A DNA stretch of 32,385 nt, from positions 1 through 32,385 of IMG/VR virus record IMGVR_UViG_3300031898_000272; one strand, written 5' to 3'. Below, piece after piece: positions 1 through 32,385 of the stretch. This stretch comes from a virus. The position numbers were made by a program, and so were the translations under genes. The stretch's first letter is position 1; every line of letters begins with the position of its first letter. The notes beneath the pieces were generated by a model that saw only the letters and a program-made list of their open reading frames with translations, had not been told where the DNA came from and did not search any database.

Positions 1-336
1 TTACGAGGATTGGACGAACAATGCCTCGTAGAGGGCTTGGTCCGGCTTGCCTGTCTGCCGAAAAACAGGGTCAACCATCAAACATGTCACTGTAGCCGAG
101 CCGTCTTCCAAGTCGAGGACCCGTGCAACTCCATCCGCAAGTCCTTTCAATGTCGTCTTTTGATTGACCACATCGCTCGTGATGATTCCTCTGATGACGA
201 ACTCGGCTCCGAAGTCACCGTGAGTAGTTCGCTTCGCCACGCTTTTCCCCGGGATTGCTCTTTCAACATAGATTTTTCTTTTGTGTTCCTCAACCTCTAA
301 AACCAACGGTAGAGTTGTGGTTCCAAACTTCACCAT
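1..336 (-). CDS. Small tail/baseplate-associated protein
   Basis: A complete 111-residue protein whose stop codon is the first three bases of the window. The stretch around residues 25-50 (ERAIPGKSVAKRTTHGDFGA, then EFVIRGII) resembles small siphovirus tail proteins in which an 'IPG..' turn is followed by a beta-rich segment with an 'I.G.' ending; such proteins sit next to the hub gene. It starts 6 bases after the stop of the hub C-terminal gene, so it is probably translated as part of the tail operon. The family assignment is by pattern only; no catalytic residues, signal peptide or membrane segment are visible. A structural role at the distal tail is inferred from position. Confidence 0.6.
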   Translation of the reverse strand: MVKFGTTTLPLVLEVEEHKRKIYVERAIPGKSVAKRTTHGDFGAEFVIRGIITSDVVNQKTTLKGLADGVARVLDLEDGSATVTCLMVDPVFRQTGKPDQALYEALFVQSS

Positions 337-342
337 TAGCCA

Positions 343-1587
343 TCACCTTCGTTGTATCAGCCGTTCAAGTGTGGAAAACAGGTCGGTGAGAGCAAGGGGC
401 CTATTGCCTAGTTCAAGCACCATCTTCTCGCCCTCCCCATACTCATGGGTGACTGATTGCACGTTGAATGTGTCATCGACTCCCAGGTTTGTGCTCTTGA
501 AACTGACTGCCTCATTAATCTTCACTATGTTCGGTCCGCAGTCAAGCTTCACAGTGACGGTAGGCTTCGAGAAGTTTGAGAGGATTTGAAGGGCGCGAAG
601 CTGACAGAGCAGATTGCTTGTCCACTGCGTTTCACTTACAATCATCAATCGCGTACCATACTTCTTTATCGCATCCTTGTCTTGAACCGTCACAACAATA
701 TCATTGCCTGAACCATCCTTTCCGCCCTTCAACGTGACCATCGTCACGATTCCACGCCAGTCCTCTATGTGCTCCATGACGAAGCAGTTTTCACCTTCAA
801 CAAATGGACGTAGCGGCTCAATTACAGCAGCCTTAAGGACTGGTTTAGTCAGCGAAGTGACTGCAAGAGCAACATATCGTGTAGCAACTTTGAGAAGCGA
901 GACAACAGAGGTACAGGTCGCGGCAAGCGTACGATAATATGACGCTGCTTTCGCTAGTGCTACAACACTAAGCTCAATAACAGCAAGCGTCCTGTAGTAT
1001 GCCGCTGTTTTCGCTAACGATGCAACAGAAACCTCGGTTACAGCAAGCGTCTTGTAATATGTCGGAGCGCCTGTATATGCGAATCCCTCTATGCGCGAGT
1101 TGTAGGTGCTGCTGCCGAATCGGAACCAAGACTCAGTGTAAGACGGATCGCCAGCCACATAGTTCCTCTTTGTCCAATAGTAGACGGTCCAATTTGCGGC
1201 GTCAAGCTGACTGCCATCAATGTCCTCTGTCTGCCAAGAGTCCAGCTGAGTCCAAGAGCCTGACCCATGTTTGCGGTAGGCTCTAACTACGATGCTGTCG
1301 CCCGAAGCGAGCGCTGTTTGAGGGCAGGACCACATGTTTGATTGTATGCCTTCCCCATTCACGCTTCGGCTGACTTGGGCGACCGGTGTTCCGGCCGTGA
1401 TCTCCGTTTCAACGCCGGCCGAGGATCTTTTCCACACCCGAATCCCGAAATATACAGCTACGCCGGAATCAATTGTATACGTGTAGTATTGAGCGTAAGT
1501 TGTTGATTGACTGGTGCCGAGCTCCTTGCAGGACAAACCATTGTTCTCTATCGTAGCGTTTTTGAAGTAACGCGTCTCAGTGGGCAA
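343..1587 (-). CDS. Jelly-roll-like protein with 4x20-residue repeats fused to tail hub C-terminal half
   Basis: 414 residues from a TTG start (MPTETRYF). Three parts can be seen. Residues 1-176 are beta-rich and aromatic, like a jelly-roll or carbohydrate-binding tail-fibre domain. Residues 177-256 are four tandem 20-residue repeats beginning YYKTLAV, YYRTLAV, YYRTLAA and RYVALAV. Residues 257-414 look like the second half of a siphovirus tail hub (GENCFVMEHIEDWRGIVTMV, later HEYGEGEKMVLELGN). The first half of such a hub is the C-terminus of the gene at 2111-3697, with two unrelated small genes between. The join falls exactly where the repeats end. It could be a real two-chain hub, a fibre-hub fusion made by recombination, or an assembly artefact. 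Tail role is likely; the domain names are inference. Confidence 0.7.
   Translation of the reverse strand: MPTETRYFKNATIENNGLSCKELGTSQSTTYAQYYTYTIDSGVAVYFGIRVWKRSSAGVETEITAGTPVAQVSRSVNGEGIQSNMWSCPQTALASGDSIVVRAYRKHGSGSWTQLDSWQTEDIDGSQLDAANWTVYYWTKRNYVAGDPSYTESWFRFGSSTYNSRIEGFAYTGAPTYYKTLAVTEVSVASLAKTAAYYRTLAVIELSVVALAKAASYYRTLAATCTSVVSLLKVATRYVALAVTSLTKPVLKAAVIEPLRPFVEGENCFVMEHIEDWRGIVTMVTLKGGKDGSGNDIVVTVQDKDAIKKYGTRLMIVSETQWTSNLLCQLRALQILSNFSKPTVTVKLDCGPNIVKINEAVSFKSTNLGVDDTFNVQSVTHEYGEGEKMVLELGNRPLALTDLFSTLERLIQRR
820..1059 (-). repeat. Tandem repeat, 4 copies of about 60 bp, in frame
   Basis: Four consecutive 60-bp units encode residues 177-196, 197-216, 217-236 and 237-256 of the surrounding protein. 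The consensus is roughly [YR]Y-x-[TA]-LAV-x-x-x-S-V-x-x-L-x-K. Units 1-3 are closely alike in DNA (each carries a version of GCAAGCGT followed by a tyrosine pair on the complementary strand); unit 4 is diverged. Because the period is a multiple of three, gain or loss of a unit keeps the reading frame. The array ends at base 820, one codon from where hub-like sequence resumes. Confidence 0.85.
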
Positions 1588-1597
1588 ATCAACGCGC

Positions 1598-1957
1598 CTA
1601 CGTTATCTCCAAATCGAATGTGAACTCGATCTTGTCACCTTGGTTCAGAGGCATGCCTGGGAAGTCTCCGTGCAGGATCAAAGTGCCTCCGGTGGACGCA
1701 GTGAAGTTTCCCGCGTTCGTAATGGTCTTCGCAGCGTCAGCAATCAAGGTGCCGACGACACGTATCTTGTCTGCTACTGGCTGAGTTATCGTTCCTTGAA
1801 CTCTGCTTTCGCTGCCGGGGGTGAAAAGACCCGTGGCCGATTTGCTGGCCGTGCCTGCGCCAGTTCCCCAGTGAATCCAGTCCGGCTCCGTCTGCACCAA
1901 CTCATCCAGTTTATCTACGATCCATTCTTCGCCGACCTGAGTTAGAACCGTAGCCAT
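1598..1957 (-). CDS. Phage tail-fibre-like small protein
   Basis: 119 residues, ATG start behind a good ribosome site (GGAGGTGA, about 4 bases upstream). The pattern is familiar from small phage tail proteins: an early 'W-x-x-W-G-T-G' segment (WIHWGTGAGT), a middle 'RVQGT..VVGT' strand pair, an 'ITNAGNF' turn, and a C-terminal 'LNQGDKIEFTFDL' strand. These usually lie with tail-fibre or receptor-binding genes and are predicted structural. Here the gene lies inside the block that separates the two hub halves. Its 5' end overlaps the 55-codon gene upstream by 16 bases. No enzymatic motif is visible. Confidence 0.65.
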   Translation of the reverse strand: MATVLTQVGEEWIVDKLDELVQTEPDWIHWGTGAGTASKSATGLFTPGSESRVQGTITQPVADKIRVVGTLIADAAKTITNAGNFTASTGGTLILHGDFPGMPLNQGDKIEFTFDLEIT

Positions 1958-2109
1958 TTTCTCACCTCCAGCAAGAGTTGTTTGATCTTGTCAACTCTCG
2001 TTGACCGTGTGGCTGCTATGACGCCCAGATCCTCCCACTTCCCTGTCTCCGCACGCCACACCCGTGCGCGGATCGTTGCTTTCCACTTCGCCCTCGACTT
2101 AATTCGCAT
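1942..2109 (-). CDS. Small basic tail-region protein (55 aa)
   Basis: A short frame starting MRIKSRAKWKATIRARVW and ending EVRKWLRF. It begins two bases after the stop of the hub N-terminal gene (TAG C ATG) and overlaps the next gene by 16 bases, the same tight packing as its neighbours. Its 'K-x-K-A-K-W-K-x-x-x-R-A-x-V' opening is like small proteins found beside the tail-fibre-like gene in other viruses, where a short strand such as 'R..V.DA.TGK' precedes a helix. No function is known to me. Confidence is moderate because the frame is short; its position and protein-like composition are the evidence. Confidence 0.5.
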   Translation of the reverse strand: MRIKSRAKWKATIRARVWRAETGKWEDLGVIAATRSTRVDKIKQLLLEVRKWLRF

Positions 2110-2110
2110 G

Positions 2111-3697
2111 CTACTCCACATTCATCTTTCGTTCCGCATCAACCATGAGCGAGGCATCGCCTAGGTTTGCGGCCTGTAACAGTAAATCGTAGGCAGTTGT
2201 GTTAGAAGCGTCGACCGTCACCGTGATGTTCTCCAAACCCAGAGCTATCTCGCCGAGGAGAACCTGCTTCATGGACGCGATGTAGGTGGAGTGAATCGAC
2301 TCGATAATCGCCTTCAAGGTTTGAGATGTAAATGTGACGCTTGCGATAGGTATGCGCATCAAGGCTTGGATCATGCTGCGTCCCTCAATACGCATCGACG
2401 GCGTCGGAGCAACTGTCTTTGCGAGAACCTCGATTCGCCCGAAAAAGATCCTTCTTCCGCGACGGTAGATGGCGAAGTCGAACAGTCCCTTTATCCACGT
2501 CTCTATTGCCGGCAGATCCATTGACGCAACGTTTTCAGGGGGGTTTGATGTTATGCGAATATTGTCACAGTCCGACACGCGTTTGCCTTGAATCCATACA
2601 TCGTACTCTTTTGAGCCGTCAGGGCAGTCGTCGTCATCGTGAACGCTGACTTCAATCGTTGTAAAGACGGGAGGATACACATCACTGCCCGGCCACTCCC
2701 CAAACACAACTGCGACTCCAATGGTCGACGCCGAGAGGGATGTCGAAGCCTTGCCATCGCTCCCCGTGACGCCACTGGTGGGATTCACGGTTCCATGCGA
2801 CGTTGTGAAACTGACGGCTTTTCCTACCGCCGGGTTTCCTGCCTCGTCTTTCAAAGTGAAGGTGATTGTCGCGCTGGTGGGTAAAGATGTGCCTTGCCTA
2901 TTGATGATGTAGTTGTCTGTTTCGACTGCGATTGAGTAGGATTCTCCGTAAAGGAGTTCATCGCCACCGAAGATATTGGTGAATAGTTCCGAAGTGTAGA
3001 CGAGGTTGTTTCCTGCATCATAGATTTTGTAACGACCTGTGATAGGATAAGAGAGGGTTGACACGTTGAGCGTTGCTATTCCGCCGGACTCGGTTGCCTC
3101 TGCGATCAGAGCATCGGAAGCGTCGAAAAGCTTGGCTTTGTAGCCACTCGCAAGGTTTGTGACTTTGATTGATCCGCTTCTGCAGACAACGATATCATCG
3201 AACCAGTGATACTGCGTGTTGTTTTGTAGCTCATACACTGGTACATATGATTCAACGCCGACTCGTAGATCCTTATCTCCAGCGCTTGTGGTTACTGTGT
3301 CGTTCTTCCAAATCCAAGTGTTTTGGTCGCCTGACGCTGGCTGATCGAGGAACAGTGAATCGCCAAGCCTCACGCGCCTCGCAAAACCCATAGTTGAGGG
3401 CGCAGCCTGCCAGCGGTGGCGAACCTGCATACGGACAGAAGTCGGGCCGGACGGGATCGTGACCGTTCGCTTGCGACGCAGGTATCTTCCAGCAGGTATG
3501 GGGTTTTCGGCGTTGGCGGGTGATTTCGTTAGCGCAAGAAGACTGTAAGGCGAGGAATAGCAGGGGCTGCCTGCGAGAGCTGTATAACTTGCATCGTTCC
3601 AGCCGTAGCCGAGATTCTTCTCCTCAACCCAGCCATTGAGATCATCGAACCTTGAATCGTAGATTTTCCCCTCGACCTGTCGCACCAGTGTGGGCAA
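2111..3697 (-). CDS. Tail hub N-terminal half with adhesin-like N-terminal domains
   Basis: 528 residues, TTG start 3 bases after the tape-measure stop. Domains: residues about 10-175, a beta-rich carbohydrate-binding-like domain ending WFDDIVVCRSG; about 176-240, a small PEGA-like fold (SIKVTNLASGYKAKLFDASD ... GRYKIYDAGNN); about 262-355, a Big_1/invasin-type Ig domain (SATITFTLKDEAGNPAVGKA, then GSDGKASTSLSAST); about 364-528, the first part of a tail hub (EYDVWIQGKRV ... FDFAIYRRGRRIFFGRIEVL ... DASLMVDAERKMNVE). The protein stops where a hub would normally continue; the continuation is found in the gene at 343-1587. Surface-binding domains attached to the hub suggest host recognition at the tail tip. 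Domain names are by pattern, not by search. Confidence 0.75.
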   Translation of the reverse strand: MPTLVRQVEGKIYDSRFDDLNGWVEEKNLGYGWNDASYTALAGSPCYSSPYSLLALTKSPANAENPIPAGRYLRRKRTVTIPSGPTSVRMQVRHRWQAAPSTMGFARRVRLGDSLFLDQPASGDQNTWIWKNDTVTTSAGDKDLRVGVESYVPVYELQNNTQYHWFDDIVVCRSGSIKVTNLASGYKAKLFDASDALIAEATESGGIATLNVSTLSYPITGRYKIYDAGNNLVYTSELFTNIFGGDELLYGESYSIAVETDNYIINRQGTSLPTSATITFTLKDEAGNPAVGKAVSFTTSHGTVNPTSGVTGSDGKASTSLSASTIGVAVVFGEWPGSDVYPPVFTTIEVSVHDDDDCPDGSKEYDVWIQGKRVSDCDNIRITSNPPENVASMDLPAIETWIKGLFDFAIYRRGRRIFFGRIEVLAKTVAPTPSMRIEGRSMIQALMRIPIASVTFTSQTLKAIIESIHSTYIASMKQVLLGEIALGLENITVTVDASNTTAYDLLLQAANLGDASLMVDAERKMNVE

Positions 3698-3700
3698 CCG

Positions 3701-5563
3701 CTATCGTCTCCACTTCACTGCGTTGCCGAGCTCGCGGCTGATCATCCTTGTCAAATTGCCAAGGTCCTTGACTTCGCCAGTCATCGACTGAATCGTGATA
3801 GGAATGTTCACTGTCATGTGTGCAGGACCGGATGGACCTGTTCCCCCCCTCCTGGATGCTGCAAACCCACCCATCGAAGGCGATAGTGAGAAAGCTGCGC
3901 TTCTGAAAGTGCTCTCGATTCCACCCAATCCTCTCTGTGTCTCAGAGAGGATCCCTTGGATGCCTTCTTTCGTCTGCCTGACCATCAGGTTCCACATGTC
4001 AGGCCAAATCGACTCTTGTGCAACCTCGTTCGAGAGGTTTTGAAGGGTGTTCTGCGTTTGCTGGGCTCCACTCGACACCATGTCTGTGATCTGCTTCCAT
4101 ATGCCGCCGAGGAAACTGACGATGCCATTCCAGAGATTCGTGAAGATATCTGTGATCGTCTTGCCCCAGGCGGTGATTGTGTCGACGATGCTGCCAAGCC
4201 AGCCAGTGATCCCTTTAATTAGGTTATCAAAGCCTGCCTTGAAAACTCCGAAAACCGCATCCATCAGCTCCTGCACAAACGAGCCGCCGACAAGCCACTT
4301 GTAGAATCCCTCGAACGTCTCCTTGAGCCAAGCGATGAAGCCTCCAATCGATTCGATCAACTGTTTGATGAACGGGGCCACAACCTCCACTGTAGCCCTG
4401 AATCCTTCCGCAAGCAATTGAATCACAGGTGTGACCAGTTTGATGACTTCGACGAGTCCTTGCAGAGCTGGGACCACAGTGACCTTCAAGATATCTGCAA
4501 TGAGATTGAAGATGGTGTAGGCGTTCTTGCCTTCCGTGCTCACGCCGGTAAGTGCTTCCCAGATCTTGCCGAACGCCTCGAAGACAGGTTGCAGTGCGGT
4601 CCAAACATCTTTCAGGGCGGACCATAACTCCTTGAAGACTGGAAGCACTGCTTTGCCTAACTCGTCGCCAATGGTCGCAAATCCCTTCGTAAGATCATTC
4701 CAGACTTTGCCGAGTCCCTCAGCCATCTTCTGGACTTCAGGCATCTCAGCGAAGGCTTTCCACGCCTGACCTATTCCCGTCACGAGTGAATCTGCGCCTT
4801 TGACAACCTCCCCCATCATGTTCTGAAAGGTAGTCATGACAGGAATGAGAGCGCTACCGATTTTCTCCTTCAAGTTGTCCATTGCGTTGGCGACTTGTTG
4901 TTGCTTCCCCGCGTAGCTCTCAACGTCTTTCTGAGCTGCCCCGCCAAACTTCTGAGAGATCAGCTCCATTGCAGTGGCGAACTCTTTTCCTTTCGGAACG
5001 CTTTCATCAAGTACGACACCCATGCTCCGTAGCGGCCGCTCCATACCAATGAACGCTTTTCCGACCGCATTGGCAGCCTCTCCGAGACTCACCTGTTTGG
5101 CAGCTGCAAGATCCATCGTCTGCGTCATGGCTTTCATCGCTTGCTCAACACTCATGCCGTGGTCGATGAGCGTCTTCATGGCCGCTGCGATCTGTTCGTC
5201 ACTGAAACGAGTCATCTTCTCAGCGCTGGAAGCGAAGCTCTCAATGCTTGTTCTCGCACTCTCCCAGGATACGCCCGACCTCTCGACCGTTGCTGCAAGC
5301 CTCATCCAGACTTCTTCACTTGCCTTCGCAGACTTGAAACAATCCTGCAGACCTTTCGTGACTTCGCCGACTGCGGCTGAGGCTGCTCCCATTACGCCTG
5401 CGCCTGCGAAGCCAGAGATCACATTGCCAAGACTCGTGAAGCCCCCTCCAAGATCCCCGATCACCCCTGAGAAAACACCGAGGCTAGCGCGGACCTTATC
5501 CATGGCGCTGGATGCTTCGTCTACACCTTTGATTGCAACAACAACTTCGCCTGAAACGCTCAT
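3701..5563 (-). CDS. Tail tape measure protein
   Basis: 620 residues. It sets tail length and is threaded through the tail tube. Residues about 60-240 carry the typical tape-measure pattern: alanine-rich helices, 'SVEQAMKAMTQTMDLAAAKQ', 'LGEAANAVGKAFIGMERPLR', 'SMGVVLDE' and 'QKFGGAAQ'. Residues about 255-540 contain long helices and repeated hydrophobic W/F-rich segments (for example VWTALQPVFEAFGKIWEALT, WLGSIVDTITAWGKTI). Its ATG overlaps the previous stop (ATGA at 5560-5563). At roughly 1.5 angstrom per residue, a general rule for these proteins, 620 residues would mean a short tail near 90 nm. It follows the chaperone pair and a gp10-like gene, as expected for a siphovirus tail. Confidence 0.92.
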   Translation of the reverse strand: MSVSGEVVVAIKGVDEASSAMDKVRASLGVFSGVIGDLGGGFTSLGNVISGFAGAGVMGAASAAVGEVTKGLQDCFKSAKASEEVWMRLAATVERSGVSWESARTSIESFASSAEKMTRFSDEQIAAAMKTLIDHGMSVEQAMKAMTQTMDLAAAKQVSLGEAANAVGKAFIGMERPLRSMGVVLDESVPKGKEFATAMELISQKFGGAAQKDVESYAGKQQQVANAMDNLKEKIGSALIPVMTTFQNMMGEVVKGADSLVTGIGQAWKAFAEMPEVQKMAEGLGKVWNDLTKGFATIGDELGKAVLPVFKELWSALKDVWTALQPVFEAFGKIWEALTGVSTEGKNAYTIFNLIADILKVTVVPALQGLVEVIKLVTPVIQLLAEGFRATVEVVAPFIKQLIESIGGFIAWLKETFEGFYKWLVGGSFVQELMDAVFGVFKAGFDNLIKGITGWLGSIVDTITAWGKTITDIFTNLWNGIVSFLGGIWKQITDMVSSGAQQTQNTLQNLSNEVAQESIWPDMWNLMVRQTKEGIQGILSETQRGLGGIESTFRSAAFSLSPSMGGFAASRRGGTGPSGPAHMTVNIPITIQSMTGEVKDLGNLTRMISRELGNAVKWRR

Positions 5564-5910
5564 CTAATTGCCTCCTTCACGGCTTTCCAACCGGCCTGAA
5601 TCAATTCGTCTCTGTAGGCCTCGAGAGCTGGACGAATGAAAGGTCGAGCAGCCATCCGCAGGATTCCCATCTCGACGAAGAGCGCATAGTCAGCGGAAGC
5701 TCCAAACTCAAAGTCCAAGAGCCCAACCGGTTTGAAGAAAATAGTTGACCGAAGGTAGCCCGTACGAACCGGGCAGATGTCGTATGCATAATTACGCATT
5801 AGTCCTCCGACCGTCTGCAGCTGCTGTGAGAAAGATTCCTTGAGGCGAGCAGCTATTCGTTCCAGCATTGGGGTAGCAGTGTCCTTGGTGATGCGGATTG
5901 AGAAGCTCAT
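5560..5910 (-). CDS. HK97 gp10-like minor tail/neck protein
   Basis: 116 residues from the ATG at 5910 (MSFSIRITKD). A longer reading to 5988 exists, but 5910 is chosen because its ATG overlaps the stop of the GT extension (ATGA, 5907-5910). The family pattern is clear: helical start, 'PVRTGYLRSTIFF', 'FGASADYALFVEMG', and 'RPFIRPALEAYRDEL'. HK97 gp10-like proteins act at the head-tail joint or tail completion. Here the gene sits between the chaperone pair and the tape measure, whereas in many phages it lies between connector and terminator genes. Its end overlaps the tape-measure start by four bases. Confidence 0.85.
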   Translation of the reverse strand: MSFSIRITKDTATPMLERIAARLKESFSQQLQTVGGLMRNYAYDICPVRTGYLRSTIFFKPVGLLDFEFGASADYALFVEMGILRMAARPFIRPALEAYRDELIQAGWKAVKEAIR

Positions 5911-6104
5911 CTTCTTCGACCTTTCACGGATCTTGTGGCTTGCTTGAGTTGATGCCCCATCGCATGAAGCAGGAACAGGGCTTGACATAGCGGGATCCTA
6001 GCGACTTCTGATGGTGTACGATGCAGTAAAGAGCAGAGCGCGTAGAGCGCCTGTCCTTCCGGGGACCGCGCTAGGTGGGCGACGGGGTCCGCACTTGTAA
6101 AGGG
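5907..6104 (-). CDS. T extension of tail assembly chaperone GT (made by -1 frameshift)
   Basis: This frame is open in -1 relative to the G gene and has no credible start of its own. After slippage at CCCTTTA (6104-6098) ribosomes would read TSADPVAHLARSPEGQ and on to SVKGRRR, adding 63 residues to the first 121 of G, for a GT product of about 184 residues. The extension contains a compact helical pattern (ALYALCSLLHRTP, then LCQALFLLHAMG) like T segments of other siphovirus chaperones, which bind the tape measure. Its stop overlaps the next start as ATGA. The frame, heptamer register and gene order agree; the shift itself is inferred. Confidence 0.8.
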   Translation of the reverse strand, partial: PFTSADPVAHLARSPEGQALYALCSLLHRTPSEVARIPLCQALFLLHAMGHQLKQATRSVKGRRR

Positions 6105-6460
6105 GCCAGAGGTTTCCCTAAGCCTAGTGCGTTGATGATAGAGACGCATTTCGTCAAGCCTAGCTTCATCAGGTTCTCGTCGGTGACCGTAGAATCAGCA
6201 CGTCCCCAGGTCGCCAAGAGAACCTTCAAGGCTATCTTGAACGGATCCTTCTCTTCTGCGATTGTTGGATAGTCGCCGAAACGCAGATCGTGGTACTTGA
6301 TCTTGCAGCCAAGGTCCGGTACGAACGCTTCGCGTGGTCCCTCATCTTCGCTGAGAAGTTCGGCTAAGGTCTTGAGTTTGGCCTCTTCAGCTTTGGCTAG
6401 TCGCTTTGATTCCTCTTCCAACCGCTTCTCGAACTTGCTCTTCTTCTCCTCTTCTCCCAT
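6071..6460 (-). CDS. Tail assembly chaperone G
   Basis: 129 residues, ATG behind a strong ribosome site (AAGGAGGAG, about 6 bases upstream). Residues 1-40 are a charged helix rich in E and K (MGEEEKKSKFEKRL ... KTLAELL); residues 45-110 hold the small globular part (FVPDLGCKIKYHDLRFGDYP ... FKIALKVLLATWGRADSTVT). This layout, directly after the tail tube and before the tape measure, with an overlapping -1 frame, is that of lambda gpG and its relatives, which coat the tape measure before tube polymerisation. Its start lies inside the preceding small gene (74-base overlap). Confidence 0.85.
   Translation of the reverse strand: MGEEEKKSKFEKRLEEESKRLAKAEEAKLKTLAELLSEDEGPREAFVPDLGCKIKYHDLRFGDYPTIAEEKDPFKIALKVLLATWGRADSTVTDENLMKLGLTKCVSIINALGLGKPLAPLQVRTPSPT
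6098..6104 (-). promoter_or_regulatory. Programmed -1 frameshift slippery heptamer CCCTTTA
   Basis: On the minus strand the bases read C CCT TTA in the G frame (codons 120 Pro and 121 Leu), an exact X XXY YYZ heptamer in register (6460 minus 6103 is 357, a multiple of 3). Slipping back one base gives CCC TTT, so both tRNAs keep two or more pairs. Seven bases downstream is GGACC, with GGTCC about 20 bases further on, which could form a stimulatory stem. The -1 frame then stays open to 5907. Confidence 0.85.
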
Positions 6461-6635
6461 TTTCTCTCCTCCTTCGAACTATGAACAGCTCGCTCGTGGA
6501 TCCGGTGTGATAGATCAGCCGGGTCCTCGGCAAGCTGCGTATGAAGTCTCGAATGGCCGCATAGTCTTCCAAGGGGCCATGACAGACGAAGCCTATCGAG
6601 ACTTTGACCTCCAAATCTCTCTTCTCTACGGTCAA
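6387..6635 (-). CDS. Small protein of unknown function between tail tube and chaperone
   Basis: 82 residues from a TTG start with GGGGAG just upstream. Residues 1-55 look like a real small alpha/beta domain (RDLEVKVSIGFVCHGPLEDY, AAIRDFIRSLPRTRLIYHTG, SELFIVRR); the last 25 residues are very basic and overlap the G gene. The same region in another frame gives a low-complexity peptide, so this frame is preferred. The gene is in the same frame as the tail tube and begins 30 bases after its stop. I do not recognise the family; a tail-assembly role is only a guess from position. Confidence 0.5.
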   Translation of the reverse strand: MTVEKRDLEVKVSIGFVCHGPLEDYAAIRDFIRSLPRTRLIYHTGSTSELFIVRRRRENGRRGEEEQVREAVGRGIKATSQS

Positions 6636-6665
6636 AACTCCCCAACTCCAAGAAAGCAGGCCAAT

Positions 6666-7064
6666 TTATGCCTGCGTTCCGAACTCTAAGCCGTCGCCTA
6701 TTCCTTCGACGCCTTCAGCCACAATGGCATCCTCGTCCATCGTAAAGTCCCAGACATTGAGGATCGCGTTCTTCACCGTGATCGTCTGCTTGCCTGTTCC
6801 AGCGCCCTCAGGGTAGAATATTACCTCAGCAGGGGTGCCTGCCAGGACCAGCTCTCCGTAGGTCTTGTCGATGTATGCTTTTTCAAGGGTAAAACCAAAG
6901 TGTTTGTTGCCCTTGATCAATGTTGGTTTGCCATCGCTGCCGTGCCCGTAGAACTCTTCGACATCGCGGGCGAAAGAAATGCTGGACGCGGTTGTCAGGC
7001 CTGAGCCGATTGTCTGGGTTCCGATCTTGATGGATGCCACTAGAGGCTTGAATGGACTAGACAA
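6666..7064 (-). CDS. Major tail tube protein
   Basis: 132 residues from TTG (MSSPFKPLVASIKIG), with AAGGAGG 12 bases upstream. The beta-rich pattern fits a siphovirus tube subunit: a start with 'IKIGTQTIGSGLTTASSISF', a loop 'FYGHGSDGKPTLIKGNKHFG', then strands such as 'TITVKNAILNVWDFTMDEDA' and a glycine-rich end. The size is typical of small tube proteins. It lies between the tail terminator and the chaperone genes, the conserved order. The many subunits would be assembled around the tape measure with help from G and GT. No separate sheath gene is seen, which supports a non-contractile tail. Confidence 0.8.
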   Translation of the reverse strand: MSSPFKPLVASIKIGTQTIGSGLTTASSISFARDVEEFYGHGSDGKPTLIKGNKHFGFTLEKAYIDKTYGELVLAGTPAEVIFYPEGAGTGKQTITVKNAILNVWDFTMDEDAIVAEGVEGIGDGLEFGTQA

Positions 7065-7127
7065 TTTTCTCTAAAACCTCCTTGAAAGTTTGGCCCGTCA
7101 CGTGGGCCAGCCGGTCAAAAGAGATGA

Positions 7128-7508
7128 CTATGATTTCGTGATTAGGATCGTGATACGGAAGTCGAAGGATCGACGCCAGACGTCCTCCTCGGGTAGGTCG
7201 CGTCCTCCCCAAGGAACAATGTCGACGAAGCCCATCGCAGTCCTTGCCTCAAACAGCTTCGTGAGGACCTTGTCGGCGAATTCACGCATCTGACTCTCCA
7301 CTCGAGCCCAGATATCAACTTGGAAGCTCACATCCAGGTACTGCATCTTGTCAGGGAAGCCGCCTCGAATCCGCGTAAAGATCAACTGCAGAGTGGCTGA
7401 TGGCAACGGGAACCCGCGTGGAGGCCTAACCTCATAGACCGTCAAGCCCTCGATCTCACGAAGCTTCCCAGCGATCGCATTCTCAATGGTTTGGATAGGA
7501 GTCGACAT
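7128..7508 (-). CDS. Tail terminator / tail completion protein
   Basis: 126 residues, ATG start. The sequence runs helix-strand (MSTPIQTIENAIAGKLREIE), 'VYEVRPPRGFPLPSATLQLI', 'YLDVSFQVDIWARVESQMRE' and a C-terminal 'RRSFDFRITILI' strand. This is the pattern of gpU/DUF3168-type terminators that cap the tail tube: an N-terminal helix, a proline-rich loop, and a long helix between paired strands. It lies directly upstream of the tail tube, as usual. It begins 6 bases after the stop of the membrane protein. The 63 bases after its end hold only the ribosome site of the tube gene. Confidence 0.75.
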   Translation of the reverse strand: MSTPIQTIENAIAGKLREIEGLTVYEVRPPRGFPLPSATLQLIFTRIRGGFPDKMQYLDVSFQVDIWARVESQMREFADKVLTKLFEARTAMGFVDIVPWGGRDLPEEDVWRRSFDFRITILITKS

Positions 7509-7514
7509 GCGTCC

Positions 7515-7877
7515 TCATCGATCTGCCTTTTGGATATGTAGCCGTGAAGCAGTCAAGAGCAGGCGAACGTTCCATGCGCATCCAAAGCCAAGCAAAACCG
7601 TTGCAAGGATCACTGCTAGCCAGGCAAAAGGACGGAAGCGGGGAATATCAAGAAAGATGATCATAAGGTAGACATGTAGCCAGCTGACCGCTGCTACTTT
7701 GAGGACTGCGAACCATCCCCAGCCGACCTTTCCGATCAGCGAAAATAGGAACAGGTTGTCCTCTCGGAGACCATGATGGCGGATACCAAGCTCGGTGATC
7801 AAGAGGTCAAAGATGTTCAGCGCCCACATTACCCAAAGCAGGTTCACGAAGACAAGTTCAGACCACATGGCTCTCAC
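7515..7877 (-). CDS. Membrane protein (DUF5658-like) within the tail module
   Basis: 120 residues with three or four predicted membrane segments: about 8-27 (FVNLLWVMWALNIFDLLITE), 45-65 (LIGKVGWGWFAVLKVAAVSW), 66-80, and 85-107 (FAWLAVILATVLLGFGCAWN). The 'NIFDLLITELG' segment followed by an E/N-containing loop is like DUF5658 membrane proteins found in archaea and their viruses. The start overlaps the end of the connector gene by four bases (7874-7877), so it is translated with head-tail genes although it is not an obvious virion part. A lysis or membrane-anchoring role is possible; nothing in the sequence decides it. Confidence 0.7.
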   Translation of the reverse strand: MRAMWSELVFVNLLWVMWALNIFDLLITELGIRHHGLREDNLFLFSLIGKVGWGWFAVLKVAAVSWLHVYLMIIFLDIPRFRPFAWLAVILATVLLGFGCAWNVRLLLTASRLHIQKADR

Positions 7878-8407
7878 CTTGTCGCTGCAAATGTGTGGCT
7901 TGTTATCTGGCGAAGAATCTCCATAGCCCTCGCCTTGAACAGTTTCTCCTTCTCCTCGCTCTTGGCCAGGCGGTGGAAACAGTACGATGCCGCGAGAAAT
8001 GTGGAGGCCTCCTGGATAGGCTTCATGCTGTAGCGGTATGTCATCTCGACCTCTACACCTATCGATGGCGCGGTTGTGAAGATGATCTTGCCTTCAGCCC
8101 CTCGAAGCTCGAACTTGTCTGATGCTTGCTGGACGGTATCTACGTAGACTGTGACTTTCGTTTCGTCGTCGGTTGTGTTGCCCTGGTCATCAACGACAGG
8201 CTTGTAGGTAGTTCGGAAGGTTTTGTTCGCCGAGGACTTTTGTATGCCCAGGAGTTCCTTGATCTGCTGTCCCGTCCAGACCTTCTCTGTAATCTGTTCT
8301 ATGTCGCGGTCTGCCCAACCAATCATCTCGTCGACTATTGCATCGCTGATCTCTGTAGCTGTCAGCCCAGAGAGGTTTCTAACCTCAGCTTTCGTCGTGT
8401 ATGGCAA
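7874..8407 (-). CDS. Head-tail connector (gp6-like)
   Basis: 177 residues from TTG (MPYTTKAEVRNLSGL). The opening 'YTT..EVR.L.GL' and 'ATEISDAIVDEMIGWADRDI' helices are typical of gp6/gp15-type connector proteins, as is the C-terminal helix after 'TFLAASYCFHRLAKSEEKEK'. Residues 60-125 form an inserted beta-rich part (FRTTYKPVVDDQGN ... VTVYVDTVQQASDKFELRGA ... VEVEMTYRYS), common in archaeal-virus versions. It would sit as a ring below the portal. Its position right after the capsid gene fits. Confidence 0.75.
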   Translation of the reverse strand: MPYTTKAEVRNLSGLTATEISDAIVDEMIGWADRDIEQITEKVWTGQQIKELLGIQKSSANKTFRTTYKPVVDDQGNTTDDETKVTVYVDTVQQASDKFELRGAEGKIIFTTAPSIGVEVEMTYRYSMKPIQEASTFLAASYCFHRLAKSEEKEKLFKARAMEILRQITSHTFAATR

Positions 8408-8441
8408 ACACAGTCAACTCTAATGTTTCAGTCGAATTCCT

Positions 8442-8488
8442 CAAAAATGGGGAAACTTCTCAAACACGGGAAAATTGTGGGAAAAAGG
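8442..8488 (-). terminator. U-rich tract after the capsid gene, possible archaeal terminator
   Basis: Read on the minus strand, the 94-base gap after the capsid stop contains T runs of 5, 4, 3, 3 and 5 separated by short C/G pieces. Archaeal transcription can end at such U-rich stretches without a hairpin. On the plus strand the same region shows three loosely repeated GGGAAA blocks. A partial terminator here would lower expression of tail genes relative to capsid. This is weakly supported. Confidence 0.3.
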
Positions 8489-8501
8489 GGATCTTCAGGG
8501 C

Positions 8502-9581
8502 TTAGGCTGTGATCAGCTTCACGATGCCCTTCGTGTTCAGGACGCCTAATCCGTACTCCATCGTGCCATACAGGTAGGTCTTCCTTTCGCCAGGCTCGTA
8601 CTTCGGTTCCACTTCAGGGTCCCGCTTGACTTCCTCGACCCACACTCTCTCGCTGATCAGGAAAGCGTGGTAGGTTGTGATTCCTCCGGCGCCCGTGCCG
8701 GTCGGAACCTGTGTGGTCTTCAGCACCTTGATTCCAAGCCATTGTCCGATCTCGCCGTTCAATATGACTTCTCGTCCGCCGTACTGGGCGGCGTTGATGA
8801 ACTTGTCGCTCTTCAGCAACGGGCCTTCCTGTGCCGGATGGATGACCACCACGCGAGGCTCACGCTTCTCCTTCCGCATCGTGGTTATCGCATTCGCCAG
8901 GAGGTCAGTGGAGAACACATCGCTTGAGTCAACTGTGGCCTCCGAGGTGGCATCTCCACCGTAGAGGGTTCCTGCAATTCCTGATGCTGCTTCGAGCGCT
9001 GCCAAGATATCTTTGTCCTCTTTGTTGGCGACAGCTTCCGAGAGAAGATCTGTCAGCACATCGACCACATTGAAGGTGACTTGTTCGATGACTTGTCTTG
9101 TAACCGAGATCGCTGCGATAATCTCCTTTACCGTGATTTCCAGACGATCAACAGTCACTGCAAGGTCATCTGGCTTGGTGCCTTCAGTCGCATCAATCGC
9201 CTCAAGGACCGTGGGGACCTTGGGGAAGTAGAACTTGTTGCCGGGCTGGCCCCGCAGCGTCGTGTCAACGATACCTAGCGCCCTCATCACTCGCTTCGGT
9301 TGGGCGCCGAGTTCAACCTGCGGCGACCAGACGATCGGTATGGCTTTCACCGCGTCCGTTGTAGTCAAAGATTCGCGTAGTTTGTTGACGACCTTGATCT
9401 GCCAGGGCCCTATGGCTTCTTCGAGTACGGGTGGGGCTACGATCCCTTTCCCTGCTTCTTCCTTACTCACTTTCGGTTCAACCTCCTTCTTCTCCTCGAG
9501 CTGCTCCTTCAGCCGCAGAAGATCCTCTGTAGGAACATGCTCTAGGCCAGTAGAAGCATTCGAGGAAGGAGTCTCGTTCAT
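8502..9581 (-). CDS. Major capsid protein (HK97 fold)
   Basis: 359 residues; ATG behind AAAGGAG (8 bases). Residues 1-55 are a charged helix (TEDLLRLKEQLEEKKEVEPK) like the HK97 delta domain, probably removed by the prohead protease. Then come 'NKLRESLTTTDAVKAIPIVW', 'KFYFPKVPTVLEAIDATEGT', 'ISVTRQVIEQVTFNVVDVLT' and 'RVVVIHPAQEGPLLKSDKFI', ending 'YGTMEYGLGVLNTKGIVKLI', which matches the A-domain and P-domain order of HK97-type shells. It lies just after the protease and before the connector, the standard order. The unusually clear ribosome site fits high expression. Confidence 0.9.
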   Translation of the reverse strand: MNETPSSNASTGLEHVPTEDLLRLKEQLEEKKEVEPKVSKEEAGKGIVAPPVLEEAIGPWQIKVVNKLRESLTTTDAVKAIPIVWSPQVELGAQPKRVMRALGIVDTTLRGQPGNKFYFPKVPTVLEAIDATEGTKPDDLAVTVDRLEITVKEIIAAISVTRQVIEQVTFNVVDVLTDLLSEAVANKEDKDILAALEAASGIAGTLYGGDATSEATVDSSDVFSTDLLANAITTMRKEKREPRVVVIHPAQEGPLLKSDKFINAAQYGGREVILNGEIGQWLGIKVLKTTQVPTGTGAGGITTYHAFLISERVWVEEVKRDPEVEPKYEPGERKTYLYGTMEYGLGVLNTKGIVKLITA

Positions 9582-9663
9582 ACAATCAACTCCTTTCGAG
9601 AATTTTCCTGTTACTCATCGATCCGCTTGCGCGGTCTCAGTAACTATGATGAATGAATGAAGT

Positions 9664-10254
9664 CTAGGCCTTCACGCCTCGTCTTCTGAGCTCAGCCACA
9701 ACCGCAGCCAAGTATTGTTCTCGCTGTTGGGGATTGAGAGACTCGCTTAGCTTGCGCTTCCAGAGCATGATGCTTGTAAAAGGATCGCCGGGGGCAACAT
9801 CTTCGGTGAGTAGGTCAAGGCGTGTGAAGACTATTCCTCGTGGAACAAGGACTCTTGTTTCTTCGGCATCGCGGCTTCTATACTTCGCTTCTATGCTGAC
9901 ATTCCTTATTTTGCCAGCGTCATAGAGCCTGTTGACTTCCTCATCCACAACCCTGATGATGGCTTCGGCCTTCATGTCTTCGAACTCTGAGTCTACAACC
10001 TTGTTTCGTGGAAATGGAAGTTGCCTTTGATGGTTGAGGCCTAGAGGTTTATCAGCCAGAGAGCGGGCTGAGGACATTAACTCTTCCTCTGTGTACTTGG
10101 CGCGGTTCCCAGTTGTGGTGACGTGGATCGCGTGGACCTTGTAGAAGCGCCCTTCCTCGCCTTCCACCATCTTGTAGAACTCAATCGGCGGCGCCCAGCG
10201 GAACGATTCGGCTAGGCTTGCGATTCGGAATCTAAGCTTTCTCACCAGATTCAT
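9664..10254 (-). CDS. Prohead maturation protease
   Basis: 196 residues; the ATG overlaps the portal stop (ATGA). The herpes/HK97-type serine protease pattern can be seen: His75 in 'LGLNHQRQ' and Ser120 in 'RNVSIEAKYR', separated by about 45 residues, with 'FTRLDLLTEDVAPGDPFTSI' following, a segment common in these proteases. It would cleave the capsid delta domain inside the procapsid. Residues 8-14 are RFRIASL; nearly the same motif opens two membrane proteins of the same module (14761-15114 and 16435-17190). The C-terminal helix after 165 may act as a scaffold or targeting segment. Confidence 0.8.
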   Translation of the reverse strand: MNLVRKLRFRIASLAESFRWAPPIEFYKMVEGEEGRFYKVHAIHVTTTGNRAKYTEEELMSSARSLADKPLGLNHQRQLPFPRNKVVDSEFEDMKAEAIIRVVDEEVNRLYDAGKIRNVSIEAKYRSRDAEETRVLVPRGIVFTRLDLLTEDVAPGDPFTSIMLWKRKLSESLNPQQREQYLAAVVAELRRRGVKA

Positions 10255-11645
10255 TGCTGGTTCGCCTTTTCTGCAGGCGATCGTTTCGCCTCGCCTTCCT
10301 GAAGTTCGAAGCCTGCGTACTTCGCCAGCATGTTGCGTACTTCGTCTCTGGTGAGGTATTCGACGCCGCTTGAGGCGCTGATCTGAGCTAGTTGAACGAT
10401 GTGCTCCACCTCAACTTCGGGGCGTTCCTGCATGCCCCAGCGGATTCGAACCCCTGCTGCTTTCGGATCGATGTCATTTTGCTGGAGAAGGATCTTGAAG
10501 ACTTCTCTCTCAACGGTCCGTGCTAGGTCCCGTTGCAGTTTTGTGATCTTTCGGTCAGCCATCTTTGTGGCTTCGGTTGCGCTTGCCTCTGTGAAGCCTG
10601 GTGTCGTGAATAGGCGCGTCATAGGAGTTTGGAGGCCTTGCACCACCTGTGAGTTGATGTGCTCGATCATGCCGTCGAATCGGGCAGAAGGATTAATGTC
10701 CAAGGAGTCAACTTCGACAGGCTTGTTCGTGACGAAGTCTGCGTCTGTTGGTGCTGACTGAATTGTCGGGGCATACTCCTTCTCCAGCTTCTCGTCGCCC
10801 ACGCCTTCAAACTTCCAAAGCCGTTTCGGTGCCGCGTAGCGGTGAACGATCTTCTGTATGTCATCCTCGAGTCGAGCTTTGATGTCTAGGAACGCCGGTC
10901 GAACGCTGGTCTCGTCGATCTGCTTGCTTGTTGCGAGGCTGTGCAGGATCCCCATGCCCCATGCGGACCCGTCCACAGGATTCAACCGGAAATGAATGAT
11001 CTCTTCAGCAGTGAACTCGACCTTGTCTGTGCCTATCTGTTGAATGTAGTTTTGAGCGCGTCCGCCAATCTTGCTTCGTAAGATGAATTTGATCGATGAG
11101 AGGGGCAGAATCTTCAAGGAGACAAGCTTCTTGTTGGCGAAGACCCTCTCCCAGAAGCAGTTGCCTGACAAGACAACCTCCTTCGAGGTTTGCATGAGCA
11201 GGCCGTCCATGTTCACCTCGTCACAGAAGTCGTCAATTATCTTCTTGGCCTCTTCGAAGCCGGGTTCGCAGACGGTATAGAATCCTGCGCCTGCGACCTG
11301 TTCGCCTATGTAGTCAACGGCCGCCATTACCGCCGGGTCTTTCAGGTAGTAGTCGACAAGCGTTGCAAGGCTGACCGGAGGCTGCTCCCCTAGCCTAGCT
11401 TTCATGGCAGGAATGAAAAGCCCCTTTTCAGATGTTGCCTCTCTAAGCGCTTCTGTTATCTTTCCTGGAAGCCGCTGGAACCTTTGAAACGCGGGGATAG
11501 ATATCTTTCGAGTTATGGCTTGAAAGAATCCTTTGCCTCTTTCACTCAAGTCTTCTCGCCTTTCAAGGAGTAGTTGCGGATGACGAGGTTCGCTAGTGCG
11601 CCTCGGCGTGGTCCTTGGCCCCATTTGCGTGAAGCCATCGGACAT
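10251..11645 (-). CDS. Portal protein
   Basis: 464 residues; ATG after AGGAGG (5 bases), which supports this start even though it lies 100 bases inside the methyltransferase gene. Family features: 'VDYYLKDPAVMAAVDYIGEQ', 'ETSKEVVLSGNCFWERVF'-like core (here QTSKEVVLSGNCFWERVF), 'LPLSSIKFILRSK', 'EIIHFRLNPVDGSAWGMGIL' and 'GFTEASATEATKMADRKITK' before long C-terminal helices. The portal forms the dodecameric DNA gate at one capsid vertex and docks the terminase. Residues 1-60 are basic and poorly ordered in appearance. Gene order terminase-portal-protease-capsid is standard. Confidence 0.9.
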   Translation of the reverse strand: MSDGFTQMGPRTTPRRTSEPRHPQLLLERREDLSERGKGFFQAITRKISIPAFQRFQRLPGKITEALREATSEKGLFIPAMKARLGEQPPVSLATLVDYYLKDPAVMAAVDYIGEQVAGAGFYTVCEPGFEEAKKIIDDFCDEVNMDGLLMQTSKEVVLSGNCFWERVFANKKLVSLKILPLSSIKFILRSKIGGRAQNYIQQIGTDKVEFTAEEIIHFRLNPVDGSAWGMGILHSLATSKQIDETSVRPAFLDIKARLEDDIQKIVHRYAAPKRLWKFEGVGDEKLEKEYAPTIQSAPTDADFVTNKPVEVDSLDINPSARFDGMIEHINSQVVQGLQTPMTRLFTTPGFTEASATEATKMADRKITKLQRDLARTVEREVFKILLQQNDIDPKAAGVRIRWGMQERPEVEVEHIVQLAQISASSGVEYLTRDEVRNMLAKYAGFELQEGEAKRSPAEKANQQ

Positions 11646-12364
11646 CGAATCCTCCTAATGATCAAGCCTCGACCATTGTAGAGCTGACGAATCAGAGGAT
11701 GATTGCCATAAGTGAGAAGCCACTTGCCTTTGACCTGGCGCAGCAAAGCGGCAAGATCTCTATGGTCCTGTTCGCTGAACGGTGAGGGGCGTGCCTGCTC
11801 TGTTTCCGGGTAGGGTGGATCAAGGAAGAAGAATGTCTTGTCGCTGTCCCAGTTTCTAATGCATCTTCTGAAGTCCAAGCAGTCAACGTAGACGCTGTGC
11901 AGGCGTTCAGCGACGACGTTGATTGTTTGGGCGCAATTAGCCCATGCAGTAGCTTTGCGTTGGCGTGCTCTACCGAAGGCCCATCCAGCATGCCACCTGC
12001 CAGAAAACGATGATCGCATACAGTAGTAGAAGGCTACTGCCCTCTCGACGGGATCTGGGATCTTGCCCGAGTCGATTTGAGCCATATACTTGTAGTAGAG
12101 TTCGCGGCTGTAGGGAAGCCACTCGAGCCGCTTCAGGAATTCGTCCTTGCGATCTCGAACCACGGTGAAGAGGTTGACGAGTTCCTTGTCGCAATCATTG
12201 TAGACCTCGACTGGGCTGCGTTCCTTGGCGAACAGTAAGGCAGCTGCGCCTCCGAATACCTCTACATAAACCTCGTGAGGTGGAATAAGCGGTAGCAGCT
12301 TCTTCACTAGGAAGTGCTTTCCGCCCAGGTATGGAAAGAACCGTGAGGCTATCCAGAACTTCAA
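11546..12364 (-). CDS. DNA adenine methyltransferase (D12/Dam class)
   Basis: 272 residues from TTG, its start overlapping the upstream stop as TTGA. D12-class motifs: 'FFPYLGGKHFLVKKLLPLIP' (PY.GGK), 'VYVEVFGGAAALLFAKERSP' (SAM-binding motif I region), 'EVYNDCDKELVNLF', and the catalytic 'FFFLDPPYP' (DPPY). It would transfer a methyl group to adenine N6, probably protecting viral DNA from host restriction or marking packaging sites. The recognition site cannot be told from the sequence. The last 33 codons overlap the portal gene in another frame, so the C-terminus is constrained by two proteins. Confidence 0.85.
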   Translation of the reverse strand: MKFWIASRFFPYLGGKHFLVKKLLPLIPPHEVYVEVFGGAAALLFAKERSPVEVYNDCDKELVNLFTVVRDRKDEFLKRLEWLPYSRELYYKYMAQIDSGKIPDPVERAVAFYYCMRSSFSGRWHAGWAFGRARQRKATAWANCAQTINVVAERLHSVYVDCLDFRRCIRNWDSDKTFFFLDPPYPETEQARPSPFSEQDHRDLAALLRQVKGKWLLTYGNHPLIRQLYNGRGLIIRRIRCPMASRKWGQGPRRGALANLVIRNYSLKGEKT

Positions 12365-12519
12365 CCGTGGCGCTTCCTCTCTTCAAGCCATTCCTCGAGG
12401 TCGACCATGCAGTCATGACAGAGTGTGAGTGTTATCGAGTAGCCTTCAGAGATGCTGTCTCCGCAGCATGCGCAAGCCCTGCGGAGCGACCTGCGAAGCC
12501 ATCCGCCTTTCTTCTTCAT
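12361..12519 (-). CDS. Small Cys4 zinc-binding protein
   Basis: 52 residues from ATG 12519 (MKKKGGWLRR); a longer frame to 12675 reads a low-complexity sequence and is not favoured. Cys16/18/19 and Cys34-x2-Cys37 (ACACCGDSI ... LCHDCMVDL) can bind one zinc. The ATG overlaps the previous gene's stop as ATGA (12516-12519) and its own stop overlaps the methyltransferase start, so it is clearly part of the operon. The helix after Cys37 (DLEEWLEERK) is acidic. Function unknown; DNA or protein binding is possible. Confidence 0.65.
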   Translation of the reverse strand: MKKKGGWLRRSLRRACACCGDSISEGYSITLTLCHDCMVDLEEWLEERKRHG

Positions 12520-12707
12520 GGCTTCTTCCTCTGCTGTGCGATGTAGTAGCGGATCTTGTTCGGGTCGACTTGGCAGAGATGGCAGACAGGGACTCTTGCG
12601 ACCTGTTTCGCGCTGACTCTCACTCTGAGAAACGAGATCTCGCTGCGGGAGACTAGGCGCTTGCACATGACGCACTGGATGAACTCCTCTTGTCTGACTT
12701 TCGGCAC
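12516..12707 (-). CDS. Small Cys4 zinc-binding protein
   Basis: 63 residues from GTG. Cys12-x2-Cys15 (FIQCVMCKR) and Cys42-x2-Cys45 (VCHLCQVD) are a treble-clef-like zinc site with a 26-residue basic spacer. It starts 3 bases after the terminase nuclease stop and overlaps the next zinc protein by four bases. Two adjacent tiny zinc proteins between terminase and methyltransferase suggest accessory roles in packaging or transcription, but this is inference from location only. Confidence 0.65.
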   Translation of the reverse strand: MPKVRQEEFIQCVMCKRLVSRSEISFLRVRVSAKQVARVPVCHLCQVDPNKIRYYIAQQRKKP

Positions 12708-12710
12708 AGG

Positions 12711-13271
12711 CTATCTCTTCCGAATTGGAATCAGAACTGGGGTTTCACTCTCTCGAGAAGCGTAGACAGCCAGAGCGATTGCCCATAGACGGTCGTCGTG
12801 AGTTCCTTCTGGATGCGAGAACTTGATCTGCCCGTCTTTCGTCAGCTCGAACTTCTCTAGGTTGACCTCGGCGATGACTTCAGGGTCGTAAGGGATTCGG
12901 AGGAGACGGAGATGATTGCATTTCGGGTTTCCGCAGGCTTCGACACAGTTCTGCATCTGCTGCTTCATGTAGCCAAGGACTTCTTGCTTCGACTGCATCG
13001 TGAGCATGATGCCTTCAACGTTCGTCAGCCCTGCTGATTTCATGTCCTCAACGACGTATTCGCCGACGCCTGTTTGGTCGACAAGGATCTTTTCGGGTTT
13101 GAATCGGACGGAGAGGATCTTGATGAATCCGATGACGCTGGCATAAGGTGTGTCGAGAGGGAACCGTTTCACGAAGATTAGCTTCGCGATCTTGTCTTGT
13201 TTCGCCGCGACTGCGACGGTTGAGTAGTCAACCTTCTTTCCGAGGTCAACTCCTACGAAGTGGAGTGGCAA
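12711..13271 (-). CDS. Terminase large subunit, nuclease domain (separate gene)
   Basis: 186 residues from TTG (MPLHFVGVDLGKK). The RNase H-like nuclease motifs are present: Asp9 in 'FVGVDLGKKVDYST', Asp65 in 'KILVDQTGVGEYV', and Asp159/Asp160 in 'EGTHDDRLWAIALAVYA'. This domain cuts the concatemer during headful or site-specific packaging. It normally forms one chain with the ATPase; here it overlaps the ATPase gene by 26 bases in the +1 frame. Together the two are 481 residues, a normal full length, so nothing seems lost. It may be translated alone (GGAG lies about 10 bases before TTG) or joined by +1 slippage at CTT-G. Confidence 0.85.
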   Translation of the reverse strand: MPLHFVGVDLGKKVDYSTVAVAAKQDKIAKLIFVKRFPLDTPYASVIGFIKILSVRFKPEKILVDQTGVGEYVVEDMKSAGLTNVEGIMLTMQSKQEVLGYMKQQMQNCVEACGNPKCNHLRLLRIPYDPEVIAEVNLEKFELTKDGQIKFSHPEGTHDDRLWAIALAVYASRESETPVLIPIRKR

Positions 13272-14133
13272 GGATATCGCTCTCCGAGATCAACGCCAAA
13301 TCTGGGTCGATGCACCGTGTGATTAGATCCTGTGGGAAGTAGCTGTCCTCATCCTCGACGAATTCCGCATCGTATTCTCGTCGGAATCGTTCGATCGGTG
13401 TGACTCGCTTGACTTCCTCGATGAAGTTGGGCTCGATGGGTCCGTGGGGTTTGACGCATGCCTGCCATGGCACGTAGTGTTTGCTCCAGCCTTTGCTGAT
13501 CTCTGGATGTGTGTTGATCTTGTAGAAGACTGAGTCTTTCCCCCAGGGTGTGCTTGATGCAATTAAGGTTCCGTTTGTTGTCGCCATCATTGGATAGAGC
13601 ACGTTGTAGAAGATCACTTCGTCGTCGCGGAAGAACGCCGCCTCGTCTATGAGGACTTGATGCGCTGTGTATCCTCGCAAGAGGTTCGGTGAACATGGTA
13701 GGGCGACCATTTGGCTGCCGTTGCGGAACCAGATCACTGTTCGCTGGACTTTGGCGATAAGATGCTTGCGGTCTTCAGGGGTCATGCCATAGATGAACGC
13801 TTGAATCCTATCCATCATGATCATCGATTGCCGGAGAGATGGGGCCACGATCAATGAGAGGGTTCGGGGGTGCGTGGCTGCATACCAGATTGCGCGGACT
13901 GCGATTGTTGTTGTCTTGCCTGCTTGTCGGCTCATGCGGACCGTGATTCTTTTCGATTTGTCGGTTAGAACATTGATCTGATACTGATACGGTGTGAACT
14001 TTAGGTAATGCTTGGCAAAGTAGACAGGACTATCATATGCTTTCTTGATGCGTGCAAGCGTGTCATTGCTTGCTGGCGCTGTCTTTTCCTCTGCGCTTCC
14101 GAGGCGTTTCTCGAGGGCTTTCCATTCCGACAT
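13246..14133 (-). CDS. Terminase large subunit, ATPase domain (separate gene)
   Basis: 295 residues. Packaging motor ATPase: 'FTPYQYQINVL' adenine-binding region, Walker A SRQAGKTT (68-75), Walker B VLIDEAA (160-166), coupling motif SSTPWG (193-198). The end 'RFRREYDAEFVEDEDSYFPQ' is the usual linker towards the nuclease, after which the frame stops at residue 295 and the nuclease continues in the +1 frame. Its start overlaps the RHH gene by 71 bases. All motor motifs are intact, so the split is unlikely to be simple decay. Confidence 0.88.
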   Translation of the reverse strand: MSEWKALEKRLGSAEEKTAPASNDTLARIKKAYDSPVYFAKHYLKFTPYQYQINVLTDKSKRITVRMSRQAGKTTTIAVRAIWYAATHPRTLSLIVAPSLRQSMIMMDRIQAFIYGMTPEDRKHLIAKVQRTVIWFRNGSQMVALPCSPNLLRGYTAHQVLIDEAAFFRDDEVIFYNVLYPMMATTNGTLIASSTPWGKDSVFYKINTHPEISKGWSKHYVPWQACVKPHGPIEPNFIEEVKRVTPIERFRREYDAEFVEDEDSYFPQDLITRCIDPDLALISESDILATPLRRS

Positions 14134-14593
14134 TGAGTCTTTCCTCGACTGCCGCCAACCGCTTCAGCATTTCGCCTTTCGTCACATTGTTCAACATGCC
14201 ATCAAGGACCATGCAGAGGAAACCGAGAAGTTGGTAGAATCTAAGGCGGTCCTCTGAGGGAAGCTTTTGCGCAGCCGAGTAGAGATCATCTATTGCGTTT
14301 GATAGATCGTTGACTCGCTTCTCTCTGATCTGGACCACATCTATTGTGGCTATCTCAAAGCGTAGTTGACCTAGAAGCCCTTTCAGTTTCGCCATGACTG
14401 CTTTCCTCATGGTTGATTCACTGAACCCCCTAGGGGGGTGTGACACACCCCCTACCCCCCTCAGGTATGCCTCCACGATCGTTCGGACGAAGTCGGACAG
14501 GTTCAATCTGTTCCTGCGTGCCTCGATCCTCAAGAGGGTGAGAAACTCTTCATCTATACGAAGATGTAGAAACGGTCTGCCTTTACCCGGCAA
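14063..14593 (-). CDS. RHH protein placed as small terminase subunit (candidate)
   Basis: 176 residues from TTG (MPGKGRPFLHLRIDEEFLTL). Residues 5-45 look like a ribbon-helix-helix DNA-binding domain (strand PFLHLRI, helices EEFLTLLRIEARRNR and LSDFVRTIVEAYL). A short G/P-rich linker (RGVGGVSHPPRG) is followed by about 100 residues of helices, fit for oligomerisation, and a very basic tail. It sits directly before the terminase ATPase, where the small subunit that recognises viral DNA is normally encoded, so that role is inferred. The linker DNA is a strong GC-rich palindrome (14421-14464). It could instead be a late transcription regulator. Confidence 0.6.
   Translation of the reverse strand: MPGKGRPFLHLRIDEEFLTLLRIEARRNRLNLSDFVRTIVEAYLRGVGGVSHPPRGFSESTMRKAVMAKLKGLLGQLRFEIATIDVVQIREKRVNDLSNAIDDLYSAAQKLPSEDRLRFYQLLGFLCMVLDGMLNNVTKGEMLKRLAAVEERLNVGMESPRETPRKRRGKDSASKQ
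14421..14464. repeat. GC-rich nested palindrome inside the RHH/small-terminase gene
   Basis: The element begins CTGA and ends TCAG. It contains the 12-bp perfect palindrome CCCCCTAGGGGG at 14426-14437, and a second pairing of TAGGGGG with CCCCCTA further right, around the centre GTGTGACACAC. Two mutually exclusive hairpins are therefore possible, with runs of five or six G. It codes for the linker between the RHH domain and the helical domain. A packaging (pac) recognition site is one possible role, since in several phages pac lies in the small terminase gene. Confidence 0.6.
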
Positions 14594-14759
14594 AGAAGTT
14601 CACAAGCCATCTTGCTAGCCACAGACAGGCCGCTAGGATCACTAGCAGGATAAAGGCCTTGAGAACTAGGCGGATGGCAAAGCTCAAGACGATTCCGAAG
14701 ACTATGCCTGCGAGGATTGCTAGGAGGGTGATCGCGGCGAGGTAGAGTAGAAATGACAT
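14583..14759 (-). CDS. Small two-helix membrane protein (58 aa)
   Basis: ATG start one base after the stop of the upstream membrane gene (TAG C ATG); the end overlaps the RHH gene by 11 bases. Nearly the whole protein is hydrophobic: segment 1 about 3-27 (FLLYLAAITLLAILAGIVFG), segment 2 about 32-55 (VLKAFILLVILAACLWLARW). With a single Arg/Lys turn between them this is a helical hairpin, the shape of small holins, but no lysis gene is visible nearby. It was found by reading the gap between annotated genes. Confidence 0.6.
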   Translation of the reverse strand: MSFLLYLAAITLLAILAGIVFGIVLSFAIRLVLKAFILLVILAACLWLARWLVNFFAG

Positions 14760-14760
14760 G

Positions 14761-15114
14761 CTACTCGTCCTCGTCTTTTGATTTTCTGCGTGTTGGGAGT
14801 CTTTCTCCGACTTCGCGTAGCACGTCTTTCAGCAGGAAGAGGGCGCCGAAAGTGAAGAGCGAGACGGCGATGTTGAAGATGCAGATTAGCAGTAGCAGGA
14901 AGAGGACTGCTGCTCTTACGAGGACCGGCTTCGAGTGAAGCATTATCTCAATGACGTTTGCCATGGGTTCCTGGAGGAGGGCGATGAGTATCAATGCGCC
15001 AACCAATGAGCCGATGAAAAGCAAAGTCGCATATTTCCTGATGAAGTCGACGCGCACTATGTCAGGTCTGAGGCTAGCTATGCGGAACCTAAGCCCTCTC
15101 TTCTTTTCTTTCAC
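14761..15114 (-). CDS. Membrane protein with RFRIASL N-terminal motif
   Basis: 117 residues from GTG inside the end of the subtilase gene (26-base overlap). Residues 9-15 are RFRIASL, identical to residues 8-14 of the prohead protease. Membrane segments are at about 28-48 (YATLLFIGSLVGALILIALL) and 68-98 (AAVLFLLLLICIFNIAVSLF and on), and the tail is basic then acidic (RRKSKDEDE). The shared tag with the protease suggests common targeting, perhaps to the assembling head or to a membrane. Function unknown. Confidence 0.65.
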   Translation of the reverse strand: MKEKKRGLRFRIASLRPDIVRVDFIRKYATLLFIGSLVGALILIALLQEPMANVIEIMLHSKPVLVRAAVLFLLLLICIFNIAVSLFTFGALFLLKDVLREVGERLPTRRKSKDEDE

Positions 15115-16102
15115 CCTTCATCAACTCGTTGAGCTTGAGATAGGCTCGATAGGCGTTCACCCGCCCATGACCGAACGAGTACTTCTCGTCAAACTTTCTT
15201 CTCGAGAAGAATCGTGCGAGGGAGGCTTTCAGTCGATAGAGGAAGCCGCTCGGGAGAGCTGCGATCTTCGAGATCACAGGCATGTAGGCTTCGTCACAAG
15301 ATTCCAAGATTGCGCGTTTGATTTGGGCCGGTGAGGCTTGTGGGAAGGCCTGCTTCAGCAAGGCGTAGATTCCTGTCACGTGGGGCGTGGCAAAGCTGGT
15401 GAGGTCAAAGAAGCCGTAGTGGTCCCCATGGATATCGCAGGAATGGGTGCCCTGAGCTCTTGCTGCCAGGACCCTATCGCCCGGGGCAACGCAGTCTGGC
15501 TTCACTCGTCCGTCAAGGGTTGGACCTCGAGAGCTTGCTAGGCGTAGCACGTCGCGGTTGTTGACGCATCCAACTGTGATTGCTTCCTCTGCGGCGCCCG
15601 GGCTTCCTATGCTGTAGTGTTCTGGTCCATAGTTTCCAGCCGCGCAGATCACACCGATGCCTTTCTTTTGTGCGATGTAGTCGACTTCTCGGCTGACAGG
15701 ATCCCTTCCATCTGTCACGACATCGCTGACGATGCTGAAGTTTACTGCGTGAACTCCTTGTTCGGCAAGCCATTCAAGTGCGTCGATGAGAATGTCTTCC
15801 TCGGCGGATCCGTCTGCCTGAGTGACCTTTGCGATCGCAAGAGAGGTTTCGTATGCGATTCCTCTCTGCCGCCAGTTTTTCGCGCCTTTGCTTGCGATGA
15901 TGCTGGCGACCGCAGTGTCATGTCCCAGATCGTCTTGAATTCCTTTGGTGCTGAAGTCTTTTGCTGCCAGGATCTTGCCTTCGAGATCATGATGCGTCTG
16001 ATCTATGCCCGTGCCCACTACGCCTACGACTACGCCTTTGCCAGTGACGCCCTGATTCCAGAGCCTTGTGACGCCAAGACGTCTAGCGATGCCATAGGTC
16101 AT
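15089..16102 (-). CDS. Subtilase (S8) family protein with catalytic Asp replaced by Gly
   Basis: 337 residues from the ATG at 16102 (MTYGIARRLGVT); a longer frame to 16201 adds a Ser/Arg-rich segment overlapping the upstream gene and is not favoured. Counting from the longer frame, S8 landmarks are Gly63 in 'VVGVVGTGID' where the family has Asp (DTG), His94 in 'LGHDTAVASI', oxyanion Asn190 in 'CAAGNYGPE', and Ser269 in 'LTSFATPHVTG'. So three of four landmarks remain and the Asp is lost (codon GGC at 16015-16013). The 'HGTH' second His is also changed to Ala. It may be a pseudoprotease, a slow enzyme, or use another acid. The C-terminal region about 305-350 is basic. It follows a propeptide-like gene. 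Confidence 0.8.
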   Translation of the reverse strand: MTYGIARRLGVTRLWNQGVTGKGVVVGVVGTGIDQTHHDLEGKILAAKDFSTKGIQDDLGHDTAVASIIASKGAKNWRQRGIAYETSLAIAKVTQADGSAEEDILIDALEWLAEQGVHAVNFSIVSDVVTDGRDPVSREVDYIAQKKGIGVICAAGNYGPEHYSIGSPGAAEEAITVGCVNNRDVLRLASSRGPTLDGRVKPDCVAPGDRVLAARAQGTHSCDIHGDHYGFFDLTSFATPHVTGIYALLKQAFPQASPAQIKRAILESCDEAYMPVISKIAALPSGFLYRLKASLARFFSRRKFDEKYSFGHGRVNAYRAYLKLNELMKGERKEERA

Positions 16103-16442
16103 ACCCGACCACTCGGAATGGAATTGCTTTCGAGATGTTCTCGATTCGTGGTCCTCTCTCTTGGACGAGCTTGACGACGTCTTCCTCGAAGGCGCTGACA
16201 AGAACCGTGTTCAAGTGTGGGTATGTCTTCAGAAGTTCGAGCCGTGAATCCTTCACAATTTCAGCGTCTTTGGTCTGGATGAAGAATTTGAGTTTGCCTC
16301 TCATGGCTGGCTTGAATTGCGGAGAGAGATGATTTGAGAGAGCGATGCAGCAAGCCTTGACAAGGCACGGACCAATATGAGCCGGTTCGATAAGACAGAT
16401 GGATTTGTCGGCTGTGCTGAAACGGTAGATGCAGTCAGGCAT
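16083..16442 (-). CDS. Subtilisin propeptide/I9 inhibitor-like protein (candidate), separate gene
   Basis: 119 residues, ATG overlapping the upstream stop. Residues 48-110 resemble the I9 propeptide that precedes S8 proteases: strand 'GKLKFFIQTKD', helix, 'HLNTVLVSAFEEDVVKLVQE', then 'RIENISKAIPFRVV', like the 'V(S/A)AxL..E.V..L......V..I' pattern. In ordinary subtilases this runs directly into the mature domain; here the frame stops after 'YDLWHR' and the protease reads on in +1 with a 20-base overlap. Residues 1-45 hold five cysteines (C4, C16, C26, C31, C32), perhaps a metal or disulfide site. It may fold or inhibit the neighbouring subtilase as a separate chaperone. Confidence 0.55.
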   Translation of the reverse strand: MPDCIYRFSTADKSICLIEPAHIGPCLVKACCIALSNHLSPQFKPAMRGKLKFFIQTKDAEIVKDSRLELLKTYPHLNTVLVSAFEEDVVKLVQERGPRIENISKAIPFRVVGYDLWHR

Positions 16443-17190
16443 TCTGCAAAGCCTTCTTCACAAGTAGGCGTCTGCGGATCTCTTCCTCAGTCGTGGGCCT
16501 CTCTGTAGTAACTACAGTTTCCGCTGGTGGAGATGTCTCGGGTTCAGGTTGGGGAGCTGGCTCCTGCAGGGCTGGTTCTGGTTCAGGAGCCAACTCTTCT
16601 TTGACCTGCTGGGCTTCGAGCTTCTCTTCGACCTCTCTCTCGATAATCAGGTTGTAGAGGGCTGACCGGTAGGCGAGGAAGAACATGGCACTGGACCAGA
16701 GGATGGTTGCGAACCACCACCAGGGCACGTAGATCTTGCCGACCCAGATTCCGCCAAAGGGCCATGTGGTCCAGATTCCAGGCTTCAAAGTCTCAAACTC
16801 ATGGTAGACAAAGTAAGCCATGTCAAGGATCAAGCATGCCATAGCGAAGTTGCCGAGTGCCGTGAAGACAAGGTAGCGCTTCTTCTGTCTGAACATGCGA
16901 TGAATCTTGATCAGCCCGAAGGAGAATGTGACCGCGAGAGTCATGATGGCAAAGACAAGCTGATAGTAGCTGAACTGTTTCCACCAGACGAGGCGGACCC
17001 ACCAAGGCAGATGCCCATACTTACCTTCGTACAAGGTCCAGAACGGTGCGATTGCGCTAGCTTCAATCCAGCCGTAGGTCCATGCGAAGATGAAAGTACA
17101 TATGATCATGGAGAGCTGCTCTAAGTGCGCGTCCATGACCTCATCTACTTTCTCACGTGCCAGGCTAGCTACGCGATAGACTAGGCTCAA
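16435..17190 (-). CDS. Four-helix membrane protein with YRVASL N-terminus and Pro/Glu tail
   Basis: 251 residues from TTG (MSLVYRVASLAREKV). Four membrane segments: about 27-45, 74-96, 106-129 and 155-175, rich in Trp and Phe. The C-terminus 198-232 is a proline/glutamate spacer (PEPEPALQEPAPQPEPETSP), followed by a basic helix (EEEIRRRLLVKKALQ). Residues 5-10 (YRVASL) resemble the RFRIASL tag of the prohead protease and the 117-residue membrane protein. It is the first gene of the long minus-strand module. A membrane protein heading a head-tail operon is unusual; role unknown. Confidence 0.65.
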   Translation of the reverse strand: MSLVYRVASLAREKVDEVMDAHLEQLSMIICTFIFAWTYGWIEASAIAPFWTLYEGKYGHLPWWVRLVWWKQFSYYQLVFAIMTLAVTFSFGLIKIHRMFRQKKRYLVFTALGNFAMACLILDMAYFVYHEFETLKPGIWTTWPFGGIWVGKIYVPWWWFATILWSSAMFFLAYRSALYNLIIEREVEEKLEAQQVKEELAPEPEPALQEPAPQPEPETSPPAETVVTTERPTTEEEIRRRLLVKKALQNA

Positions 17191-17228
17191 AGGTCAAACC
17201 CTTATGTGGCATTTGAAGAGAGGAATTG

Positions 17229-18041
17229 ATGGAGCAGATGGAGCCCTTGAAAGTTGTCAGGAAGCAGTGGAATGAAGCTGCTCGGAGCTGGGTCGAATTC
17301 ATTAGAAGTGGCAAGAACTACTATTCTGAATTCTTGAATGGCCCTGCGTTGAGGCGGGCGATGGGGAAGGTTGAAGGGAAGCAGGTCCTTGATATTGGCT
17401 GTGGCGAGGGCTACTTCTCAAGGTTGTTCGCGAGGTTAGGCGCGAAGGTCACAGCGGTCGACATTAGTGAGAACCTGATTAGGGCAGCTATCGAGGAAGA
17501 GGAGAGATACCCTCTTGGAATCAGATACATCGTCTCTGATGCAGCAGATCTGCGCATGCTAGAGTCTCATAGCTTCGACGCAGCATTCTGCTACATGGCC
17601 TTGCATGACATAGAGGACTACGAAGGGGCCATATCTGAAGCGTCGCGCATTCTGAAGGCAGGTGCAAAATTCGTCATTGTGATGGAGCATCCCTGCTTCA
17701 ACACCCGCTCTATGGATGGGAAGATGCTCGCTGGCTGGGTGACACAGGTGGGTGCTGACGGGTCGAAGGAACACCTGTACTATCGCGCTGAGAACTACCT
17801 TCAGAGGCATAGTTACACTTTCGAGTGGAAGCACGATAGGCTACCGTCTAGTTTCGTCACTACTGGCTTTCACAGGACACTTTCAGACTACTTCAACGCA
17901 CTCACAAGTCGCGGATTCATCGTGACTAGACTTGAGGAGCCTCAGCCCTTAGAAGAGGGAGTCAGAGTTCATCCTCCGATGAGGAAACATTACAGGGTCC
18001 CTCTCTCCATAGTATTTGAATCTATGAGGATCTCGGAATAG
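17229..18041 (+). CDS. Class I SAM-dependent methyltransferase
   Basis: 270 residues from the ATG at 17229, chosen over the TTG three bases earlier because GAGAGG lies 5-6 bases before it. Rossmann motif I is 'VLDIGCGEGYFSRLFARLGA' (about 53-72), acidic end of strand 2 'VTAVDISENLIRAA', motif post-II 'YIVSDAADLRML', and 'FDAAFCYMALHDIEDYEGAI', 'ILKAGAKFVIVMEHPCF' for strands 4-5. It looks like small-molecule or lipid methyltransferases of cells rather than a DNA enzyme (no NPPY). It is alone on the plus strand, divergent from the structural operon, so it is probably an acquired accessory gene. Substrate unknown. Confidence 0.85.
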   Translation: MEQMEPLKVVRKQWNEAARSWVEFIRSGKNYYSEFLNGPALRRAMGKVEGKQVLDIGCGEGYFSRLFARLGAKVTAVDISENLIRAAIEEEERYPLGIRYIVSDAADLRMLESHSFDAAFCYMALHDIEDYEGAISEASRILKAGAKFVIVMEHPCFNTRSMDGKMLAGWVTQVGADGSKEHLYYRAENYLQRHSYTFEWKHDRLPSSFVTTGFHRTLSDYFNALTSRGFIVTRLEEPQPLEEGVRVHPPMRKHYRVPLSIVFESMRISE

Positions 18042-18080
18042 TGCCGGTTTGACGCTGATTTGAGGCAACGAGACTTAGGA

Positions 18081-18374
18081 TTAGGCGGCTTCAGCTGTTC
18101 GTTTGCCGAAGTAGAAGCCTACGATCGCTGAGACGATTGGCACTAGGATCTGTATGACTGCGGTCATGGCTTCGGTGCTTGTCGCTTTGACTAGAGCGTA
18201 GATGATTGCAGCCGCCAAAGTGAAGGCGAAGACTAGGGCTAGGATTCCTTGCACATCGCTGATGCGTGAGATGTCTTGGGCGATCTTGTAGAGAGTGACT
18301 TCCCTTCTGACTGGCTGTGGTTCGCTGGCGACATGGTACTTCTGCATGAAGGGGCGCCATCGCTTCTTACTCAA
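18081..18374 (-). CDS. Small two-helix membrane protein
   Basis: 97 residues. The N-terminal 35 residues are soluble and basic (MSKKRWRPFMQKYH), followed by two hydrophobic segments, about 42-64 (GILALVFAFTLAAAIIYALV) and 71-90 (VIQILVPIVSAIVGFYFGKR). The start overlaps the stop of the zinc protein upstream (18371-18374, ATGA), so they are co-translated. The helical hairpin is compatible with a holin or a viral envelope-type protein, but no lysin has been recognised in the window. It is convergent with the methyltransferase gene. Confidence 0.65.
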   Translation of the reverse strand: MSKKRWRPFMQKYHVASEPQPVRREVTLYKIAQDISRISDVQGILALVFAFTLAAAIIYALVKATSTEAMTAVIQILVPIVSAIVGFYFGKRTAEAA

Positions 18375-18718
18375 AACTCCTCACCGCAAACATGGCAGTA
18401 CTTTGATTCTGGCAGCGGCGCCTTTGCACCGCAGGACGGGCAGGTTTTCTCCTTCGATGTCTCAGGCTCCGGCTCAGGCACCCTTTCAGGAAGGACGACC
18501 GGCATGGGCTCATGGAATGTCTCTGCCTTGATGAGGCTGATGAGAACGTTAAGCCATTTCTCCTTGCGGACATAGATCTTGCAGCTAGCGTCGCATTTGA
18601 CGCCGACCACGTCGCAGATCCCTTTCTCCTTCACCTTCTCGCATGCCGTATCCAGCTCGAAGAACCTTCCAACCGCTTCTTCCAAAGCCTTAGCGAACTC
18701 GCTGTTCTCCAATTCCAT
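18371..18718 (-). CDS. Protein with C-terminal zinc ribbon
   Basis: 115 residues. The N-terminal part is helical (MELENSEFAKALEEAVGRFF) with two more cysteine groups (C26, C35, C42, C46). A Pro/Glu linker (PERVPEPEPETSKEK) leads to a double zinc knuckle C93-PSCG-C96 and C108-HVCG-C111. Such ribbons bind nucleic acid or protein in archaea. It begins one base after the stop of the upstream frame and overlaps the membrane gene, forming a three-gene set. No closer assignment is possible. Confidence 0.7.
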   Translation of the reverse strand: MELENSEFAKALEEAVGRFFELDTACEKVKEKGICDVVGVKCDASCKIYVRKEKWLNVLISLIKAETFHEPMPVVLPERVPEPEPETSKEKTCPSCGAKAPLPESKYCHVCGEEF

Positions 18719-18719
18719 T

Positions 18720-19109
18720 TCATATCACTCTAAACAGGCGTGGATGCAGGTAGCGACCTCCCTGTCCGACCAGCACATCGCCTCGCCCCACATCAAGGAT
18801 CTCGGACCCGGCTAGGGCTACTTTCTCGTCGACTTCTTGGTCGTCGAAGGCGCCGGACATGATTCTGATTCTCTCAAGCTGGCGCGTCGTCAGCTTTCTT
18901 TCACGTATCTCGTTCCGCTGATCCCTAGAAGGGCTCGAATGCCTCGGTTCCGAGAGAAGTCTTATCCAGGCGTGAAACCACTTCGGAGTCTCAGTTCTCT
19001 GTCGAGGGTTGGTTCTGATCTGATGCCATAGCTGTCGAGAATTAGCCATCGAGGTCCAGACCCTCAGAAGGGCGGAGACTACAGGCCGGAATGCATCCGC
19101 CTGATTCAT
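18720..19109 (-). CDS. Unknown protein, start uncertain
   Basis: 129 residues from the first ATG, or 109 from the ATG at 19049 (MANSRQLWHQIRTNP). The composition is basic and Arg-rich, with a more protein-like C-terminus (LTTRQLERIRIMSGAFDDQE, EILDVGRGDVLVGQGGRYLH). Support comes from spacing: its TGA is one base before the next ATG, the pattern of true genes here. There is no recognisable domain. It is divergent from the RHH gene at 19152, so the 40-110 bases between hold promoters for both directions. Confidence 0.45.
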   Translation of the reverse strand: MNQADAFRPVVSALLRVWTSMANSRQLWHQIRTNPRQRTETPKWFHAWIRLLSEPRHSSPSRDQRNEIRERKLTTRQLERIRIMSGAFDDQEVDEKVALAGSEILDVGRGDVLVGQGGRYLHPRLFRVI

Positions 19110-19151
19110 TGTCGCTGTCGGTGTTCGAAATAGATAAGTGCATGCGCTACG

Positions 19152-19364
19152 ATGCGTTACGTCGTATCGACAGTGTCGAACGAGCTATCGGAAACATTCA
19201 CCTTTCGACTCTCTAAGAGAGATGCTGAGCTACTGCGGAGGATCAGCGAGGCGAAGGGAATAGATGCAAGCGACTTCGTCCGAGAAGCCGTAAGAAAAAG
19301 ATTCGCTGAACTGGCTTTCCTAAGCGAAGATGAAAAGAAGGCACTCGGTGTCGTCTTGCAGTAG
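19152..19364 (+). CDS. RHH transcription regulator (candidate controller of the R-M operon)
   Basis: 70 residues. Strand 'ETFTFRLSKRD' then helices 'RDAELLRRISEAKGI' and 'DASDFVREAVRKRFAEL' form a typical ribbon-helix-helix dimer unit. It lies 28 bases before the restriction endonuclease-like gene on the same strand, so it may act as its repressor or controller, similar in role to C proteins, which are usually helix-turn-helix. The ATG is in the second copy of a 10-bp near-repeat (ATGCGCTACG, ATGCGTTACG at 19142-19161). An internal GTG at 19170 is a possible alternative start. Confidence 0.75.
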   Translation: MRYVVSTVSNELSETFTFRLSKRDAELLRRISEAKGIDASDFVREAVRKRFAELAFLSEDEKKALGVVLQ

Positions 19365-19392
19365 GCACATTTACAGATGGAGAGAGAACTAA

Positions 19393-20559
19393 GTGGGCCA
19401 CGATCTCCAAGACAGGAAGTTGATCTTGCTCGAAGACGACACTGACGCATCAGTACGTAGACTCAAGGACATTCTTGAAAGCCCACTCGGCCTAGCGAAG
19501 GCCCTAGTATGTCTCTCATTCAGTAAGGACCAGTCACAAGGTCTCTTGAGCGCCAAAGGAAAACTAGATAGCATAAAGAAAATGGCCGCTGGCTTATCAA
19601 GCGCGGAGGCGAAATCCGGCTACAAAGTGGCTGATTATGCTATCTATCTATTCGCCTTTCAGCAGTTCTTTCACAGTTCGTACAGAGCTCGTCAAGGAAA
19701 CGTTTTGGAAGCCGTGATCAGGACAATACTCACCGACTCGAAGACCGATGTCTACAGAAAAAGGGATCACAGATCCGCTCTCAAGAATCGACTAGGCATA
19801 GTAACAAGCAGCAACCATGACTTAGACATCATGGCCCGGAGCGAATCAGAATACCTTATGGTTCAAATAAGATCTAGGGACGACACGGGCGGTACCACCG
19901 CTAAAGGCTCACTGGTCGAACTACCTAGAGATATTCTGAGAGAAACGACCGATATTCGCTCACCTATTAGATACGTAGTCTATGTGTGGGAGCCTCTGCA
20001 GGAAAATCAAAAGCAGTCGCTTATTCGCAAAATGCTTGGAGAGCTACATGGATACGGTATGCCAATAGAGTTTGAGGCAAAGCTAGACCTCGGGCAACCA
20101 GTAAAGATCCATGACAAGATTGAGCTTCAACTCGCTTATGGACCAGAACAGTTCTCAGAGATCCTTCTTCAATTCACCAAGAACCCTCAAGTAAGACAGG
20201 CGTTCGAGGAGACCGTGCGTTTTGTCGGCGAGTGGGACGACCTCTGGTTATCCTATGCCATTGCCTCGTTAGAGCTTGAACGTCTAACAATAAGAAACAA
20301 GTCAAATTTCCAGCTCTTGGACGAAATATTGCGATCAAACAATATCGTCTTCTCTAGCGGGGACTTGCGTTACTACCTTGATACAAGCGTAACTTACGCA
20401 CTGCAACTACTGCCAAGGTGGACTGATGCCACACTTCCAGTGAGTTCACCTGCAGACCAGCTTACCTATATTAGGGACCTGATTCTGTTGAGGATGATCT
20501 ACCACAAGATACATAAGGAATGCCCGTCCATAACCGAACAATTTCGCAGGGCCACCTAG
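19393..20559 (+). CDS. Type II restriction endonuclease-like protein
   Basis: 388 residues from GTG. The centre holds an endonuclease-like core: 'SSNHDLDIMARS' (Asp143, Asp145), strand 'YLMVQIRSRDDTGGTTAKGS' (Q158-x-R160, Asp163/164, Lys171) and helix 'LVELPRDILRE'. The arrangement of acidic residues, a strand with Q-I-R-S and a glycine-rich loop fits a divergent PD-(D/E)XK enzyme, possibly of the group cutting CCGG-centred sites, though I cannot confirm this. A methyltransferase gene starts two bases after its stop, which is strong context for an R-M pair. The C-terminal 150 residues are helical. Confidence 0.7.
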   Translation: MGHDLQDRKLILLEDDTDASVRRLKDILESPLGLAKALVCLSFSKDQSQGLLSAKGKLDSIKKMAAGLSSAEAKSGYKVADYAIYLFAFQQFFHSSYRARQGNVLEAVIRTILTDSKTDVYRKRDHRSALKNRLGIVTSSNHDLDIMARSESEYLMVQIRSRDDTGGTTAKGSLVELPRDILRETTDIRSPIRYVVYVWEPLQENQKQSLIRKMLGELHGYGMPIEFEAKLDLGQPVKIHDKIELQLAYGPEQFSEILLQFTKNPQVRQAFEETVRFVGEWDDLWLSYAIASLELERLTIRNKSNFQLLDEILRSNNIVFSSGDLRYYLDTSVTYALQLLPRWTDATLPVSSPADQLTYIRDLILLRMIYHKIHKECPSITEQFRRAT

Positions 20560-20561
20560 TC

Positions 20562-21797
20562 ATGGTGCAGACAAGATTCGAAGATCTCCAAGAACCCCCC
20601 AAGAGTCCAAGGGAGGAATTGGTGTCTTTCAGGAATTTGGTTCCTGAAATTCCTTCGACCACTTATGCCTCACACGGCATGTACTACTACCCCGCCAGAT
20701 TCATTCCCCAAGTCGTTAGATGGTCGATCGAAAAGTATACTTCGCCGGGAGATTGGATCATCGATCCATTCGCTGGGTCAGGAACAGTTTGCGTAGAAGC
20801 CCAAATCACTAACAGGCATTCTGTGAATCTTGACCTTAGTCCTATGCTCGAACACCTAGTGGCGGCTAAGACGTTCCGAGATGGTTCTTGGGAGGAAATA
20901 CGATCAATCAGTGAACGGGTTATTGGAAGCCACAGGTCGTACACTCCTATATGGTCCCGAATACAGTATTGGCATCCCAAGGAATTTCTTGCCGTCCTAA
21001 GCAAAATGTGGGGTGGGTACTATGAGAACCCGCATCCACTTGTCTTGATTGCCCTGCTACGGACCACAAAGCAATTCTCGTATGCTGATGACACAGTGCC
21101 CAAACTTTTCAAATCCAGGGACAAGACGCTCGCAGTAAGACATGTCTTGACAACGGATTACCAGATGGCAATCAGAGATTTCTTCATGGCCGCTCTGCGG
21201 GAAAGCTACGAATCATCGCGATCTTTCCAGAAATACTACAGGGGCGGGGAAATGACAGCAAAAGGGAACATCGATCTTCTCACGCATGAATTCGACGACA
21301 GGCAATATCGTCTTCTTGTCACGTCGCCTCCGTATGGCATCGCTCATGAATACATCAGGAGCGTCAAGCTAGAACTTGCTTGGCTTGGATACTCCGACAG
21401 GCAAATAACTGAGCTCATCAACAGAGAGATACCTTACAATCGAAATCCTCCAAGCATCGAGATAAGCTCAAGGGCATTTAGATCAGCTTTCGCTAAGGTA
21501 GAATCCCACGTAGCTAAGCACTGCAATACCTACTTCAGATCGGTTCTATTTGCTCTTGAGAAAGTCATGCGCAAACTACAGGCTGGTGGGATTGCCGCCA
21601 TTTTTGTTGGCAATGCAACCTTTTCTGGAGTGGAGTTTCCCTTTCACCAGATATTTCGTGAACACCTCGGCTCTAGAGGATTCACCTACGAAAGACTCTT
21701 GGTCGACAGAATCAAAGGAAGAAGACTCTTCAGAGGCAGACAGAACCCTTCGCCAAACGGCATCTCGTCAGAGTACCTCTTGGTGCTGAAGAAATGA
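20562..21797 (+). CDS. DNA amino-methyltransferase (N4-C or N6-A) of an R-M system
   Basis: 411 residues from the ATG at 20562, two bases after the endonuclease stop; an earlier in-frame ATG at 20520 would overlap and is not favoured. Motifs: 'YASHGMYYYPARFIPQVVRW', motif I 'IIDPFAGSGTVCVEA' (68-75 core), then 'VNLDLSPM', and catalytic motif IV 'VTSPPYGIAHEYIR' (254-259). The order I then IV with a 180-residue segment between, and SPPY, is typical of amino-methyltransferases of this type; the segment likely holds the target-recognition domain. It would protect viral DNA against its partner nuclease. It is distinct from the Dam-type enzyme at 11.5 kb. Confidence 0.88.
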   Translation: MVQTRFEDLQEPPKSPREELVSFRNLVPEIPSTTYASHGMYYYPARFIPQVVRWSIEKYTSPGDWIIDPFAGSGTVCVEAQITNRHSVNLDLSPMLEHLVAAKTFRDGSWEEIRSISERVIGSHRSYTPIWSRIQYWHPKEFLAVLSKMWGGYYENPHPLVLIALLRTTKQFSYADDTVPKLFKSRDKTLAVRHVLTTDYQMAIRDFFMAALRESYESSRSFQKYYRGGEMTAKGNIDLLTHEFDDRQYRLLVTSPPYGIAHEYIRSVKLELAWLGYSDRQITELINREIPYNRNPPSIEISSRAFRSAFAKVESHVAKHCNTYFRSVLFALEKVMRKLQAGGIAAIFVGNATFSGVEFPFHQIFREHLGSRGFTYERLLVDRIKGRRLFRGRQNPSPNGISSEYLLVLKK

Positions 21798-21857
21798 TGT
21801 GCCACACTACCGACCAAGAAGCATCGTGATTGACGTCGAAGGAGAAGATTACCAACT

Positions 21858-22100
21858 ATGAGTGTTTCAGGGGCTCGTAGGGCCAAGGAACTCACTGAGA
21901 GATACACTGAGATTATGTACGGTGGCAAGAAGGAGCAGTTGGTCAAGTCTGCGACTCGTACTATGTTCTGTCCTAGATGTGGGTCTTATGTTCCACCGCT
22001 TTCGAGGTGCGGAAAATGTGGGTATCAGTCAGAGGAATATCGAGGTAACAGAGGAACATCGACGAGCAGAAAGACCAAGACAGATGATATCAGAACCTGA
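21858..22100 (+). CDS. Zinc-ribbon protein
   Basis: 80 residues, ATG with AAGGAGA about 14 bases upstream. The N-terminal 35 residues are helical (ARRAKELTERYTEIMYGGKK). Cys38-PRC-Cys41 and Cys51-GKC-Cys54 form a compact zinc ribbon (FCPRCGSYVPPLSRCGKCGY), close to archaeal transcription-factor ribbons such as TFS/RpoM N-terminal knuckles. The tail is basic and polar. It follows the R-M methyltransferase by 60 bases in the same direction. A regulatory role is plausible but not shown. Confidence 0.7.
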   Translation: MSVSGARRAKELTERYTEIMYGGKKEQLVKSATRTMFCPRCGSYVPPLSRCGKCGYQSEEYRGNRGTSTSRKTKTDDIRT

Positions 22101-22278
22101 TATGACAAGGCGACGTGTTGGTCGTTGGCGAATGGGCCCGAAAAGGTCCTACTACAGAGATAAGGGCGAGAAGGTCATTTAGGGCAACTAGACCTCCTAT
22201 TAGAGAGTACGTGGTTCGCAGGACCCAGCGGTTATTAGGAACCGATAAATTACACCTGGCAGTGTTTATCCACAACTG
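22101..22278 (+). other. Intergenic region with a 26-codon basic frame
   Basis: This gap after the zinc-ribbon gene holds a 26-codon frame (MTRRRVGRWRMGPKRSYYRD and on), too short to call a gene with confidence, and the TATA-like element noted separately. I looked for a tRNA in the stretch around GTGGTTCGCAGGACCC and could not fold one. Confidence 0.3.
22243..22252 (+). promoter_or_regulatory. TATA-like element for the 22279 gene
   Basis: CGATAAATTA lies about 27-36 bases before the TTG at 22279. Archaeal TATA boxes are centred about 26 bases before the transcription start, so this places the start close to the codon, giving a short-leader or leaderless message. It is the most A/T-rich stretch in this gap. 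Confidence 0.45.
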
Positions 22279-23298
22279 TTGAGTTGTGTCCGAGAGTTGG
22301 ACAAGAAATCAAACATCGGTCAGCAGGTAGTTTTCACTAGGACTCAGCTAGGTTCTCGAAAGGCCCTTTGCGAGAAACTTAGTCCCTACTTAAGTGATCT
22401 TCAACACCATTTTGGTCCCTATGACCATGACGAGATTCTAGGACATCTCATCTCGAAGATACGGGTGGAGCTAGTATCTGAGGATTTTGAGATTCTTCGG
22501 CCAGAACCCGCTGGCCGTTCAAGAAGATATGTCTTCGAAGTTAGTGATACCCAAGGCTGGATTCGGAATAGACTCGTTCCAGATACAGTGATGGTAGGCT
22601 TCGATCAGGAGGAACTTTTCAGACTTCTGACCTTCTGCCTCGCCATGCCCTACAAAATGTTCGCAGGCCAGACAAGGGCCACCACAAGCGAGTTGGTGCG
22701 CAGAACTAAGAGAAGGGACTTTCAGCAGATATTCTCGGACCACTTCATAGGAAGAATCGGAGAAGTGGCTTTCAAACAATTCGCCAAAGAGAGATTTCGA
22801 AAGAATATGGTTCTTGACTGGAGGATCGGTAGAGAACTGCCGACTTTTGAGTCAGACATCCTCAACTCAACTAAGAAAGTGAGCATCAGATCGACAGACA
22901 CGCTAGAAAGCATCTGGGCTGATGCGCCTCCCAGTGCGGAGTACGGAATCTTCGTCAAGGTCTCCGTTCCTAAGGATTTCTTCATGAGAATACTGGCCCA
23001 GATAAGTAGCTTGAGGAAACTGCTAGAATACATAAAAGGGAGATTTGGTGCTCAAGAAGATACCGCCATAGAAGAGCTGATATCCTACATAGAGACCGAA
23101 GCTTTCCAAAGTGGATTTTCGGCCAAGGCGTTCATAGTTGGTTTCTTTTGCACATCAGACTTCAAGATAGTCCAGAAGGGAGAGGAACTCGAGCATTTGG
23201 GAGAGATTGTAAGCGACAAGTATTTCATTCCGTATAGCAAGCTGAAATGTCGAACGAACGAATGGGAGAATTTCTTTCTTGCATGTGGGCTTGTTTGA
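22279..23298 (+). CDS. Nuclease-like protein with altered PD-(D/E)XK active site (candidate)
   Basis: 339 residues from TTG; downstream TTG starts are possible. Residues 157-206 resemble a PD-(D/E)XK core: helix 'GRIGEVAFKQFAKERF' with Glu162, 'PTFESDILNSTKK' with Asp193, then strand 'KVSIRSTDTLES'. Where active enzymes have E-x-K this has S202-x-R204; the endonuclease at 19393 has Q-x-R at the matching place, so the two may be related variants. It could be a second restriction enzyme, an inactivated one, or a different fold. The rest is helical with no known motif. It stands alone, 479 bases after the zinc-ribbon start. Confidence 0.5.
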   Translation: MSCVRELDKKSNIGQQVVFTRTQLGSRKALCEKLSPYLSDLQHHFGPYDHDEILGHLISKIRVELVSEDFEILRPEPAGRSRRYVFEVSDTQGWIRNRLVPDTVMVGFDQEELFRLLTFCLAMPYKMFAGQTRATTSELVRRTKRRDFQQIFSDHFIGRIGEVAFKQFAKERFRKNMVLDWRIGRELPTFESDILNSTKKVSIRSTDTLESIWADAPPSAEYGIFVKVSVPKDFFMRILAQISSLRKLLEYIKGRFGAQEDTAIEELISYIETEAFQSGFSAKAFIVGFFCTSDFKIVQKGEELEHLGEIVSDKYFIPYSKLKCRTNEWENFFLACGLV

Positions 23299-23552
23299 TT
23301 CTTTTCGAAGAACGACTCGGGACCTTGTGCGAATTGGCAGGCACGCTCATCCTGTGAAGTCAACTGGGCATCCTCAACCTTCAAGACGAGCTTGGCGAAC
23401 TCCCGCAAGAACTCCGTCTGGTTCTCACTTGGACACGTTTTGAGGGCGCAAAGGATTAGGGGGCGCTAGCCCGGGGGGATACATCTGTCGAATCCCCTAA
23501 GGCACCATTGCGATATGGGTCTGTGATGCCTGTACCGGGAGCGCCTGTCCCT
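23299..23552. other. Convergent intergenic region with a GC-rich hairpin
   Basis: The 254 bases between two convergent genes have no credible gene. At 23456-23462 TTAGGGG pairs with CCCCTAA at 23494-23500; a competing pairing is GGGGAT (23475-23480) with ATCCCC (23492-23497). The stretch ending AATCCCCTAAGGCACCA recalls the 3' end of a tRNA, but no T-stem, anticodon arm or matching 5' acceptor strand could be found. It may be a terminator or an attachment-site remnant. Confidence 0.35.
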
Positions 23553-23747
23553 CTACTTACTCAGAATCCTGAGAATGATTCTAAGGGGGAATAGCAAAAG
23601 TCCAACCATGAACATGATCGCGACAAGTATGGCTAGACCAGTATATATCACCAATCCCAGAATGAACAAGCTCCCCAAGGCACCATACACGGATCTGTGA
23701 CGGCCAAGAGTCCACCCGAACCATATCAGAAGCAGCTCCCTAATCAC
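23553..23747 (-). CDS. Small two-helix membrane protein
   Basis: 64 residues from GTG (MIRELLLIWFGWTLGRHRSV). A Trp-rich amphipathic start with 'WTLGRHRSVYGALGS' leads into a long hydrophobic stretch, about 24-58 (SLFILGLVIYTGLAILVAIM, FMVGLLLFPLRIIL). The end is basic (RILSK). It fits small viral membrane proteins with two close helices. A ribosome-like GCAGAGG lies just before the GTG. Upstream to 23936 I see only an unlikely Arg-rich frame. Confidence 0.6.
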   Translation of the reverse strand: MIRELLLIWFGWTLGRHRSVYGALGSLFILGLVIYTGLAILVAIMFMVGLLLFPLRIILRILSK

Positions 23748-23936
23748 GTCCTCTGCCCCCCACGCCTTGTCTGGCGTAGGAGATGAACTGCGCCTTACTT
23801 AATGTTGATGTAGACAACAGCCAGCCGGCCGTAGTCGAATTCCCATGAAAGGCATGAGGTGGAGTTCTGTTGCTTCTGTGCGCCCTGAATCTGAGTGTTA
23901 ACCTTCGGGCCCTGCGAAGCGCTTTGTCTCCATACC

Positions 23937-24137
23937 CTAATGCATTCGGAGGCCCGACTTGGGGCCGCAATCGAGGCAATATGAGTGGAACTGTATGTTT
24001 GGGCCTTTGCGTATGAGATTGAGCGTCTCAGCGTAGTATTCCTCTTTCGGAGCGATCTGCTTTCCGCACATCTTGCAGATATGGCTCTTCATTGCTGTCC
24101 TCTTGACAAGGAACTTGGCGCTTTCGTACTTGCTCAT
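23937..24137 (-). CDS. Small Cys4/His zinc-finger protein
   Basis: 66 residues from the ATG at 24137 (MSKYESAKFLVKRTAMKSHI); longer starts up to 24209 exist. Cys21-KM-Cys24 (ICKMCGKQI) and His51..Cys54-LD-Cys57 (FHSYCLDCGPK) form one zinc site around 'EEYYAETLNLIRKGPNIQFH'. Similar small zinc proteins are common in archaeal viruses and are usually taken as nucleic-acid-binding. The gene overlaps the end of the frame at 24028-24381, so one of the two has a shorter extent than listed. Confidence 0.6.
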   Translation of the reverse strand: MSKYESAKFLVKRTAMKSHICKMCGKQIAPKEEYYAETLNLIRKGPNIQFHSYCLDCGPKSGLRMH

Positions 24138-24381
24138 ATGCACTCTTGTTGGGTAACGCATATTTGAGTTTTCCAGGTGGACCAAACTCATACAAGGGAA
24201 CTGAGCCACAGTATTCGCTCAAGTCTTTTCGCCCAGCTTGGTTGGCAAAGATGTCGCGGATCTCATACTCCCTAGTTACAAGCTGACAGTCTTTCATTTC
24301 CTTCTTGATACGAGGCGTTATTAGCCCCAAGTAGGTCGTTTCCACAGCTTTATTCTCTCGTCTTGCTCTACAACTCTCCAC
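24028..24381 (-). CDS. Unknown protein
   Basis: 117 residues from GTG, or shorter from ATG at residue 29 (MKDCQLVTREYEIRDIFANQ). Residues 12-90 look like a real folded protein (ETTYLGLITPRIKKEMKDCQ, EYCGSVPLYEFGPPGKLKYA), while the last 35 residues are charged and overlap the zinc-finger gene. No family is recognised. It is on the same strand as its neighbours and probably part of a group of small early genes. Confidence 0.45.
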   Translation of the reverse strand: MESCRARRENKAVETTYLGLITPRIKKEMKDCQLVTREYEIRDIFANQAGRKDLSEYCGSVPLYEFGPPGKLKYALPNKSAYEQVRKRQVPCQEDSNEEPYLQDVRKADRSERGILR

Positions 24382-24428
24382 AAAGATTAGAGGCCTAACT
24401 TCCAGTCTAGATGCGGTAAATTCCTCTT

Positions 24429-24704
24429 CTAGAACTGCTTGGCATCGAAGACCAGGATACTGTAGAAGTCCCTCTTTGGTGTTCTAATTATGCCCCTTGG
24501 GCTGATGAACTCTATCAGCGCTACTGCTCCAGTCTCAACCAAGATAGCTCCGAGGATCTTGTTTCTTCGCTTGCGAGTCATCTTTGGCAGGTTAAACTTA
24601 ACCAGTTGAAGGGTTCTATTATTGGTATTCCTTGTGGACAAGATCCGGCACAGGGTCCCCCTCCTCTTGCTACAAGATCGCACTCTAAGATATGAGCCCT
24701 TCAT
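24429..24704 (-). CDS. Small basic protein of unknown function
   Basis: 91 residues from the ATG at 24704 (MKGSYLRVRSCSKRRGTLCR); a GTG at 24737 would extend it but coincides with the predicted transcription start. The middle is strongly basic (KMTRKRRNKILGAI), the end hydrophobic and beta-like (LVETGAVALIEFISPRGIIR, FYSILVFDAKQF). A TATA-like box at 24756-24766 lies at the right distance upstream, about 30 bases before a leader of similar length. Possibly nucleic-acid binding; no motif proves it. Confidence 0.5.
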   Translation of the reverse strand: MKGSYLRVRSCSKRRGTLCRILSTRNTNNRTLQLVKFNLPKMTRKRRNKILGAILVETGAVALIEFISPRGIIRTPKRDFYSILVFDAKQF

Positions 24705-24755
24705 TGTGCGCCGCCATGGTGCTCTGCGAGGTTCCACCCGAAGACTATTTGATCT

Positions 24756-24766
24756 AAGTATATAGA
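24756..24766 (-). promoter_or_regulatory. TATA-like element for the 24.4-24.7 kb gene
   Basis: On the minus strand the sequence reads TCTATATACTTA, a good archaeal TATA box. Its centre near 24761 predicts a start near 24735, leaving a leader of about 30 bases before the ATG at 24704. The preceding gap (24738-24804) has no gene. Confidence 0.5.
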
Positions 24767-24804
24767 TGTCTGAGCATGAGAAGAGACTATTCTCTCCTCC
24801 CTGT

Positions 24805-25206
24805 CTATGTTAGGTATTTCTCTGCTTTGGCGAGGAGTTCTCCGAGCTCATGGTCCTGTGTTTCGTTGTAGAGGTGGATGGCTGGTGAGAGGATCTTCTG
24901 GAGCTCCTTGAGGATGTCTGTTTTCAGTTCGGGCTGGCAGGTGCCGTAGACTTTGATGAGGCGTTCCAGTTCGCTCTTCACGATCGTAATCTGGACCTTC
25001 TGCAGAGTGATGTTCTGGAAGATGATTGGCTTCGGTGGCCCCTGTTTCAGGTAGCTTTCAAGCGAAGCCTGTCCCTGATTCTTTCTAAGCCAATCTTTGA
25101 TGGCTTCCTCGGCGGCTTCTCGCTCCTTCAAACCCATGAGGGTGCAGGCCTTCTCGAACTCCGCCGCCAAAGCCAACGGAATCCTGAAGATCTTCTTCTT
25201 GATCAC
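24805..25206 (-). CDS. RHH-type DNA-binding regulator
   Basis: 133 residues from GTG (MIKKKIFRIPLALAAEFEKA). N-terminal RHH-like unit: strand 'KKKIFRIP', helix 'LALAAEFEKACTLMGL', helix 'KEREAAEEAIKDWLRKN'. A second part (about 60-133) has a strand-rich section 'PIIFQNITLQKVQITIVKSE' and long helices 'LKTDILKELQKILSPAIHLY', likely for dimer or tetramer formation. A 22-bp perfect palindrome with extra half-sites lies 19-48 bases before its start codon, so it probably represses its own gene. It follows the HerA-like ATPase on the same strand. Confidence 0.7.
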   Translation of the reverse strand: MIKKKIFRIPLALAAEFEKACTLMGLKEREAAEEAIKDWLRKNQGQASLESYLKQGPPKPIIFQNITLQKVQITIVKSELERLIKVYGTCQPELKTDILKELQKILSPAIHLYNETQDHELGELLAKAEKYLT

Positions 25207-25216
25207 GTTTCAGACC

Positions 25217-25254
25217 TGCCATCTACTAGATGGCATGCCATCTAGTTGCCATCT
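25217..25254. promoter_or_regulatory. Palindromic operator with four TGCCATCT half-sites
   Basis: Half-site TGCCATCT occurs at 25217-25224, 25236-25243 and 25247-25254, and inverted (AGATGGCA) at 25228-25235. The inner pair makes a perfect 22-bp palindrome at 25225-25246 (ACTAGATGGCA then TGCCATCTAGT). The centres are 11, 8 and 11 bases apart, close to one helical turn for the outer pairs. It lies between the ATPase gene end and the RHH gene start and is the natural operator for that RHH protein. Confidence 0.8.
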
Positions 25255-25305
25255 TCTTGGAGGCGTAAGGGTAAGGGTTCCCTAGCTCCAGTGGAAACAG
25301 AGGCT

Positions 25306-26655
25306 TCACGTCGCCTCCAGCTGATAGCTGCGTTCAACGACCTGCACTCGATCGCGGTAGAAGCGCAGGTAGTTGTTTGACTGGCGGCGAAGGATCTCCC
25401 ATCGAGTCAGCTCATCTATGGCTTCGTCGACACCATCATCTGCCCAAGCGTGGTCTCGGGTGGCTCTCTTGATTTTGCTTGCTGTCCACCGGTCTTCTCT
25501 GCCTTCGTAATTTGTCAGGACCACGAGGACTCGGGCTAAGGGTGTTGGAGGATTCTCGAGAAGGTCGGTGGGAAGCTGGGCTGTTGGCCGCAACTTCTCA
25601 AGGATCACGTTGGGTAGGACCTGCTGGGTCCTAACGGTATCTGATTCTTGCGGTGTGATCTTTGGTATGCTATCTCTAGGTATAGACGTAGGGATATCCC
25701 TGGTGACGATCCGTACTGGTGGCGGAGCTGGCTTAGGTTTCTCAGCGATTGGTGCAGGCTTTAGCTTCGGCTCGAAGACATTTCGGAACTTCTCGATGAA
25801 CTCGTTGACATCCATCAGCTTGATAGTCGCAGCCTTCGGAGACAGCAGGAAGGTTCTAGTGGCATGGAACGTTTCGCGTTCCCGGAACATCATCTTCTTG
25901 TAGATTGTAGGCTTCTCCGGATGCCACACCCATGCCTCGCCGTTCTTCAGCTCTTTTAGTGAATCATACCATTCAGCAAGCCTTCTCCGGTCCTCGTCAG
26001 TCTGTTCTTCAACCCACGCTTGAATCGCCTTCTTGTCTTGAGGAGCAAGCGTTCTCAGGACCACAAGGCAGTCGCTTTGCGTGAGAATATCTTTGTTCAG
26101 GACTGCGCTTCGCTGCGTTATCATTGTGCAACCAAGATTATGATTGCCTCCACGCCGAACAAAGTTGTCAACGCTGCTAAGGCACGTGGCCATCTCGGGG
26201 CCAATCGTTCGTTGAGGAGCGTACATGTCCGTCTCCTCGATGAAGACATGGCGTTCCACTCGATTCAGCCGGTAGAGCTCATCCAGGAAGTCGGTGACGA
26301 TTAGGCGACTCTGCCTCTTCGACAATGCGCCGAGATCCAGAACCGCCGAAATGTTTGCTTCAACAATAGCTTTGGCTATGCTCTTCGCCTTCTCAGGGAC
26401 CAAGGGAAGATCCCCGTGCTCTCCGCCAAACACAACGATTGGCAGCCCAGGTCCCTCGCCGTTCTTGCCGACTCTGAGCCCCCACCAAATTCCCATCCCG
26501 TCGACGACAACGATAGGAATCTTTGCCTTCAGCATCTCTTCCGCAAGGTCCGCGGCGCAGTATGTTTTACCAGCTCCACGCTTGGCTAGAAATGCGAATA
26601 CCCAAGTAACGGCTTCACGTGGTAGCGCCAGATCCTTCGATATCTGGAACTTCAT
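25306..26655 (-). CDS. HerA/FtsK-type ATPase with C-terminal winged helix
   Basis: 449 residues. Walker A 'AKRGAGKT' (24-31), Walker B 'HVFIEE' (136-141) in 'RVERHVFIEETDMYAPQRTI', and 'FVRRGGNHNLGCTMITQR' (165-182), the Arg-finger and sensor region of HerA-type DNA translocases. A proline-rich linker (about 305-365, KPAPIAEKPKPAPPPVRIVT) joins a C-terminal domain (about 375-449) resembling a winged helix (VLVVLTNYEGREDRWTASKI ... AIDELTRWEILRRQSNNYLR). It probably pumps or opens DNA in replication, recombination or genome segregation; no HerA-specific N-terminal barrel is evident. The start overlaps the upstream stop (26652-26655). Confidence 0.85.
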   Translation of the reverse strand: MKFQISKDLALPREAVTWVFAFLAKRGAGKTYCAADLAEEMLKAKIPIVVVDGMGIWWGLRVGKNGEGPGLPIVVFGGEHGDLPLVPEKAKSIAKAIVEANISAVLDLGALSKRQSRLIVTDFLDELYRLNRVERHVFIEETDMYAPQRTIGPEMATCLSSVDNFVRRGGNHNLGCTMITQRSAVLNKDILTQSDCLVVLRTLAPQDKKAIQAWVEEQTDEDRRRLAEWYDSLKELKNGEAWVWHPEKPTIYKKMMFRERETFHATRTFLLSPKAATIKLMDVNEFIEKFRNVFEPKLKPAPIAEKPKPAPPPVRIVTRDIPTSIPRDSIPKITPQESDTVRTQQVLPNVILEKLRPTAQLPTDLLENPPTPLARVLVVLTNYEGREDRWTASKIKRATRDHAWADDGVDEAIDELTRWEILRRQSNNYLRFYRDRVQVVERSYQLEAT

Positions 26656-27023
26656 GCTCTCAGCTTCTCTCTGGCGACTTCGCTCATCGTGGTTCCTGTG
26701 CGCTTCGCTAGTCGTCGAATCGACTCCTTGGTCCGTGTGGGCAATGTGAATCCAAGTCGGGCGCCGAGCTCCTCATCGTTTCGAAGTGATTCGATCTTCT
26801 GTTGGATGCGCGAATATCTCCGCAGGACCCTTACGTCACCGTACCGTAAGCCTGTAGCCGCCAAGACCCGTCTCCGCTGATGCTCCGTCAGCCGTCCCCA
26901 GATCTCCAGCCCAAGATGAACCAAAGCCTTCACAACCTGGTTAGGATTCGCATGGAGCTCCGAGGCAACATCGTAGATATGCTCCATCTGAAGATGACTC
27001 AGCCGGAAGCCACGACTAGGCAT
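26652..27023 (-). CDS. Double RHH DNA-binding protein (candidate)
   Basis: 123 residues. Two RHH-like units can be read in one chain: residues 4-45 (GFRLSHLQMEHIYDVASELH, then NPNQVVKALVHLGLEIWG) and residues 88-123 (ARLGFTLPTRTKESIRRLAK, RTGTTMSEVAREKLRA). The middle (46-86) is an Arg-rich helix pair. A single chain with two RHH units could bind DNA as a pseudo-dimer or bridge two sites. It overlaps the HerA-like ATPase start (ATGA), suggesting that it loads or regulates the ATPase. The N-terminal unit is less certain than the C-terminal one. Confidence 0.65.
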   Translation of the reverse strand: MPSRGFRLSHLQMEHIYDVASELHANPNQVVKALVHLGLEIWGRLTEHQRRRVLAATGLRYGDVRVLRRYSRIQQKIESLRNDEELGARLGFTLPTRTKESIRRLAKRTGTTMSEVAREKLRA

Positions 27024-27117
27024 CTTGGGCTTCCTCAGGGGTCACGTGCCAAAGTAGCAGGGCCCTTCGCGGAATTGTGCACGCTTCTCGATGCCTTGGG
27101 CGAGGATCGTGGCTTCA

Positions 27118-27360
27118 TCATCTTCTCAGGATCTCAGAGAGCTCCACGAACCCTTCGGTCTCAACCGCGCTCTTCGAGGCCAGCCAACGCTTCAACTCTG
27201 GAAGCTGCCTCTCCTGCAGATCCAGTTCCACAACGTACTGGCTCGTCGTCAGAACAGCCCTATGCCCACCCTCGCCTGACTCTTGGATCCGGTAAAGGAA
27301 AACCGTGCTCCCCTCAGTCAGCTGCTTAAAGTCCTCGAAAGATTTCAGCTTCAGAGGCAT
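27118..27360 (-). CDS. Small protein of unknown function
   Basis: 80 residues, ATG directly after the stop of the upstream gene (TAG then ATG at 27360), with GAGGTGAG about 8 bases upstream. It looks like a small alpha/beta protein: 'LKSFEDFKQLTEGSTVFLYR', 'HRAVLTTSQYVVELDLQERQ', 'LPELKRWLASK', 'GFVELSEILRR'. No known motif. Between its end and 27023 only a 28-codon frame (MMKPRSSPKASRS and on) is open. Confidence 0.6.
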   Translation of the reverse strand: MPLKLKSFEDFKQLTEGSTVFLYRIQESGEGGHRAVLTTSQYVVELDLQERQLPELKRWLASKSAVETEGFVELSEILRR

Positions 27361-27597
27361 CTACGTTCTCACCTCCTCAAGCTGCGCCTCCAGCCACCGC
27401 AACCAAGACCGCAACGCAGCCGCACGCGGACAACCCTTACAGCCACTCAGGTCCGGCGGCCTGCCCATTCTCATCTCAGCCTCGAGAATCAAGTCAGCCT
27501 CAGCCCTATCGACCTTCGAATCCTCACGCAAATCTGTGCACCAGAAAGGCCGCGGCGCAACCGAACTCGATATATCTAGCTTACTGGAAAACCTCAA
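27361..27597 (-). CDS. Small protein with CxxC, start uncertain
   Basis: 78 residues from TTG. The convincing part is the C-terminal 60 residues: 'FWCTDLREDSKVDRAEADLI', 'GRPPDLSGCKGCPRAAALRS', 'WLRWLEAQLEEV'. Cys53-KG-Cys56 plus the earlier Cys20 may bind metal. Its stop touches the next ATG, so it is operon-linked. The real start could lie downstream, because the TATA-like GATATATC (27569-27576) is inside the first codons. Confidence 0.5.
   Translation of the reverse strand: MRFSSKLDISSSVAPRPFWCTDLREDSKVDRAEADLILEAEMRMGRPPDLSGCKGCPRAAALRSWLRWLEAQLEEVRT
27569..27576. promoter_or_regulatory. Symmetric TATA-like element GATATATC
   Basis: GATATATC is its own reverse complement and lies between two divergent genes. 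Towards plus it is about 48-55 bases before the ATG at 27624, consistent with a start near 27599 and a leader of about 25 bases. Towards minus it would start transcription near 27546, inside the first codons of the 78-residue frame. Confidence 0.4.
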
Positions 27598-27623
27598 ATC
27601 CCGAGTTCGATTTTCCGAACTGA

Positions 27624-28136
27624 ATGGCGATGCGTGTGGTTACGGACAAGTACAACAAATGGCTGGACTCCGGTCTAGAGAGATTGAGGGAGGATTTCTT
27701 CAAGGGCGATTTCAGACCTGAGAACGAGAGCGACGTAAGGTGTCACCTGTACCATGCACTCGTGAAGACAAAGGCTAGGACTCTGACTCGCAATCATGTT
27801 GTCTTGTCAGAGTACCACCATGCCCCCATTTCTGGGAGAATCGACCTTGCTCTTGGAAAGAAAGTGAGGGATGTCTTCAAACCACGACTTCTCATCGAGA
27901 TAAAGGAGACATCCAAGCGCCACCTGTCACGCGAAGATGTCAAGAAGAAGATCCAACATGACATCCGCAAACTCAGGCGGTTCAAAAGAGAGCTAGACGC
28001 AAGAGTTCGCGTGAAGACCCCTCGAATCGTCTTCTTCTTCAGAAAAGCCGAGCACGGTATCGGAAGCAGAACTGATCGCGAGATGAAGAAGCTAGCGGAA
28101 GACTATGACGATGTCACTATCTGGTGGGGCCCTTAG
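27624..28136 (+). CDS. PD-(D/E)XK nuclease
   Basis: 170 residues; ATG at 27624 or 27630. The core is complete: Glu35 in 'ENESDVRCHLYHALV', Asp74 in 'SGRIDLALGKK', and Glu92-x-Lys94 in 'PRLLIEIKETSKRH'. Long basic helices follow (DVKKKIQHDIRKLRRFKREL) and a strand 'TPRIVFFFRK'. The size is that of a single-domain nuclease, similar to small restriction enzymes or resolvase-like proteins. It has no partner methyltransferase beside it. It is first in a run of singleton genes of alternating strand. Confidence 0.8.
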   Translation: MAMRVVTDKYNKWLDSGLERLREDFFKGDFRPENESDVRCHLYHALVKTKARTLTRNHVVLSEYHHAPISGRIDLALGKKVRDVFKPRLLIEIKETSKRHLSREDVKKKIQHDIRKLRRFKRELDARVRVKTPRIVFFFRKAEHGIGSRTDREMKKLAEDYDDVTIWWGP

Positions 28137-28252
28137 TCCACACGCATAGATACTGCTCATTGTCAAATCGTGAACCACTCCACCAAGTTGCTCTGGAAGA
28201 CCGACTTCGCCAGAGGATATCGATCCACCACATAGGAACTCGACTTTCCGAA

Positions 28253-28444
28253 CTAGAGCGCCCTCCACTCATCCGTCCTCTCATCCTTCTCGACGAGCCC
28301 AAGCCCTCTAAGCACCGTCAAGGTTACGTGAACTGTGCTTCTTGACAGGCCGCTTCGCATGATCAACTCGTAGAAGTGCAGAGGCCCCTCGTCCCTCAGG
28401 ATCTGATAGACCTTCATGTTGGCGTTCCCAGCCTTAAGGCACAA
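28253..28444 (-). CDS. Winged-helix regulator, 5' end uncertain
   Basis: 63 residues from TTG, or 54 from the ATG at 28417. 'MKVYQILRDEGPLHFYELIM', 'RSGLSRSTVHVTLTVLRGLG' and 'LVEKDERTDEWRAL' form a clear winged helix-turn-helix like MarR/TrmB-type regulators. The same frame stays open another 127 bases upstream to a TAG and reads like protein (SSEVRKLAEGILSAVKELEE), but has no ATG, GTG or TTG there. Either a short form is made, a rare start is used, or the 5' end has been lost. Confidence 0.65.
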   Translation of the reverse strand: MCLKAGNANMKVYQILRDEGPLHFYELIMRSGLSRSTVHVTLTVLRGLGLVEKDERTDEWRAL

Positions 28445-28894
28445 GGTCCGATATCTCTCCTCAAGCTCCTTGACGGCTGATAGGATTCCCTCTGCAAGCT
28501 TCCGAACCTCACTGCTGATGGACAGGACGCCCCCATCGAACGCTGACCTATCATAAGCCCTCTCAGTCTACTATCGCTTGAAAGGAGCCTGTGCGCTCTT
28601 GGGAGACAAAGAGACCACGGCGAGAAACACCTCTTGGCACAAGAAGCTCCTGAGAGAAAACCCAAGCGTGCATCAGATTTGAGGCACATAGACAGAAACA
28701 TGCCTTGGGCTGCCCAGGTATCTGGGGTGCATCAGATAACCAAACCCGGCAGTGTTAAATAAAAAAACCCTCCCAAGCCCCAAATCACGCGAAAACGATA
28801 CAAAGGGAAATACTTCTCCCCCCAAACACGGGAACGGGCAAAGTTCTAAATATTCTACAGAATTCACGTAACAATCGTCCCGAGCGCAATCCTG
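28445..28894. other. Gene-poor region with direct repeats and AT-rich promoters
   Basis: About 450 bases. The first 127 continue the winged-helix frame on the minus strand without a start codon. Then come the 11-bp direct repeat GTGCATCAGAT (28668-28678 and 28727-28737), a small inverted repeat CCCAG/CTGGG (28713-28726), an A-rich stretch GTTAAATAAAAAAA (28754-28767) and the TATA-like box of the next gene. It could be a regulatory or replication-start region. Confidence 0.5.
28845..28854 (+). promoter_or_regulatory. TATA-like element for the 28895 nuclease gene
   Basis: TCTAAATATT is centred near 28850, which predicts transcription from about 28876 and a leader of about 19 bases before the ATG at 28895. 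The whole preceding stretch is more A-rich than the surrounding coding DNA. Confidence 0.5.
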
Positions 28895-29734
28895 ATGGAC
28901 TTTCGGATGGAGCAGCAGCGGGCCTCAGATACATTCAGGTACTGGTCCACTCTTTATCGTGCGATCTGGAAGCGTATCAAGCAGGAGAAAGCTGTTCTAG
29001 ACAGAGAATTCCAATATGCAATGGAGGCAAAAGGATACCCGCCTATAGATGTTGTCGAGGTCGTTGCAAGACGATTTGAACCAAGGGGAACTTTCAGACG
29101 AATTGACAGATATGTCAAGAAAGCAGGGACTGGGGAACCTGAAAAACTGACTTTTTGGGTTGTGCCTCGCGAATATGAGTTCGACACGAAGGCGCATGAG
29201 GGCGTAATCAGACGGAAGATCGCTTTGCATCACAAACGTAGCGGTATTCAAATGGGAAACGCACTTGTACAAATGGTCTTTCTTGCCTCGCGACAGTTGG
29301 GCCTAACCTATTCACCAAAGCTAACCGAGGTTAGGGACTGGAACGGCAAAAAGCTGTCAGAAAAGGAAGGGGCAATCGACATCGTCCTCATATCCTTGAA
29401 AAAGGGGAAGATCTACGGAATAGAAGCAAAGAACGTAGCCCCCATAATCGACAAGGTATACTTGAAACGGAAGCAAATGAAGAAGCACATATCTAACTGT
29501 GAGAAACTCGACATGTCTCCTGTCTACTTGGTGTCAAGGATCTTTTCTCAAAGTGCCAAGCAGCTGGAACAGGCTGGTGGATTGGTATTGGAAACTCAGG
29601 TTCAGTACTACGACAGGAAGCACTGGGATCTGGCAAAAGAACTAAGGGATCAACTCGGATACCATTTCGTGAGGAAGGTCGGCCATCACAAGTCTATGCA
29701 ACAGCTGGCCGGCAAGCTTTCTGTCATGCTCTAG
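28895..29734 (+). CDS. PD-(D/E)XK nuclease-like protein
   Basis: 279 residues; ATG at 28895, or 28907. The C-terminal half holds an EXK-type core: 'KEGAIDIVLISLKKGKIYGI' with Asp162, then 'YGIEAKNVAPII' with Glu177-x-Lys179, followed by a helix 'VYLKRKQMKKHISNCEKLDM' and strand 'SPVYLVSRIF'. This is the layout of restriction or resolvase-like nucleases that act on DNA. Residues 1-110 are basic and helical, perhaps for DNA binding. There is no methyltransferase neighbour. The sequence differs from the other nuclease-like genes here, so it is not a recent duplicate. Confidence 0.7.
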   Translation: MDFRMEQQRASDTFRYWSTLYRAIWKRIKQEKAVLDREFQYAMEAKGYPPIDVVEVVARRFEPRGTFRRIDRYVKKAGTGEPEKLTFWVVPREYEFDTKAHEGVIRRKIALHHKRSGIQMGNALVQMVFLASRQLGLTYSPKLTEVRDWNGKKLSEKEGAIDIVLISLKKGKIYGIEAKNVAPIIDKVYLKRKQMKKHISNCEKLDMSPVYLVSRIFSQSAKQLEQAGGLVLETQVQYYDRKHWDLAKELRDQLGYHFVRKVGHHKSMQQLAGKLSVML

Positions 29735-29849
29735 AAGATTCATCCTCTGAATTCTCCAACCGCCTATGTATCAGACCGTTTGGCAAAGCTTCGGAATTTC
29801 CACCACGAAAAGAGGATCCTCCTGTGCCACAATAAGAGATTGCCGAGGC

Positions 29850-30095
29850 CTACTCGACGAGTTCGAAGATAATCCTCTGACCGTTCCTCTTGACACGAAA
29901 ATGCTTGCCAACCAGATCCGACACATCAAGCGACGATGGAACAGAAAGCGTCGGGTGAGGATACTCCCTCCGAACCAGAACCGGCCCGTCGGGCAGCTTA
30001 CGCTTCCACTTAGCGCGAACCTTCCGTAACCTCAACTTGACAAGCCCAAAAGACACGTCTGGTCCTCTGGATGTATGCGATTCGTTCCTCTTCAT
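29850..30095 (-). CDS. Small basic protein of unknown function
   Basis: 81 residues from ATG, perhaps shorter from a GTG about residue 14. The composition is basic with beta-like segments: 'FGLVKLRLRKVRAKWKRKLP', 'PVLVRREYPHPTL', 'VGKHFRVKRNGQRIIFELVE'. The plus-strand frame through the same DNA is less protein-like. No ribosome site is obvious. The gap to the preceding nuclease gene (29735-29849) shows nothing else. Confidence 0.4.
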   Translation of the reverse strand: MKRNESHTSRGPDVSFGLVKLRLRKVRAKWKRKLPDGPVLVRREYPHPTLSVPSSLDVSDLVGKHFRVKRNGQRIIFELVE

Positions 30096-30178
30096 AGACT
30101 ACACAGCCCAAGCATCTCCAACCGGTACGCCATAAGAACAGCAAGAGTCCTTCAGCGCACCGGGTCAGGTCAGCGAAA

Positions 30179-30601
30179 ATGTTCATCGACATCGAACAGC
30201 GCAGCAGACTTCCAGTGGAAATCGCGTTCCTAATAAACGACAAATGCCAAGTCTTCTCGGCCGTGGCCGATCAGGCCATCTGGCCTGCTCAAACTCCAAA
30301 CGTATCACACGTAGCCGCCACGGCACCCCAGAACTCAACTGCCGCTACCAATCATCACTTCGCCAACAAGGATGGCAAGGATCTACGAGTCACAAGCCTC
30401 ACTTCCGGGCTCCTCTCCGGGCCCTCGAAAAGCCCTCTCTCACGTATATCCATCCTGAGGCTTCTCGTTGAATCAGGGGCGAAGAACATGGGCTCCAAAC
30501 CTTCCAGGTCACCTCCACTTCTTCCGAACGAGACCATGTTCCCGCTCCTCCAAGCCTACATAGCCCTAAGACTAGCCCTAGAAGGAGCCAAAGATGGGTA
30601 G
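30179..30601 (+). CDS. Uncertain protein upstream of the 30594 gene
   Basis: 140 residues, ATG start; its last 8 bases overlap the next ATG (ATGGGTAG), a coupling pattern seen elsewhere here. The first 30 residues are plausible (SRLPVEIAFLINDKCQVFSA), the centre is Ser/Pro/Asn-rich, and the end is helical (FPLLQAYIALRLALEGAK). No motif is recognised, and other frames through the centre are equally long, so the call depends mainly on the overlap. Confidence 0.35.
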   Translation: MFIDIEQRSRLPVEIAFLINDKCQVFSAVADQAIWPAQTPNVSHVAATAPQNSTAATNHHFANKDGKDLRVTSLTSGLLSGPSKSPLSRISILRLLVESGAKNMGSKPSRSPPLLPNETMFPLLQAYIALRLALEGAKDG

Positions 30602-30863
30602 AACAATCCCCTCATACCGCATCATACTAGAAGAAGAGCTGAGACGTTGGGAAAGCTTCCGAGATGCGCTTCGCATCGACGAACGCGCAATCTTCGAAGA
30701 CCTGATGGACGAATGCCGACGACACGCATCAGCAGCAGGAGCCGCATGCTTCCCCGTCAAGAGCGAAGCAATGTCCCTCACAATTCTCTTCGCACACCAC
30801 AAAACACTCAGAGAACTCAAAGAGAAGATTGATCGGATCAGTCATGAACCCTATGGGATCTAG
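30594..30863 (+). CDS. Conserved archaeal-type helical protein
   Basis: 89 residues. 'GRTIPSYRIILEEELRRWES', 'FRDALRIDERAIFEDLMDEC', 'RRHASAAGAACFPVKSEAMS' and 'LFAHHKTLRELKEKIDRI' match, by memory, a small all-helical protein widespread in archaeal genomes (a DUF8156-like family), where it has no known function. It is one of the better hints that the host is an archaeon. Its ATG overlaps the upstream stop. It ends 73 bases before the convergent gene at 30937. Confidence 0.65.
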   Translation: MGRTIPSYRIILEEELRRWESFRDALRIDERAIFEDLMDECRRHASAAGAACFPVKSEAMSLTILFAHHKTLRELKEKIDRISHEPYGI

Positions 30864-30936
30864 ACAAAGGGAAAAAGGTACAAAGGGCAATCTTCAGTTC
30901 CAATCTTGGACAGTGGATTGGAAGCTACGGAAGGAC

Positions 30937-31698
30937 TCACCTCTTTTGACGACCTCTAAGCCAAAGCCACTTGTCTACAACACGAAGCCAAGTATTGCGC
31001 TCCCTCAACCTGCCAGGTACGGCTTGCGATGTATAGTCAAACTCCTCCAGTCTCGCCAAGACGTCCAACCCGGCCGATCGCTCCAACTGCTGTCGTAGTA
31101 GAAGAAAGAAATCCACCACTCCGATGTAATTTCGGCTCAAGTAGTGTTGACTACATTTCTTGAGACCGAGTGTGTTCTCTCTAGCTGCGCATGCCATCGT
31201 TTTCAGCGACTGCTGATCTCGAATAGGGAAGCCCCGAGGAAAACTCCAGTGAAGAAGTTTTGACATAAAGGCTGGAAATCGTTTCGCCCTCTCGAAGCCT
31301 TCTCCTTCCAGCGAGCTTTCCAGTTTTGAGAGAGCTTCGGTGAAACTTTCCGCTATGTCTGCGCTCTGGTCTCGGCGAAGCTCATATGGTTTCTTCGTGT
31401 TGCGCTCAACGAGTTTCCAGTAGTATTCACCGAACTCGCTCTCCGAAAGTTTGCCTCTGATTTCAGGTGGCGGCATCTTGTACCTCATGCCTTGAAAGAG
31501 GGAGATAATGGTCTCAAGGCGCATTGACAGAATCGCTGGCCGTTCTCTTTCTCTTCGAGGCTCTCTGTCAAATACATAGCGAATCGCCGAATCTCCTGCA
31601 ACGTAGGACAAGTGTCTGTTGAAGGTTGCCACATCGTTCTTGATCTCGCTTAGAAGGGTCATTCTACCAGGACCGCTAACAACACAAAGATCCCTCAT
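30937..31698 (-). CDS. Unknown 253-residue protein, divergent partner of a nuclease gene
   Basis: Starts at ATG 31698, or more likely the ATG 12 codons later (MTLLSEIKNDVATFNRHLSY). It is rich in charged helices (ESFTEALSKLESSLEGEGFE) with a distinctive centre 'FPAFMSKLLHWSFPRGFPIR' then 'DQQSLKTMACAAR'. I have seen the 'K.LH..P..FP..D' pattern in uncharacterised proteins of accessory regions but cannot name the family. It is head to head with the nuclease-like gene at 31729, only 30 bases between longest starts, so the two likely share a control region and may work together. Confidence 0.6.
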   Translation of the reverse strand: MRDLCVVSGPGRMTLLSEIKNDVATFNRHLSYVAGDSAIRYVFDREPRRERERPAILSMRLETIISLFQGMRYKMPPPEIRGKLSESEFGEYYWKLVERNTKKPYELRRDQSADIAESFTEALSKLESSLEGEGFERAKRFPAFMSKLLHWSFPRGFPIRDQQSLKTMACAARENTLGLKKCSQHYLSRNYIGVVDFFLLLRQQLERSAGLDVLARLEEFDYTSQAVPGRLRERNTWLRVVDKWLWLRGRQKR

Positions 31699-31728
31699 AT
31701 GTTATTAGGCTACCGACAGTTCTGATCT

Positions 31729-32385
31729 ATGCTGATCCCAAGATTGCGACCAAGACGGTTTATGAATATGAAGACGAAGATTGGACGCACGGATCCTTAC
31801 GGAATATTGTCTGAATTCCTTAAACTGCAGAGGAATTTGAGTAAACCTCCCGAAAGAAGGAGTAACAATAGGTTTGTGGGGAAGCTCTTCGCGAATCTGC
31901 TCTTCAGAAGAATAGCGAAATATGTCCCCAAGGAATATACCCTGGTTCAGGAAGGATTGTGGATTGAAGGGCTTGAGTGGGTTGAATGGGACGGCGCGAT
32001 CGCAACTAGGTCGCTCGCTGACAATAGCCTTCCACTCTTCAAGCCTCACGAGGTCGTTGCCCTTTTCGAAGTCAAGGCACGAGGAGTATATGGCGGAGAG
32101 AAGGTCTGCAAGAAAAGCTTACAGCGAATTGGAGACAACTTTCAAATGGCTAGAAACATCTGCGGTTCGAATCTTAGATGTTGCACATATGTCACCCTCC
32201 AAGAGCGCAGCCCGAAGAAGAAAACCGCAGTCGACTACCACGGCCTAACCAAAAGCATACTTCAGCCCGTATGTCTGCCCATCATGCTTTTCGAATCGCC
32301 TGTCGAGAAAAGACCGCTAGAAAAAGCCAAGCCATATCTTGGTCAATGGGAACTGCTAGTGGAAGCAGTGTCGAGATTAGAATAG
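31729..32385 (+). CDS. PD-(D/E)XK nuclease-like protein (DUF6602-like pattern)
   Basis: 218 residues; ATG at 31729, with others at 31762 and 31768. Core: 'RFVGKLFANLLFRRIAKYVP' helix, 'EGLEWVEWDGAIATRSL' with Asp88, then 'FKPHEVVALFEVKARGVYGG' with Glu114-x-Lys116. The order helix, Asp strand, 'p..VvA.fEVK' is that of restriction-like nucleases near DUF6602/NERD-type proteins. The C-terminus 'HGLTKSILQPVCLPIMLFES' gives the later strands. The stop codon is the last three bases of the window. A defence or exclusion role is inferred from fold and location. Confidence 0.65.
   Translation: MLIPRLRPRRFMNMKTKIGRTDPYGILSEFLKLQRNLSKPPERRSNNRFVGKLFANLLFRRIAKYVPKEYTLVQEGLWIEGLEWVEWDGAIATRSLADNSLPLFKPHEVVALFEVKARGVYGGEKVCKKSLQRIGDNFQMARNICGSNLRCCTYVTLQERSPKKKTAVDYHGLTKSILQPVCLPIMLFESPVEKRPLEKAKPYLGQWELLVEAVSRLE

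Follow-up and report, generated by a model that had tools for sequence, protein, structure and literature searches.

Does the tail-fibre block in the genome of this uncultured tailed virus interrupt a tail hub gene, or does it lie between two genes that together encode the hub? In the window (the whole stretch of 32,385 nucleotides that we analyzed), the N-terminal half of the hub (hubN) is an open reading frame (ORF) of 528 amino acids that ends in LMVDAERKMNVE, with its stop codon at 2113-2111. Hub sequence resumes at residue 257 (nt 819) of a 414-amino-acid ORF (343-1587, minus strand), with EPLRPFVEGENCFVMEHIED. Between the halves lie a 55-codon gene, a 119-amino-acid gene (p119), and fibre residues 1-256 (Table 1). 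These features are as a sequence-only reading had described them. That reading did not point out that the fibre and the C-terminal half of the hub (hubC) form an in-frame fusion. Among the records analyzed, only the window has a cassette fibre that runs in frame into the hub's C-half: we saw the block at the hubN/hubC boundary in no other record, and the fusion is seen in one assembly.

Table 1. Features of the tail-tip region and the 120-amino-acid ORF in the window
Feature	Position	Strand	Remarks
111-aa gene (p111), after hub	1..336	-	Follows the hub in relatives too
hubC, C-terminal half of tail hub	343..819	-	Fused in frame to fibre; assigned from Pfam and as a separate gene in relatives
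Fibre repeat array	820..1071	-	20-residue repeats; ends fibre residues 1-256
Fibre gene residues 1-172	1072..1587	-	Mostly beta strand (predicted); jelly-roll of the sequence-only reading
p119, 119-aa tail-collar-fibre-like gene	1598..1957	-	Preceded by GGAGGTGAG
55-codon gene, first of cassette	1942..2109	-	ATG at 2109; tblastn matches in relatives
hubN	2111..3697	-	N-terminal part of unknown fold, Big_1 Ig-like domain, hub domains 1-2
Tape-measure gene	3701..5563	-	Directly before hubN; PHROG tape-measure families, best E 5.8e-23
120-aa ORF	7515..7877	-	Between p177 (7874-8407) and p126 (7128-7508)

The sequence-only reading had proposed that the block interrupts one hub gene. This is not supported, as the hubN stop and the gene boundary also exist without the block. 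In all three relatives that have both genes and lack the block at this boundary, hubN and hubC are separate and adjacent: they lie at 7553-9136 and 9142-9612 in L008, 8001-9587 and 9593-10063 in L009, and 9861-11468 and 11475-12851 in L029. (L027 ends inside hubN and is outside the hubC counts.) HubN stops at the same residue in each case, with the endings DADRKMHVR (L008 and L009), DASRTLHVR (L029), and DAERKMNVE (window). Thus, the block did not cut a hub gene, and we reject its literal insertion into a one-gene hub: it lies at the boundary between two hub genes. The idea of a two-chain hub is supported, but as an older trait that these relatives share. In the relatives, hubC has its own start codon (ATG in L008 and L029, TTG in L009), and a GAGG at the end of hubN in L008 and L009 could serve hubC there, so separate translation of the halves is a simpler explanation than a programmed frameshift or readthrough.

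A GAG codon shared by both joins, which had been offered as a clue, is uninformative: hubN ends in AGG or CGA in relatives. The right-hand GAG lies inside a stretch that resembles the repeat motif (12 of 13 nucleotides in common with 973-985), and the homology of hubC to its relatives begins a few codons past it, which rules out the GAG as a joining site.

A search of related viruses for a continuous hub, which the earlier reading had suggested, did find one. L044 has a single 693-residue chain, encoded by one ORF between the tape-measure gene and a p111-like gene, and the two halves from the window map to adjoining segments of this chain, with the hub part of hubN at residues 362-499 (E 7.1e-5) and hubC at residues 539-686 (E 1.9e-5). 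These profile scores (20.5 and 24.0 bits) compare with maxima of 4.4 and 6.3 bits in 500 shuffles each. The full hubN profile reached E 1.6e-42, and the window proteins recovered this hub by plain tblastn too (E 1.7e-27 and 6.3e-5). Among other one-chain hubs, the hubC profile matched those of L014/L015 (E 3.1e-8) and L031 (E 8.8e-4); hubN matches to these were not significant (E 0.33 and 0.5, respectively). Matches to the hubs of L030/L023 were weak for both halves (E 0.07-0.094, with 0.094 for hubC). When we scanned 400 genomes of the virus's class, 4 had hubC matches and 14 had p119 matches; a gene-by-gene reading covered only L041 among these loci.

The tape-measure gene is 94% identical to that of L008, and p111 is 56%, 53%, and 71% identical to its counterparts in L008, L009, and L029. 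A profile built from these four p111 sequences matched the gene that follows the one-chain hub in L044 (E 6.6e-20). As for the host, the sole match in genome_contigs was to a metagenome-assembled genome titled Nitrososphaerales, whose alignment spans 58 tape-measure residues at 33% identity; a profile search of that locus also recovered the tape measure (E 1.6e-11).

HubN is 73% identical to its homolog in L008 and 70% to that in L009. Residues 275-331 form a Big_1 Ig-like domain (Pfam, E 1.3e-10), and hub domains 1-2 span about residues 356-528. No PDB sequence matched the hubN profile at E up to 5, and in tblastn against database phages, the hubN matches were in Brevibacillus phages and covered just 17% of the query. 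A weak model of the hub part (pLDDT 54) supports the fold of hub domains 1-2: Foldseek matched it to the MuSo2 43 kDa tail protein (3cdd_D, E 5.2e-5, probability 1.00), and VIA-align matched it to 3d37_B (Z 9.9, rmsd 2.3, 84 residues aligned, model residues 83-173). The first half of this model aligned only at an rmsd of about 7-9, and the same VIA-align list has unrelated secretin-type domains at Z 6.5-8.2. In Mu gp44 (1wru, Z 8.1), the aligned range stops at residue 175; it stops at 198 in T4 gp27 (1wth, Z 6.2) and at 174 in the phiCD508 hub (9g8s_q, Z 7.9). The hub of the window is broken where domain 2 ends in hubs of the Mu gp44/T4 gp27 type.

By sequence, hubC is probably the C-terminal half of such a hub. 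On its own, it scored 31.0 bits against the YQBQ-like family PF24032 (Pfam; cut-off 27), at profile positions 179-293 of 294, and it matched the tail protein family phrog_400 (E 1.4e-7). When the hubC profile was compared to the PDB at E up to 1, the only match was to residues 190-290 of the phiCD508 hub chain 9g8s_q (E 0.065). The model of the 414-amino-acid fusion was poor (pLDDT 40) and had no PDB match at E <= 0.001, and tblastn of this protein found no match in database phages. In viral_contigs, the single hubC sequence had no match, and a three-row alignment matched two contigs, both already in our set. In comparisons with L008 and L009, pN in hubC (0.32-0.33) was below pS (0.82-0.83), which is a coarse test because synonymous sites are saturated.

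Within the block, a tail-collar-fibre-like gene stands beside a repeat fibre. Homologs of p119 are 64-80% identical in 9 records. In L029, the homolog gave a weak match to PF12571 (Phage_tail_fib; E 5.6e-4), its 20.4 bits falling short of the cut-off of 23, and p119 itself is 45.5% identical to the "tail collar fiber protein" of MW202796. A 59-amino-acid reading that precedes p119 had tblastn matches in L029, L023, L024, L026, and L018. Neither the 55-codon gene nor fibre residues 1-256 had a Pfam match. In the AlphaFold2 model, the strands of the fibre lie within residues 32-172, with block pLDDT of 41-75 for residues 41-160. The array has about 3.5 copies, with period-60 direct repeats at 923-1042; similar repeats occur in L029 (in a 795-amino-acid ORF), L023, L021, L024, and L026.

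We read the place of the cassette in 4 of the 9 records with p119 (L020/L029, L021/L045, L023, and L026; the other five are L018, L019, L022, L024, and L025). In three, it lies between the capsid and tail genes, either between the homologs of p177 and p126 (L029 and L023) or between those of the capsid and p142 genes (L026); in L045, it precedes the capsid gene. Because the block stands elsewhere in these four records, it is a relocatable fibre cassette, and the earlier proposal of an exchangeable cassette is supported. The place that the cassette takes in L029 and L023 is occupied in the window by the 120-amino-acid ORF. The DNA of this ORF is also present in L027 (92.6% identity), L009 (89.7%), and L008 (87.7%), and had no match in L029, L023, or L030.

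We consider it probable that two genes encode the hub, with the split after domain 2, that the cassette came to lie at their boundary, and that its fibre was joined to hubC. In this reading, hubN comprises the N-terminal part, the Ig-like domain, and hub domains 1-2, and hubC the remainder of the hub. A cassette located elsewhere in kindred viruses may have moved to the boundary. As the 55-codon gene starts 1 nucleotide past the hubN stop codon, the GGAG at the end of hubN may be its ribosome-binding site, with a short spacing of 4 nucleotides. The fibre gene has no end of its own and continues into hubC. The two chains would fold independently and come together at the tail end like one-chain hubs; because every hubC would bear an N-terminal fibre, the number and position of the fibres, the presumed host-binding parts, would be set covalently. 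Most likely, then, the hub consists naturally of two chains, the second of which has acquired a covalently attached fibre.

The joins could instead be an assembly artifact, with the cassette drawn from elsewhere in this virus or from a different virus in the sample, and the two hub genes really adjacent, as they are in the relatives. A single record has this arrangement, relatives carry the cassette at other places, and both joins are less than 2.2 kb from the contig end. Also, amino-acid identity to L008 is 75-91% over the first 308 residues of hubN, then 50-68%, and 47% in hubC. However, this divergence begins within hubN, ahead of the block, and extends into p111, and therefore resembles an allele that takes in the entire tail tip. 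No stop interrupts the reading frame from the fibre into hubC at the join, and the longest exact repeats spanning either join are 8-10 nucleotides, as at 60 random positions (mean 9.5, maximum 13). A k-mer assembler would not be misled by repeats this short. We regard a chimera as unlikely.

Somewhat less likely still, the C-half might now be only the anchor domain of a fibre protein and no longer part of the hub. It does have an N-terminal fibre, and it is just 47-50% identical to hubC of L008 and L009, which are 83% identical to each other. On the other hand, it is the record's only hubC match at E <= 0.001, it retains positions that are conserved in relatives and scores above the YQBQ-like cut-off, and the end of hubN coincides with the end of domain 2 in one-chain hubs. 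Although the place of the cassette differs between related records, we give very little weight to active movement or phase variation of the cassette, or to an intervening sequence removed from RNA or protein. None of the marks of a self-mobile element (a homing nuclease or recombinase that it encodes, intron RNA, or repeats at its ends) was found in the block: its proteins matched no recombinase or nuclease family (Pfam, E up to 1; intein motifs were covered through Pfam alone), no long repeat was seen at either join, and an Rfam search of positions 600-2400 gave nothing at E up to 1, which speaks against an intron. Splicing would also leave unexplained the same hubN stop in block-free relatives.

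More tentatively, the lineage may have split its hub at a domain boundary, with the new chain end serving as a fibre port, so that host-binding parts could be exchanged while the ring-forming N-half is untouched. In some members of the lineage, the large terminase is in two frames, with the break at the ATPase/nuclease boundary; gene fission at domain boundaries may thus be a repeated habit. If true, a naturally divided tail hub would reveal which hub joint does not need a covalent link, and the fusion would be a natural example of a fibre joined without docking. The swapping of host-binding parts in viruses known only from metagenomes becomes testable.

In our literature searches on hubs and fibres, no title or abstract opening described a functional two-gene hub, and in the available text of one paper, a hub gene in two CDSs was taken to indicate, in all likelihood, a defective genome or a sequencing error (PMC8026635). 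The window's hub resembles the Mu gp44/T4 gp27/XkdQ-YqbQ type in its domain order, in the place of hubN directly after the tape-measure gene, and in that its halves match consecutive stretches of one-chain hubs. Unlike that type, it is not one continuous chain but two ORFs, split after domain 2, and the second chain bears an N-terminal fibre. In evolved Dit/Tal proteins, as far as the accessible part of the paper describes them, carbohydrate-binding modules decorate the Dit or Tal protein (PMC7291167). These are likewise adhesion modules grafted on a gp27-like hub, but the graft in the window sits on a chain end created by the two-gene hub. Bacillus thuringiensis phage 0305phi8-36 has, by the portion of the report at hand, a hyperplastic gp27-like hub with domain exchange within the hub gene (PMC2147016); in both cases, domains are exchanged and the ring domains are still recognizable, but the window's hub is divided over two genes. 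Finally, the archaeal tailed virus HFTV1 is described, in the text available, as having a hub trimer with three tail fibres at the hub N-termini (PMC12494034). The fibre is at the N-terminus of a hub chain in the window as well, but in HFTV1 the fibres are formed by a protein of their own, which hydrogen bonds and metal ions hold in place, unlike the fusion in the window.

The window spans all 32,385 bases of an IMG/VR virus record, and rechecking its open reading frames and translations confirmed the coordinates and residues quoted in the sequence-only reading. The hub region lies on the minus strand, and a block (a 55-codon gene, a 119-aa gene [p119], and a repeat fibre) separates hubN and hubC, the genes for the N- and C-terminal halves of the tail hub. 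In the window, hubC is part of a 414-aa gene; the final 158 residues of its product match the end of PF24032 (YQBQ-like; positions 179-293 of 294, 31.0 bits, cut-off 27) and also the tail protein phrog_400.

Genes of the hub region in the window and in three block-free relatives
Record	Gene	Coordinates	Strand	Minus-strand order
Window	tape measure	3701-5563	-	first
Window	hubN	2111-3697	-	after tape measure
Window	55-codon gene	1942-2109	-	after hubN
Window	119-aa gene (p119)	1598-1957	-	after 55-codon gene
Window	414-aa gene	343-1587	-	after 119-aa gene
Window	111-aa gene (p111)	1-336	-	last
L008	hubN	7553-9136
L008	hubC	9142-9612
L009	hubN	8001-9587
L009	hubC	9593-10063
L029	hubN	9861-11468
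L029	hubC	11475-12851

Related records came from scans of viral_contigs with the portal, terminase, hub, tape-measure, and p119 as queries. Across 58 loci, tblastn (E ≤ 1e-3) found hubN in five records besides the window: L008 (IMGVR 3300031898_000029), L009 (3300031877_000322), L029 (3300031604_000169), L027 (3300031876_000140), which stops within hubN, and L044 (3300031877_000321). In L008, L009, and L029, hubC is a separate gene directly after hubN, without the block; hubN stops where the alignment places the window's hubN stop, and hubC has its own start codon (ATG, TTG, and ATG, respectively). In L008 and L009, the frames of hubN and hubC differ, and GAGG at the end of hubN could be a ribosome-binding site for hubC; in L029, hubC is in hubN's frame, two codons past the hubN stop. 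The block had been read as interrupting a hub gene, but because these block-free relatives share the hubN stop and have a separate hubC, the stop at 2113-2111 was not caused by the block, which is located at the boundary between two genes. In L029, hubC is also extended at its C-terminus, and the end of the extension is similar to residues 164-250 of hubN (hmmsearch E = 6.1e-4, measured on L046, from the same record).

Sequence comparison shows that the two genes make up one hub, most clearly in L044, where the hub is one chain: a 693-aa open reading frame between a tape-measure gene and a gene that matches the p111 profile. The full hubN profile matches this chain with E = 1.6e-42 and hubC with E = 3.9e-5. 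By hhalign, hubN columns 5-145 align to residues 362-499, and hubC columns 4-153 to residues 539-686; with ungapped extension, hubN would end near 531 and hubC would start near 536, which puts the two halves end to end. The real stretches score 20.5 and 24.0 bits, whereas shuffling stretches of that hub 500 times each gave maxima of 4.4 and 6.3 bits. Ends like hubC also occur in L014/L015 (546-codon open frames) and L031 (841). Alone, hubN had no significant match to L014/L015 (E = 0.33) or to L031 (E = 0.5, with the aligned stretch ending at 679, just ahead of the expected hubC start), and hubN and hubC matched the one-chain hubs of L030/L023 with E of only 0.07-0.09; none of these comparisons is counted as support. 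For the p111-like gene after the hub in L044 (5857-6630), the match to the p111 profile is broken into two parts, residues 2-78 and 224-254, as though an inserted domain separated them.

Modelling the hub part of hubN with four sequences gave a weak model (pLDDT 54). In the PDB, this model most closely matches the MuSo2 43 kDa tail protein (E = 5.2e-5); all five matches at E ≤ 0.001 are chains of that entry. VIA-align placed the model, from residue 86 or 88 through 173, on Mu gp44 90-175 (Z 8.1), T4 gp27 113-198 (Z 6.2), and phiCD508 hub 9g8s_q 90-174 (Z 7.9). Because secretin-type domains in that list score up to about Z 8, Z is not decisive by itself. Against PDB sequences, the hubN profile had no match at E up to 5, and the sole hubC match at E up to 1 was 9g8s_q residues 190-290 (E = 0.065). 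Taking all the hub matches together, the break between hubN and hubC corresponds to the end of what we take to be domain 2.

The block is a fibre cassette. Its 119-aa gene has relatives in nine records (64-80% identity), and matches to the 55-codon gene stand ahead of the p119 homologue in L029, L023, L024, L026, and L018; the 55-codon gene and the fibre part matched no Pfam family. The place of the cassette was worked out for four of the nine records, L029, L023, L026, and L045 (the others are L018, L019, L022, L024, and L025). In L029 and L023, it is flanked by homologues of p177 and p126 (window proteins, like p142, named by length), and in L026 by the capsid and p142 homologues; in L045, the p119 homologue is ahead of a capsid gene (PF05065, E = 2.7e-33). 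At the p177-p126 place, the window has a 120-aa ORF common to L027, L009, and L008 (88-93% DNA identity). In L041, a single small gene separates a one-chain hub from the p119-like gene (E = 2.2e-4) that comes after it; in MW202796, a relative annotated as tail collar fiber protein is encoded downstream of the capsid gene. In L029, L023, and L026, the fibre ORF terminates by itself after a long repeat array; among the records read, only in the window does the array run in frame into hubC. In L009 (10064-11927), the p111 domain forms the beginning of a 458-aa protein, and the gene after it weakly resembles p119 (hmmsearch E = 0.0052).

The tape measures of the window and L008 are 94% identical, as are 75-91% of residues in the first 308 of hubN (windows of 44). 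Identity is 50-68% after that residue, 47% in hubC, and 56% in p111; between L008 and L009, identity is 83-90% for each of these genes. The window's p111 resembles that of L029 (71%) more than those of L008/L009 (53-56%), the reverse of the pattern in the tape measure: the tail tip is mosaic. Given the drop in identity and the affinity of p111, the entire tail tip of the window looks like a different allele, perhaps acquired through recombination. At the joins (819/820 and 2110/2113), we found no exact repeat over 10 nt and no Rfam match. GAGGTAGC occurs both at the hubN ends of L008/L009 and at the end of L029's p177 homologue, where a short-homology join is possible.

Elsewhere in the window, the large terminase (12711-14133) reads as two overlapping ORFs, an ATPase part (13246-14133) and a nuclease part (12711-13271). 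The two occupy separate frames in L002, L004, L007, L011/L023, and L026 as well, but share one frame in L003, L005, L006, L013, L014, and L015. A subtilase (15089-16201; Peptidase_S8, E = 5.1e-51) lies upstream of the packaging genes, and also occurs in L003, L004, and L011. A DNA methylase match at 20520-21797 is limited to profile positions 148-213 of 221; the gene is possibly split or rearranged.

For hubC, pN is 0.32-0.33 versus pS of 0.82-0.83 (window versus L008/L009, with synonymous sites saturated), which is consistent with purifying selection. We infer co-assembly: hubN and hubC would, we think, assemble as one-chain hubs do, and the fibre would be held at the N-terminal end of every hubC. 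The main doubts are that the fibre-hubC fusion in the window rests on one assembly and that hubC was modelled poorly: the model of the 414-aa fusion is poor (pLDDT 40) and matched nothing in the PDB at E ≤ 0.001.

Grafting of domains onto gp27-like hubs is already known (PMC7291167; PMC2147016), and PMC8026635 mentions a hub gene divided between two CDSs, taking this to be probably a defect or an error of sequencing. Among the matches listed, the titles and abstract openings of the hub and fibre literature describe no functional two-gene hub. The proposed arrangement resembles HFTV1, whose trimeric hub bears three fibres at the hub N-termini (PMC12494034); here, the fibre is at the start of hubC.

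Follow-up and report, generated by a model that had tools for sequence, protein, structure and literature searches.

Predicted −1 frameshifting at a C CCT TTA slip site in the putative tail chaperone genes of a virus assigned to Bathyarchaeia

The sequence analysed here comprises all 32,385 bases of an IMG/VR record and is referred to below as the window. Two overlapping reading frames, the second at −1 relative to the first, lie upstream of the tape measure gene, from which they are separated by one gp10-like gene. The features at and around this locus are as follows.

3701..5563, minus strand: tail tape measure protein, 620 aa (phrog_305, E 5.8e-23)
5560..5910, minus strand: HK97-gp10-like/Neck1 tail completion gene, in ATGA overlap with T (phrog_5, E 5.3e-15; alignment)
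5907..6098, minus strand: T domain, −1 frame, 63 codons followed by TGA, with purifying selection indicated for the T frame
5907..6460, minus strand: predicted GT fusion, 184 aa, by −1 frameshifting at 6104-6098
6071..6194, minus strand: overlap of the open G and T frames, the T frame opening 90 nt upstream of the heptamer
6071..6460, minus strand: G, putative tail assembly chaperone, 0-frame product of 129 aa with an ATG start and TAG stop
6098..6104, minus strand: slip-site heptamer C CCT TTA, in phase with G (from the sequence and its relatives)
6147..6149, minus strand: sole ATG upstream of the heptamer at which T might be started independently, not kept as a start in relative L006
6468..6472, minus strand: GGAGG Shine-Dalgarno sequence of G, 7 nt upstream of its ATG (read from the sequence)
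6666..7064, minus strand: probable major tail (tube) protein, directly upstream of G (weak match to Phage_tube_2, E 0.044; position)
7128..7508, minus strand: tail terminator/completion protein, gp17-like (PF11367, E 3.5e-4, below the Pfam cut-off; phrog_347, E 1.4e-3)
8502..9581, minus strand: HK97-type major capsid protein, used as a query for relatives

The heptamer stands in the G frame as GCC CCT TTA CAA, leaving eight codons of G before its TAG, and the first T codon re-reads the final heptamer base. From there the −1 frame stays open for exactly 63 codons (6098-5910) and closes at a TGA (5909-5907), which overlaps the ATG (5910-5908) of the gp10-like gene in the sequence ATGA (5910-5907). 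An initial annotation had described a C CCT TTA in the G reading frame, 63 further open codons at −1 and an ATGA overlap with the next gene, and each is found on the minus strand at these positions. GT is followed downstream by the gp10-like and tape measure genes and preceded by the probable tail tube gene.

Several other features of gene order and content were observed. The gp10/Neck1-like gene is placed between GT and the tape measure gene, not before the tail tube gene, an order which recurs in the virus group of the window and in bathyarchaeal proviruses (L028, L049 and others), while locus L033 (G088:C107) has the order gp10, tube, G/T, tape measure. The terminase large subunit (12711-14133, minus strand) is split at the ATPase-nuclease junction, with the nuclease part in the +1 frame. 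L007 and L020 share this split with the window, the DNA at the junction differing among the three, and the gene is unsplit, in one frame, in L014, L015, L017, L018, L019 and L021; the arrangement may represent a split gene, a second recoding event or an insertion scar. A Subtilase family peptidase (Peptidase_S8, E 5e-51; 15089-16201, minus strand) lies close to the packaging genes, and a DUF5658 protein (E 2e-8; 7515-7877, minus strand) is inserted among the head-tail connector genes. An N-terminal insertion with the motif SAFAW..LPHHD..GNVDRTHL occurs in or before the capsid protein of L011, L012, L013, L016, L017, L019 and L020, and is absent from the capsid protein of the window.

Relatives were sought with GT and the major capsid protein, yielding ten distinct contigs with a G/T pair (the window, L003, L004, L005, L006, L015, L017, L019, L020 and L021). 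We checked whether any of them lacked the heptamer or the −1 frame, and the in-phase C CCT TTA and the −1 T frame were kept in all ten, window included. In each, the 0-frame stop falls six to nine codons past the heptamer and T ends at or near the start of the gp10-like gene, with T identity to the window declining to 33–43% in the distant half of the group. GT and capsid profiles found no new window-group contigs in IMG/VR, and a search with the GT of L028 returned no additional genome. The string CCCTTTA alone is not unusual for the window (three observed against 2.14 expected), hence the weight of the argument rests on phase, place and conservation.

Codon usage in G singles out the same seven bases. 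The alignment of the ten G genes contains 43 columns with a single residue throughout, 25 of them four- or sixfold degenerate, and the comparison of synonymous conservation near 6098-6104 proposed in the initial annotation shows that only two of these 25 use one codon in every sequence: Pro120 (CCT) and Leu121 (TTA), which form the heptamer. The codon before CCT always ends in C, though the residue it encodes may be Ala, Ser or Gly. In seven of nine pairs, codons read only in the T frame gave pN/pS values of 0.12–0.31. Values for the other two, both involving L017, were 0.81–0.89, which we tentatively attribute to 3′-end anchoring of a T of different length, and the comparison points to purifying selection on the T-only codons in most pairs. 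This is contrary to G and T being a broken or misassembled single gene, an explanation which the source of the window, a single metagenomic contig in IMG/VR, might suggest; as the same arrangement occurs in ten distinct contigs, and in a different family across metagenome-assembled genomes (MAGs), its probability is negligible.

The T protein might alternatively be made separately, without fusion, from a start of its own inside G (ATG 6149). In nine of the ten sequences, the T frame does contain an ATG, GTG or TTG codon at a distance of 45 nt upstream of the heptamer. However, this codon is a by-product of a Lys-Cys or Asn-Cys dipeptide in G (AAA TGC, AAG TGC or AAT TGC), it varies between ATG, GTG and TTG, and it has no strong Shine-Dalgarno sequence, whereas G has GGAGG. 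L006 has no start there, yet its T is intact. Internal initiation would also leave unexplained both the frozen CCT TTA and the differently composed heptamers found at the same place in distant members (C CCT TTC, A AAT TTT, G GGT TTT and T TTT TTA), and we consider it very unlikely.

Our preferred reading, built on these comparative sequence patterns, is that −1 ribosomal slippage at this locus very probably yields G and GT as the tail assembly chaperones of a siphovirus-like Bathyarchaeia virus. The conserved heptamer, −1 frame and position before the tape measure gene lend strong support to the programmed −1 frameshift to G and GT predicted in the initial annotation. The account that follows of slippage, how often it occurs, how the tRNAs pair and what the proteins do is inferred. 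Most ribosomes would read G through to its TAG and release G, while a minority at GCC CCU UUA, with tRNA-Pro on CCU and tRNA-Leu on UUA, would slip one base backwards, the two tRNAs re-pairing with CCC and UUU. These ribosomes would then translate the 63 T codons to the TGA beside the gp10-like gene, producing GT. By analogy with lambda, G may coat the tape measure protein and the T part of GT may recruit the tail tube protein.

A downstream GGACC/GGTCC stem had also been suggested, and this part of the initial annotation was not supported. The two strings are able to pair in the window, but the complementarity breaks in relatives, with 30% of cells paired and no compensatory change. The consensus fold of the ten sequences reached only −1.3 kcal/mol, and single-sequence folding gave z = −1.16 for the window and −1.18 to +1.19 across sequences. 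With its pairing unconserved and the folds weak, we rejected the stem as a conserved stimulator, in an analysis covering simple stems only. As no downstream stem is conserved, slip-site identity is the only conserved signal found in these alignments.

The identification of G as a tail chaperone comes from fold comparison, which is suggestive and of moderate strength, and it is to this degree that the chaperone identity given in the initial annotation is supported. The best PDB match of an AlphaFold model of G (mean pLDDT 71.6) was the HK97 tail assembly chaperone 2ob9, with a moderate Z of 6.2, and the third was YqbN (Z 5.6; both VIA-align). Its top viral match was a tail assembly chaperone (probability 1.00, E 0.0097, a level at which chance matches are still possible). 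Tail assembly chaperones featured among its best viral matches at moderate scores (E above 0.001), the chaperone of the archaeal virus ChaoS9 being one of them. The T model weakly resembles tape-measure chaperones. G and T of the window had no convincing Pfam or PHROG family match, the GT profile returned no match when searched against PDB sequences, and tblastn against deposited phages found nothing. The T domain of a larger bathyarchaeal group matches the “tail assembly chaperone” family phrog_9001 (E 2.3e-12), which against GT of the window reached E 0.36 only; a partial link is provided by hhalign, which aligned 22 columns of the window T profile to the larger bathyarchaeal T family at 65% probability.

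The host was assigned through a relative. A scan of 84,980 species genomes found only one, contig JALHTG010000078.1 of a Candidatus Bathyarchaeota MAG, with a major capsid protein 81% identical to that of the window and ten stretches of DNA 68–85% identical to it. Also on this contig, 41.8 kb long, are L7Ae, whose closest matches are ribosomal L7Ae/eL8 chains of archaeal type, an ABC transporter, an aldo/keto reductase, an AIR-synthase-like gene and a glycosidase, the kind of gene content that a provirus within an archaeal chromosome should have around it. The single flanking candidate examined was not recognisable as an integrase, and no CRISPR spacer link to a host was found. A 32-base match (G172:C45) was rejected as a spacer, having no flanking repeats and looking like a piece of a homologous gene. 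The putative archaeal virus of the initial annotation is therefore supported as one with a Bathyarchaeia host, as judged from the sequence of this close relative, with MAG binning as the caveat.

Slip sites were surveyed across Bathyarchaeia using a gp10 profile for the choice of loci, which is blind to heptamers. It identified gp10 neighbours in 59 of 257 genomes, some on contigs of 0.3–2.7 Mb, and the 79 loci examined comprised nine from the window group and 70 from this search. A G/T pair with T at −1 was present in 69 of the 79, and every one of these pairs had an in-phase heptamer in the overlap. Counted by phase over the 69 pairs, 92 overlap heptamers stood in the slippery phase, compared with 15 and 11 in the other two. 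The commonest site was T TTT TTA (41 of 69), followed by C CCT TTA (10, the window group), A AAA AAA (7) and A AAA AAC (6). T TTT TTG, A AAA AAT, C CCT TTC, A AAT TTT and G GGT TTT occurred once each; a heptamer scan had supplied the T seeds for the one-off types, so that these few sites depend on it. Outside this tally, T TTT TTA was seen in L054, a locus assigned wrongly by the automated procedure, and in L046, and C CCT TTA in L090. All of a further 80 IMG/VR contigs with the large T family also had a site (T TTT TTA in 75, T TTT TTG in four and A AAA AAC in one); these are the best matches of that family, hence biased towards it, and are viral contigs counted irrespective of host. A AAA AAG was absent among all bathyarchaeal sites tallied.

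Many of these relatives contain T6 or A6-A7 runs able to slip in transcription, hence the frame change could be ascribed to RNA polymerase rather than the ribosome. In the window group, however, the site consists of C3-4 and then T3, lacks any long homopolymer and still holds the in-phase two-codon pattern X XXY YYZ, making transcriptional slippage a highly improbable substitute for ribosomal slippage. A +1 programmed frameshift of the HSTV-2 type was ruled out for the window and its relatives by the position of T at −1. T lies at +1 only in the G/T-like pair of G229:C239 (L034/L047), whose overlap lacks an X XXY YYZ heptamer; this may be a +1 shift of the HSTV-2 kind.

Taken with the predicted ribosomal slippage in the window, the survey raises a wider, joint reading to which we give an even chance: that G/GT frameshifting is common to tailed (pro)viruses of Bathyarchaeia, at slip sites which are mammalian-like (A-site UUA, UUU, AAC or AAA, never AAG), and that the ribosomes and tRNAs of archaea may be responsible for a eukaryote-like slip code, of which the C CCU UUA group would be a member without a long homopolymer. 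The proposed slip code follows from the sites never being AAG, whereas A AAA AAG is the site in two homologues of the T family from bacterial viruses.

These two are the chaperones of Bacillus phages Finn and Jayan; among deposited sequences, Bacillus phages provide the closest homologues of the larger bathyarchaeal T family. The two share with that family a T at −1 adjoining the tape measure gene and a T domain of 35–38% identity, but use the bacterial-type A AAA AAG, while the bathyarchaeal sites tallied are never AAG. The commonest bathyarchaeal provirus site is identical to the slip site of HIV-1 gag-pol, U UUU UUA, although the gene is unrelated and no conserved downstream stem was found on the bathyarchaeal side.

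The mechanism is of a known kind, well known in phages. Lambda-type G/GT synthesis uses a −1 frameshift at G GGA AAG (Xu et al. 2004, as cited in PMC7911831; PMC5009743), and like the window it has a short G upstream of the tape measure gene, a slip site near the end of G, T at −1 and a similar fusion. The window differs in its C CCU UUA heptamer, in the gp10-like gene between GT and the tape measure gene and in its archaeal host, and it has no detectable sequence similarity to the phage collection. In archaea, recoding is represented by one proven −1 cellular gene, the Sulfolobus fucosidase, and a few predicted haloarchaeal viruses (PMC8211752). The latter include HVTV-1, HCTV-1, -2 and -5, and Hardycor1, archaeal tailed viruses with a predicted −1 shift in the same gene pair (PMC5009743, PMC8211752, PMC7911831), from which the window differs in its UUA and in its host class, Bathyarchaeia rather than haloarchaea. 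The word “frameshift” is absent from the main text of two papers on Bathyarchaeia viruses and proviruses (PMC10848311, PMC11705971), and we found no prior report of a G/GT frameshift for this class in literature outside subscription. Well over a hundred conserved natural sites are now available in, or tied to, an archaeal class other than haloarchaea. Their heptamer preference differs from that of the two bacterial homologues examined, making slip-site choice by archaeal ribosomes and tRNAs directly testable, and the in-phase heptamer offers a simple aid to the annotation of archaeal tail genes, for which databases usually show two unconnected hypothetical ORFs. Compared with the known systems, what is apparently new is the host class, the breadth of the frameshift within it, and slip sites which appear mammalian-like rather than bacterial.
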